A stretch of 47,029 bases of DNA from Desulfuromonas sp. TF (GTDB lineage Bacteria; Desulfobacterota; Desulfuromonadia; Desulfuromonadales; ATBO01): contig NZ_KI421417.1 of the NCBI RefSeq assembly GCF_000472285.1, positions 1-47,029 on the forward strand. The letters run 5' to 3'. Made by a program: the position numbers and the translations under genes. The first letter of the stretch is position 1, and each line of letters begins with the position of its first letter. Shown piece after piece: positions 1-47,029 of the stretch. The notes under the pieces were generated by a model. It saw only the letters and a list, made by a program, of their open reading frames with translations. It had not been told where the DNA came from and searched no databases.

Positions 1-571
1 GAGCGGCGGCGGCTATCGCCAGGATACCCGAGCCGGTCCCCACGTCCAGCACCCGTTTCGGTACGGGAGAATGTTCGAACAATCCGGCAAGCGCTTCCAG
101 GCAGAGCCGGGTGGTCCCGTGGGTTCCCGTTCCGAAGGCCATGCCTGGATCCAGATTGACCACCACATCCCCCGATGCGGGGAGAAAATCCTCCCAGGAC
201 GGCTTGACCACCAGGCGCGGACCGAGGCGGACGGCCCGGAAATGCTGTTTCCATCCTTCCGCCCAGTCTTCCGTGCGTACTTCCCGGACTTCAGGCAGTG
301 CCGGAATCAAGCCCGGTACGAAACCGGCCAACCATTCCAGCCGCTCTTTGATCAGGCGCCGAAGGGATTCCGATTCTCCCGAAACGGCATAATAAGCCTT
401 GATGAAGTACTCCTCCGGAGGAGACTCGTCGGGGTCGGGCGGAATGAAGGTATCGAGTTGCCGTTCCTCGACCGTCACTCCGTCGCAGCCGAGTTCGGCA
501 AGTTCGTGACATACCAGATCGACGGCCGTTGCAGGCACCCGTATGCGCATTTCAATCCAGATCTTTTCCAT
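1..571 (-). CDS. prmA: Ribosomal protein L11 methyltransferase (partial, C-terminus off the left edge)
   Basis: The reverse strand from 571 to the window edge translates without a stop into about 190 residues that match PrmA, which trimethylates ribosomal protein L11 using S-adenosylmethionine in the cytoplasm. The N-terminal substrate-recognition half carries the typical EDWAEGWKQHF stretch. It is followed by DPGMAFGTGTH and the SAM-binding motif DVGTGSGILAIAA just before the edge. The ATG at 571 is the only usable start, because an in-frame TAA lies four codons upstream. No strong Shine-Dalgarno is visible. The catalytic NPPY-type region would lie outside the window. It is divergent from ppsR. 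Identity is secure; only completeness is unknown. Confidence 0.93.
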   Translation of the reverse strand, partial: MEKIWIEMRIRVPATAVDLVCHELAELGCDGVTVEERQLDTFIPPDPDESPPEEYFIKAYYAVSGESESLRRLIKERLEWLAGFVPGLIPALPEVREVRTEDWAEGWKQHFRAVRLGPRLVVKPSWEDFLPASGDVVVNLDPGMAFGTGTHGTTRLCLEALAGLFEHSPVPKRVLDVGTGSGILAIAAAA

Positions 572-676
572 TTTTTCTGTTTAGCAGAGAAGGGGGACCA
601 AAGGCAATAAAAAACCTTGACAAAAACAGATATCAATTCTAATCTATGGTATGCTTTAATGAGTTGGTACCCTAAA

Positions 677-685
677 TGGTATAAT
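677..685 (+). promoter_or_regulatory. Extended -10 promoter upstream of ppsR
   Basis: A perfect TATAAT at 680-685 is preceded by TGG, the extended -10 signature. The matching -35 position holds only a weak TTAATG-like hexamer. A separate TTGACA at 617-622 has a poor -10 partner and may be a second promoter. The intergenic space between prmA and ppsR (572-801) is otherwise empty. This is motif reading only. Confidence 0.5.
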
Positions 686-801
686 CTCATTCGTCAGCAT
701 GCCTCCCGTCTCTTCCGAAGCCAAAAAAAGAAAAAGAGCACGGAGCTTGCGTATGGAGGCAGCCCTGATAAACTCCTAATGGGTTTTTCATGAGGAGACA
801 T

Positions 802-1608
802 ATGTCCGCCACCCAGCTCGTCTACCTCCTGTCCGATGCCACCGGGGAGACGGCCGAAGAAATTGTCATGGCGGCCCTCACCCAGTTCCGGGATAAAGCG
901 GTGCGCCTCAAGCGAATCAGCAATGTCCGGACAAAAAACCAGGTTTATGAGGCGCTGGATGAGGCACTGCCGTTGGGTGCCCTCATTGTCTATACGATCG
1001 TGAACCGGGAGCTGGCTCAACTTGTCCATGACGAATGCGATTCGCTGGGGCTGTCCAGCATCGACCTGATCACTCCGCTCCTTCTGAAGTTAGCCGAATT
1101 TTTCGGTCATTCCCCTCAAGAGAAACCGGGGTTGCTTCACGGAGTGGATGAGGAGTATTTCCGCCGCATCGAAGCGGTCGAATTCACGGTCAAACACGAC
1201 GACGGACAGGAAGTCCGCAATCTGCATAAAGCCGATATCGTCCTGGTCGGGGTTTCCCGGACCAGCAAAACCCCCCTGTCCATTTATCTTGCCCACAAAG
1301 GCTGGAAGGTGGCAAATGTCCCCCTGGTCGGCGGGATAGAGCCGCCGGCAGAACTTTTGCAAGTCGATCCCGGCCGGGTGGCGGGTCTGCTCATCGATCC
1401 CCAGCGGCTGGTGGAACTGCGGGCGGCGCGGCTCAGGAACCTGGGCCAGGACCCTCGCACCGCCTATGCCGACTATGACCGAATCGAGGAAGAACTGCAG
1501 TTTGCCAAGAGTCTTTTCCGTCGCCAGCCATGGGTCACGGTGAACGTCACCGGCAAAGCAGTGGAAGAGACCGCCAACGAGGTGCTCGTCAAACTCAAAC
1601 TTAAGTAA
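802..1608 (+). CDS. ppsR: Pyruvate, water dikinase (PEP synthase) regulatory protein, DUF299 family
   Basis: The protein of 268 residues belongs to the DUF299/PPSRP family. These bifunctional ADP-dependent kinase/pyrophosphorylases switch PEP synthase (or plant PPDK) off and on by phosphorylating a threonine. Visible family marks are the N-terminal [10 protein letters not shown] segment (about 10-19) and the P-loop [11 protein letters not shown] at about 150-160. I choose ATG 802 over ATG 790, because the GAGGAG ribosome binding site at 792-797 fits only the later start. The target PEP synthase is not in the window. It stands alone ahead of a two-component pair, and a role in gluconeogenic growth on acetate or fatty acids is an inference. 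Confidence 0.9.
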
Positions 1609-1665
1609 GATGCCTATCCGTAAGCGGCGCACGTGACTGAAAAGAAGCAACAAAAGGAGAATATC

Positions 1666-2337
1666 ATGCGAATTCTAGTGGTGGAAGACGAAAAAAAGGT
1701 GGCCAGCTTCATCAAGCGAGGTCTTGAGGAAGAAGGTTTTTCGGTAGACCTGGCTTATGATGGGGAAGAAGGTCTCTACATGGGGGAAACCAATCCTTAC
1801 GACCTGATTCTGATGGACGTCATGCTGCCTAAAATGGACGGCCTGGCCGTCGTCAAGGAACTGCGCAAGAAGGAAATCACTTCTCCGGTTCTCTGCCTCA
1901 CCGCCAAGGACAAGGTGGAGGATATCGTTGCCGGACTGGATTCCGGCAGTGACGATTACCTGACCAAGCCCTTTGCTTTTGCCGAGCTACTTGCCCGTGT
2001 CCGCGCCCTGTCGCGGCGTGGCGCCAAAGACCGGGGAGCCGAAATCCATTTCGCCGATCTGCGCCTCGATCCCGTGGCTCACAAGGTCTGGCGCGGCGAC
2101 AAGGAGATCGACCTCACCGCAAAAGAATACGGCCTTTTGGAATACTTCATGCGCAATCCCAACCAGATCCTCACCCGGACGATGATCGCCGAGCATGTCT
2201 GGGATTATACCTTCGATTCCTTCACCAATATCATCGACGTATACGTCAATTATCTGCGGAAGAAGGTGGATCGGGACTACGACAAGAAACTCATTCATAC
2301 GGTCCGGGGTGTGGGATACGTCTTGAAGGAGGAATAG
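1666..2337 (+). CDS. OmpR/PhoB-family response regulator
   Basis: The 223-residue protein has a receiver domain (about 1-115) with the acidic pair at VVEDE, the phospho-acceptor D51 in LILMDVMLP and the conserved lysine in YLTKPF. A winged-helix trans_reg_C DNA-binding domain follows (about 125-221, ending HTVRGVGYVLKEE). ATG 1666 is preferred to the upstream GTG at 1633, because AAGGAG at 1654-1659 precedes it directly. The stop codon abuts the start of the sensor kinase, so the two are co-transcribed and probably translationally coupled. Sequence style is closest to the CusR/CopR (heavy-metal) branch, but the stimulus cannot be read from the sequence. Confidence 0.92.
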   Translation: MRILVVEDEKKVASFIKRGLEEEGFSVDLAYDGEEGLYMGETNPYDLILMDVMLPKMDGLAVVKELRKKEITSPVLCLTAKDKVEDIVAGLDSGSDDYLTKPFAFAELLARVRALSRRGAKDRGAEIHFADLRLDPVAHKVWRGDKEIDLTAKEYGLLEYFMRNPNQILTRTMIAEHVWDYTFDSFTNIIDVYVNYLRKKVDRDYDKKLIHTVRGVGYVLKEE

Positions 2338-3798
2338 TTGTTCTTCCGCTCTCTCCGCTTTCGCCTCACCCTGTGGTATACGCTTGCCCTGGCCGTCATT
2401 TTGGCGGCCAGCGGTTTATTCTGGCACATGTATCTCTCCCGCCAGTTGCACATTCTTGTTGACGAAAGAATTCAGCTCATTGCCGAAGAAGTAAGCTCCT
2501 TCCATTTTGCGGCCCATGACGGGTTTCCCGCGATGGAACCCCCCGGTGAGGAGCATTGTGAAAAGCTCGAAATCTTTATCAGGAGCCATAATTGGGGCTC
2601 CTTCGTACAGGTTGTCGACGGCCGCGGCAACATTGCCTGTTCTTCAAGCAATCTGAAGACTTTTCATCTCCCACTGGACAAGGCGGCCCTGCAAAAAGCC
2701 GCACAGGGAAGGCCCCACTTCGAGACCGTCAGGACCCTGACGCCGGCCCCCCTCCGATTATTGACTTTTCCGATCACCATGCAGGGCCGCGTCACCGATC
2801 TGGTCCAAGTCGGCGAAAGCCTCGAGCACGTGGAAGGTACGCTGGAGCATCTTCGCCTTATCCTTCTGACCTTCAGCCCCCTGGCGATTGCGGCCCTTTC
2901 TATCGGAGGCTGGTTCCTTGCCGGCCGCGCCCTTGCCCCCGTAGTTCGCATCAGCCGGGCCGCCCGGAAGATCAATGCTGAAAATCTTTATCAGCGCCTG
3001 CCGACTACCGGTACACAGGATGAGGTCGCCCAGTTGGCGGAGACGTTCAACTCCATGCTGGCCCGCCTTGAAAATTCATTTGACAAGGTCAGGCAATTCA
3101 CAGGAGATGCCTCTCATGAGCTGCGGACACCGCTGGCGATTCTGAAGGGGGAAACCGAGGTGGCCCTGCGCTGGGCGAAAGAGCCCGAGGAGCTGCGCGG
3201 AACGCTGGAGTCCAACCTCGAAGAGATCAACCGCATGGATCGTATCCTGGAGGACCTCCTTGCCCTGGCTAGGAGCGAGGCGGGGGAGCTGCATCTGAAC
3301 ATCGTCGAATTCAGCCTCAGCGACATGCTTCAGGATCTTTATCTTCAAGGCGGAACCCTGGGAGCCCCGAAGAACATTTCCGTGTCTCTTAATCTGCAAG
3401 TGACCGAGGAGATCCGGCTCGAAGGGGATCAGCTGCAGTTGACCCGCATGTTTCTCAACCTTGTTACCAACGCGATCAAATATACGCCGGAGGGTGGGCA
3501 GGTCTCGATCTCCCTGGCAGTCCGGGGTCATGAAGCTGTTGTGGCCGTTGCCGATACCGGCATCGGCATTGCGCGGGAGCACCTGGCTCATATTTTCGAC
3601 CGATTCTACCGCGTCGACGAAGCTCGCAACCGTCAGGTAGGCGGAACCGGCCTGGGTCTGGCCATCGTTAAATCGATTATCGATGCTCATGGCGGACGCA
3701 TAGACGTGGAATCCGCGCCGGACCAAGGGAGCGAATTTACAGTCTATTTGCCGCTCGCGGGCCCGCACTCAGCTCTCGACGAGAAAGCTGGTCGATAG
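2338..3798 (+). CDS. Membrane sensor histidine kinase (CusS-like architecture)
   Basis: This protein has 486 residues. A transmembrane helix (about 11-33) is followed by a periplasmic sensor region (34-172) and a second helix (about 173-195). A HAMP linker (about 196-248) precedes a HisKA domain with phospho-acceptor H260 in DASHELRTPL. The HATPase domain has the N box at N378, DTGIG (406-410) and GGTGLGLAI (435-443). Translation probably starts at TTG 2338, directly after the regulator's TAG, using the GGAGG at the end of that gene. The layout matches heavy-metal sensor kinases. The periplasmic domain has a few His and Cys residues but no clear metal site, so the ligand is left open. Confidence 0.9.
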   Translation: MFFRSLRFRLTLWYTLALAVILAASGLFWHMYLSRQLHILVDERIQLIAEEVSSFHFAAHDGFPAMEPPGEEHCEKLEIFIRSHNWGSFVQVVDGRGNIACSSSNLKTFHLPLDKAALQKAAQGRPHFETVRTLTPAPLRLLTFPITMQGRVTDLVQVGESLEHVEGTLEHLRLILLTFSPLAIAALSIGGWFLAGRALAPVVRISRAARKINAENLYQRLPTTGTQDEVAQLAETFNSMLARLENSFDKVRQFTGDASHELRTPLAILKGETEVALRWAKEPEELRGTLESNLEEINRMDRILEDLLALARSEAGELHLNIVEFSLSDMLQDLYLQGGTLGAPKNISVSLNLQVTEEIRLEGDQLQLTRMFLNLVTNAIKYTPEGGQVSISLAVRGHEAVVAVADTGIGIAREHLAHIFDRFYRVDEARNRQVGGTGLGLAIVKSIIDAHGGRIDVESAPDQGSEFTVYLPLAGPHSALDEKAGR

Positions 3799-3884
3799 TT
3801 CAGGAAACTGGGAACATCTCATGGTGTCAATGAAGGTTCTCCGGAATTCTTCCGTGCCATGCCGCTTTTCGGGAGAAGATGAAC

Positions 3885-4889
3885 ATGAGATCCGTCTTCT
3901 ATCCCAGACTCGTTAACGATGCCTTCGGCGACCCCGCTCTCTATGTCCGCCTGGCCCATCGCGGTGAAGCCCTGCTCTTCGACTGCGGCGACCTGCACCT
4001 CCTCACAACCAGGGAAACACTCAAGATCCGTGAGGTTTTCATCTCTCATGCCCATATCGACCATCTGATCGGTTTCGATGCCCTACTGCGCACGTTCCTC
4101 CACCAGGAAGGGCCACTCCGAATATACGGCCCCCCTGGGCTTGCGGATCGCATTGCCGGCCGGCTATCGGGATATACATGGAATCTCGTCGCCGGATATC
4201 CCCTCGTCCTGACAGTCAGTGAGTGGGGTCCGGACGGAGGCAGGCAGGTCGTATTTCGCGCCGCCCATTCCTTCAGGCCCGAGGAAGAAACACCCCTTGA
4301 AAAAGGGGAAGGCCTGCTGCGGCAAACCGACTATTACCGAGTGCGGGCCGTTCCTCTCGATCATGGCAATATCGTCTCACTGGCGTTTGTTCTGGAGGAA
4401 CCCCTTCATGTAGCTATCCACAAGGATGCGCTGGTTCATCACGGCTACCGCCCCGGTCCGTGGCTCACCCGATTCAAGGATCGGATGCGCCAGGGGGTTG
4501 CGCCAGAGACCCCCGTACTTGTTCCGCTGGACCCAAAGGGCGAGATCGTCGTTCCCCTGGCCGAGTTGAGCCGGCAGATTGCTCATGTTGAAAGGGGAAT
4601 GAAAATCAGCTATGTGACCGATGCGGCTCCGACCGAGAAGAATATGGAGAAGATTGCGGCTCTTGGTGCCGATTCCCATCTGATGGTGATTGAGGCCACG
4701 TTTGCGCACCGCGACCTCGAAAGGGCCATGCAGCGCAATCATCTCACCGCCCGGCTGGCCGGACAGATTGCCAGAAAAGCGCGGGCAGCCCGGCTGCTGG
4801 TTTTTCACCATTCCCCCCGATATCAGGAGAATCCCGAGCTGCTCGCCGATGAAGCCCGCGAAGCCTTTGCCGGAGAGAATTACGATTAG
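3885..4889 (+). CDS. RNase Z-like metallo-beta-lactamase-fold hydrolase
   Basis: The protein has about 334 residues, with the metal-binding motif HAHIDH near residues 55-60, a later LDHGN segment and a C-terminal HHSPRY stretch. The last recalls the HFSxRY end of RNase Z (tRNA 3' processing endonuclease). It therefore belongs to the ElaC/RNase Z superfamily. Whether it processes tRNA or another phosphodiester is not decided by the sequence. ATG 3879 is also possible, but GGGAGAAG at 3871-3878 is better spaced for ATG 3885. It converges on sodC across a shared hairpin terminator. It is probably monocistronic, 80 nt after the sensor kinase. Confidence 0.8.
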   Translation: MRSVFYPRLVNDAFGDPALYVRLAHRGEALLFDCGDLHLLTTRETLKIREVFISHAHIDHLIGFDALLRTFLHQEGPLRIYGPPGLADRIAGRLSGYTWNLVAGYPLVLTVSEWGPDGGRQVVFRAAHSFRPEEETPLEKGEGLLRQTDYYRVRAVPLDHGNIVSLAFVLEEPLHVAIHKDALVHHGYRPGPWLTRFKDRMRQGVAPETPVLVPLDPKGEIVVPLAELSRQIAHVERGMKISYVTDAAPTEKNMEKIAALGADSHLMVIEATFAHRDLERAMQRNHLTARLAGQIARKARAARLLVFHHSPRYQENPELLADEAREAFAGENYD

Positions 4890-4901
4890 GGGAAATACGG
4901 C

Positions 4902-4945
4902 AAAGGGACGGGCGTCCGGCATCCAGCCATGGCGCCCGTTCCTTT
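4902..4945. terminator. Bidirectional terminator between rnz-like gene and sodC
   Basis: Two 13-base arms (4902-4914 and 4933-4945) pair with one G-U and no gaps. AAA/TTT ends on both sides let it serve both convergent genes. Confidence 0.7.
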
Positions 4946-4967
4946 ATAGGTGCGGATCGATTTACAG

Positions 4968-5627
4968 CTATTCCCTGGCCTGAATGACCCCGCAGGCCAG
5001 ACGAGGTCCTGCTCCGCCGGTCGGCTGGGTCTCCAGGTCGTCGGGCTGGGCATGCACGATGACGGCTTTGCCCACAATGGTATTCTCCCCCTCCATGGAG
5101 ATGATCTGGTCTGTTCTCTCGTAATGGGCCTTTCCTTCTTCGTCCGCCTCCACATTTCCCAGATCGCCCACATGGCGCTGAGCTGCGGGATTGTCGGGGG
5201 TGCCGTGCGGTGAACCTTCCGGATTGAAATGGCCGCCCGCCGATTCGGCATCCGGAGCGCTGCAGTCGCCGTTTTCATGAATATGGAAGCCGTGCTTTCC
5301 CGGCTCCAGTCCCTCCAGATCCGCCACGATCTGCACGCCACCGTCCACGGAGGTGAACGTGACGGTTCCAGTCGCTTTGTTCCCCTCGGTCGGCTCCAGT
5401 TCGGCGGTCCCCTTCATGGTCTGAGCCGTTTTTTCCTGTTCGCCCGGGGCGGTCTGGGCCTGTTTTTCTTCAGTGATAGCAGGGACCTGTTGCTCCTGAG
5501 CAGTCGCGGGCGCCTGCTGCTCCTGGGTGGTCGCAGGAGTCTGGGGTTTTTCCCTCTCGCAGGCGGACAGAAGCGCCAGCGGCATTAGCAGCCAGGGGAT
5601 AAGCCAGCGGTAGTTCACCTGAATCAT
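4968..5627 (-). CDS. sodC: Cu/Zn superoxide dismutase, periplasmic lipoprotein
   Basis: The 219-residue protein starts with a lipoprotein signal whose lipobox LLSAC puts the lipidated cysteine at residue 23. A low-complexity linker rich in Q, E, T, A and P follows (about 28-70) and contains two near-copies of ATxQEQQxPA. The dismutase domain starts near 72. Copper ligands fit H115, H117, H133 and H192. Zinc ligands fit H133, H141, H152 and D155. C122 and C212 can form the usual disulfide. AAGGAGA precedes ATG 5627. It should convert superoxide to peroxide in the periplasm, which in a probable anaerobe would be oxygen-exposure defence. All catalytic residues appear present. Confidence 0.95.
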   Translation of the reverse strand: MIQVNYRWLIPWLLMPLALLSACEREKPQTPATTQEQQAPATAQEQQVPAITEEKQAQTAPGEQEKTAQTMKGTAELEPTEGNKATGTVTFTSVDGGVQIVADLEGLEPGKHGFHIHENGDCSAPDAESAGGHFNPEGSPHGTPDNPAAQRHVGDLGNVEADEEGKAHYERTDQIISMEGENTIVGKAVIVHAQPDDLETQPTGGAGPRLACGVIQARE

Positions 5628-5684
5628 CGAAGGTCTCCTTTCACACGGGTGACGGTAAGTCTCTGGAGTTTATTCTCCAAGATC

Positions 5685-5712
5685 AAACTATCTCCGATTC
5701 ATCCGTTGTCAA
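5685..5712 (-). promoter_or_regulatory. Possible sigma-70 promoter of sodC
   Basis: On the minus strand TTGACA (5712-5707) is followed after 16 bases by TAGTTT (5690-5685), about 60 nt upstream of the sodC start. The -10 is a weak match, so this is tentative. Confidence 0.35.
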
Positions 5713-5883
5713 CAGGATTCAGCAGGAGTTATTTCATGGAACAACCGGTTTCCTTTTTGATGGAGAGAAGGATCAGGTGGCCCCGGGGGTCCCGGCACTC
5801 GCCGCCGTGACCTGGTCGGGTTGAAAACTTTTCCTTTTGCGATAAGTATTTAGTAGACAACAAATAGGAAAGGAGGAAATCTC

Positions 5884-6009
5884 ATGAAACGGGCCATAGC
5901 CTGGTTTCTTCTCCTTCTCGCCCTTTTTTCCCTTCCGGCTTGTAACACCTTGAAAGGAGCCGGTCAGGATATAGAGCAGGCCGGAGAAGAACTGGATGAG
6001 GAAATCTAG
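5884..6009 (+). CDS. Entericidin-like small lipoprotein
   Basis: This is a 41-codon gene, short enough to be missed by most gene callers. It encodes a signal sequence ending LFSLPAC (lipidated Cys at residue 20). A mature part follows beginning CNTLKGAGQDIEQAG, which is the signature of the entericidin EcnA/EcnB family of tiny membrane lipoproteins. AGGAAAGGAGG lies just upstream of ATG 5884, and a strong hairpin terminator follows the stop. In enterics EcnA/EcnB form an antidote/toxin pair, but here there is only one gene. A TTGAAA (5821-5826) and TAAGTA (5843-5848) could be its promoter. Function here is inferred from family resemblance only. Confidence 0.82.
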   Translation: MKRAIAWFLLLLALFSLPACNTLKGAGQDIEQAGEELDEEI

Positions 6010-6033
6010 AACGGACCACCTTGGTCCGCCAAG

Positions 6034-6067
6034 GAGCCCTTGCCATTTGCAAGGGCTCTTCTTCTTT
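6034..6067 (+). terminator. Rho-independent terminator of the entericidin-like gene
   Basis: A perfect 10-bp stem (6034-6043 with 6049-6058) and 5-nt loop are followed by TTCTTCTTT. It starts 25 nt after the stop codon. It also argues against the upstream start of the next gene, which would overlap this hairpin. Confidence 0.85.
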
Positions 6068-6092
6068 GAAATTCCGATGGAAAGGTCAGAGA

Positions 6093-6398
6093 ATGAAACA
6101 TCTGCAGGTGCGTAGTGAGAAAGGATTCAAGGTGATTGCCGGCACGGATCGTTCGGAAGCGGCGACCATGGTGCTGCAGGCCGGCGAATCAACGGGTGGC
6201 CCGGACAACACCCATTCAGGAAGCGATCAGTGGCTGTTCGTTCTGGCCGGCAAGGGTCGGGGTACCGTGAACGGCCGGGAAGTCGCACTGCAGACGGGCA
6301 CGCTTCTTCTCATCGAAGCCGGAGAGGCCCACCAGATCGACAATACGGGAGACGGGCCCCTGGAGACCTTAAACTTCTATGCCCCTCCGGAGTATTGA
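6093..6398 (+). CDS. Small single-domain cupin protein
   Basis: The 101-residue protein is a single conserved-barrel (RmlC-like) cupin. Cupin motif 1 appears as THSGSDQWLFVLAGKG and motif 2 as GTLLLIEAGEAHQI, with histidines that could hold a metal. ATG 6093 is chosen because the longer reading frame from 6021 would begin inside the preceding terminator; AAGGTCAGAG is a weak ribosome binding site. Cupins of this size include small sugar-binding or metal-dependent enzymes and stress proteins, so no substrate can be named. It ends 15 nt from the convergent receiver gene. Confidence 0.8.
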   Translation: MKHLQVRSEKGFKVIAGTDRSEAATMVLQAGESTGGPDNTHSGSDQWLFVLAGKGRGTVNGREVALQTGTLLLIEAGEAHQIDNTGDGPLETLNFYAPPEY

Positions 6399-6413
6399 GG
6401 CGATGGTCGGAAG

Positions 6414-6803
6414 TCACTCCCTTGGTTTTTCCTTGCATTTTCTCTGTAGGGAATTGAAGATCATATCGAGCACCGCTTTCTGTCTGGCCTCGAATTTATT
6501 GAGCACCGCCAGACAGCTTCCCATGGGAAAGCGTTGGTGCAGGTAATCGGCATCCCGGCCTGAGAGGATAATGATTCTGTTTTTACTCAATCCCAAACCG
6601 GTGGCATAAGCGAGCACCTTGGCTCCGTCGATTCCGGGCATCTCCAGATCAATCAGCAGCAGATCAAGAGTATCGGTGATCGCCGCCAATCCCTTCACCG
6701 GATTGCTGCAGGTGGTCAGTTCCAGGTCAGGAAAGCTCTTCTGGGCATATTCCTTCAATAATGCTAGAAATGCGGTATCGTCATCAATAACAAGGACTTT
6801 CAT
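6414..6803 (-). CDS. Stand-alone receiver-domain response regulator
   Basis: The 129-residue protein is a single CheY-like receiver with no output domain: VLVIDDD at the N-terminus and the phospho-acceptor aspartate in LLLIDLEMPG. The usual KP lysine-proline position is replaced by NKFEA, so only the lysine is kept. ATG 6803 is preferred over 6827, since GGAG lies eight bases before it and the receiver fold begins at MKVLVID. It is divergent from the membrane ferredoxin gene and not next to any kinase. It would act by protein-protein contact or in a phosphorelay, and the partner is unknown. Confidence 0.85.
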   Translation of the reverse strand: MKVLVIDDDTAFLALLKEYAQKSFPDLELTTCSNPVKGLAAITDTLDLLLIDLEMPGIDGAKVLAYATGLGLSKNRIIILSGRDADYLHQRFPMGSCLAVLNKFEARQKAVLDMIFNSLQRKCKEKPRE

Positions 6804-6932
6804 TCCATGATCTCCGGTCGCAGACACAGGCGGCGGTGGGCATGATAACGTTTTTGCCGATCAATGAAAACCCCTCTTTTTCTTGCAATGACGACCTGCA
6901 AAATAGCGGCTGGGTAGTGGAAGAACAACAAT

Positions 6933-7985
6933 ATGAATGAAGTCGTACGGAACACCGGCGAGCCGGCGCCGATCACAACACCACCATCACAGCACCCGAT
7001 GGCCTCAAAAAGGTTCCGCATCCCGCCTATGCTCCCCCGCTACCTGGTTCAAGGGGGTTTTCTTCTTTTCTACATCTGGGTCGCGGTCCGCTTCGTCCAC
7101 TGGTCCGAGGCCCTGATGGCCGGTCGAATGCCTGAGGTGGCGAGACCGGCGGCCGTCGACGGGTTTCTCCCCATCAGCGGCCTGATGGGGCTGCGCCACT
7201 GGATGGAAAGAGGAGAAGTTTTTCCCGTCCATCCCGCCGCCGCTCTCATCCTTCTGGCGGCGCTGCTCACCGGTCTTCTCCTGAAACGAGGGTTCTGCTC
7301 CTGGGTCTGTCCCGTCTTTCCTCTCTCCGAGGGGTTGTGGCGGGTGGGGAAACGTCTCTTCGGTCGAAACTTCGCGCCCCCTTTCTGGTTGGATCTGCCC
7401 CTGCGCAGTCTGAAATACTTGATCCTCGTATTCTTTCTTTACCAGATTCTCTGGCTCATGCCCCTGCCCGGGCTCAGGGCCTTCATGGCTTCGCCTTATC
7501 ACAAGATTGCCGATGTTCGGCTGCTGCAGTTTTTTCAGCACCCATCCGCCTTGGCCCTGACGGTGTTTGCGATCCTGACCCTGCTCTGTCTTTTCGTACA
7601 GATGGCCTGGTGCCGTTATCTCTGCCCCTACGGCGCCCTGCTGGGGCTGGTCTCCATCTTCTCCCTGAGCAAGATAAGGCGCAGTGAAAAACTCTGCATC
7701 CGCTGCGGACTGTGCTCGGCCCGCTGTCCCGCCTGGCTGCCGGTGATGCATAAAAAGACGGTTCGCTCCGCCGAGTGCTACGCCTGTTATCGCTGCGTTC
7801 ACGGCTGTCCGTCCCCGGGGGCGGTGACCATGAAAGCAGCGGGGCGGATCCTGCTCCCCTCGGTCGTCTTCGCCCTCCTTCTGTTGACTCTCTTCATCGG
7901 CGCCGATCTCTACGGACGATCTGTCGACCGCTGGCAGAGCAGCCCGTCCGCCAGGGAAGTCTCCGGTATCCTCCGAAGTCGTTAG
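6933..7985 (+). CDS. Membrane-bound 4Fe-4S protein of the NapH/NosR/CcoG type
   Basis: The 350-residue polytopic protein has about five hydrophobic helices (near 38-55, 100-118, 160-178, 205-225 and 305-325). It carries the two membrane-face motifs CSWVCP and CRYLCPYG typical of the NapH/NosR/RdxA family. A soluble ferredoxin segment follows with CIRCGLCSARCP and CYACYRCVHGCP, two 4Fe-4S sites. Such proteins pass electrons across or along the membrane to a periplasmic or cytoplasmic partner. No nap, nos or cco gene is nearby, so the partner is not known. The start ATG 6933 lacks a strong ribosome binding site. Confidence 0.85.
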   Translation: MNEVVRNTGEPAPITTPPSQHPMASKRFRIPPMLPRYLVQGGFLLFYIWVAVRFVHWSEALMAGRMPEVARPAAVDGFLPISGLMGLRHWMERGEVFPVHPAAALILLAALLTGLLLKRGFCSWVCPVFPLSEGLWRVGKRLFGRNFAPPFWLDLPLRSLKYLILVFFLYQILWLMPLPGLRAFMASPYHKIADVRLLQFFQHPSALALTVFAILTLLCLFVQMAWCRYLCPYGALLGLVSIFSLSKIRRSEKLCIRCGLCSARCPAWLPVMHKKTVRSAECYACYRCVHGCPSPGAVTMKAAGRILLPSVVFALLLLTLFIGADLYGRSVDRWQSSPSAREVSGILRSR

Positions 7986-8314
7986 ACGGTACACCTTCGG
8001 CGGTAAAACAACCGTTTCGCCTCGGCCCATCACGCCTTCATCTTCGAGAAAGTCCGTCTCGATGTCACGGATATAAAAAGTCCCCTCCCCATCCAGAAGA
8101 TTATCAGCGCGCCATTACCTGGAAACGGGTATATCAAAAGAGTCCTTCAGGTTTCCCACAAAGGGGAAGATCCCGTCCAGGCCTGGAGAAGATTTCACCA
8201 AAAATGACATAGCCATTCTCGTGGAGATTTCCCGGGTCATCGCCGGGCAGCTCTGAAGCCCCCTTCGACGCAGACCTTTGCACCGTGCCGCAGAGACATT
8301 CCCCGACAGCCGAT
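7986..8314. other. 329-nt gap between the membrane ferredoxin gene and the tauE-type gene
   Basis: No intact gene or clear terminator is visible. It holds an open tail that looks like the end of a GAF-domain protein (entered separately). Short open stretches in other frames lack ribosome binding sites. Confidence 0.5.
8077..8256 (+). pseudogene. Possible remnant of a GAF-domain protein
   Basis: The frame is open from just after an in-frame TAA at 8074-8076 to TGA 8254-8256, giving 59 residues with no start codon or ribosome binding site. Its last 27 residues, beginning PSRPGEDFTKNDI and ending VEISRVIAGQL, follow the pattern of a GAF domain C-terminus (GEDFTxxDIxxLxxIxxxIAxxL). Such a sequence is unlikely by chance in an untranslated spacer. 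I infer a decayed regulator or signalling protein whose N-terminal part was lost. The alternative is a coincidental open frame. Confidence 0.35.
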
Positions 8315-9238
8315 CTACAGCGTCCTGGCCAGAAGGAACATCCCCAGGAGGAGTGTTGCGCAGCCGACCCCCATTTTCATGGCCCGTTCCGAAACCCGCC
8401 GCACCGTCCAGGTCGACATCGGGACCGACAGCACCCCCCCCAAAGTCAGCGGCAGCGCCAGACTCGGATCCAGAGCGCCTTGGACCAGGAGATATCCGGT
8501 CAACCCCACCAGGCAGGTAAACGATTCGGCCAGCGAGGTAATGGCCACCGCCTGCTTCGGCGACAAACCCGAGACCACCTGCCCTGAAGTCGTCAAAGGT
8601 CCGTATCCTCCCCCGCTTACCCCCTTGTTGAAGGCGGCGACGGCTCCCAAAAGGAGGATAAAGCCCGGGCGATAGCGGAACCTCCGGCGGACAGAGGCGA
8701 GAATGGCCAGGCCGGCGGACAGGATAATGGCTGCGATAATCGAATTGAGCAAGGCTTTCGACACATTCACGGATAAGACGACCGCCCCGATGGCGCCAGC
8801 GAGGCTCAGCCCTGACAAAAGAATGGCCGTGTTCCGGGCATGGCGATCCTTGACGAAATCGACGTTCCCATCCCTCTGATGCATCACCCCTGCCGAGAGC
8901 CCGGTGACCAGCTCGCTCAACAATATGCAGGGGACCACCTGGAGCGGCTCGTAGCCGACCAGGAGAAGGATCGGTGTGAGAGTCGTCCCGTAGCCCATGC
9001 CGAGACTCGAGTCGACGTATTCGCAAAGATGCGCCGAAAGAAAGAGCAGCAGAAAGGACGCTGGGAGCTGGTCCCCAGGAAGGTCGGGAATAAACCGCCA
9101 GTCAGGGAAAACTGCCTTGAGGCCAACGAGAAGAAGCAGCCCCGAGATGGTCCAGCACCAGATCCGCATCCGGCGCTGACGAAAAATGCCTGGCGCCGCC
9201 AATTGAGAAGCCGATTTGAACTCTCCCATAGTCCCCAT
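8315..9238 (-). CDS. TauE/SafE-family sulfite/sulfonate exporter-like permease
   Basis: The 307-residue integral membrane protein has about eight hydrophobic helices, in the two repeated halves typical of TauE/SafE (DUF81) permeases. Family marks are SLGMGYGTTLTPILLL in the first half and FNKGVSGGGYGPLTTSGQ in the second. These permeases are thought to move sulfite, sulfoacetate or other organosulfur anions out of the cell. The longer frame up to 9691 would overrun the divergent activator gene. ATG 9238 has GGAGG five bases upstream and is chosen. Expression is probably sigma-54 dependent, through the promoter at 9309-9322 and the adjacent activator. Confidence 0.87.
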   Translation of the reverse strand: MGTMGEFKSASQLAAPGIFRQRRMRIWCWTISGLLLLVGLKAVFPDWRFIPDLPGDQLPASFLLLFLSAHLCEYVDSSLGMGYGTTLTPILLLVGYEPLQVVPCILLSELVTGLSAGVMHQRDGNVDFVKDRHARNTAILLSGLSLAGAIGAVVLSVNVSKALLNSIIAAIILSAGLAILASVRRRFRYRPGFILLLGAVAAFNKGVSGGGYGPLTTSGQVVSGLSPKQAVAITSLAESFTCLVGLTGYLLVQGALDPSLALPLTLGGVLSVPMSTWTVRRVSERAMKMGVGCATLLLGMFLLARTL

Positions 9239-9308
9239 GCCGTCCTCCGCTTCTGAATAAATCCCTGACGTAAAAACCCCTGGAGATCTTTCCCTGAACA
9301 TTTGTTTA

Positions 9309-9322
9309 GCAGGGGCCGTGCC
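9309..9322 (-). promoter_or_regulatory. Sigma-54 (-24/-12) promoter of the tauE-type gene
   Basis: Read on the minus strand, GGCAC begins at 9322. The invariant GG (9322-9321) and GC (9310-9309) are separated by exactly ten bases, and the flanking bases (cGGCAC...cTGCt) fit TGGCAC-N5-TTGCW with two mismatches. The predicted transcription start lies about 55-60 nt ahead of the ATG at 9238. The gene diverges from a sigma-54 activator, which makes the call much stronger than the motif alone. Confidence 0.75.
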
Positions 9323-9360
9323 GAAGCTCCTTCTCTCCGCCAGGCCCCATAAATCAGGCC

Positions 9361-9372
9361 CACCGATCGGTG
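9361..9372. promoter_or_regulatory. 12-bp perfect palindrome, candidate activator site
   Basis: CACCGATCGGTG is perfectly self-complementary. It lies about 40 bp upstream of the -24 element, between the exporter gene and its probable sigma-54 activator, which suits an upstream activator sequence. Confidence 0.45.
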
Positions 9373-9394
9373 TCTTGAACTCACCGCGGTATTT

Positions 9395-9409
9395 GATAGA
9401 GTTTCTATC
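9395..9409. promoter_or_regulatory. Inverted repeat GATAGA-N3-TCTATC, candidate activator site
   Basis: The two 6-base arms match perfectly. The element is flanked by two copies of TATTTGA (one on each side) and sits about 75 bp upstream of the -24 box and about 40 bp before the activator's ATG. It could serve the exporter promoter, autoregulation, or both. Confidence 0.45.
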
Positions 9410-9448
9410 GTATTTGACGGTTCCCCTATCTTCCGCCACGGTGATCTG

Positions 9449-11011
9449 ATGCAGAGTTTTCAACTGACCGTCCTGGAGATCTGGCGCCTCGCCTGCAGCC
9501 ATGCTGAATTCTCCGAAGCCGTCAGGCTGAGCGTTCCTGTGCTGGCCCGGCCGTTTCCGATCGATACGGTTCTGGTGCGCAGCATCGACCGGGCAGACTC
9601 CCGGATCGTGACGGCGGGTTCTGGAAGCCTCACCCTCAGCAGTCGAATCGCCCCTCTCAGATTCACCTGCAATCCTCAGCAGGTTGGGCATCTTCTGGAC
9701 TGGGGCTCCAAAGCAATTCCCTGGGAAGCCGATGCCGGCGCGACCAGGAGCGGCCTGCCTGGAATCCTGCCCGATGATTTCAATGGAACGGTTCTAGCCG
9801 GCCCTCTCAACCACAATCGAGAGATGCTCGGCGCCCTGGTCCTTGCCTCCACTCTCTCCCAACCTTTCGAACCCCGGCACCACCGTATGCTGGAAGCCCT
9901 TCTCGAACCCTTTTCGATCGCACTTTTCAACAGCAGACACCTCCACGAACTGACAATGATCAGAGAGGCCGCCGAGGCCAGCAATCTCTCCCTGCTCTCG
10001 AAACTGGGACGCCAGGACATCAGCGATTCAATCATCGGCTCGGAAACGGGGCTTCGGAAGGTGGTCAAAGCCATCGAGCAGGTGAGCCGCTCGGATGCGC
10101 CGGTGCTCCTGCTCGGCGAAACAGGTTCCGGGAAAGAGGTGGCCGCCCGGGCCATCCATAATCACTCGCGGAGACGGGCGGGGCCATTTTTACGGGTGAA
10201 CTGCGGGGCGATTCCATCCGAATTGGTCGACTCGCAGCTTTTTGGTCATGAGCGGGGCAGTTTTACCGGTGCGACGGGAAGTCACAAGGGATGGTTTGAA
10301 CGAGCAGATGGGGGGACGCTTTTTCTGGATGAGATCGGAGAGCTGCCGCCGGCGGCCCAGGTGAGGCTGTTACGGATTCTTCAGGACGGGACCTTCGAAC
10401 GGGTTGGTGGTCAGAAGCAGCTCAACGTCGACGTGCGGGTTGTGGCGGCCACTCACCTCGACCTGAGAGAGATGGTGAGACGAGGAGATTTCAGAGATGA
10501 CCTCTGGTACCGCATCGCGGTCTTTCCGCTCGTGATTCCTCCCCTGCGCGAAAGAACTGAGGACATCCCCGCACTGGCAGCTCATTTTGCTCTGCGCGCG
10601 GCGAAACGCCTGGGAGCGCCCCCGCTGACACCCTCTGACAGCGACATCCGGCGCCTCGTGGCCTATCCCTGGCCGGGGAATATCCGAGAACTGGCCGCGG
10701 TCATCGAGCGGGCAGTCATCCTGGGGAATAAGAATGGCCTCGCGGTGGACCAGGCTCTGGGGATAGAAGGGTCCATGGGGCCACGGGACTTTCCTTCGTG
10801 TGCCGAGGCGGCGCCCTCCCGGCCGGGAACAAGACCATTTCCGAGCCTGGATGAGATCATGCGAAAACACATCGAAGCAGCCCTCATGCAATCAAGGGGT
10901 CGTGTTGAAGGCCCTGATGGCGCCGCTCGTCTCCTCGAGATCAATCCACACACCTTGCGGGCACGCATGCGCAAGCTCGGCATTCAATGGGCCGGCTTCC
11001 GGACGAAATGA
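9449..11011 (+). CDS. Sigma-54-dependent transcriptional activator (GAF-AAA-HTH)
   Basis: The 520-residue protein has an N-terminal GAF-like sensor region (about 15-165). The AAA+ central domain has Walker A GETGSGKE (223-230), the sigma-54 contact loop as GSFTGA (270-275, serine in place of the usual first alanine) and Walker B GGTLFLDE (288-295). An arginine-finger stretch PPLRERTEDI follows. A Fis-type helix-turn-helix occupies the C-terminus (GAARLLEINPHTLRARMRKLGI). It resembles the FhlA/NorR group, and its effector is unknown. Its closest target is the divergent TauE/SafE permease, whose promoter is of the sigma-54 kind. The start ATG 9449 has a weak GGTGATCTG leader. Confidence 0.9.
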   Translation: MQSFQLTVLEIWRLACSHAEFSEAVRLSVPVLARPFPIDTVLVRSIDRADSRIVTAGSGSLTLSSRIAPLRFTCNPQQVGHLLDWGSKAIPWEADAGATRSGLPGILPDDFNGTVLAGPLNHNREMLGALVLASTLSQPFEPRHHRMLEALLEPFSIALFNSRHLHELTMIREAAEASNLSLLSKLGRQDISDSIIGSETGLRKVVKAIEQVSRSDAPVLLLGETGSGKEVAARAIHNHSRRRAGPFLRVNCGAIPSELVDSQLFGHERGSFTGATGSHKGWFERADGGTLFLDEIGELPPAAQVRLLRILQDGTFERVGGQKQLNVDVRVVAATHLDLREMVRRGDFRDDLWYRIAVFPLVIPPLRERTEDIPALAAHFALRAAKRLGAPPLTPSDSDIRRLVAYPWPGNIRELAAVIERAVILGNKNGLAVDQALGIEGSMGPRDFPSCAEAAPSRPGTRPFPSLDEIMRKHIEAALMQSRGRVEGPDGAARLLEINPHTLRARMRKLGIQWAGFRTK

Positions 11012-11108
11012 TCCTCTCTTCATCATGCCGACAGGCATCTCGATTGACATTCAAGCGAAAGGGGCCTGCCCTCATTCACTTGTTTTTTAGATTTCAGCCT
11101 TGTGGATC

Positions 11109-12026
11109 TCAAAGAGCCCTGATCCTATCCGTCAGCACAGGGACGAACTGGTTCAGGTCGGCCACCACCAGCACGTCGGCCACCTCGCCTATGGGAGCAT
11201 CCCTGTCGGTGTTGATTGCCACCACGAACTCCGACTTCTTCATCCCGGCCAGGTGTTGAATCGCTCCGGAGATGCCGCAGGCCACGTACAGCTTCGGCGA
11301 GACGGCCTGGCCGGTGGAGCCGACCTGGCGGTTGTGTTCGGCCCATTCGGCATCGACAACGGGGCGGCTGGCGCCCATTTCCCCTCCCATCGCCTCGGCC
11401 AGGGCGGCGACGACGGTCAGATTGTCCTTCTTGCCGATCCCCCTTCCGGCGCTGACGATGATCTCCGATTTGGTCAGATCGACTCCGGTCTTCTCGGCCG
11501 CTTCGTAGCCGCCAAACTCCATGGGGGCCGCCCAGTCGGCATCGATCTTCACCACCGCCGGACTCCCCGAAGGCTCGGAGGAGGGGGAGAAGGCGCCGGA
11601 CTGAAGGGTGAGCACGGAAACGGCCGTCCTCGACTTGACGCTGCGACGCAGCTTGGCGTTGCAGGCGGGAACGACGTAGGCGCCGTCGGCGACACCGACC
11701 ACTTCGGAGACCTGCGCCGCCTGAAGAGCCAGGGCAAGCCGGGGGGCGAGGTCCCATCCGTAGGAGGAATGGACGAAAACCACGAGGTCGGGATTCTCCC
11801 TGGCCACCGCTTCGATCAACAGATGCTTGTGCGCGGTGGGGTTGAACTCCCCGTAGTTGCCGGCGTCGGCCAGATAGAGCGTGCCGCCGTACTTGGGCAC
11901 CTCGCTTTCGCTGCCCACCAGGAACATGGCGCTTTCGGCGCCCGCCTTCTCAGCGAAGGCGATCAGTTCGTAGGTGGAGCCGAGCAGCCTGCCTTCCCTG
12001 TATTCGCCAACGAGTAATGCTTTCAT
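11109..12026 (-). CDS. etfA: Electron transfer flavoprotein, alpha subunit
   Basis: The 305-residue protein has an N-terminal nucleotide-binding-like half. The C-terminal FAD-binding domain shows SAGRGIGKKDNL, RPVVDAEWAEHNRQVGSTG and CGISGAIQHLAGM, the characteristic FAD-contact motifs of EtfA. With EtfB it takes electrons from acyl-CoA dehydrogenases and hands them to the membrane oxidoreductase encoded two genes upstream. ATG 12026 has GGAGGAGATC in front and starts nine bases after the etfB stop. It is the last gene of the acd-EMO-etfB-etfA operon and converges on the sigma-54 activator gene. Confidence 0.94.
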   Translation of the reverse strand: MKALLVGEYREGRLLGSTYELIAFAEKAGAESAMFLVGSESEVPKYGGTLYLADAGNYGEFNPTAHKHLLIEAVARENPDLVVFVHSSYGWDLAPRLALALQAAQVSEVVGVADGAYVVPACNAKLRRSVKSRTAVSVLTLQSGAFSPSSEPSGSPAVVKIDADWAAPMEFGGYEAAEKTGVDLTKSEIIVSAGRGIGKKDNLTVVAALAEAMGGEMGASRPVVDAEWAEHNRQVGSTGQAVSPKLYVACGISGAIQHLAGMKKSEFVVAINTDRDAPIGEVADVLVVADLNQFVPVLTDRIRAL

Positions 12027-12035
12027 GATCTCCTC

Positions 12036-12809
12036 CTATGCCAGTACGGCGGTTTTTTCTCTCAGAATACGGATGAGCTGGTCGGCCAGATCACCGACAT
12101 CCCCTTCAAGCACCAGACCGCTCCCTTTACGCTCGGGAAAATACATCTTCTCGGTGTCGAGGCGTTCTTCGACCTTGAGCAGATCAGCGGCCTCGATACT
12201 CAGCAGTTCCTTCTTCTTGGCCTTCATGATGTTTGGCAGGGTCGGATATCGCGGTGTGTTGAGGCCGAGCTGACAGGTGACCAGCGCCGGCAGCGGCGCC
12301 TTCACCACCGCCTTGAGCCCCCCTTCGAGTTCGCGCCGTGCAGTAACAACTCCGGATGCGAAGGTGAAATCGACGATGGTGGTAATGGCGGGCACGCCAA
12401 GCATCTCAGCCACCAGCACCCCCACCTGTCCTGAGCCGCGGTCCTGGGACTGCATTCCGGTGAAGATCATGTCGAACCCCTTGTCTGCGGCGAATTCCGC
12501 TATGACCGAGGCGATCTCGAAGGAATCCTTCTTGAAACAGGCATCGTCCTTGACTTGCACACCCCGGTCGCACCCCATGGCCAGGGCTTTCTTCATCGCC
12601 TCTTTGACCCGGTCGGGGCCGATGGACAGGACGGTGAGATCGGCCTCACCGACCTGTTCCCTGAGCCGGACCGCCTGCTCCACCGCGTACTCGTCGTACT
12701 CGTTCATCCGCCAGGCGAGATCGGTCTCCTCATACCAGTTTCCCTCGCCGCTGATGCGGAACCGCGATTCCATGTCCGGAACCTGCTTGATGCAAACCAG
12801 GATTTTCAT
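12036..12809 (-). CDS. etfB: Electron transfer flavoprotein, beta subunit
   Basis: The 257-residue protein has the EtfB N-terminus MKILVCIKQVPD, the AMP/adenine-binding stretch around VLSIGPDRVKEAMKKALAMG and the recognition-type loop after TGMQSQDRGSGQVG. ATG 12809 has AGGAGGT seven bases upstream; the longer frame up to 12857 runs into a repeat. It forms the heterodimeric flavoprotein with EtfA. The DRGSGQVG segment is usual for ETFs that serve acyl-CoA dehydrogenases. I cannot tell from sequence alone whether it is bifurcating, but the adjacent EMO gene points to the non-bifurcating, menaquinone-linked type. Confidence 0.94.
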   Translation of the reverse strand: MKILVCIKQVPDMESRFRISGEGNWYEETDLAWRMNEYDEYAVEQAVRLREQVGEADLTVLSIGPDRVKEAMKKALAMGCDRGVQVKDDACFKKDSFEIASVIAEFAADKGFDMIFTGMQSQDRGSGQVGVLVAEMLGVPAITTIVDFTFASGVVTARRELEGGLKAVVKAPLPALVTCQLGLNTPRYPTLPNIMKAKKKELLSIEAADLLKVEERLDTEKMYFPERKGSGLVLEGDVGDLADQLIRILREKTAVLA

Positions 12810-12855
12810 TTGGCTACCTCCTGTATTCGGGGTTTTTGTTGGTCCCATGGGTCTC

Positions 12856-12875
12856 ATAGGTCCTATTGGACCTAT
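12856..12875. repeat. Small hairpin/tandem repeat between the EMO gene and etfB
   Basis: A perfect 8-bp stem (12856-12863 with 12868-12875) closes on TATT and ends one base before the EMO stop codon. Together with the preceding GGTCCCATGGGTCTCAT it makes a run of GGTCC(C/T)AT-like units from 12841. It could be a processing or stability element within the operon. Confidence 0.6.
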
Positions 12876-14855
12876 CTAAAGCCTCTCCGCCAGGATCTCG
12901 GCGATGTCCCTTGGCGCCAAAGCCTCTTCCAGGTCCGCCCCCTTCACCCCGTCCTCGAACATGGTCAGGCAGAAAGGACAATTGGAGACAAGGGTTGGCG
13001 CATGGGTTTCGGCTGCCATACCGACTCTCTTGACGCTGATGCGGCTGCCGAGCTGCTCCTCGGCCAGGATCCGGCCCCCGCCGGCGCCGCAGCAGAAGTT
13101 CTCCTTTTCGCTCTTCGCCATTTCGGCTATGATGCCGCCCGCCGCTCGGATGAGGTTGCGCGGGGCCGCAAAGATGTTGTTGTAGCGGCCGATATAGCAG
13201 GAGTCATGGTAGGTGCATGCGAAGCTCTCCGAGTTGACGGCAAGCCTGCCTTTTTTGAGCAGCCGCTCGATAAATACCGTGTAGTGCTCCACCTCTGGCT
13301 CGAAGCCCAGGTCCCGATAGTCCTTGGCCAGGGTATTGAAACAGTGCGGGCAGGTCGTGACGACTTTCGTCACCCCATATCCCTTGATCAGCTCTATGTT
13401 TTCGGCGGCCAGTGTCTGGTAAAGATACTCGTTGCCGAGCTTGCGCAGCGGCTCGCCGCAGCATTTCTCTTCCTTTCCGAGGATGCCAACCTTTACCCCC
13501 GCGGCATCGCAGAGCTTGATGAAGCTTTTGGCCACGGCGATGTTGCGCTTGTCGAAGGAGGCGTAGCAGCCGACGAAATAGAGGACATCGAACTCGGTAT
13601 CCTCGGCAAGGGACTTGACGCCGAGTTCCTGTGCCCAATCGCTGCGGGAAGCGTATCCCATCCCCAGTGGATTGCCGTTGACCTCGGTATGATCGACGGA
13701 GCTCATAACCTCCTGGCCAGGGAACTCCCCTCCCATGAGCACCAGGTTGCGGCGCATCTCGAGAATCTTGTTCACATGCTCGATGGATGCCGGACAGATC
13801 TCCTGGCAGGCGCGGCAGGTGGTGCAGGACCACAGGGCATCTTTCGAGACGGTCTCGATCAGGCTCCCTTCGGGATCGGAGAAAGCCGTCTCTCCGATCT
13901 GGTTCACCACCTTCATGGGGGAGAGGGGCTTGTCTGTGGCATGGGCGGGACAGCGGTCCTGGCAGCGTTTGCACTCGATGCAGGCGTCGGCGTCGAAAAT
14001 ATCCTTCCATGTGAGATCCGCCACCTGTGCGGCGCCGAAGCTCTCGGCCTCCTCGTCTTCGAGGTCGATGGTCGCCATCGCCCCCTTGGGACCCCGGTCG
14101 GCAAAGAAGTAATTGGCGCTGGTGGTGAAGATATGTCGGAACTTGGTGAAGGGGATGGCGACGATGAAGCCGATCACCAGGGCGAAGTGCCCCCACCAGG
14201 TCAGCGTATGGAGGGTCCGCAGGGACGGCTCGCCTATCCCGGAGAGGGCCTTGGCGAAGACGAGACCAACGGGCGACCAGGCGGCCAGCGGCGTGCCCAG
14301 TTCGGTGACGGCCATGCGTGCTCCTTCGAGGACGAAGCCGCTCATGAGGATGGCGAAGAGCAGGCCGTGCATGAGGGCATCGTCCTTCTTCGTCTCCAGC
14401 CCCGCCGGGCGCACCAGATAGCGGCGCACGAAAAGCCCGAGCATCATCACCAGGGCGAGCAGGCCGGCCAAGTCGAGGACGACGGAGAAGAGTTTGTAGA
14501 AGCTGCCTTTGAGGAATCTCACGCCGAAGATCGGATCGGCGAAGTCGGCCTGGACGACGATCAGGCAGGTGCCGATGAACAGGAGAAAGAAGCTCCAGAA
14601 GAAGAGGCTGTGCAAGCTTCCGGGTCCCTTGCCCCGAAGCACCTTTACCTGCCCCAGGGCATTCCTGACCAGCTCGACGGTGCGCGACCCGGGATCGTCG
14701 ATGCGACTTAAGGGCTGGCCCTGCCTGTAGACCTTGATGCGCAGCCAGAAGCCCCGGACAAATACGGCGACCGCCATGATGGTCAGCAGGTACATGGGGA
14801 CAAGTGTTCCCGCCCCGCCTCCGATGTTCCAGTAGATTTCCCGTGTGAATTCCAT
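12876..14855 (-). CDS. ETF:menaquinone oxidoreductase (EMO-type membrane Fe-S oxidoreductase)
   Basis: The 659-residue protein begins with a NarI-like membrane domain of about five helices (near 16-38, 83-105, 122-146, 160-178 and 218-237), with histidines suited to b-type haem. Two 4Fe-4S motifs follow: CIECKRCQDRCPA (292-304) and CTTCRACQEICPA (344-356). Two CCG domains come after them (KCCGEP and NFCCGAGGGR), as in HdrD-like proteins. This architecture is that of EMO, characterised in Geobacter and syntrophs as the link between reduced ETF and menaquinone. It sits between an acyl-CoA dehydrogenase and etfBA, which fits that role exactly. The start is ATG 14855. Confidence 0.88.
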   Translation of the reverse strand: MEFTREIYWNIGGGAGTLVPMYLLTIMAVAVFVRGFWLRIKVYRQGQPLSRIDDPGSRTVELVRNALGQVKVLRGKGPGSLHSLFFWSFFLLFIGTCLIVVQADFADPIFGVRFLKGSFYKLFSVVLDLAGLLALVMMLGLFVRRYLVRPAGLETKKDDALMHGLLFAILMSGFVLEGARMAVTELGTPLAAWSPVGLVFAKALSGIGEPSLRTLHTLTWWGHFALVIGFIVAIPFTKFRHIFTTSANYFFADRGPKGAMATIDLEDEEAESFGAAQVADLTWKDIFDADACIECKRCQDRCPAHATDKPLSPMKVVNQIGETAFSDPEGSLIETVSKDALWSCTTCRACQEICPASIEHVNKILEMRRNLVLMGGEFPGQEVMSSVDHTEVNGNPLGMGYASRSDWAQELGVKSLAEDTEFDVLYFVGCYASFDKRNIAVAKSFIKLCDAAGVKVGILGKEEKCCGEPLRKLGNEYLYQTLAAENIELIKGYGVTKVVTTCPHCFNTLAKDYRDLGFEPEVEHYTVFIERLLKKGRLAVNSESFACTYHDSCYIGRYNNIFAAPRNLIRAAGGIIAEMAKSEKENFCCGAGGGRILAEEQLGSRISVKRVGMAAETHAPTLVSNCPFCLTMFEDGVKGADLEEALAPRDIAEILAERL

Positions 14856-14898
14856 CCTGCACCTCTACTCCTGCGTAAGTCGGGGGCGTCCCCGGAGA

Positions 14899-16047
14899 TC
14901 AGCCCCTGACCACGGCGGCGCCGATGACGATCCGCTGCACTTCGCTTGTTCCTTCGTAGATCTCGGTGATCTTGGCATCGCGCATCATCCGCTCCACCGG
15001 ATAATCGCGGGTGTATCCGTAACCGCCGTGGATCTGCACCGCCTGGGTGGCGACCCTCATCGCCGTTTCCGAGGCGATCAGCTTGGCCATCGCCGATTCT
15101 GTGGAGTAGGAAAGCCCCGCACTGGCCCGAAAGGCGGCCTGATAAACCATCAGACGGGCCGCCTCGATTTGCGTCGTCATATCGGCAAGCATGAACTGGA
15201 TTGCCTGGAAACCGGCGATCGGCTGGTCGAACTGCTTGCGCTCGCGGGCATAGGCGACGGCGGCATCCAGTGCCCCCTGGGCGATCCCCAGCGCCTGGGC
15301 GGCAATGCCGATGCGGCCTCCGTCCAGAGTTTTCATGGCGATCTTGAATCCCTTCCCTTCTTCTCCGAGGAGGTTCTCCCGGGGGATGCGGCAGTTCTCG
15401 AAAACCAGCTCCATGGTCGGTGATGAGCGGATACCCATCTTGGCCTCCTTCTTGCCGAAGGTGAAACCGGGAGCGTCCTTTTCAACGATGAAGGCGCTGA
15501 TGCCGTAGTGCTTCTCGGCATTTTTGTCGGTTCGGGCGAAAACGATATAGGTTTCCGCTTCGCCGCCGTTGGTGATGAAAATCTTGGAGCCGTTCAGGAC
15601 CCAGTGCTCCCCCTCCGGAACCGCCGTGGTTCGGGTGCCGCCGGCGTCGGAACCCGCGGACGGCTCGGTCAGTCCGAAGGCGCCCATCTTGCTCCCCTCA
15701 GCCAGAGGGATCAAATACTTTTGCTTCTGTTCCTCCGTGCCAAAGAGATAGATCGGGTTGGCGCCCAGAGAAAGATGCGCCGAGAGGGTCACCCCCGTGG
15801 AGGCGCAGACCCGGGAGAGTTCTTCGACGGCAATGGCGTAGCTGATGTAATCGCCCCCGGCGCCGCCGTACTCTTCGGGGAAGACGATGCCGGTCAGCCC
15901 CAGTTCGGCAAGCTTGTCGAACATCAGGGCACGGTCGAAGCGCTCCTGCTCATCGCGCTCCGCCGCCGAAGGGAGAACCTCCTTTTCGGCGAAGCCGCGC
16001 ACCGTCTCACGAATCAGGTTCTGCTCTTCGGTCAATTGGAAATGCAT
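14899..16047 (-). CDS. Acyl-CoA dehydrogenase (short/medium-chain type)
   Basis: The 382-residue FAD enzyme carries the acyl-CoA dehydrogenase signatures [14 protein letters not shown] and [20 protein letters not shown]. The catalytic glutamate is in [10 protein letters not shown]. It makes the first double bond in beta-oxidation, reducing ETF. ATG 16047 is chosen over 16062, because GGAGG lies between the two candidates. As first gene of the operon with EMO and etfBA it probably supplies that chain directly. Substrate length cannot be set from sequence, but its size and motifs match butyryl-/short-chain enzymes. Its promoter contains the shared ACGTAAA operator. Confidence 0.93.
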
Positions 16048-16092
16048 CGCACCCTCCGCCATGTGTTGAATCTGTTTTCTTAACCCGTGCGA

Positions 16093-16121
16093 ATCTTATA
16101 TACACTTTACGTAAAAGTCAA
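16093..16121 (-). promoter_or_regulatory. acd-EMO-etfBA operon promoter with MerR-type operator
   Basis: On the minus strand TTGACT (16121-16116) and TAAGAT (16098-16093) are 17 bases apart. The spacer holds the dyad TTTACGTAAA (16106-16115). The same arrangement occurs ahead of fadD and fadL. It lies in the divergent region with the merR-family gene, so regulation by that protein is the simplest reading. Confidence 0.75.
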
Positions 16122-16189
16122 TCAGATTATAAGGATATTTAATCTTTTAACTGCATGTACGGATCAAGGGGCTTTATACATCTGGTCTC

Positions 16190-16218
16190 TTGACACGGAA
16201 GGGTCTTGATGGTAGGTT
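16190..16218 (+). promoter_or_regulatory. Promoter of the merR-family gene
   Basis: A perfect TTGACA (16190-16195) is followed after 17 bases by TAGGTT (16213-16218), about 30 nt ahead of the start codon. The -10 is poor, which suits a weakly expressed regulator. Confidence 0.5.
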
Positions 16219-16232
16219 CGAATCAAAAAATA

Positions 16233-16242
16233 ACGTAAAGGT
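16233..16242 (+). promoter_or_regulatory. ACGTAAAGGT operator copy over the merR ribosome binding site
   Basis: ACGTAAAGGT here is identical to the core in the fadL promoter. It lies downstream of the predicted -10 and overlaps the AAAGG ribosome binding site of the regulator, six bases before its ATG. This position suits autorepression. Confidence 0.6.
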
Positions 16243-16248
16243 AATCAC

Positions 16249-16659
16249 ATGAAAGTCAAACAGCACGAAGCCATCCAGATCGGCGAACTGGCCGAATCGC
16301 TCGGGATCACGACCCGAACCATCCGCTATTACGAGGAAATCGGCCTCATGTCCCCTCCCCAGAGGCTCGAAGGGGGTGTTCGCGTCTACAAAAAAGACGA
16401 CATCACAAGACTGAAATTCATCCTCAAGCTAAAGGATCTCGGCATCACCCTCAAAGAAATGCATGAACTCGCCGACATTTACAAAGCCTACCAGGATCCT
16501 GACAAAATGATGCCGAAGCTCCTGAACATTCTTGACATGCACATCAACAACATCGATGAGAAAATCTCCAACCTCTCTTCATTGCGCAAGGAGATCGTCA
16601 ATTACCGGATGAGGGTCCTGGACGTTCTTAACGAGCGAATGGCCGGACAGGAAGGATGA
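16249..16659 (+). CDS. MerR-family transcriptional regulator, probable regulator of fatty-acid oxidation
   Basis: The 136-residue protein has an N-terminal MerR helix-turn-helix (IQIGELAESLGITTRTIRYYEE, split here as the usual IGELA...TIRYYE pattern, residues 10-32) and the wing YKKDDITRLKFI. A long C-terminal coiled coil for dimerisation occupies about 80-125. There are no paired cysteines, so it is not a metal sensor. It is divergent from the acd-EMO-etf operon and lies at the tail of the fadD-led operon. The shared operators listed here make it the likely local regulator. By context it resembles the LiuR group, whose inducers are acyl-CoA degradation intermediates; that is an inference. 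Confidence 0.87.
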   Translation: MKVKQHEAIQIGELAESLGITTRTIRYYEEIGLMSPPQRLEGGVRVYKKDDITRLKFILKLKDLGITLKEMHELADIYKAYQDPDKMMPKLLNILDMHINNIDEKISNLSSLRKEIVNYRMRVLDVLNERMAGQEG

Positions 16660-16689
16660 AATGCCCAAGGATGCCATTCAAAACTACCC

Positions 16690-17865
16690 TTATCCCTTTC
16701 TACCGAACACCCGGCGCACCTTCTTCTTCATCCCGCAGACAATATAGGGAGCAAGGCGTCCTTTTTCCTTGAGTATCCTCCTGAAGAGCTCTTTCCTGCT
16801 CTCCGGCGGAAGAGGCCTGGTTCTGCGTTCTGACAGGAACAGGGCTCCCCTCCTGCAGGCCGGAACGCAGGCGCCGCAGCCGAGACAGAGAGGTTCGGAG
16901 ACGATGCATCCTTCGTCATTATCGGCTCCGACCGGGCCGATCGCACCGACATTACAGGCGGCAAAGCAGAGCCCGCAGCCATTGCAGAACTCCCTGTCAA
17001 TCACGGCCAGGAAGGGGGTCCTGGCAACCCCCTCCGGATATCCCATCCGCATCCCCGCCAGAAGCTCGCAGCAGCACGAGCAGCAATTGCAGATGAAGGA
17101 AGGGTTTTGCCGGATATTGTCGGTGATGTGCGTCAAGTTCTTCTCTCGGGCCCGGGCGAGGACGGCCAGCAACTCCTCGGCATCCTTCTGCTCGGCGAAT
17201 CCCCTGCGGACCATGAACTTCGCCGCCGTCCCCAGAGAGATGCAGATTCCATACAATGGCGCCCCTTTGCGGCAGCTGTCTCCAAGATGCTCCTTTTTGT
17301 GGCGGCAATAGCACATCCCCACCGCTCCGTAACCGGCCTGACGGATGATCTCCCTGGCACTCTCATAAGTGGTGATCTCCGAGGTCACCGGGATCTGCTC
17401 CTCATGGACCAGCGAGCGCGTCAATGGAGTCCGACTGCCGAAAAACTCCTTCGCCATCCCCTCCCGGGGATTCTCGTGCATGTACTCCTGCATCAGTTGA
17501 GCGACTTCTTTTATCGGAAGATCGGTGCGGCTCTTCATGAAGGTGAACTCGAAGAATCCGATCAGGCCTGGCATCAGAAGATAATAAGTCGCTCCCCCAT
17601 AGGGGAGATCCATCACCAGTCCCTTGTCGGCCATTCGCTCGAGGATCGGCCGGAGCTGCGCATCCTCTATCTTCGTCCGGCGGGAAAGTTCGGGGAGGGT
17701 CGCCTCCTCCAGGGGAAAACGCGAGGCGACGAAAGCTTCCTCCTTGTCGAAGAGCAGGGTGAGAATCTCCCGCAGCTTCTCGCTGTCGACGAGACCGACG
17801 GGATACTTGTTCAGCCGATCGATGAGCGGAACGATGCTGCTTTTTGAGCCGATGTGATGTCCCAT
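16690..17865 (-). CDS. Polyferredoxin-like 4Fe-4S protein with winged-helix-like N-terminus
   Basis: The 391-residue soluble protein starts with a region (about 10-80) that reads like a winged helix (LPELSRRTKIEDAQLRPILERMADKG). A middle part has cysteine clusters CYCRHKK and CNCCSCCCEL. Two classic 4Fe-4S motifs, CNGCGLCFAAC and CLGCGACVPAC, lie near the C-terminus. ATG 17865 is preceded by GGAGGACAAA. It is the last gene of the nine-gene beta-oxidation operon, 37 nt after the enoyl-CoA hydratase. I do not recognise a characterised relative. An electron-transfer role linked to acyl-CoA redox steps is inferred from cysteines and context only. Confidence 0.8.
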   Translation of the reverse strand: MGHHIGSKSSIVPLIDRLNKYPVGLVDSEKLREILTLLFDKEEAFVASRFPLEEATLPELSRRTKIEDAQLRPILERMADKGLVMDLPYGGATYYLLMPGLIGFFEFTFMKSRTDLPIKEVAQLMQEYMHENPREGMAKEFFGSRTPLTRSLVHEEQIPVTSEITTYESAREIIRQAGYGAVGMCYCRHKKEHLGDSCRKGAPLYGICISLGTAAKFMVRRGFAEQKDAEELLAVLARAREKNLTHITDNIRQNPSFICNCCSCCCELLAGMRMGYPEGVARTPFLAVIDREFCNGCGLCFAACNVGAIGPVGADNDEGCIVSEPLCLGCGACVPACRRGALFLSERRTRPLPPESRKELFRRILKEKGRLAPYIVCGMKKKVRRVFGRKG

Positions 17866-17902
17866 TTTGTCCTCCGTACTCTCTCCTCTGCCAGAAGACT
17901 TT

Positions 17903-18688
17903 TCAGCTGAAGCGGCTGAAATCAGGCCTTCTTCGCTCGAAAAAGGCGGCAAATGCCTCTTTCGCTTCCGGAGACGATAGCCTCTGCAGGAAGTGCCGCC
18001 CTTCCTCCGCCATAGTTTCGGCCACGGCGCGGCGGCACGCCTTCTTCAGCAGGTCCTTGGTCAGACGCACCGCAGCTGGCGGCCTCTGCGCGAGCTTCCG
18101 CGCCAGGGCGTAGGCCTGGTCGAACAGCTCTCCATCGGGAAATACCGCATTGACCAGACCGATCTCCTTCGCCCGTTCGGCCCCGAAGGGTTCGCCGAGA
18201 AGCAGCAGTTCGGCCGCTCGCTGGTACCCTGCAAGGTGCGGCAGCAGCAGACTGCAGGCCGCCTCGGGACAGAGCCCCAGGTTGACGAAGGGAAGTTCGA
18301 ACCGAGCTCCTTCGCCGGCACAGACCAGGTCGCAGTGCAGCAGCATCGTGGTGCCGACTCCGACAGCAGGGCCAGAGACGGCGGCAATAATAGGTTTCTG
18401 CGCTCTGCTGATCGTCTGGAGAAAGTGAAAGACCGGGCTCTCCTCTCCGGCGGGCGGCGAATCCACGAAATCGTTGAGGTCGTTGCCGCTGGTGAAACAA
18501 GTGCCGTTCCCCTCGATCAGGATGACTCGGATATCGGGATCGCGGTCGGCGTGGAGGATGGCTTCGGCAAGGGCCTCATACATGGAGGGAGACAGGGCGT
18601 TCATCTTCGCCTGCCGGTCGATGGCGAGATGAAGAATGTACTCCCGGCATACGCAGGCAATCTCCGGCGACGAACTGACAAAATCCAC
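17903..18688 (-). CDS. Enoyl-CoA hydratase/isomerase family protein
   Basis: The 261-residue crotonase-fold protein has the acyl-CoA-binding strand LAIDRQAKMNALS, the oxyanion-hole segments FTSGNDLNDF and AVSGPAVGVGTTMLLHCD, and FVNLGLCPEAACSLLLP. The usual hydratase Glu pair is not obvious: the position after GLxPE has E but the first Glu is not clear. It may thus be an isomerase, as in ECI/PaaG-like enzymes, rather than a hydratase. An AGGAGG lies between the TTG at 18706 and GTG 18688, so GTG 18688 is taken as the start. In the operon it would help process unsaturated acyl-CoAs together with the fadH-type reductase. Confidence 0.87.
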   Translation of the reverse strand: MDFVSSSPEIACVCREYILHLAIDRQAKMNALSPSMYEALAEAILHADRDPDIRVILIEGNGTCFTSGNDLNDFVDSPPAGEESPVFHFLQTISRAQKPIIAAVSGPAVGVGTTMLLHCDLVCAGEGARFELPFVNLGLCPEAACSLLLPHLAGYQRAAELLLLGEPFGAERAKEIGLVNAVFPDGELFDQAYALARKLAQRPPAAVRLTKDLLKKACRRAVAETMAEEGRHFLQRLSSPEAKEAFAAFFERRRPDFSRFS

Positions 18689-18750
18689 GTGTTTTTTCCT
18701 CCTCAAAAGGTTGGCCGGGCTTCTTCTTTGAAAAGCTTGGGATTAATCCC

Positions 18751-19308
18751 TTAGAGGCCCAGCCCCAGCATTCCTTCCTTGAGATTCTGGTCCGCCGGCT
18801 CGTCGCCCAGGTATATCGCCAGTATCCCCCGGGACAGATCCGGCGATGTCAGAGAGCCAAGGAGCTGCCCGTTGTGCAGAACCGACACTTCTCCATGCGG
18901 GCCAAGCTCCAGGTCGACTTTATCGCCCTCGGCGAAGTCACGATTAAAAAGGGAGAGAAATTTTCGCGCTTCGTTCGACCCGGATAGTTCGGGAGTATTG
19001 TTGGCAAATCCTTCGGCAAAGGCATCGAGAATCTTCTCCCTCTCGACTTTTTTGTAAACGAAGGTCATTCGGATCAGCTTCGGACCGGGATCACGCACTG
19101 CCTCCGCCAGGCTGGCCACCCGACTTCCGGTATAGAGCGATCCGACATAGATGCTGATGAAGAACTTCTTGCGGACACCGCAGCCGTTCAGTTTCAGGGT
19201 CCGGCTTCCGATCACCGCCGTCTCCGAGATGTCAATCCCGGCCATCTCCCGGGCTTGAACATTAGTCGCCAGCAGAAGCAGGACGACGAGAGTGACGAGT
19301 TTTTTCAT
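18751..19308 (-). CDS. Periplasmic chalcone-isomerase-like (CHI-fold) protein
   Basis: The 185-residue protein has a cleavable signal peptide (residues 1-19, ending VQA). A chalcone isomerase-like domain follows, with the family's LKLNGCGVRKKFFISIYVGSLY strand pair, which I split as LNGCGVRKK and IYVGSLYT. LIRMTFVYKKV and the C-terminal FLSLFNRDFAEGD and GILAIYLGDEP stretches are also typical. AGGAGG precedes ATG 19308. Bacterial members have no known isomerase activity. Plant CHI-fold relatives (FAP proteins) bind fatty acids. Its place inside a beta-oxidation operon, together with export to the periplasm, suggests a fatty-acid carrier between FadL and the inner membrane. This is a hypothesis. 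Confidence 0.82.
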   Translation of the reverse strand: MKKLVTLVVLLLLATNVQAREMAGIDISETAVIGSRTLKLNGCGVRKKFFISIYVGSLYTGSRVASLAEAVRDPGPKLIRMTFVYKKVEREKILDAFAEGFANNTPELSGSNEARKFLSLFNRDFAEGDKVDLELGPHGEVSVLHNGQLLGSLTSPDLSRGILAIYLGDEPADQNLKEGMLGLGL

Positions 19309-19372
19309 TGTTTGCCTCCTGGATCGTTATGGCAACCCTATGGAACTGCTCAAGCAAATGGAAGAAATCTGC

Positions 19373-19426
19373 ACGCGGATAACATCTGATCCAATCTGAT
19401 GCGCCTTTATCAGATTTGATCCGCGT
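19373..19426. repeat. Nested inverted repeat between chalcone-isomerase-like gene and fadH-type gene
   Basis: An outer pair of arms (ACGCGGAT 19373-19380 and ATCCGCGT 19419-19426) encloses a perfect inner stem-loop (AATCTGAT 19393-19400 and ATCAGATT 19409-19416). This kind of palindromic intergenic unit often occurs in many copies. It lies nine bases after the fadH-type stop codon. Confidence 0.65.
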
Positions 19427-19434
19427 ATAATGAT

Positions 19435-21435
19435 TTAAACTTCCCGCCCCGCGGCGAACCCCTGGTGGATGGCGTCGATGGCCATCCCTACCTGCAATGC
19501 GTCCCCTGCCACCACAAAGGGAATTCCCTTTTTAGCCAGCACCTCCTGCAGGGGATTGAAGGGCCGCGTTCCCACCGCCAGTACAACCGTGTCGGCGGGG
19601 ATCTCTTCCAACCGGCCGCCTTTTTCGACCTTGAGACCGCCGGCGGTGATCTCAAGGACCCGGGATTCCGTCAGCGTCCGGATGCCGAAGCGCTCCAGAT
19701 CCTGAAGCATCCCCCAGCGGGTGGTCCGGCCGAAATTGGTCCCCACCTTATCGAGCATCTCCACCAGGACGATTTCCCTGGTTCCGCGGACGGCCATCTG
19801 CAGGAGGTCCTCCGGTTTTTCGGCGCCATGCACCAGCAGGAACTTCAGCGCCTCGCCGGAGAGGGTCCCCTTTTCAGCCAGCGCCAGGGCTGTTTCCACC
19901 CCCACGGCGCCGCCGCCGACCACGACTACCCTTTCCCCTGCGCAGGCCCGGGCGGCCAGCACGTCCCAGGCCTGCACCACGAAGTCGCGGTCGCATCCCG
20001 GAATGGGCGGTTCGATGGAAGTTCCGCCGGTGGCCAGAATCACCGTGTCTGGCCGTTCGGCATCGATAAGCTGGGCATCGACTTCCCGGCCGAGTTCCAC
20101 CCGGATGTCGCAGGTGTCGACCCGGCGGGCCAGGTCGCGGGCGAGCCGCGCGAACGCCTCCCGCCCGGGAGGAGCGCCAGCCAGATGCAGCTGCCCGCCG
20201 AGGCGGTCGCTCTTCTCGTAAAGGACCACCTCGTGCCCCCGCTCTGCCGCGGCCAGGGCGGCGCTCATCCCGGAGGCCCCGCCGCCGATCACCATCACCC
20301 GGCACCCCTGGGCGACCGGAGGCAATGACCTCTCCTCTTCATGTCCGGCCTGCGGGTTGCAGAGACACTCCACCGCCTTCATCCTGAACAGGTTGTCGAA
20401 ACACCCCTGACCGCAGGCGACGCAGTGCAGAACTTCATCCTCTTTTCCGGCCAGTGCCTTCTCCGGCAGGCGCGGATCGGCGATCAGCGCACGCCCCATG
20501 GCGACCATGTCGCACATACCGTCCCCGATCATTTCCCGGGCCGTCTCCGGATCGTTGATGCGGTGGCTGGCGATCACCGGCACCGGCACTTTTTCCTTGA
20601 TTCCCCGAGCCAGATAACCGAAGACCCCTCGGGGAACCTTGGTGACGATCTGCGGGACGACCGCCTCGTGCCAGCCGACGTTGACGCAGAGGGCGTCCGC
20701 CCCCGCTCCAACGGCCTGGACGGCAAATTCCTGAAGCCCCTCCCTGCCCACCCCGCCCGGCATGAAGTCGTTGCCGTTGAGGCGCACCATGAGGGGGAAA
20801 TCGCTCCCGACCGCATTCCTGACAGCCCTGATGACCTCAAGCCCGAATCGCATGCGGTTCTCGAAGGAGGCGCCGTATTCGTCGGTGCGCCGGTTGGTCA
20901 CCTCGGATAGGAACTCGCTGATCAGGTAACCGGTGCCCGCCAGGATCTCGACCGCGTCAAAACCGGCCTGCCTGACTCGCCGGGCGGCTTGAGCAAAGCG
21001 CGCGACAATTTCTCGGATCTGTCCTATCTCCAGGGCGTCCGGGGCCTCCCCTGTAAGGCGCGACGGGACCGCCGAGGGGGCGACCGGTCTTTTTCCGCCG
21101 AGGAAAAAGGAGTGGTTGTAGCGACCGGCATGATTGAGCTGCACCGAGGCTCGCGCTCCGCCCTGCCGGATGGCATCGGCAAGCCGGGACAGGCCGGGGA
21201 TGAATTCATCGCGGTGGGCGCCGATATGCGCGGGATGGGCGGAGAATTCGTCCACAGAGGCATAGCCGACGGTGATCATCCCCGCGCCCCCCCGGGCCCT
21301 TTCGGCATAGAAACGAATGAGCCGATCGGACACCTCGAAGTTCCGGCACATGTTCAGATGCATCGCCGGCATGGAGATCCGGTTCTTCACTTCAAGTTTG
21401 TTGATGATGATCGGCTCGAAAAGCAGGTCTTTCAT
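19435..21435 (-). CDS. fadH: 2,4-dienoyl-CoA reductase-type NADH:flavin oxidoreductase
   Basis: The 666-residue protein has an N-terminal Old Yellow Enzyme TIM barrel (about 1-330, with GAGMITVGYASV and AGFDAVEILAGTGYLISEFLS) that binds FMN. The FadH-like 4Fe-4S motif CVACGQGC followed eleven residues later by another Cys comes next. Then there is an FAD/NAD(P)H reductase half with two Rossmann motifs (VIGGGASGMSAALAA and VVVGGGAVGVETALALA). This architecture is that of FadH, which reduces 2,4-dienoyl-CoA during oxidation of unsaturated fatty acids. Related enzymes act on trimethylamine or enoates, so the operon context is what favours FadH. ATG 21435 has GGAG upstream; earlier starts lie in a repeat. 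Confidence 0.87.
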   Translation of the reverse strand: MKDLLFEPIIINKLEVKNRISMPAMHLNMCRNFEVSDRLIRFYAERARGGAGMITVGYASVDEFSAHPAHIGAHRDEFIPGLSRLADAIRQGGARASVQLNHAGRYNHSFFLGGKRPVAPSAVPSRLTGEAPDALEIGQIREIVARFAQAARRVRQAGFDAVEILAGTGYLISEFLSEVTNRRTDEYGASFENRMRFGLEVIRAVRNAVGSDFPLMVRLNGNDFMPGGVGREGLQEFAVQAVGAGADALCVNVGWHEAVVPQIVTKVPRGVFGYLARGIKEKVPVPVIASHRINDPETAREMIGDGMCDMVAMGRALIADPRLPEKALAGKEDEVLHCVACGQGCFDNLFRMKAVECLCNPQAGHEEERSLPPVAQGCRVMVIGGGASGMSAALAAAERGHEVVLYEKSDRLGGQLHLAGAPPGREAFARLARDLARRVDTCDIRVELGREVDAQLIDAERPDTVILATGGTSIEPPIPGCDRDFVVQAWDVLAARACAGERVVVVGGGAVGVETALALAEKGTLSGEALKFLLVHGAEKPEDLLQMAVRGTREIVLVEMLDKVGTNFGRTTRWGMLQDLERFGIRTLTESRVLEITAGGLKVEKGGRLEEIPADTVVLAVGTRPFNPLQEVLAKKGIPFVVAGDALQVGMAIDAIHQGFAAGREV

Positions 21436-21460
21436 GTCCGTCTCCAGTAAATCCGTGAGA

Positions 21461-21493
21461 CGTGAGGAGTGAGGATACGCCTCACTCCTCACG
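21461..21493. repeat. 14-bp perfect hairpin between MBL gene and fadH-type gene (GTGAGGAGTGAGG family)
   Basis: Arms 21461-21474 and 21480-21493 pair perfectly around ATACG, just ahead of the fadH ribosome binding site. The unit GTGAGGAGTGAGG recurs near 36878-36943, so it is a dispersed element rather than a local accident. In the operon it could modulate translation or stability of the fadH segment. Confidence 0.75.
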
Positions 21494-21497
21494 GATT

Positions 21498-22442
21498 TCA
21501 AGCCACCGCAGCATAGGCGAAGCGGATCTTATGAAACAGCCCCAGCTCTTCGAGAGATGCCTTCAACAGCAGGGGATCATCCAGAAAATCCTGCATGAAG
21601 GCGATTTCCGATACCTTCAGGAAGGTGACGAACGGATCATTCAGAGCATCGCCGAAGAGCTGATCGATCAGCCGGCGAACCGGCAGCGCGTGGGGAAACT
21701 CCTTCAAGCGCTGGGCCCGCTCGAAGATCTTGCCGACGTAGAAAAGAATGGTGCCCTCGAGGCTCTCAACAGTGTGCCGGTGACCGGGGAGGATTTCACA
21801 ATCCCGCAGTTCCCCCAGCTTCAGAAGGCTAGCGCAGTAGGCCTCGTAATTGCGGAAGCGGCCGGCGAAGGTCTCGAGGTCGATGTCGAGGAGCGGCGCC
21901 TGAAAGATATTGTGCAGCAGAATGTCCCCGGTAACCGCCTGAGCACCGACCTTGTAGACCAGATCGCTCTGGGAGTGGCCGGGACAGGCGATTATCTGGA
22001 TGCCGAGCCGGACCGGTTCCGGTGATTCCTCCACGATGGTGAACTTCTCCGGGACCCCCGGAAAAATACTGTTTTGGTCGACCACGTCACGAAACTGCTG
22101 AATGTAGTCGCGTCCGAATCCCATCCCTTCCAGTTCGTCCTCGATGTGCGTAAGGCGCATCCCATGGTGACGAAGCTTCAGTGCGTCCTTGCGGGGGATA
22201 TAGATCCGCGCATCGGAGTTCTCCCCGATGAACCGCGCCAGTCCGTAATGATCAACATGGCAGTGAGTGATGAAGACATGCTTCAGACGCCCCAGGTCCA
22301 CCGAACGCCGCAGAAAATCCCGCCCCTCTTCCGTCGCCGGTCCGGTATCGAACAGCACCGGTTCACCGTCGATCTCGGTGGTGTAGAAGTGAGTCTCCCC
22401 CACCAGGTAGGGGGTATGGATGGTGTGCTGTTGCATGATCAT
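21498..22442 (-). CDS. Metallo-beta-lactamase-fold hydrolase in the beta-oxidation operon
   Basis: The 314-residue protein shows the MBL metal motif THCHVDHYG, the later ligand in CPGHSQSD, the aspartate in AVTGDILLH, and LPGHRHT near the end. This is close to glyoxalase II-like hydrolases with a C-terminal helical extension. Starts at 22442 (ATG) and 22436 (ATG) are both possible; neither has a strong ribosome binding site. Earlier in-frame starts lie in repeats. Its position between fadE- and fadH-type genes suggests a thioester or lactone substrate, such as an acyl-CoA or glutathione-like thioester. Nothing in the sequence proves that. Confidence 0.8.
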   Translation of the reverse strand: MIMQQHTIHTPYLVGETHFYTTEIDGEPVLFDTGPATEEGRDFLRRSVDLGRLKHVFITHCHVDHYGLARFIGENSDARIYIPRKDALKLRHHGMRLTHIEDELEGMGFGRDYIQQFRDVVDQNSIFPGVPEKFTIVEESPEPVRLGIQIIACPGHSQSDLVYKVGAQAVTGDILLHNIFQAPLLDIDLETFAGRFRNYEAYCASLLKLGELRDCEILPGHRHTVESLEGTILFYVGKIFERAQRLKEFPHALPVRRLIDQLFGDALNDPFVTFLKVSEIAFMQDFLDDPLLLKASLEELGLFHKIRFAYAAVA

Positions 22443-22508
22443 CCCGTCATAAAGGTCCCGGGGTCCCGGGTCCAAGGTCAAACCTCATTCAGACTTCGAC
22501 TCAGACCG

Positions 22509-22540
22509 GGACTTTGGACTTTGGACTTTGGACTCGGACT
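22509..22540. repeat. Short tandem repeat GGACTTT
   Basis: Three exact GGACTTT units and one and a half degenerate ones (22509-22540) overlap the fadE-type stop codon region. Palindromic GGTCCCGGGGTCCCGGGTCC lies 30-50 bases further on. Repeats of this type fill the fadE-MBL junction. Confidence 0.7.
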
Positions 22541-24317
22541 AAAAAATATATTTTTCCATCTCGATCGCTGCGCCGGCCAGCGTCCGCTTGGCCTGGAGCA
22601 GACCGGTGGCGTCGTATTTGGCGAAACGGCGGATGCCGGAGAGGATCATGGTCAGGTTGTCACCTTCTTCGATGTAGAAGGCCCCCTTTTTCGCCGCAGT
22701 GGAAAGGAGTTCGGTGGCGTTAAAGGCGCAGACCTTGATCACGGCCGCCAGCAGCTCCTTCCGATGCTCGCTCGCTTCAGCGAAGCCCTTTTCGGCCCGT
22801 AGTACCGCGCTCTCCAGAGCGAATATCTGGATCGACATATCGGCGGCGGCAAGGAGGATCTCCTGCTCGTTCTGCAGTTTGACCATGTACTTTTGTACAG
22901 CAGTCCCGGAAAGAATGAGAAAGACGGTCTTGAGGTTCTGGAGAAGCGCCTTCTCCCGCGCGAAGGGGACGCTGTCATCGATCTCCTCGAAGGAGGGGGT
23001 CATCAGTGATTCGAAAGCCTTCATCGCCTCCTTCTGCAATGGAAGCTCCCCCTTCATCGCCTTCCGCAGGATCATGCCGGGGATGAGCAGACGATTAATC
23101 TCATTGGTTCCTTCAAAAATCCGGTTGATCCGCTCGTCGCGATAGAAGCGCTCGGCCGGGTATTCGCTGACGAAACCATAGCCGCCGTGAATCTGCAGCA
23201 CCTCGTCGACCACCGAAGCGAGAACCTCGCTGCAGTAGACCTTGGAGATGGCGCACTCGGGGGCGTACTCCTCGATCCCCTTCTGGTATTCCTCATAGTA
23301 GTTGGCGGTCCCCTTGTCGATGGTCGCCAGCCTGGTGTCGAGCAGCCCTGCCAGTCGGTAGACGAGGGATTCGGACGCGAAGATGTCGGTTGTCATATCG
23401 GCGAGCTTCTCCTGGACCGCCCCGAAGGAGCCGATCGCCCTTCCGAACTGCTTGCGCTCGTTGGCATACTTCACCCCTTCCACAAAGGCCGCCTTGGCGG
23501 CCCCCGTGACTCCTGCGGCGAGCTTGAAGCGGCCGACGTTAAGGACGTTGAAGGCGATTTTGTGCCCTTTGCCTATCTCGCCGAGAAGGTTCTCCGCCGG
23601 CACCTTGCAGTTGTCGAGGATGATCTGGGTGGTCGAGGAACCCTTGATCCCCAGCTTCTTCTCCTCGGGGCCGATGACGAGCCCTTCACAGTCGCGGTCG
23701 ACCAGAAAGGCGGTGAAATGCTTCTTGTCGATCTTGGCGAAGACGGTGTAGAGATTGGCGAAGGAGCCGTTGGTGATGAACTGCTTTGTGCCATTGAGGA
23801 CGTAGTATTTGCCGTCCTCGGAGAGGGTGGCCGACGCATTGGCCCCCAAGGCGTCGCTGCCTGAACCCGGCTCGGTCAGGCAGTAGGCGGCCACCCATTC
23901 TCCGGTGATGATCTTTTCCAGGTATTTCTCCTTCTGCGCCCGGGTACCGTAATAGACCAGGGGCAGAGTCCCGATCCCCGAGTGGGCGGCGTAGGCGACG
24001 GAGAAGGAGCCCGATGGGGCGATCTTTTCCCCGACCAGCATGCTGGTCGCCTTATCAAGCTCCAGACCGCCATACTCCTCGGGGGCGTCGATCATCAGCA
24101 GCCCCAGTTCGCCGGCTTTGCGCATCCCCTCCACCACCAGGGCGAAGTTCTGCTGCTCGATCTCCTCGGCATGGGGGAGGATATCATTGAGAACGAACTG
24201 TTCGGTCGTCTCCCCGATCTGCCGCTGCTCGTCGGTAAAGTCCTCGGGGGTGAAGACCTCCGCACAGCTCACTTCAGTCACCAGATATTCCCCACCTTTT
24301 AAAATTCTCTGAGTCAT
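22539..24317 (-). CDS. fadE: Long-chain acyl-CoA dehydrogenase, FadE/VLCAD type
   Basis: The 592-residue enzyme has a standard acyl-CoA dehydrogenase core: CLTEPGSGSDALG, QIHGGYGFVSEYPAERFYRD and FEGTNEINRLL with the catalytic Glu. It also has a C-terminal extension of some 180 residues, as in VLCAD, ACAD9 and Bacillus FadE. This form handles long-chain acyl-CoA and donates electrons to ETF. GAGG lies about nine bases ahead of ATG 24317. It follows the thiolase gene in the fadN-fadA-fadE order known from Bacillus. The 192-nt gap before it contains a long inverted-repeat element. Confidence 0.92.
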   Translation of the reverse strand: MTQRILKGGEYLVTEVSCAEVFTPEDFTDEQRQIGETTEQFVLNDILPHAEEIEQQNFALVVEGMRKAGELGLLMIDAPEEYGGLELDKATSMLVGEKIAPSGSFSVAYAAHSGIGTLPLVYYGTRAQKEKYLEKIITGEWVAAYCLTEPGSGSDALGANASATLSEDGKYYVLNGTKQFITNGSFANLYTVFAKIDKKHFTAFLVDRDCEGLVIGPEEKKLGIKGSSTTQIILDNCKVPAENLLGEIGKGHKIAFNVLNVGRFKLAAGVTGAAKAAFVEGVKYANERKQFGRAIGSFGAVQEKLADMTTDIFASESLVYRLAGLLDTRLATIDKGTANYYEEYQKGIEEYAPECAISKVYCSEVLASVVDEVLQIHGGYGFVSEYPAERFYRDERINRIFEGTNEINRLLIPGMILRKAMKGELPLQKEAMKAFESLMTPSFEEIDDSVPFAREKALLQNLKTVFLILSGTAVQKYMVKLQNEQEILLAAADMSIQIFALESAVLRAEKGFAEASEHRKELLAAVIKVCAFNATELLSTAAKKGAFYIEEGDNLTMILSGIRRFAKYDATGLLQAKRTLAGAAIEMEKYIF

Positions 24318-24381
24318 GATGATTCACCTCACTATCTTGATTTAATGTGCATTCTGGGCTTTGATCCTAATCTGAAAAATC

Positions 24382-24496
24382 TTTTCTACCGCCCGTTCGC
24401 TACGCTCACTTGAGAGCGCAGAGAACGCCGAGGATAAATCTTCTCTTCCAGGTTTCGAATTTTCTCTGCGTTCTCCGCGGCCTCTGCGGTAGAAAA
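24382..24496. repeat. Long inverted-repeat element (MITE-like) between fadA and fadE
   Basis: Terminal arms TTTTCTACCGC (24382-24392) and GCGGTAGAAAA (24486-24496) are exact inverse copies. A second, inner pair with imperfect match lies at CGCAGAGAACGC (24417-24428) and TCTCTGCGTTCTC. The element of about 115 bp carries no gene. Its AGAGAACGC/GCGTTCTC core is a widespread style of dispersed repeat in this bacterial group. Confidence 0.7.
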
Positions 24497-24509
24497 ATGT
24501 TTTCGGAAT

Positions 24510-25682
24510 TTACAGTCGTTCAAAAATTCCCGCCGCGCCCATGCCGCCGCCGACGCACATGGAAACCATGCCGTACCTTTCTTTGCGCCGGCCCATCTCG
24601 GCCAGGAGGGTTGCCGTCAGCTTGGCGCCGGTGCAGCCGAGGGGGTGACCCAGAGCGATGGCGCCGCCGTTCACGTTGATGATTTCGGGATTGAGCCCGA
24701 GTTCGCTGATCACCGCCAGCGACTGGGCGGCGAAGGCCTCGTTGAGCTCGATCAGTCCGAGGTCGGACTGCTTCAGGCCGGCCATCTTCAAGGCCGCCGG
24801 AATGGCCTCGATGGGACCGATCCCCATGATCTCGGGGGGGACGCCCTTCACAGCGAAGGACACGAAACGGGCGGCGGGATCTTTCCCGAGCTTCTTCAGG
24901 TAACTCTCGGAGACCACCAGTACCGCAGCGGCGCCGTCGGTCATCTGGGAGGAGTTTCCGGCGGTGACGGAGCCATCCACCTTGAAGGCGGGCTTCAGTT
25001 TGGACAACGACTCCACCGTCGTGTCTGCGCGCACCCCGTCATCGATTGAGACGGTCTCGGTGCTCCTTTTGAGCTTGCCGCCGATGACCGCGGCGTTCTC
25101 GATCTCCACCGGGATGATTTCACCGGAGAAGCGCCCGGCCTCGATCGCTGCCGCGGCTTTCCCATGGCTGGCGCAGGCAAATTCGTCCTGGTCGGCGCGG
25201 GAGACGCCGTACTTGTCGGCGACCAGTTCGGCGGTGATACCCATGGATGCGTATGATTCGGGCCATTCGGCGACCAGAAAGGGATTGGCGCTGTATTTGT
25301 TCCCCCCCATCGGAACAATGCTCATCGACTCGGCGCCTCCGGCGATGATGCAGTCGGCGAATCCCGCCATTATCCGCTCGGCGGCCATGGCGATGGTCTG
25401 CAGACCCGAGGAGCAGAATCGGTTGACGGTCTGCGCCGGAACCTGGTAGGGGAGCCCCGCCTTCATCACCGCCACCCGCGCGAAGTTCATCCCCTGCTCC
25501 CCTTCCGGAAAAGCGCAGCCGATGATGACGTCCTCCACCTCGGCCCCGTCGATGCCGGTGCGCTCGACCAGGCCCCGAATCGCGGCGGCGGCCAGATCGT
25601 CGGGGCGCATGTCCTTGAATTTCCCTTTTTTCGCCCGGCAGCCCGGTGTGCGGTACGCGGCCAGAATGTATGCTGATTTCAT
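24510..25682 (-). CDS. fadA: Acetyl-CoA acyltransferase (3-ketoacyl-CoA thiolase)
   Basis: The 390-residue thiolase has the nucleophilic cysteine C90 in NRFCSSGLQ, the LNEAFAAQ and GGAIALGHPLGCTGA segments with the catalytic His, and the final CVGGGMGAAG. It cleaves 3-ketoacyl-CoA with CoA to acetyl-CoA and a shortened acyl-CoA. GGAGGACACA precedes ATG 25682, which replaces a much longer frame (to 25832) that runs into a repeat and fadN. The direction and order fadN-fadA-fadE match the Bacillus-type operon. Confidence 0.94.
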   Translation of the reverse strand: MKSAYILAAYRTPGCRAKKGKFKDMRPDDLAAAAIRGLVERTGIDGAEVEDVIIGCAFPEGEQGMNFARVAVMKAGLPYQVPAQTVNRFCSSGLQTIAMAAERIMAGFADCIIAGGAESMSIVPMGGNKYSANPFLVAEWPESYASMGITAELVADKYGVSRADQDEFACASHGKAAAAIEAGRFSGEIIPVEIENAAVIGGKLKRSTETVSIDDGVRADTTVESLSKLKPAFKVDGSVTAGNSSQMTDGAAAVLVVSESYLKKLGKDPAARFVSFAVKGVPPEIMGIGPIEAIPAALKMAGLKQSDLGLIELNEAFAAQSLAVISELGLNPEIINVNGGAIALGHPLGCTGAKLTATLLAEMGRRKERYGMVSMCVGGGMGAAGIFERL

Positions 25683-25701
25683 TGTGTCCTCCGATATATT
25701 T

Positions 25702-25751
25702 TGTAGGGGCAGGGTTGCCCTGCCCTGGGCGCGGCAAGCAGCGCCCCTACA
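25702..25751. repeat. Palindromic GTAGGGGC repeat between fadN and fadA
   Basis: Outer arms TGTAGGGGC (25702-25710) and GCCCCTACA (25743-25751) enclose a second perfect stem GGGCAGGG (25707-25714) with CCCTGCCC (25718-25725). This is the look of a widespread dispersed REP-like element and lies in the 80-nt fadN-fadA gap. Confidence 0.75.
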
Positions 25752-25762
25752 TGTCCAATCGC

Positions 25763-28150
25763 CTAATTCCGCAGCGGCTTCCCCTTCTTCAGCATGTGCT
25801 GGATCCGCTCCACCGTCTTTTTGTTGCCGCATAGCTTGAGGAAGCCTTCCCTCTCGAGTTCGAGCAGATACTGTTCGGTGATCAGAGTTCCCGCCGGGAC
25901 GTCGCCGCCGGTGATGACTCCTGCGATGACGCCGCCCATCTCTGCCTCATAAGGGGTGACGAAACCTCCCATCTGCATGTTCCAGAGCTGGCTCCGGATG
26001 CTGGCGGCGACGCTCCGGCCGGGAGCCTTGAGGTTCTCTTCCGGCCGCCCTGGACGGTAATTGCAGGAGAGGGCGATGACCTTCTGCTTGGCGTCGGCGA
26101 TAAGATTGTCGATGTTCATGGTGATGGAGTCCCCCTCGTCCATGTACCCCATTTGGGATAGCTCGGCGGCCCCCATCGACACCTTGGCCATTCCGATGTT
26201 CTGGAAGTTCTTGAAGATGAAGGGGGAGACGTCGGTGTCGTAGCGGTTGGCCAGGCGAATGGCGCGCAGTGCCATCTCCTTGGTCCCGCCGCCGCCCGGC
26301 AGCAGCCCGACCCCGATCTCGACCAGGCCCATATAGGTTTCGGCATGGGCGTTGATGGCGTCGGAATGGAGGCAGAACTCGCAGCCGCCGCCCAGGGTCA
26401 TGCCGAAGGGGGCGGCCACTACCGGCACCCTGGAGTACTTCAGCGCCATGGTCGCCTTCTGGAAAGCCTTCACCGCCATGGCGACGTCGTCGTAAGCCCC
26501 TTCGGCGATGGCCACGGCAAGCATCATCAGGTTGGCCCCGACGGAGAAGTTGGCGCCCTGGTTGCCGACGACCAGTCCGACACCCTCTTCTTCGGCGCGC
26601 CGAACCGCCTTGTGGGTCATGGCCAGGATGTCGCCGCTGATGGCGTTCATCTTCGAATGGAATTCCAGGCCGAAGACACCGTCGCCCAAGTCGATGATGG
26701 AGCAGTTGGCGTTCTTCTCCACCACGGAGCCGCCGCGCTTGAGAATATCGAGATGAATCTGGTCGGGGCTGACGGGAACATCCCGGTATTCGCCGGAGAG
26801 CAGGTCGAAGAACTGCTTTCTGGCACCCTCGAAGCGGTAGAAGCGCTCCACCTTGCGAAGTGACTTGGGGACGGTTGCCCCGTCCTTTTCAGCCCGCTCG
26901 ACAAAGGATGCCACGCCGATGGCATCCAGTATTTCAAAGGGTCCGAGTTCCCAGTTGAAGCCCCAGCGCATGGCATTGTCGACGTTGACGATGTCGTCGG
27001 CGATCTCGGGGATGCGGTTCACCGTGTAGATCAGGGTGTCGCGCAGGTTGCGCCAGGCGAATTCGCTCCCCCTGTCGCTCCCCTCGACCACCATCTTGAG
27101 GCGTTTAGCCGGATCGTCCACCTGCTTTCCCGCGTCGACGGAAGCGAACCGTGGCTTCTGCGCCGGCAGATACTCGCCTGTGTTGTAGTCGTAAAAGAAA
27201 ACCTTGCTGCCGCCCTCCCCCTTCTCCTTGCGGTAGAAGCCTTTTTTGCTCTTGTTTCCGAGGAGCCCTCCCTCGACCATTTCCGCCATGAACTCCGGCA
27301 CCTTGAAGACGTCGCGCTCCTCGTCGTCGGGGAGCAGTTCCCAGGAGTTGTTGCCGACGTGCATCAGGGTATCGATGCCCACCAGATCGGCGGTCCGGAA
27401 CGCGGCGCTCTTGGGGCGGGCTGTGGCGGGACCGGCGATCGCGTCGACTTCCTCCACGGTCATCTCCATGTCGATCATGTGACGGATCGATTTGTAGATG
27501 GCATACACCCCGATGCGGTTGGCGATGAAGTTGGGGGTGTCCTTGGCGTAGACGATCCCTTTGCCGAGGCGGCGGGCGAGAAAATCACTCATTTGGGAGA
27601 GCAGTTCGGGATCGGTGTCCCTGCATCCGACTACCTCGAGCAGACGCATATAGCGCGGCGGATTGAAAAAGTGGGTGACCAGGAAGTTTTTGCGCACCGC
27701 CTCGGGGAGGACGGCCACCATCTCGTTCACCGACAGGCCGCTGGTATTGGTGGAGAGGATCGCCCCCGGCGCCAGGTTCGGCACCACTTTTTCCGTAAAG
27801 AGCCTTTTCTTGATCTCCATGTTCTCGATGACGACCTCGACTACCCAGTCGCACTCCCTGAGCCCTTCCATGTCGTCTTCGAAATTCCCCGTCTCCACGT
27901 GCCGGGCGTAGTCCTTGAGATAGAAGGCGGCCGGCTTCATCTTCACAACCGCCTCCAGGCCGTTGTTCACGATGCGGTTGCGAACCTCGGGGCTGTTCAG
28001 CGTGAGCCCCCTGGACTTCTCCCCTTCGGTCAACTCCCGGGGGATGATATCCAGCAGAAGAACATCCAGGCCGGCGTTGACCAGATGGGCTGCGATGGTG
28101 GCGCCCATAACCCCCGAGCCGAGTACGGCCACCCGATTGATTTGCCTCAT
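25763..28150 (-). CDS. fadN: Fused 3-hydroxyacyl-CoA dehydrogenase / enoyl-CoA hydratase (FadN type)
   Basis: The 795-residue bifunctional enzyme begins with the NAD-binding Rossmann motif VAVLGSGVMGATIAAHL and continues through the hydroxyacyl-CoA dehydrogenase lobes (VTHFFNPPRYM with the catalytic-type His). A crotonase-fold hydratase half follows in the C-terminal 400 residues (FGMTLGGGCEFCLHSD and VEIGVGLLPGGGG). Dehydrogenase-first order is that of Bacillus FadN/YusL, the reverse of E. coli FadB. GGAGGAAAAAG precedes ATG 28150, about 26 nt after the fadD stop. It does two steps of beta-oxidation and lies between fadD and fadA. Confidence 0.93.
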   Translation of the reverse strand: MRQINRVAVLGSGVMGATIAAHLVNAGLDVLLLDIIPRELTEGEKSRGLTLNSPEVRNRIVNNGLEAVVKMKPAAFYLKDYARHVETGNFEDDMEGLRECDWVVEVVIENMEIKKRLFTEKVVPNLAPGAILSTNTSGLSVNEMVAVLPEAVRKNFLVTHFFNPPRYMRLLEVVGCRDTDPELLSQMSDFLARRLGKGIVYAKDTPNFIANRIGVYAIYKSIRHMIDMEMTVEEVDAIAGPATARPKSAAFRTADLVGIDTLMHVGNNSWELLPDDEERDVFKVPEFMAEMVEGGLLGNKSKKGFYRKEKGEGGSKVFFYDYNTGEYLPAQKPRFASVDAGKQVDDPAKRLKMVVEGSDRGSEFAWRNLRDTLIYTVNRIPEIADDIVNVDNAMRWGFNWELGPFEILDAIGVASFVERAEKDGATVPKSLRKVERFYRFEGARKQFFDLLSGEYRDVPVSPDQIHLDILKRGGSVVEKNANCSIIDLGDGVFGLEFHSKMNAISGDILAMTHKAVRRAEEEGVGLVVGNQGANFSVGANLMMLAVAIAEGAYDDVAMAVKAFQKATMALKYSRVPVVAAPFGMTLGGGCEFCLHSDAINAHAETYMGLVEIGVGLLPGGGGTKEMALRAIRLANRYDTDVSPFIFKNFQNIGMAKVSMGAAELSQMGYMDEGDSITMNIDNLIADAKQKVIALSCNYRPGRPEENLKAPGRSVAASIRSQLWNMQMGGFVTPYEAEMGGVIAGVITGGDVPAGTLITEQYLLELEREGFLKLCGNKKTVERIQHMLKKGKPLRN

Positions 28151-28176
28151 CTTTTTCCTCCGTTCTCTGATTTGGA

Positions 28177-30003
28177 TCATGTGGCGGAACCGGTTCCGTT
28201 TTCAAAATAGAGCCGGTCGATCTGGTTTTTGTACTTTTCGCAGATCACCTTGCGCTTGAGCTTCAGCGTGGGTGTGAGTTCCCCCCCCTCCACGGAGAAA
28301 TCCCGGGGAAGAATGACGAACTTCTTGATCGTTTCATAGGAGGGGAGCCGGGCGTTGACCGCCCCGATGCGTTCTTCGAACAGCGCCCGCACCCTTTCGT
28401 TGGTCACCAGGTCCTCGACATCGAAAAAATGGACTTTTTCCTGATGTGCCAGTTCGATGAGGCGCTCCATGTTGGGCGTTATCAGGGCTACCAGATAGGG
28501 CTGACGGTCGCCGAAGACAAATGCCTGGGAAATGTACTTGTCGAGCTTCAGTTCGTTCTCGATCGGCTGCGGAGCAATGTTCTTCCCACCGGCAGTGACG
28601 ATGATCTCCTTCTTGCGGTCGACGATATAGACGAACCCCTCCTCGTCGACCCGGGCGATGTCGCCGGTGCTGAGCCATCCGTCCACAACAGTCTGCGCCG
28701 TCGCCTCTTCGTTCCGATAATAGCCCCGCATTACCTGAGGCCCCCGAACCAGCAGTTCTCCATCTTCGGCCAGCCTGACTTCAGTCTTCTCCAGGACCCT
28801 GCCCACGGAACCGAAGCGCACCTCGTCGATATTGTTCAAGGTTATGGCCGGGCTCGTCTCGGTCAGCCCATACCCTTCGAATGTGGGGATTCCGATGATC
28901 CACATGAACTCGTTGATGGTCTTGTCCAGCGGCGCTCCGCCGGAAATGCAGAAACGCAGGCGGCTGCCGAACTTTTCCCTGATCTTACGAAAAACCAGGC
29001 GGTCGGCCATCCGGTACTGCACCCCGAGGAGCCCAGGTGCTTCCCGCCGGATGTACCGGCAGTGAACGTATTCGCGGCCGATCTCCACCGCCTTGTGGAA
29101 CATCCGTCGCTTGAGCGGACTCATCAGATGGACATTCTCGTAGATGCGCGAATAGATTTTCTCGAAAAGACGCGGCACGCTGACCATGGTCGTGGGCCGC
29201 ACTTCCACGATGTTTTCCACCACCTTCTCGACACTCTCGGCGAAGGCCACATGACAGCCGTGCATGAGTGCGGCATGGTAACCGGCCGTGCGCTCAAGAA
29301 CATGGCTGAGGGGGAGAAAACTCAGAAATACCTCCGGCTTCGCCATCCCGCCCAGTTTCTTGACGCCGTAAAAAGCGTCGAAGAGCATGTTGGCCTGGGT
29401 CAGCATGACTCCCTTGGGCACGCCCGTCGTTCCGGAGGTATAAATGATGGTGATGAGATCTTCCGGAGTGATCCGGTCGATTTCCGCTTCGACCAGGCGC
29501 CTCTCCTCCGAAGTGAGGGGATGGGAGACTTCGGAGAGCTGATAGAGAGTATACACCGGCAGAGCCGGGCTGCCCATGAAACGATCATAGGAAATGGCCA
29601 TTTCGACAAGGGGGATCTGCTCGCGAACGGCCAGAAGCTTTTCGTATTGAATCCTGTTGGAGACGAAGACGATTTTCGCCTCCGAATGGTTGAGAACGTA
29701 CGCGATCTGGTCTGGGGTATTGGTGGCGTAGATGGGGACGGTGACGGCGCGGACCGACTGAATACCGAAATCGGAGATGGCCCATCCCGCCCGGTTCTCC
29801 GAAAGGATCGCCACCCGGTCCCCGGGCTTCACGCCCGCCTTGACAAGACCGCGGGCCGCCATCAGAACGCGCTCGTAGAGATGGTTATAGGCCAGGGAGA
29901 TGAACTCTCCCCCCTTCTTGTAGCTGATGGCGGGCTGTCCGCCGAACCGGACGGCGTTTTCCCTCAGCATGGCGGGCACGGAGCTGTAAGGAACCTCGAT
30001 CAT
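28177..30003 (-). CDS. fadD: Long-chain fatty acid-CoA ligase (FAA1/FadD type)
   Basis: The 608-residue adenylate-forming enzyme has the AMP-binding motif IIYTSGTTGVPKG, LPLSHVLERTAGYH, FEGYGLTETSPAI, DIARVDEEGFVYIVDRKKEII and a C-terminal lysine-containing TPTLKLKRKVI. It activates free fatty acids to acyl-CoA at the inner membrane. GGGAGG lies about ten bases before ATG 30003. It heads the nine-gene operon, and its promoter carries the shared operator and 17-bp spacer. The protein class is the eukaryote-like FAA1 form rather than the E. coli FadD form. Confidence 0.93.
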   Translation of the reverse strand: MIEVPYSSVPAMLRENAVRFGGQPAISYKKGGEFISLAYNHLYERVLMAARGLVKAGVKPGDRVAILSENRAGWAISDFGIQSVRAVTVPIYATNTPDQIAYVLNHSEAKIVFVSNRIQYEKLLAVREQIPLVEMAISYDRFMGSPALPVYTLYQLSEVSHPLTSEERRLVEAEIDRITPEDLITIIYTSGTTGVPKGVMLTQANMLFDAFYGVKKLGGMAKPEVFLSFLPLSHVLERTAGYHAALMHGCHVAFAESVEKVVENIVEVRPTTMVSVPRLFEKIYSRIYENVHLMSPLKRRMFHKAVEIGREYVHCRYIRREAPGLLGVQYRMADRLVFRKIREKFGSRLRFCISGGAPLDKTINEFMWIIGIPTFEGYGLTETSPAITLNNIDEVRFGSVGRVLEKTEVRLAEDGELLVRGPQVMRGYYRNEEATAQTVVDGWLSTGDIARVDEEGFVYIVDRKKEIIVTAGGKNIAPQPIENELKLDKYISQAFVFGDRQPYLVALITPNMERLIELAHQEKVHFFDVEDLVTNERVRALFEERIGAVNARLPSYETIKKFVILPRDFSVEGGELTPTLKLKRKVICEKYKNQIDRLYFENGTGSAT

Positions 30004-30032
30004 AATAATTATTCCTCCCTGGACTTACGAAT

Positions 30033-30061
30033 TTTATATATTACTTTTACGTATGCGTCAA
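30033..30061 (-). promoter_or_regulatory. fadD operon promoter with MerR-type operator
   Basis: On the minus strand TTGACG (30061-30056) and TATAAA (30038-30033) are 17 bases apart. The spacer contains CATACGTAAAAGT, the same core as at acd and fadL. The transcript would start about 20 nt before the fadD ATG. Confidence 0.8.
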
Positions 30062-30200
30062 GCACTTTTAAAACATTTTTCTATCGCTTTTCTTCTGCGC
30101 ATTATTTAGCCAACCAACCGCCGCGGAAAGCTTGCTCGGGGCATAAGTTCAAACCGCTCAGGGGTTCCCGGCTTGAATCGCAACCGATCTTCCAATTTCA

Positions 30201-30234
30201 AATAAAAACCCCCGGCCTGATAAGCCGGGGGTTT
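30201..30234 (-). terminator. Rho-independent terminator of fadL
   Basis: The perfect 11-bp stem (30206-30216 with 30224-30234) is followed, in the minus direction, by a run of T interrupted once. It begins about 27 nt beyond the fadL stop. It separates fadL from the fadD operon, so each uses its own promoter. Confidence 0.85.
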
Positions 30235-30260
30235 CCTGTTGCCGCAAACGGCGGCGGGCA

Positions 30261-31622
30261 CTAAAAGCTGTACGCGAGCTGAATACTGGCTATATCGACT
30301 TCGTTTTCGTACTCACCCTGCAGATTGCCCCGGGAGAGGTTCTCCGCATCGGCGGTGCTTTTGTCGATTTTGGAGTCCTTGACGAAGAGGTGAGCATAGG
30401 CGAAGTCGATCTTCATTCTTTCGCCGATTTGATAGCCGACGCCAATGGACGTCCAGATCCGGTCCTCGCAGGGAATCCTGGGCGTCCGGTATTTGGCGCT
30501 CGGGACAGGGGTCTCGTCGTATGCCAGACCGAGTCTCAGATCCAGCTTCTCATTCGGGCTGTACGTCGCCCCGACCGCATAGCGCCAGCTGTCGTCCCAG
30601 TTTTCAGCGGTCACGCTGTCGGCCAGCCCACCATCGAACTCGATGACTAGCCAGTCAAAGGTGCTCCATTCGGTCCACAGCACGTCGGCCATCACCGCCC
30701 ACTGTGGGTTGATGCGGTGAAAGACACTCAGGGAGGCGCTTGCCGGCAGGGTGATGTCCCCTTTCACATCCTGGTCCGGGAAGGCTGCCTGCGCCGCGGC
30801 CTGCAGACCGACGGCCGATAGAAATGCCGGGTTCTGAAGGCTGAAATCCCCCTCGCCCTCGACCGTGTGGTCGATACGAGAGCGATAGGCCAAGCCGATG
30901 CGCGAATCGTCGTCGAATTCATAGAGCACCCCGAGGTTGAACCCGTACCCCCAGTCGTCGGCAGTCAGGTCGGCATAGACATCGGCATCGGGATTGGAAA
31001 CGATGGGCAGCAGGGCCGGATTGCCTCCACTCGACTGGAAGGCGGCGAGGCCGAAATCGACCATACTGGTGAGGTTAACATCAACATACTGGGCGCTGAC
31101 CCCGGCCCCGAGGCTCAACCGGTCATTGACCTTGTAGGCGACGGAAGGATTGATATTGATCGTCATGACATCGGACTTAACGCCATGGTAGCGCCCGACC
31201 CACGTCTTGTCGTATTCGGTCACCAGCCCGAAGGGCGCCGTCACCCCCAGACCGAGGGACCAGCCGTTGTCCAGGTTCGCCGAGTAAAAGAAATTCGGGA
31301 CGATGCCGGTTTCGCCCGCATCTCCTCCATTTCCCCCGGAAATGGGCTGCCCGAGCGCATTGCTGGCATTTTCCTTTTCGAATTTGGCCGACGGAACAAT
31401 CACATGTAGTCCGGCAATGGCCTGCTGGCCCTTGAGCCGTGTCAGGCCCGCCGGGTTGAAATAGACGGTCGTGGCGTCCTCCGCGGAAGCCGCCCCCCCG
31501 GCAAAGGCGTTGCCGAGGCCGCTTACGCTCTGCTCAATAATGGCAAACCCGGCGCTGAAGGCCGGCGAGGCCATCGCAAGAATACCCAACATGCCCACGA
31601 GCATTGCTGATTTTGCTTTCAT
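30261..31622 (-). CDS. fadL: FadL/OmpP1/TodX outer-membrane long-chain fatty acid transporter
   Basis: The 453-residue protein has a signal peptide cleaved near ASPAFSAG, then the FadL N-terminal plug signature FAIIEQSVSGLGNAFAGGAASAEDA and DATTVYFNPAGLTRL. A string of amphipathic beta strands follows. It ends in aromatic YSF, the outer-membrane insertion signal. It admits long-chain fatty acids through the outer membrane. GAGGAGCGGTT precedes ATG 31622. The shared operator in its promoter ties it to fadD and the acd operon even though it has its own transcript. Confidence 0.93.
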   Translation of the reverse strand: MKAKSAMLVGMLGILAMASPAFSAGFAIIEQSVSGLGNAFAGGAASAEDATTVYFNPAGLTRLKGQQAIAGLHVIVPSAKFEKENASNALGQPISGGNGGDAGETGIVPNFFYSANLDNGWSLGLGVTAPFGLVTEYDKTWVGRYHGVKSDVMTININPSVAYKVNDRLSLGAGVSAQYVDVNLTSMVDFGLAAFQSSGGNPALLPIVSNPDADVYADLTADDWGYGFNLGVLYEFDDDSRIGLAYRSRIDHTVEGEGDFSLQNPAFLSAVGLQAAAQAAFPDQDVKGDITLPASASLSVFHRINPQWAVMADVLWTEWSTFDWLVIEFDGGLADSVTAENWDDSWRYAVGATYSPNEKLDLRLGLAYDETPVPSAKYRTPRIPCEDRIWTSIGVGYQIGERMKIDFAYAHLFVKDSKIDKSTADAENLSRGNLQGEYENEVDIASIQLAYSF

Positions 31623-31698
31623 AACCGCTCCTCTTCCCCATTGACGTTGACAACACCCTTCCAGGATCCTGCCCGACTATTCTCTAATCGTAGGAGGA

Positions 31699-31727
31699 TG
31701 TATATCCCACCTTTACGTGCAAGTCAA
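31699..31727 (-). promoter_or_regulatory. fadL promoter with MerR-type operator
   Basis: On the minus strand TTGACT (31727-31722) and TATACA (31704-31699) are 17 bases apart, and the spacer contains GCACGTAAAGGT. The transcript would start about 70 nt before the fadL ATG. Confidence 0.8.
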
Positions 31728-32090
31728 TCATTTTTATAACCCTATTTTATTATTATCATAGCATTTATTTAATACCATATCAGTCATTATCGCCAGAGCC
31801 TAACAAGTAGACGCGAAGGACATGGCGTTCGCTTCGCTGCGGTATGATTTATATTGTTATTTCGAATAGTTATTTTTTATATCGGCCGCTACTTTACCGG
31901 ATATCGTCAGCTACCCCGTTGGCTACATAAAGATAACATCGTTTAAAACATGATCCATTTTGTCATATTTATATTTTTTTAGGGCGACCGTATTTCCTAT
32001 CTACGTTATCGTTAACAGTTGGAGCATTTTGTCGAAAACGGTTGTGCGACATCCCCTCAGCTCATGAGCATGAAGTCCCCGCATCCCAGT
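31728..32090. other. AT-rich gene-free stretch between fadL and the MarR gene
   Basis: Apart from the fadL promoter on its left and the hairpin on its right I see no gene. It is much richer in A and T than its neighbours (runs such as TTTTATTATTATC). A short GCCTAACAAG segment with CGCTTCGCTGCGG at 31798-31842 is a partial look-alike of an integron recombination site. No reading frame with a ribosome binding site is visible. Confidence 0.6.
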
Positions 32091-32117
32091 CGCCGGCCGG
32101 CAACACGCCGGCCGGCG
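32091..32117. other. GC-rich hairpin upstream of the MarR gene
   Basis: A perfect 10-bp stem CGCCGGCCGG/CCGGCCGGCG (32091-32100 with 32108-32117) closes on CAACACG, six bases before TTGACA. It lacks a T run, so it is not a normal terminator. It may be a binding site or an insulating structure. Confidence 0.55.
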
Positions 32118-32122
32118 GACAC

Positions 32123-32181
32123 TTGACAGGAGCGATGCTTTCTGTTAGAAATGTTCGTGTTAGAATCATTCTGACAGAAAG
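32123..32181 (+). promoter_or_regulatory. Promoter and inverted-repeat operator of the MarR gene
   Basis: TTGACA (32123-32128) and TAGAAA (32146-32151) are 17 bases apart. Overlapping and following them, CTTTCTGTTAGAA (32138-32150) is matched in inverse by TTCTGACAGAAAG (32169-32181) at 12 of 13 positions. A smaller dyad GTTAGAAT-C-ATTCTGAC lies in between. This is a good candidate site for autoregulation by the MarR protein that follows. Confidence 0.6.
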
Positions 32182-32194
32182 AGATCCGTTGAAT

Positions 32195-32812
32195 ATGAAA
32201 AACTCCATGAGCAACATGGCCGGAGAGATTTACACCGGCACTGACACCGACGCCGTTGCCGGAAGCGGCACTCCAGAATTTCTTTCGGAGCCCTCGATAA
32301 CACCGTCGGTTCCTGAAGGCAGTTACGATTTGCGTATCCTGCAATCATTGCGGCGCATCATAAGGGCGGTGGAGATTCACTCCCGCAAGCTTGGGCAGAG
32401 CCACCGGATAACCGGCCCCCAGTTAGGATGTCTTCTGGCCATTCGTGAAGCCGGACCTGTCACTACCACCTGGCTGGCACATCATGTTTATCTCAGCCCA
32501 AGCACAGTGGTCGGCATCGTCGATCGATTGGAGGAGAAAGGTCTGGTCGTCCGGCAGCGAAGTCGCTCGGACCGCCGGCAGGTACAGATCGGCATTACGG
32601 AAAAAGGAGAGGAACTGGCGGCAAGCGCTCCTTCTCTCCTGCAGGACACTCTTGCCGATGCATTGAAAAAGCTGCCGGAACCGGAACAGGTTTCCATCAC
32701 ATTGTCCCTCGAGAAAGTTGTCGACCTGATGGAGGCGCGACAAATAGAGGCCTCGCCTGTCCTTGAAACCGGATCCATTGGCCATTCTAGCCGCCATTTC
32801 TCCCAGAAATAA
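32195..32812 (+). CDS. MarR-family transcriptional regulator
   Basis: The 205-residue protein has an unusual disordered N-terminal tail (about 1-45). A MarR winged-helix domain follows, with TGPQLGCLLAIREAGPVTTTWLA, written here as LGCLLAIREAG and TTTWLAHHVYLS. The recognition helix is LSPSTVVGIVDRLEEKG, and the wing is RSRSDRRQVQIGIT. ATG 32195 is taken, because earlier starts would lie upstream of the promoter and hairpin. It precedes ablA by 85 nt in the same direction, so it may control ablAB and itself. Its ligand is unknown. Confidence 0.85.
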   Translation: MKNSMSNMAGEIYTGTDTDAVAGSGTPEFLSEPSITPSVPEGSYDLRILQSLRRIIRAVEIHSRKLGQSHRITGPQLGCLLAIREAGPVTTTWLAHHVYLSPSTVVGIVDRLEEKGLVVRQRSRSDRRQVQIGITEKGEELAASAPSLLQDTLADALKKLPEPEQVSITLSLEKVVDLMEARQIEASPVLETGSIGHSSRHFSQK

Positions 32813-32897
32813 CAAAATACAGAAATGAAATGGTTCCAAGTCCGTCACCCAGCGGCGACTGGCGGCCTTGTGACCGAACTAAACAACAGGAGAAAAC

Positions 32898-34211
32898 ATG
32901 TCCATCTATTCGGCGACCCAGCGTGAAATTGCTGAACGCATTTCCATGGAAAACGCCTCCCTTACCAACTGGAAAGATTGGAAATGGCAGCTTAAAAACT
33001 CCGTTCAGGGTATCGAGAAATTTGAAGAACTCCTTGGTATCCGGCTCAATCCGGGGGAAAGGGCCAAAATCGAGCTGACCCTGAAAAAATTCCCTCTCTC
33101 CGTCACCCCCTATTATCTGTCCCTGATAGATCCCGACGACTTCGCCAACGATCCGGTTTTCAAGCAGGCTTTCCCCTCCCCGGAGGAACTGTGCATCGAG
33201 CGCCATGACATGAGCGACCCCCTTGCCGAGGACCAGGACAGTCCTACCGAAGGCATCACCCATCGATATCCGGACCGGGTCCTGTTCACCGTCAGCAACA
33301 TCTGCTCCATGTATTGTCGACACTGCACCCGCAAGCGCAAGGTAGGAGACGTCGACTCCATCCCCGGCCGGGAGCAGATCGAAAAGGGCCTCGATTACAT
33401 CCGCAACACCCCTGTGGTTCGGGACGTCCTCCTCTCCGGCGGCGATCCCCTGATGCTCTCCGACGACTACCTCGACTGGATTCTGACCGAACTGCGCAAA
33501 ATCGACCACGTCCAAATCGTCCGCATCGGTACCCGCATGCCGGTGGTCCTCCCTTATCGGATCACCGACGAACTGGTCGCGATGCTGAAGAGGCATCATC
33601 CGATCTGGATCAACACCCACTTCAACCATCCGCGGGAGATCACTACCAGCTCAAAGACCGCACTTCGGATGCTGGCCGATGCCGGCATTCCCTTGGGCAA
33701 CCAGTCTGTCCTGCTGGCTGGAATCAACGACTGCCCTAGGATCATGAAGGCCCTGGTTCACAAGCTGGTGGACAACCGTGTCCGCCCCTATTATCTCTAT
33801 CAATGCGATCTCTCCGAAGGTCTCAGCCATTTCCGCACTCCGGTGGGGAAGGGAATTGAGATCATGGAGAGCCTGCGGGGTCATACCAGCGGTTTCGCCG
33901 TCCCGACCTATGTCGTCGATGCTCCCGGCGGCGGCGGCAAGATACCGCTCACCCCTAACTACCTTATATCCATCTCCACCAACAAGGTGGTCCTCCGCAA
34001 CTACGAGGGGGTGATCACCACGTATCAGGAGCCCGACAGCTATGAGCCGATCTTCTGCGACCGCAAGTGCGACGAGTGCCGGCTCCACCTGAAGCTCGAC
34101 GACGCCGAGGAGCAGCGAGCTACCGGTATAGAGATGCTCCTGTGCGATTACGACAGGACTATATCCCTCACCCCCGAGGAGAACAGCCGCATGGAGCGCC
34201 GAAGTGGGTGA
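32898..34211 (+). CDS. ablA: Lysine 2,3-aminomutase
   Basis: The 437-residue radical-SAM enzyme carries the cluster motif [22 protein letters not shown], the PLP lysine in PGGGGKIPL and a C-terminal cysteine group ([11 protein letters not shown]). It moves the alpha-amino group of L-lysine to give L-beta-lysine. ACAGGAGAAAAC precedes ATG 32898. It overlaps the start of ablB. The pair is the known route to the compatible solute N-epsilon-acetyl-beta-lysine of methanogens and some marine bacteria. Alternatively aminomutases serve lysine fermentation, but no fermentation genes are near. Confidence 0.94.
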
Positions 34212-35070
34212 TGTAATCGAAATTTTCGGAGATTCGATGATTCAGCACGGCAAGCACAGCGACCGGGTCTACCTGATGAGCCTGTCGACCGGCGACCTGC
34301 CTGGAGTGCTGAACCATCTTGATGCGCTGGCTGAAACCAGGGATTACAGCAAGATATTCGCCAAGGTCCCCGCCTCGGTCTCTGCCGTCTTCATGGAAAA
34401 CGGGTACGCGATCGAAGCGGCGGTCCCCGGCTTGCTGAGTGGTGAAGAAGGCCTCTTCATCGGGAAATATCTCTCAGCGAAACGGAAGGAGGAGGGACGG
34501 TCCGATCTGGTCCGGGAAGTCCTGGCGACGGCCCAGGCAAAAGCCTGTACTCAGCCGGACCTCGCCCTGGCCTCGACCTTCACCTGCCGCCGGACCAGAC
34601 CTGAGGAAGCGGAGGAAATGGCCGAACTATATCGTCAGGTCTTCGCCACTTACCCTTTTCCCATACACGACCCCGGGTACCTGGTAGAGACCATGGAAAG
34701 CCATGTCCATTATTACGCCATCTGGGAGGAGAACGAACTTGTCGCCCTGGCCTCCGCTGAAATGGACCACAAGGGCCTGAATGCGGAAATGACAGATTTC
34801 GCGACTCTTCCTGAATCCCGGGGGAAGGGTCTGGCCAATTGCCTGCTGGCGAGGATGGAAGAGGATATCCTGGATCTGGGCATCCAGACCGCCTACACCA
34901 TCGCCCGGGCTTACTCCCATGGGATGAACATCACCTTTGCCAAGAACGGCTATGAGTTCTGCGGAACCCTTACCAACAATACCGATATCTCTGGCGGACT
35001 GGAGAGTATGAACGTCTGGTTCAAACCGCTGGATTCAGAGGCGGGAGAAGTTTCAGTGGCCCAAGAGTGA
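34204..35070 (+). CDS. ablB: Beta-lysine N-acetyltransferase
   Basis: The 288-residue protein has the AblB N-terminal stretch [17 protein letters not shown] and a GNAT acetyltransferase domain (about 125-275). The latter contains [20 protein letters not shown], read here as the acetyl-CoA-binding R-G-K-G loop. It completes N-epsilon-acetyl-beta-lysine, an osmolyte. GTG 34204 is preferred, because N-termini of known AblB proteins begin about ten residues before the IQHGK motif, and a GGAG lies eight bases ahead. ATG 34237 also has a good ribosome binding site. It overlaps ablA by eight bases, a sign of coupling. Confidence 0.9.
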
Positions 35071-35078
35071 GATAATAC

Positions 35079-36170
35079 CTACAGGAGGGCGTCGATTGCT
35101 TCGAAATCGAGTTCCGTTTCCGCCAGGGACCGAATCATGGTGATTTTTTCCCGATCTTCAACAGTGATCTTGGAAACGTCATCCTTTATGCTCGAGAAAA
35201 CCTGGGAATTGGCTGCTTCGATGCGAATGTAGGGGATATTGCTGTCATCGAGAATCTTCTTGGTTATTTTTGAAACCGGAGCCAATCCGGGGATGACCAT
35301 GCCGGCAATGAGTCTTCTGTATTCGGGAAAATTGTAGAGGGAGGAGAGCATCACCAGAAGCTCGTCCCGCGTACTGTTGACCAGCAGCAGGCTTGATTCT
35401 TCCAGCAGGTCGGCAACTCTCTGCGCGGAAGCCGCCCCCAGTTGGACATGGTGAACGATCCGTGTGGCTTCTTTCAGATCGCCCTGAAGCGGCTGACCCA
35501 GGATCTTGGAAATTCGGCTGAGAGTTGGATTGGCAAGAATCGGCGAGTAATTGAAGCCGCCGTCGACCTTGAAGTCCGCTCCGGCGAAGGCCAGCCGAAG
35601 GTACCGGATGCTGGCTTCGCGCTTCTCAGGAATCAGCTTGTTGGCCAGCACCAGCTTTACCGGAACACCCTCCTGTCTGAAAAGGGCAAGATTAATACTG
35701 ACGGAGTCGACGGCATTTCCGATGCCGCCCCCGCAGATGATCATCACCGGCGCCCCGAGCAGTCCGGCGAGGCGGGCATTACTCATCCCGATCACCGATC
35801 CGACCCCGCTGTGCCCCGACCCCTCGATAACCAGAAAATCACAGTTCTTTTCAAGTTTCGCGGTGGCCTGGAGGATTTTTTCCAGAAGCATTTCGCGCCT
35901 GATTTCGCCATCCAGGATCTTTTTCGTCGAGCCCGGATGCAGAACCACCGGCGACATGTATTGAATATCTCCTTCCAGCCCGAAAACCCCGGCCATCAGG
36001 GCGGCATCCTTATCCACCTGCAATCCGTTGAAGTCGACCGGCTTCGGACCGAGAGGCTTGATGAATCCGACCCGTCCGTATTTCTTCCCCGCCAGATGCA
36101 TCAGGGAGAGGCTGGTGGTCGTCTTCCCGCTGTTCTGCCCGGTTGCGGCGATGAAAATCTTCCTGGTCAT
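35079..36170 (-). CDS. BioD-like AAA/P-loop ATPase with DRTGG-type domain
   Basis: The 363-residue protein begins with a dethiobiotin-synthetase-like P-loop (ATGQNSGKTTTSLSL). IEGSGHSGVGSVIGMSNARLA follows, and the middle segment IICGGGIGNAVDSVS matches the N-terminal part of Pta-type proteins. The C-terminal part (about 220-340), with LVNSTRDELLVMLSS and MVIPGLAPVSKI, is of the DRTGG kind. Such stand-alone proteins are often annotated as phosphotransacetylase-family ATPases, but they lack the PTA catalytic domain. ATG 36170 is chosen for its GGAG and the start of the fold at MTRKIFIAATG. It converges on ablB and has no operon partner. Function unknown. Confidence 0.75.
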   Translation of the reverse strand: MTRKIFIAATGQNSGKTTTSLSLMHLAGKKYGRVGFIKPLGPKPVDFNGLQVDKDAALMAGVFGLEGDIQYMSPVVLHPGSTKKILDGEIRREMLLEKILQATAKLEKNCDFLVIEGSGHSGVGSVIGMSNARLAGLLGAPVMIICGGGIGNAVDSVSINLALFRQEGVPVKLVLANKLIPEKREASIRYLRLAFAGADFKVDGGFNYSPILANPTLSRISKILGQPLQGDLKEATRIVHHVQLGAASAQRVADLLEESSLLLVNSTRDELLVMLSSLYNFPEYRRLIAGMVIPGLAPVSKITKKILDDSNIPYIRIEAANSQVFSSIKDDVSKITVEDREKITMIRSLAETELDFEAIDALL

Positions 36171-36271
36171 GGCATCCTTCTCCAAACCCTGTTTTTGTCC
36201 CGGTTTACCTGAATTTATACCTGGTACTATCAGTCAACGAAAAAAAGGCCGAAAATTCTTTGACCGCCCGT

Positions 36272-36493
36272 CTATTCATCAAGATGCAGGGTCGACTGCT
36301 GGGTCGTGCCACAGTCGGGGCACTTGAAGACCCGCACCTCATGCCACCAGGGTTCGGTTCCCCAGTAGGAGGGGTTTTCCACCGTCCGCAAATGCTCCAC
36401 CTGATTGAAATTCTTTGGAGCGGCGCACTCGTCGCAGAATAACCAGACCTTTCCCTCGCTGCAGGCGCGGATGAAATCGGCGGGATTCGACAT
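36272..36493 (-). CDS. Small zinc-ribbon-like protein of unknown function
   Basis: The 73-residue protein contains CDEC (residues 20-23) and CPDC (about 58-61), four cysteines with the spacing of a zinc ribbon or rubredoxin-like knuckle. Aromatics SYWGTEPWWHEV lie between them. GAGGTAGTT precedes ATG 36493, which supports translation. It is short, alone and divergent from the next small gene. I do not recognise a family. A metal-binding regulatory or adaptor role is possible. Confidence 0.6.
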   Translation of the reverse strand: MSNPADFIRACSEGKVWLFCDECAAPKNFNQVEHLRTVENPSYWGTEPWWHEVRVFKCPDCGTTQQSTLHLDE

Positions 36494-36654
36494 AACTACC
36501 TCTACTCACGAATTGGGGGGCCAAAGGGGCTAATCTGGATTGTGTCTGGACGAATGGAAGAAGTCAACCTGGAAAAGGCCTTGATTTGTCTGCCATTCCC
36601 GCTTGAGCGTATAATATAAACAGAGAATAGGTAGAGACGAGAAAGGAGTATGTC

Positions 36655-36867
36655 ATGAGACGAGAAGAATTTCAAAAATGTTGCCAGGCGGTGGAAGAAG
36701 GCGAGGAAATCATTCTTGAAAACACCGCCAGCCATGAACGGGGAAAAATCCTTTACTGCACGGGCGACGAATTTCAGGTGAAAGTCGAGGACAAGAGGGA
36801 GGCTTGGGTGCCCGAGAATTGCGAAGAGTCAATCAGCAGCAGTGAAAGCCCCCACAAGAATCTCTAA
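36655..36867 (+). CDS. Small protein of unknown function
   Basis: The 70-residue acidic protein (MRREEFQKCCQAVEEGEEI...) has AAGGAG eight bases before ATG 36655, a normal codon pattern and no membrane segment or known motif. The middle part (GKILYCTGDEFQVKVED) looks like two beta strands, and the end is Ser-rich. It ends 11 nt before a dispersed repeat. No function can be proposed. Confidence 0.55.
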   Translation: MRREEFQKCCQAVEEGEEIILENTASHERGKILYCTGDEFQVKVEDKREAWVPENCEESISSSESPHKNL

Positions 36868-36877
36868 AACCTGAATT

Positions 36878-36946
36878 CGTGAGGCGCAATGAGTGAGGAG
36901 AAAAGCACGCGGTTTGACTTTACCCCTCACGCCTCACTCCTCATCT
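36878..36946. repeat. Second copy of the GTGAGGAGTGAGG repeat family
   Basis: The left part GTGAGGCGCAATGAGTGAGGAG (36879-36900, split as GTGAGGCGCAATGAG and TGAGGAG) is inversely related to CCCTCACGCCTCACTCCTCAT at 36925-36945. The CTCACTCCTCA core equals that of the hairpin at 21461-21493. The copy is less perfect and lies between two small genes. Confidence 0.65.
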
Positions 36947-37032
36947 GTAGACTTTACGGCGTTGGGAATTGGCGATATGCCACCAGATCTCCTGAAGCTT
37001 GTTGCGGCTATAGTGGAAAGAGAGGTGGACTT

Positions 37033-37455
37033 ATGAAAAGCCTCTTGATCATTCTGTTGATTCCGGTTTTCTGGATGATTGCACTTCCACCGGCTTTGGC
37101 CGATGAGAGGATACAGAATGGCCGTTATGAGAAGTCGGTGGTCGTCAAGCCCGGCGACGGAGAGGCTGTGGTCATGGCGACCTCCTGGAAAGGGAACGGG
37201 GGGTATGGCTATTACGGGCGATGGGACCACAGGCACCGGAGTTATCCTTATTTCGACAGGCATCGACACGGATATCGATACCCGCATTTTTATGGCCACA
37301 GGCACTACCATTCACCCTACAGGCCTTACCCGTTCCATGGAGGAGGATTTTACCATCGGCCTTATCGCGGCGGGCATTTCGGTTTCTTGGCCTGTTACCG
37401 CAGCGGCTCTGTTCGGATCTGCATCAATGAATCGCATCCTTACCCCTATCGCTAG
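37033..37455 (+). CDS. Secreted His/Tyr/Gly-rich protein
   Basis: The 140-residue protein starts with a signal peptide (residues 1-24, ending PALA). The mature part is strikingly rich in His, Tyr, Arg, Gly and Pro (stretches such as DRHRHGYRYPHFYGHRHYH and YRPYPFHGGGFYHRPYRGG). It ends with CYRSGSVRICINE, two cysteines that could pair. AGAGGTGG lies before ATG 37033; the longer frame (from 36889) overlaps a repeat. The composition suggests metal or haem binding or a structural role in the envelope. No family name is offered. A strong terminator follows. Confidence 0.65.
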   Translation: MKSLLIILLIPVFWMIALPPALADERIQNGRYEKSVVVKPGDGEAVVMATSWKGNGGYGYYGRWDHRHRSYPYFDRHRHGYRYPHFYGHRHYHSPYRPYPFHGGGFYHRPYRGGHFGFLACYRSGSVRICINESHPYPYR

Positions 37456-37476
37456 TGGCACGTGGCGCACGCATAA

Positions 37477-37506
37477 AAAAAGACCCGGCGCGAACCGGGT
37501 CTTTTT
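37477..37506. terminator. Bidirectional terminator after the His/Tyr-rich gene
   Basis: A perfect 12-bp stem with arms AAAAAGACCCGG (37477-37488) and CCGGGTCTTTTT (37495-37506) has A/T runs on both sides. It serves the + gene and the convergent FG-GAP gene. Confidence 0.9.
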
Positions 37507-37525
37507 AGCTTGTGAAAACGAAAAC

Positions 37526-39283
37526 CTAACGGCTCAGCGGGAAGGAAAGCAGGTGGCTTGCTCCCCCCTGACCCAGCATGGAGGGGGGCTCGGTCGCCAC
37601 GAACAGAACCCGGTCGGCGGTGACGTAGAGACCCTGCAGGGGCGTATCGAGTTCCTCGCCGATGGTCCCCTTGACGAACATGCCGTCCCGGTACTTGAGG
37701 ACCGACAGCCAGCTTTTCTTCACTCCCGGCCCCACTCCAGGGGCGCCGAAAGAGGAGCGGTCCGAGGCGACGGCCACCAGCTCCCGCTGCCCGTCTCCGT
37801 CGAGGTCGACGGCCACGGGGGGCACTTCGAAGCTGGCGAAACCCGTCTGCGGGTCCCTGCTGTCGGGATCTATCGGATAGGATAGCGACGACAGGCTGCC
37901 GCCCATCTGCTTGGGCGTCTTGTAAAGTTCCTGCTTCCCGTCGTAAACGTGGAGAAACCCATGGCGCACCGTTACGGTCTCCAATCGGCCGTCGCCGGTA
38001 AGATCGACAAAGAGGCTCCCCTGCACGGTGAAATCGCGGGGCAGATCGAAGGTCGGAGACGAAAATTCGAGTTCGCCTTTCACCAGGCGCATCTCGCTGA
38101 TCCGATGTCCGAAGAAGGTCTCCGCATCGAAGGACTGGCTCAAAAGAAGCTCGGTAACTCCGTCGCCGTCCCGATCAAAGGCGCCGAAAATGGATGGGAG
38201 GTGTTCCGCCAGCAGAACAAGCCGCTCCCCCTGCAGAGCGAAGAGGGCGCTCTCCACTCGCCGGCCGCTCCAGGCGGTCACAGCCAGCATCGGGGCGCCG
38301 GCGGGCGTCGGACGCCACCAGTGCACGGCCAGAATATTGGCGGCGTAACTGGTGTCGGCCCTGCTGAGAGGAGCCAGCTTTTCATCGACTTCGTAGATCT
38401 GGCACTGTTTGCCGTCGGTGGCCGCCATCAACAGGCGGTCTCCATCCCGCAGAAAGTCGGCCATGTGGGTGACCCCGTCCAAGTTCCCCAGACTCCTGAA
38501 CCCGGGGAAAGCCGCCTCGTAGGCAACTCCTGGTTTTGCCGCGACCTGCGGCTCTTCCAGACGATAAGGCGCCTCTTTTTGTGGAGCCGAAACCCGGGCT
38601 TGCTGTTGCTCCAGGGCCAGGAGACGCTCTTCGAGGGTCGCCCCAACGGCAGAGGCGGATGCTCCGGCGGTCAGCCTCTCCGGGACGGGATAGGCGTGCA
38701 AGGCCTGAAATCCGCTGTCGCGCACCTCGAGGCCGTCATGCCTCAAGATGAAAATAAGAGCAGCCCCCTGCTCCGGAAGGGCGGAGGGGGCCTGCGGGCG
38801 TTTTGCCTGGGAGACGGCGTAGTCCTGCCACTCGAGGGCGGGCAGGGTGCTCTTCAACTCGGCGAAAAACGCCTGTCCTTTTCCCGTGTAGTCCCAGAAA
38901 CGAGCGGGGATCTTCTCATAACGGGTGACGACGTCTCCGCGCTCAACTTTCTGGTCCTTACCAACGGGACGAGCATAGGAGTAGCCCGATTTGACCCGGG
39001 TGACCTGCAGGACTCCCTTAACCTCGTCCAGGGTTCCCAGCACTTCCTTGGTCACCGGATGGATAATTTTCTCCCCCGGCTTGACCACGGTGAACAGATC
39101 GCCGACCGAGACCCTATGAGAGGCATCCTTATCGATCAGGTATTCGCCGTCAACCGGCATGATCACGTAGCCGGAGAGGGGCTTAAAATCACGGGCGATC
39201 TCGTCGAGCACCGCCGCTGAAGCTGTGGTGACGAGGACAAGGAAGAGCAGGGCTACAGCGAAAACAATACGAAGCACGTTCAA
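37526..39283 (-). CDS. Periplasmic FG-GAP repeat protein with FlgT-like N-terminal region
   Basis: The 585-residue protein has an N-terminal signal segment (VFAVALLFLVLVTTASA) and an N-terminal domain of about 100 residues (LSGYVIMPVDGEYLIDKDASHRVSVGDLF in part, split as GYVIMPVDGEYLI and VSVGDLFTVVKPG). This domain is reminiscent of FlgT-type C-terminal domains. FG-GAP/VCBS-like blades follow, each with a calcium-type loop: DRDGDGVTE, DLTGDGRLE and DLDGDGQRE. TTG 39283 (with AGGAGG seven bases before it) is taken as start, since the longer frame enters a repeat. A role as surface or periplasmic adhesion/assembly factor is plausible. Function unproven. Confidence 0.75.
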   Translation of the reverse strand: MNVLRIVFAVALLFLVLVTTASAAVLDEIARDFKPLSGYVIMPVDGEYLIDKDASHRVSVGDLFTVVKPGEKIIHPVTKEVLGTLDEVKGVLQVTRVKSGYSYARPVGKDQKVERGDVVTRYEKIPARFWDYTGKGQAFFAELKSTLPALEWQDYAVSQAKRPQAPSALPEQGAALIFILRHDGLEVRDSGFQALHAYPVPERLTAGASASAVGATLEERLLALEQQQARVSAPQKEAPYRLEEPQVAAKPGVAYEAAFPGFRSLGNLDGVTHMADFLRDGDRLLMAATDGKQCQIYEVDEKLAPLSRADTSYAANILAVHWWRPTPAGAPMLAVTAWSGRRVESALFALQGERLVLLAEHLPSIFGAFDRDGDGVTELLLSQSFDAETFFGHRISEMRLVKGELEFSSPTFDLPRDFTVQGSLFVDLTGDGRLETVTVRHGFLHVYDGKQELYKTPKQMGGSLSSLSYPIDPDSRDPQTGFASFEVPPVAVDLDGDGQRELVAVASDRSSFGAPGVGPGVKKSWLSVLKYRDGMFVKGTIGEELDTPLQGLYVTADRVLFVATEPPSMLGQGGASHLLSFPLSR

Positions 39284-39310
39284 GGCTGAACCTCCTATCT
39301 GGATTAATTT

Positions 39311-39398
39311 AACGCAGAGGCGCAAAGATAAAAACAAGGCGCTGAGTTGATGCCGTGACCAGCTTTGAACCAGTCTTTTACCTTTGCGTCTTTGCGTT
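39311..39398. repeat. Inverted-repeat element upstream of the FG-GAP gene
   Basis: AACGCAGAGGCGCAAAG (39311-39327) and CTTTGCGTCTTTGCGTT (39382-39398) are inverse copies at 15 of 17 positions around a 54-nt unrelated core. It is the same style of element as the one between fadA and fadE, and its left arm is read through by a spurious extension of the FG-GAP frame. Confidence 0.75.
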
Positions 39399-39495
39399 AG
39401 GGGAGACTTTTCGCCAAGGGGATCATCGACCGATAGTTGTTCAGGGAAGAACCCACTAACGAGTTACTTCGCGACCGGCGACCCGGGCAGCGAGT

Positions 39496-39524
39496 AAAAA
39501 AAGGCCGGGCGCAAGGGCCCGGCC
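39496..39524 (-). terminator. Rho-independent terminator of the porin gene
   Basis: The perfect 8-bp stem (39503-39510 with 39517-39524) is followed, on the minus strand, by a run of seven T. It lies about 35 nt beyond the porin stop. Confidence 0.85.
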
Positions 39525-39559
39525 ATGAACATAACATAATTTGTCCAGGTTCTACAATC

Positions 39560-40927
39560 TTAGAACTTCAGGCGGAGACTGGCGTCGGTGACGAACACAT
39601 CGTCGGAGTCGTCATTGGCGGCCAGAGCGTCCCAGGCGTCGCCGCCGATGAGGTAGCCGGCCTTGATCCCGGCTGTCAGGTTCTTGGTGATCTTGTGAGC
39701 GGCGGCCAGAACGATCTCGTGGCCGAGATCCTTGTCGGTCTCGAGGCCGTTCACAACAAGGTCTTCAGCGGTGTTGTGCCAAAAGTAGCCTGCGCCGACG
39801 GTAGTCTTATCGTTGAGGTCGAAGTCGGCCTTGACATAGACCATGTTATATCCCTTGTCCTGGATGTAGGGGGATGTGGCGGCGGTGTTGTCATCGGCGA
39901 AGCTGTCGAAGATGACCACAGAGCCAACAGGGACATAAACGTCGATGACGTCATAGTTTTCGATGTCGCCATCGGTTGGATCGTCGTCGCCGGAGGCATA
40001 CATCCATCCGAGGGTGTAGCGGGCCTGGCCGGCCTTGAAAACGCCTTCTGCGTTGAAGAAATAGGCGCTGCGGTCAGCGTCGTTTCTGGTACTGTTGGGC
40101 AGGAGCCCGTTTTCGGCATCCACTTCGCCGGTCAGGTAGACGGCGGTTGCACCGTAGAAGAAAGCGCCAGCCTGACCGTCGATGGCGGCGCCGAGCCAGA
40201 TCTCTTCATCATCAAAGGCAAGCTGTCCTGCATCGTTGTGGCTGTAGAGGGCAAAGAGGTTCAGCTTAGGCAGATCTTTGGCGGTGTACTTGACGTCCAC
40301 GGCGTAGACGTCGCGGGTGTCTTCCTGTGTGCCGTAAGTATACTCGTTGCGGAACCAGTTGAGGGAGTAGCCCAGATCTCCGCGCTTGGAGGCGAGCTTG
40401 ACGCCGGCGGCGTTGTCGGACCACACCCACTTGTTGAGGCCGACCGGCTGCAGACCGAGCGTCATGCGGGTGGCAGGGTCGAAAGGGAGCTCGAATTCGG
40501 TATAGGCATACTGCAGCTCAATGGTATCCCGACCGTCGCCGCCGAACACAAAACCCTTGTTGAAGGCTCCAGTACTGGCTGAACCATCGCGCTGGCCGTA
40601 CTTGCTGGCGCCCAGCTCGAGGCCGATGACGCCCTTGACCTTCTTCTCATCGTCGGTGCCGATGAAGTGCAGGCGGTACTTGGCCTCGGCGAAGAACTCG
40701 TCGTCGTTATCGCCGTTTTCATCCGTCAGGGTGGCTGTAGGGAAGCCGCCTGAGTTCACGTAGATCGTGGCTTCGTTGGACAGGGAGTTGAGAGAGGTGA
40801 CGTCCGACTGGGTGGTGTAGCCGAAACGGTTGTTGAAGTCCCCCTGGATCTGAACATCAAACGCCATGGCGGGGGCCGCCACGGCGAGGGCGAGCAGGGT
40901 CGCCACGATAATTCTTGCTTTGCTCAC
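39560..40927 (-). CDS. Outer-membrane beta-barrel porin
   Basis: The 455-residue protein has a signal peptide (cleaved near PAMA-FDVQ) and alternating beta strands typical of a 16-18-stranded barrel, ending in LRLKF, the outer-membrane insertion signal. Acidic loops with DENGDNDDE and DDEEIW suggest calcium binding or cation preference. Start is GTG 40927, with AGGAGG five bases before. It is followed by its own terminator. It resembles the porins of Desulfuromonas/Geobacter relatives in composition, but the substrate is unknown. Confidence 0.83.
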   Translation of the reverse strand: MSKARIIVATLLALAVAAPAMAFDVQIQGDFNNRFGYTTQSDVTSLNSLSNEATIYVNSGGFPTATLTDENGDNDDEFFAEAKYRLHFIGTDDEKKVKGVIGLELGASKYGQRDGSASTGAFNKGFVFGGDGRDTIELQYAYTEFELPFDPATRMTLGLQPVGLNKWVWSDNAAGVKLASKRGDLGYSLNWFRNEYTYGTQEDTRDVYAVDVKYTAKDLPKLNLFALYSHNDAGQLAFDDEEIWLGAAIDGQAGAFFYGATAVYLTGEVDAENGLLPNSTRNDADRSAYFFNAEGVFKAGQARYTLGWMYASGDDDPTDGDIENYDVIDVYVPVGSVVIFDSFADDNTAATSPYIQDKGYNMVYVKADFDLNDKTTVGAGYFWHNTAEDLVVNGLETDKDLGHEIVLAAAHKITKNLTAGIKAGYLIGGDAWDALAANDDSDDVFVTDASLRLKF

Positions 40928-41019
40928 TTTTGCCTCCTGAATCGAAATAAAAAAGTTGTGCGATTAGCGGGCCCTAAGCCCGCATCCCGGACTCCACGAT
41001 AGAGCGCCGGGAGAAGAGA

Positions 41020-41157
41020 TTACTCTCTGGGGGCATCGAATTCGTACCCGCAGGCGGGGCACTTGATTCGGGTGGTCTCTTTTTTGCCCATTCCGGCACA
41101 GGCGGAGAGCGACAGAGCAAACATCACCACCAGCACAAAGGAAACCAGTCTTTTCAT
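41020..41157 (-). CDS. Tiny lipoprotein with a CPxC motif
   Basis: A 45-residue gene too short for most predictions. A lipoprotein signal has its lipobox ending LSLSAC (Cys 20). The mature part of 26 residues holds CPACGYEF (C33 and C36), a half zinc-ribbon. AAGGAGG precedes ATG 41157 at good spacing. It lies just upstream of the porin gene in the same direction (93 nt), and may share its transcript. It may bind a metal at the inner face of the outer membrane or have a redox thiol pair. No family was recognised. Confidence 0.7.
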   Translation of the reverse strand: MKRLVSFVLVVMFALSLSACAGMGKKETTRIKCPACGYEFDAPRE

Positions 41158-41625
41158 TCTTTCACCTCCTTCCATTGTAATTAACCATCGGGTCAACATC
41201 GAACAGGAATCGTAATATTACAGAAATCACTAAACATTGCACTTACAACAATGATGCCAATTCCTTCGAATTTGGAGATTGCGATATTTATGTGAAACGT
41301 ATTGTATGGCAAAGGTTTTATTAATTTAATTTTCAACTGCCTTCCTTCACTTCAAATAAATACTGTGGGATCTCCGCCACACTGTTGCTTTTCAGCCACT
41401 ATCAAATCAGGTGAACGATCGGAAAAATTTACAGGAAGGGACCTCTTTTGCCATGCACGAAATCATGAATTAAAATACCGCCCACGAATACACCCTCATG
41501 CGTCATGACGACGATATGAACAGGCGGCTTCGCACAGGCGGTAGATTGTTACCTCCGATTTCATAAATCACTATTTTCACAATGAATCCCCCAGGGACAG
41601 ATCAGGTAAACATGTTTTCTTTGGG
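41158..41625. other. 468-nt AT-rich stretch without a clear gene
   Basis: The region between the tiny lipoprotein gene and the TlpA-like gene is AT-rich and shows no frame with a ribosome binding site. A 68-codon frame at 41302-41508 (+) has no family likeness. There is no strong hairpin. It may hold the promoter of the lipoprotein-porin unit. Confidence 0.5.
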
Positions 41626-42132
41626 TCAGCTCTCTCCGGTGATTTTTTGGATCTGCTTGATCAGGTCCCGGGCGGACAGAAGGCTGCCGTCCCGGCGGAC
41701 GTTGAAACTCCCGTCGATGAGGAGCACCCGGGGAATCAGGTAGACATTGTAGGCCTTATGGACGCTGCCGTCGTCCAGAAGGGCAACGAAAGGAACCTGG
41801 AGGTCTTCACCTTCAAGGTATTCGCGGACCATCTTTTCGGAATCCTGCAGAAAAACGTCGACTACAACCACGTTTCTGGCAGCCAGGAATTTGCCGGCTT
41901 CCTTTATTTCCTCCGTCTGCTGGCGGCAGGTCGGGCACCACGTGGTAGCCAGCTTCAGAAGGATAATCTGCCCCTTATAATCTGAAAGCCGGACCTTTTT
42001 TCCTTCAAGTGTTTTGAGCTCGAAATCCGGGGCGGGCGCTCCCGCCTCGATCGCGGCGACGGGGCTGAAGAAAAAAAGAACAATCAAGAAGGATAGGGAA
42101 ACGGTCAGGAATGGTGCCAACAACCTTTTCAT
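41626..42132 (-). CDS. TlpA-like periplasmic thioredoxin-fold protein
   Basis: The 168-residue protein has a signal segment (residues 1-27) and a TlpA/ResA-type thioredoxin domain. The latter has PAPDFELKTLEGKKVRLSDYKG, split as PAPDFELKT and VRLSDYKG, and the active site TWCPTCRQQ (CPTC). A cis-Pro segment YLIPRVLLID follows. GGAGGG precedes ATG 42132. It would reduce or exchange disulfides in the periplasm, for example in cytochrome c maturation. No cytochrome genes are next to it. It stands alone between the mce gene and the AT-rich gap. Confidence 0.87.
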   Translation of the reverse strand: MKRLLAPFLTVSLSFLIVLFFFSPVAAIEAGAPAPDFELKTLEGKKVRLSDYKGQIILLKLATTWCPTCRQQTEEIKEAGKFLAARNVVVVDVFLQDSEKMVREYLEGEDLQVPFVALLDDGSVHKAYNVYLIPRVLLIDGSFNVRRDGSLLSARDLIKQIQKITGES

Positions 42133-42397
42133 GTGGAACCCTCCAGAAAAAGGTGAAAGACCATGGTGCTTGTCTTTCAGTGTAGGCAATCTCACCCCAT
42201 CCGTCAATCGATTAAGCGCCGCCCTGTTTTAAAATTCTAACCTAAAGTACAATTCTTCAAAACACCCTGTCAAGGCAAAAAAATGAATCTTTACCGATTC
42301 TTGTTCAGTCAGGGAGCTACCGAATTCACCCCATGATGAGCAGTGCTTGATTCATGGGTTTGTCCTGAGGCCTGCGGCCTGCAACGAGCTCTTCTCA

Positions 42398-42805
42398 TTA
42401 TTCTCCGGACTGGCACAATTCGGTCAGAACCCCCCCGGTGTCCTTCGGATGGAGAAAAGCGATGAGGGTGCCATGGGCTCCGCGGCGAGGGTTTTGATCG
42501 ATCAATTTTACTCCGGCGGAACGTAGTTCCGAAAGAGCTCCTTTGAGATCGGCCACTTCATAAGCGACATGATGTGTTCCCTCCCCGTTTTTCTCCAGGA
42601 ATTTGAACACCGGTGAATCAGGCGATGTCGGCTCAAGCAGCTCTATGCGGCTCTCGCCCACGGTCAGAAAAGCGACCCGCACCTTCTGCTCGGCCACTTC
42701 CTCGCTCCCTTCATAAGCCATGCCGAGAACGTCCCGGTAAAAAGGGACGGAAGCTTCGATGTTCTTTACGGCAACGCCGATATGGTTGATCTTTTTCGAC
42801 AGCAT
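42398..42805 (-). CDS. mce: Methylmalonyl-CoA epimerase
   Basis: The 135-residue protein has the vicinal-oxygen-chelate fold with HIGVAVKNIEASVPFYRDVLG, VRVAFLTVGESRIELLEP and GTHHVAYEV. A C-terminal GVLTEL has the metal-binding glutamate. It interconverts (S)- and (R)-methylmalonyl-CoA. AGGAGG precedes ATG 42805. It is the last gene of the mutase operon, 55 nt after meaB, which fits the propionyl-CoA to succinyl-CoA route. Confidence 0.94.
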   Translation of the reverse strand: MLSKKINHIGVAVKNIEASVPFYRDVLGMAYEGSEEVAEQKVRVAFLTVGESRIELLEPTSPDSPVFKFLEKNGEGTHHVAYEVADLKGALSELRSAGVKLIDQNPRRGAHGTLIAFLHPKDTGGVLTELCQSGE

Positions 42806-42860
42806 GAAACCTCCTCATAAACCTGTTGGGCGTCAAAAGATTTGACAAATAACCTCTTTT

Positions 42861-43838
42861 TTAATGTCGCTTGAAGACCTCCAGCAGCCGCCTCGCCGCC
42901 GCGCTGGGAGTAGTGATGCCCTCGGCCACGGCTTGTTGCACCTGGTTGATCAGCGCCTCAACATTCTTGTCGCGCATGAAGAGGTCCTTTAGATCATCCA
43001 ACAGCAGAGTCCACATCCAGTCGGTAGCCTGCAGGCGGCGCTTGCGCTCGAATTCGCCTTCCCTTCCCATTGCCTCCCGAAAAGAGAGTATCGTCTTCCA
43101 GGCTTCTTCAATACCGGTATGGTTCAAGGCGCTGCAGAGGAGGACAGGCACCTGCCAGTTGGGGCTTCTGGGCTTGAGCAGGTGCAGGGCGTTGAGGTAC
43201 TGACGGCGCGCCAGCTCGGCTCGGGAGCGATTTTCTCCTTCGGATTTGTTGATGAGGATGGCGTCGGCGATCTCCATGACCCCCTTTTTGATCCCCTGCA
43301 GTTCATCGCCGGCTCCCGGCAACTGGAGAAGAAGAAAGAAATCGACCATGGAGGCGACGGTTATCTCCGACTGACCGACCCCCACGGTTTCGACGATGAC
43401 AACGTCGTAGCCGGCCGCTTCGCAGACCAGCATGGTTTCCCGGGTCTTGCGGGCAACCCCGCCGAGGGTGGAGCCCGCGGGGGACGGTCGGATAAAGGCG
43501 CTGGGGTGGCGGGACAGGTGCTCCATGCGCGTTTTATCGCCAAGAATGCTCCCCCCGGAGAGCTGGGAGCTGGGATCGACGGCGAGGACGGCGACCTTGT
43601 GTCCCTGAGCTGTCAGGTGCAGGCCCAAGGCTTCGATGAAGGTGCTCTTGCCGGCGCCGGGAACACCGGAGATGCCGATGCGGATGGAATTGCCGGTGGC
43701 CGGCAGAAGCTCATCCAGGAGGGTTGTAGCCGCCACTGAATGGTCGAGGTTGCGGCTCTCGATCAGGGTGATGGCCTTGGCCAAGGCGCGGAGCCGGCCC
43801 TTTTTGACCCCTTCGGCGATTTCGTGGAGTTTGATCAA
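42861..43838 (-). CDS. meaB: Methylmalonyl-CoA mutase-associated GTPase
   Basis: The 325-residue G3E-family protein has Walker A GVPGAGKST and VLAVDPSSQLSGGSILGDKTRM, the latter split here by its VDPSS and GDKTRM parts. VIVETVGVGQSE and the INKSEG guanine-recognition stretch follow. It protects and reloads the B12 cofactor of methylmalonyl-CoA mutase. The start is TTG 43838 with an AGG about nine bases ahead; no ATG is nearby, and the family N-terminus agrees. It follows the mutase gene by 30 nt. Confidence 0.93.
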   Translation of the reverse strand: MIKLHEIAEGVKKGRLRALAKAITLIESRNLDHSVAATTLLDELLPATGNSIRIGISGVPGAGKSTFIEALGLHLTAQGHKVAVLAVDPSSQLSGGSILGDKTRMEHLSRHPSAFIRPSPAGSTLGGVARKTRETMLVCEAAGYDVVIVETVGVGQSEITVASMVDFFLLLQLPGAGDELQGIKKGVMEIADAILINKSEGENRSRAELARRQYLNALHLLKPRSPNWQVPVLLCSALNHTGIEEAWKTILSFREAMGREGEFERKRRLQATDWMWTLLLDDLKDLFMRDKNVEALINQVQQAVAEGITTPSAAARRLLEVFKRH

Positions 43839-43868
43839 AAGCGGAAACCTGAATTAAAAGAGGAATGC

Positions 43869-46016
43869 CTATTTCCTCTTCTCCTCGATCGCATCGAGGG
43901 TCTCGGCGGCGGAGGCGGTAATCGGCGTTCCGGGACCGAAGATGCGGGCGGCGCCGGCGGTGGTGAGAGCCTCGTAATCCTGTCTGGGAATGACTCCGCC
44001 GCAAACGATGACAATGTCTTCGGCGCCGAGTTTATTGAGCTCGGCCGCCAGCTGCGGCACCAGGGTCTTGTGCCCGGCGGCGAGGCTGGAGACGCCGACC
44101 ACGTGCACGTCGTTTTCCACCGCCATTTTTGCTGCCTCCTCAGGTGTCTGGAAGAGAGGACCCACATCGACGTCGAATCCGATGTCGGCATAGGCGGTGG
44201 CCACGACCTTGGCTCCGCGATCATGGCCGTCCTGGCCCATCTTGGCAATGAGAATGCGCGGCCGGCGGCCCTCGGCGGCGGCAAAGTCATCGATCCGCTT
44301 TTTCAGGGCGGCGAAGTTCTGATCATTTTCGACCACGGATCCGTAGGCTCCCGATACAAGTTTGATTTCGGCCCGGTGGCGCCCGAAGATTTTTTCCATG
44401 GCATCGGAAATCTCACCTACCGACGCCCGCCGACGAGCTGCTTCTACACAGAGTCCGAGGAGGTTTTCCTCTTTATTCTCGCACGCGTGGGTTATGGCGG
44501 CAAGCGCTTCCCTGCAGGTTGCTTCGTCGCGCTCGGCACGGATCTTTTTCAGACGGGCGATCTGACCTTCGCGTACGGCGGTGTTGTCGATGTCGAGGAC
44601 CTCGATGGGATCCTCCTTGGCCAGACGGTATTTGTTGACGCCGACGATGACGTCGCGCCCAGAGTCGATGGCCGCCTGTTTTTTGGCAGCGGACTCTTCG
44701 ATGCGCAGCTTCGGCATTCCTGATTCGATGGCTTTGGTCATGCCGCCGAGCTCTTCGATCTCATCCAGGATTTTTTGTGCCTCGTCGATAAGCTCCTTGG
44801 TCAGCGCTTCCACATAATACGAGCCTCCCAGAGGGTCGGCGACCTTGGTGACCCCGGATTCTTCCTGGATGATCAACTGAGTGTTGCGGGCGATGCGGGC
44901 CGAGTGGTCGGTAGGAAGGGCGATCGCCTCATCGAGGGCGTTGGTGTGAAGGGATTGGGTACCGCCGAGTACCGCCGCCAGAGCCTCGAGGGTGGTGCGG
45001 ATGACGTTGTTGTAGGGGTCCTGCTCGGTAAGGCTCCAGCCCGAGGTCTGGCAGTGGGTGCGCAACATGAGCGATTTGGAATTTTTGGGATTGAACCGGC
45101 TCATCATCTCGGCCCACAGGAAGCGGGCGGCCCGCAGCTTGGCAGCCTCCATGAAGAAGTTCATGCCGATGGCGAAGAAAAAGGAAAGCCGAGGTGCGAA
45201 GGCATCGATATCGAGCCCCTTGGCCAGCGCGGCGCGCACGTATTCAAGGCCGTCCGCCAGGGTGAAGGCCAGCTCCAGGGCATTGTTGGCGCCAGCCTCC
45301 TGGATATGATAGCCGGAGATGGAAATCGAGTTGAAGCGAGGCATGTGCCTGCTGGTGTATTCGATGATGTCGGAGATAATCCGCATCGAAGGCTCGGGCG
45401 GATAGATGTAGGTGTTGCGGACCATGAATTCCTTGAGGATGTCGTTCTGGATCGTCCCGGCAAGCTGCTCCCGGGAGACGCCCTGTTCCTCGGCGGCGAC
45501 GATGTACATGGCCAGGATAGGCAGCACCGCCCCGTTCATGGTCATGGAGACGGAAACCTTGTCCAATGGGATCTCGTCAAAGAGAATCTTCATGTCCTCG
45601 ATGGAGTCAATAGCCACGCCCGCCTTTCCGACATCGCCCACAACGCGGGGATGATCCGAATCGTACCCCCGATGGGTGGCGAGATCGAAGGCGACGGAGA
45701 GTCCCTGCTGGCCTCCGGCCAGGTTGCGCTTGTAGAAGGCGTTGGACTCTTCGGCAGTGGAGAAACCGGCGTACTGGCGAACCGTCCATGGCCGACCGGC
45801 ATACATGGAGGCCATCGGACCTCGGACGAACGGCGCGAAGCCGGGGAGTGTATCTGTGGTCTCCAGATTCTCGGTATCCTCCCGGGTATAAAGGGGCTTG
45901 ACCCGGATCCCCTCGGGAGTGTCCCACATCAGCCGGGAAATGTCCTCGGCCTTGATCTCCTTGACGACCTTCGCCTCCCATTCAGACAGGGATTTTTTCT
46001 CGAAAAATTTTGTCAT
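43869..46016 (-). CDS. Methylmalonyl-CoA mutase
   Basis: The protein of about 715 residues is a single-chain mutase (the fused alpha form). The N-terminal TIM barrel with [18 protein letters not shown] and [25 protein letters not shown], read by their RQYAGF and GGTQSLHTN parts, binds acyl-CoA. The C-terminal B12 domain (about 580-715) has the base-off motif DGHDRG and VCGGVIP. It converts (R)-methylmalonyl-CoA to succinyl-CoA. ATG 46016 is preferred over ATG 46022, because AGGA is nine bases before it. It follows the regulator gene by about 120 nt. Confidence 0.94.
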
Positions 46017-46136
46017 GATCATTGATCCTCGTTGCTGGTTGTTACCTTATGTCAGGAAAATAATAGAATTATTGGCCGAGATACCAGGCGAACTGGTGGC
46101 AACAGACTCATTGAGCCTGGAATCCGGGCGGCCGGC

Positions 46137-46697
46137 TTACCGGGTGACCACGGCAAGGACCTGGACCTCGCTTCCGTCGTAGGAAAGAAGCCGGTGCTTG
46201 AGAGAGGAGTCGAAGTAGACCGCATCCCCTTCCTCAAGAGTCAGGCGTTCGTCTTCGAGAATGACTTCGGCCTTTCCTTTGAGAATAAGCAGGAATTCCT
46301 CACCTTCGTGATTATAGAGGGTTTCCTCGCCAGCCCTTTCGGACACGGTGAGTAGAAAAGGTTCCATTTTCTTGTTGCGCTTGCGGAAGGAAAGAGCTTC
46401 GTAGGTGTACCCATGCCCGGTTCCCGCCTTGGAGATTACCCGGCTTACAACACGCCGTTCGCCCTTTTTGACGATCTCGTACCGGCGCTGCTCTTCCTCT
46501 TCCTCAAAGAAAAGCCCCATCTTGACATCGAAGAAGCGCGCGATTTTGGAGAGGGTGGCGATAGGAGGAGAAACGTTGTTGTTCTCTATCTGGGAGATCA
46601 GCGCGGGAGAGAATCCGGTTTCCCGGGCCACGTCCTGCAAAGTCAATTTTCTGGCCTTGCGAAGTTTTTTAATTTTGGAGCCGATATTGTAATCCAT
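46137..46697 (-). CDS. XRE-family regulator with C-terminal cupin domain
   Basis: The 186-residue protein has a Cro/C1-type helix-turn-helix at residues 9-62 (RKLTLQDVARETGFSPALISQIEN in part, with TLQDVA and SPALISQIE). It has an acidic linker FEEEEEQRR and a cupin sensor (about 110-185, with HEGEEFLLILKGKAEVIL and GDAVYFDSSLKHRL). It is just upstream of, and in line with, the mutase operon, so it is the likely regulator of propionate/odd-chain oxidation. The ligand might be an acyl-CoA or an organic acid. Its promoter contains repeated TTTTCG. Confidence 0.87.
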   Translation of the reverse strand: MDYNIGSKIKKLRKARKLTLQDVARETGFSPALISQIENNNVSPPIATLSKIARFFDVKMGLFFEEEEEQRRYEIVKKGERRVVSRVISKAGTGHGYTYEALSFRKRNKKMEPFLLTVSERAGEETLYNHEGEEFLLILKGKAEVILEDERLTLEEGDAVYFDSSLKHRLLSYDGSEVQVLAVVTR

Positions 46698-47029
46698 GCA
46701 GATTCCGTTTCGAAAATAAAAAATAGTTTTATTTCACCCCGATATACCGAAAATGGTCGAAAATGTCAACAAAACTTTTTACTGATGGTAAAACACCTTT
46801 ATCCTGAGTAAACGATTTCCCCTGAACCTGATTCACAACTGTCCAATTTCCGCCGAAATGGGCCAATTTTGAACATAATAAAATTTTTTATGACAAGAGA
46901 AAAGAAAAACCGTTGTTTTGTTATGTTTCTTCACCGACATTGGGTCTCAAAACTGGTGGCGCCGGCTGTCTCAGCCCTCCCGGAGTGATGCCTTCGCAAA
47001 AGCTCAGATGGCTGAGCAAAAATCCCGCC
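46698..47029. other. 332-nt gene-free right edge with promoter and hairpins
   Basis: It contains the XRE promoter and, in the last 70 bases, two small stem-loops (GGCTG/CAGCC at 46964-46976 and GCTCAG/CTGAGC at 47002-47017). No coding frame is supported. The stem-loops may belong to the leader of a gene beyond the window. Confidence 0.5.
46741..46769 (-). promoter_or_regulatory. Promoter of the XRE-cupin/mutase operon
   Basis: On the minus strand TTGACA (46769-46764) and TATATC (46746-46741) are 17 bases apart. TTTTCG occurs twice within the spacer and again 28 bases downstream, close to the start codon. These repeats are candidate operator half-sites for the XRE protein itself. Confidence 0.65.

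Follow-up and report, generated by a model that had tools for sequence, protein, structure and literature searches.

Introduction

Fatty-acid-binding proteins (FAPs) of plants share the fold of chalcone isomerase (CHI). They reside in the plastid and are tied to fatty-acid metabolism or synthesis (PMC9313115, PMC6688129). The second of these sources, a review, describes FAP family members from many bacteria and names Arg36, Thr48 and Tyr106 as catalytic residues of CHI (PMC6688129). Aim18p and Aim46p of yeast carry four of the five FAP1 active-site residues and are described as binding haem and not fatty acid, the arginine being important for haem; in the same account, the ancestral function of the fold is debated and haem is proposed (PMC9996372). 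The uptake route considered here starts with FadL, which releases long-chain fatty acids sideways into the outer membrane; how they then reach the inner membrane is, in the words of a 2022 review, 'still unclear' (PMC9329746). This wording agrees with the initial annotation of the DNA analysed here, according to which the periplasmic step between FadL and FadD lacks an assigned carrier.

Literature searches on chalcone isomerase with FadL, beta-oxidation, operon, periplasm or bacterial fatty-acid binding returned, among the matches listed, no title or abstract start linking a bacterial CHI-like protein to fatty-acid uptake, which is weak evidence of absence with subscription journals mostly outside their scope. 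Fold, family and FAPs in bacteria are already known; new, as far as we found, is an exported branch tied to FadL.

Results

The window is the whole stretch of 47,029 nucleotides analysed from contig NZ_KI421417.1 of Desulfuromonas sp. TF. Its relevant features are:

16106..16121 (+), motif TTTACGTNNNNGTCAA between the MerR gene and an acyl-CoA dehydrogenase/etf cluster, upstream of the cluster
16249..16659 (+), divergent gene of a MerR-family regulator, candidate for the shared motif
16690..17952 (-), 4Fe-4S protein, recurrent in the run
17903..18706 (-), enoyl-CoA hydratase/isomerase family protein (ech)
18751..19308 (-), gene of an exported CHI-fold protein (Chalcone_3), from open reading frame, Pfam and predicted fold
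19435..21501 (-), FadH/old-yellow-enzyme-like reductase
21498..22481 (-), MBL-fold hydrolase
22539..24317 (-), acyl-CoA dehydrogenase (acad), 592 aa
24510..25832 (-), FadA-like thiolase, true start probably inside the open reading frame
25763..28180 (-), FadB-like hydroxyacyl-CoA dehydrogenase/enoyl-CoA hydratase
28177..30003 (-), FadD-like acyl-CoA ligase (AMP-binding), first gene of the run
30046..30061 (+), motif TTTACGTNNNNGTCAA upstream of the fadD...CHI run
30185..30260 (-), 15-bp hairpin followed by Ts, closing fadL
30261..31622 (-), FadL/OmpP1-family outer-membrane transporter in its own transcription unit (Pfam Toluene_X, E=1.7e-116)
31712..31727 (+), motif TTTACGTNNNNGTCAA upstream of fadL

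The run reads fadD-fadB-fadA-acad-MBL-fadH-CHI-ech, followed by the 4Fe-4S protein gene, so that the CHI gene is the seventh of a beta-oxidation operon, as first annotated, when counted from fadD. No flavonoid genes were seen in the window. Since the 15-bp hairpin and its Ts close fadL, this gene lies outside the fadD...CHI operon; a consensus terminator scan did not list the hairpin. The transporter scored 241 bits against the NCBIfam FadL model, under the cut-off of 585, and its substrate is therefore assumed. A gap of 126 bp containing one weak promoter-like match precedes the CHI gene, which makes an internal promoter conceivable, and one may be present here. A scan of 18600-19700 returned a single promoter-like and a single terminator-like match, about as many as expected by chance, and a hairpin in the gap was discarded as unremarkable (z about -2).

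Further genes of the window and its relatives deserve mention. The 4Fe-4S protein and the MBL-fold hydrolase recur in the fad run across the order. Adjoining fadL, a lysine 2,3-aminomutase and a GNAT acetyltransferase are encoded at 32898-35070(+), which we take to be the layout of acetyl-beta-lysine synthesis; an aminomutase-like gene was also seen by eye 3' of the CHI gene in locus L092. Methylmalonyl-CoA mutase with MeaB, at 42861-46022(-), could serve odd-chain fatty acids.

The 16-bp motif TTTACGTNNNNGTCAA has three exact matches in the window, whereas 100 shuffles yielded none, a figure that overstates the case because the pattern was written after the sites had been seen. The 4.4-Mb genome holds four exact matches, and with one mismatch 16 sites versus 8 for the reversed control. 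In relatives, one-mismatch sites lie at similar places, for example directly before fadD in L039 and L040. The sites upstream of fadL, the fadD run and the etf cluster suggest a small fad/etf regulon, in line with the earlier proposal that the CHI run and FadL are co-regulated. The regulator acting on the motif is likely the MerR-family protein encoded at 16249, which may be of LiuR type.

The CHI gene encodes 185 aa, with AGGAGG directly 5' of the ATG. Pfam Chalcone_3 (PF16036) matches the product with E=1.2e-43 and 149.5 bits (gathering score 27) and was found in all 78 aligned relatives at E<=0.001; an NCBIfam search with the protein gave no match at E<=1e-5. The N-terminus (MKKLVTLVVLLLLATNVQA/RE) resembles a Sec-type signal peptide with a Lys-Lys start, a hydrophobic core and a VQA site, as judged by crude hydropathy and inspection by eye, and all 81 homologous open reading frames listed begin with a hydrophobic stretch. 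By this signal-peptide-like start, the protein reads as periplasmic.

An AlphaFold2 model of the mature protein, computed from an alignment of 78 sequences, reached a mean pLDDT of 95.8 and is predicted to have the CHI fold. Together with the exact open reading frame, the Pfam match and the signal-like start, it bears out the initial annotation of a secreted CHI-like protein at this place. AtFAP1 ranked first in Foldseek (E=2.7e-11, 26% identity) and aligned in VIA-align over 157 residues with Z 17.9 and rmsd 2.5. Z values of 17.5-19.2 for CHI, CHIL and FAP structures did not separate these three kinds; Aim18p (16.5) and Aim46p (15.4) fell below FAP and CHI, two chloroplast motor subunits reached 12.0 and 10.6, and the background began at 3.6. 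A single-sequence search of the PDB returned 4DOO (AtFAP1) as best match with E=1.3e-10, and a profile search AtFAP1 (1.5e-14) and AtFAP3 (5.5e-12), with ancestral CHIs behind from 1.1e-6. Judged by sequence, the nearest solved proteins are fatty-acid-binding CHI-fold proteins, ahead of CHI enzymes.

Residue equivalences to FAP and CHI were read by eye from the profile alignment. The bacterial LNGxGIRKKFF lies opposite LLGVGLRKKSL of AtFAP1, within a weak first segment, which places Arg46 at the CHI/FAP ligand arginine. The window protein thus has the FAP-type arginine together with a tyrosine, Tyr54, at the CHI Thr48 position, two residues which we assume to serve the ligand in FAP1. Of the bona fide CHI set, the arginine is kept, Thr48 is replaced by Tyr54 and Tyr106 by Ile93; for Thr48 and Tyr106 the MsCHI sequence served as reference. 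In the set of 125 aligned proteins, all 67 fad-labelled copies carry both Arg46 and Tyr54. Unlinked members of the main group have Arg46 just as regularly (44 of 46), so the arginine marks this group and not fad linkage. It is absent from all 12 aligned paralogs of clade B (10 Leu, 1 Phe, 1 Met), in which Tyr54 and Tyr59 are retained. The segment LIRMTFVYKK, initially regarded as a positively charged mouth, was given up as a general carboxylate site: its Arg80 is kept in Desulfuromonadota copies and variable in those of Burkholderiales.

A recurring fad neighbourhood in other genomes, the check first proposed for a link to fatty acids, was found in two groups whose operons are built differently, namely Desulfuromonadales/Geobacter kin and Burkholderiales with fadL-fadB-fadA-CHI. 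In two loci (Desulfuromusa L098, Desulfuromonas L101), the CHI gene follows fadL as a bare pair, without further core markers alongside. Core fad genes share the strand of the CHI gene in 48 of 80 loci of relatives and occupy the opposite strand in one. The remaining 31 include all six gammaproteobacterial loci and four Geomonas copies, some on short contigs. The gap from fadH to CHI measured 23-36 bp in 20 loci, and that from fadA to CHI 14-183 bp in 10 betaproteobacterial loci. These ten of the 48 fad-linked loci (L117, L120, L123, L124, L125, L128, L131, L133, L135, L136) have the fadB-fadA-CHI type, with FadB mostly 36-38% identical to that of the window; fadL lies upstream in seven, and in the other three the contig ends less than 4 kb upstream. 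Within the order of the window genome, 11 of 13 loci of the CHI group sit in a fad run, nine on the same strand and two (L037, L042) on the other. The other PF16036 copies (15 loci, several of them on short contigs) all lie outside such a run; one of these loci, L047, has an old-yellow-enzyme match (37%) about 8 kb off. The 80-locus set overlaps with the genome set of the order (e.g. L060/G036, L092/G040), and counts were kept separate.

The Chalcone_3 family occurs in 96 of 200 Burkholderiales genomes. Regions were taken for 36 of the 80 matches with E<=1.3e-30, mostly every second row. Same-strand fadA and fadB lay upstream in 16 of 34 strong-match regions, 13 of them with fadL too; the distance from CHI to fadA was 22-617 bp in 13 and 1.5-1.7 kb in three. 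No fad neighbours accompanied the other 18 strong-match regions, and none of six weak-match regions had fadA and fadB upstream. The family is also present in Fusobacteriota, Acidobacteriota and Gammaproteobacteria MAGs, and was found in none of 14 control genomes, among them E. coli, a FadL user. As side observations, two CHI-like genes at most 1.5 kb apart lie within the fad run in L086 and L093, and by eye CHI-like genes of Acidobacteriota (L111, L112) lie near acyl-CoA carboxyltransferase-like genes.

A tree of the copies was built leaving out duplicates (L060, L088, L119) and partial sequences (L105, L093b). Its 67 fad-labelled copies comprise 64 plus L104, L106 and L107, which carry the label through 4Fe-4S or MerR genes of the run and have 'none' in the core-fad count; L074 and L081, on short contigs, received the label 'other'. 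A strongly supported group unites the Desulfuromonadota copies (49 rows, 41 of them fad-labelled), which lie apart from those of Burkholderiales. The fad label needs 14 changes versus a shuffled mean of 41.6, and at least five are forced by strong branches. Separate recruitment into the fad operons of the two groups is likely; an old fad association may instead have been lost many times.

Co-occurrence was counted in 136 genomes of the order, many incomplete, with Fisher values that ignore relatedness. A match of at least 44% identity was taken as close FadL, fragments (G002, G022, G306) being scored as present and matches of 27-41% as absent; the CHI group was defined by E below 1e-60 and occurs in 24 genomes. 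Close FadL was present in 20 of these 24 versus 13 of the 112 others (p=8.7e-12), and FadB in 18 of 24 versus 49 of 112 (p=0.007). Across the order, the CHI group is associated more with close FadL than with FadB. Of the 67 FadB-positive genomes, 18 have close FadL and 14 of these carry CHI; of the 49 without close FadL, four do (p=7e-8). Within the 33 close-FadL genomes, CHI also tracks FadB (14 of 18 FadB-positive genomes, six of 15 others; p=0.04), so the tie is not to FadL alone. Clade B has no tie to FadL (7/22 vs 26/114, p=0.42). All six CHI genomes without detected FadB have close FadL (G031, G040, G300, G305, G306, G325); five are less than 90% complete and G031 is 98% complete, and some thiolase is present in five of the six. 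Thirteen of the 33 close-FadL genomes have no CHI-group member, several of them 99-100% complete (G010, G019, G039, G315, G316, G328), which counts against an obligate link.

Discussion

The analysis provides a predicted CHI fold, an export signal, recurrent fad linkage, the FadL association and a conserved ligand-site arginine. We favour, at about an even chance, a periplasmic fatty-acid- or lipid-binding partner of FadL for growth on exogenous long-chain fatty acids. More tentatively, we propose a dedicated periplasmic carrier of the FadL pathway, an exported CHI/FAP branch that would carry fatty acids between the two membranes, would have entered the fad operons of Desulfuromonadota and Burkholderiales separately and possibly stands near the original function of the fold. 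Kinship to FAPs, co-encoding with uptake and degradation genes and its absence from most genomes without close FadL make the protein a natural candidate for a carrier. The initial reading as a periplasmic fatty-acid carrier has accordingly gained recurrent fad linkage, the association with FadL and the relationship to FAP1/FAP3, and is weakened by the many relatives away from fad genes and by haem binding of yeast proteins with the same fold and arginine.

Ligand, transfer and direction are what we infer. FadL would release the fatty acid into the outer membrane, from which the CHI-fold protein might pick it up. The cleft that separates sheet and helices would house the chain, and Arg46/Tyr54 its carboxylate; the fatty acid would then be delivered to the inner membrane for activation by FadD. 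In this role, the protein would serve as a soluble carrier, or as a buffer, between the two membranes.

Any kind of FadL partner would suit the tie to FadL and the fadL-CHI pairs, and enzymes are among the proteins with the CHI fold. A periplasmic helper or enzyme that targets fatty acids or FadL itself, for instance an isomerase of lipids or a partner in the folding or gating of FadL, could explain the tie and the pairs with no carrier function. We consider this unlikely, as CHI Tyr106 is replaced by Ile93, the Thr48 place is taken by tyrosine and the best relatives are non-catalytic FAPs. Comparably improbable is a general lipid-binding or stress protein of the envelope whose gene has often entered fad operons as a hitch-hiker. 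Loci and Burkholderiales regions without fad neighbours (31/80 and 18/34) and the occurrence of the family in Fusobacteriota, Acidobacteriota and Gammaproteobacteria MAGs fit such a protein, yet the linkage tracks FadL and is shared by two groups whose operons differ.

Haem binding with an incidental fad neighbourhood, as a bacterial counterpart of Aim18p/Aim46p, seems improbable to a still higher degree. The same fold and arginine do occur in those proven haemoproteins, which fail to bind fatty acid (PMC9996372), and because the arginine is important for haem there, the site alone does not reveal the ligand. However, our alignment shows no His, Cys or Met that reaches 80% conservation in both fad-linked groups, which lowers the likelihood of haem; Aim18p and Aim46p rank under FAP and CHI by structure, and the linkage is to fad genes. 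Chalcone isomerase function is rejected, since the catalytic tyrosine aligns with Ile93, Thr48 is replaced by Tyr54 and the gene context speaks against it.

The proposed carrier is a specific candidate for the periplasm-crossing gap after FadL that the review acknowledges (PMC9329746). Its presence in culturable Geobacter and Geomonas opens this gap to direct testing and, if the proposal is true, the CHI fold gains a prokaryotic role.

Among known systems, clade-B paralogs of the same order (L015-L023, L026-L029) share the Pfam family and signal-like N-terminus of the window protein, but are about 25% identical, have the arginine replaced and lie outside the fad run. With E. coli FadL-FadD uptake, the outer-membrane transporter and the acyl-CoA ligase are common, whereas the Chalcone_3 protein is absent from the control genomes. 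Bona fide chalcone isomerases have the fold (Z about 18) and the catalytic arginine in common with it and differ at the places of Ile93 and Tyr54. Aim18p and Aim46p likewise share fold and arginine, whereas the yeast pair is described as mitochondrial with an extra fungal loop (PMC9996372). Closest are the plant type III proteins AtFAP1 (4DOO) and AtFAP3 (4DOL), the best sequence and profile matches in the PDB, which have the fold, the ligand-site arginine and the aligned tyrosine in common with the window protein. They are plastid proteins, whereas their bacterial relative carries an export signal and sits with genes for fatty-acid uptake and degradation.
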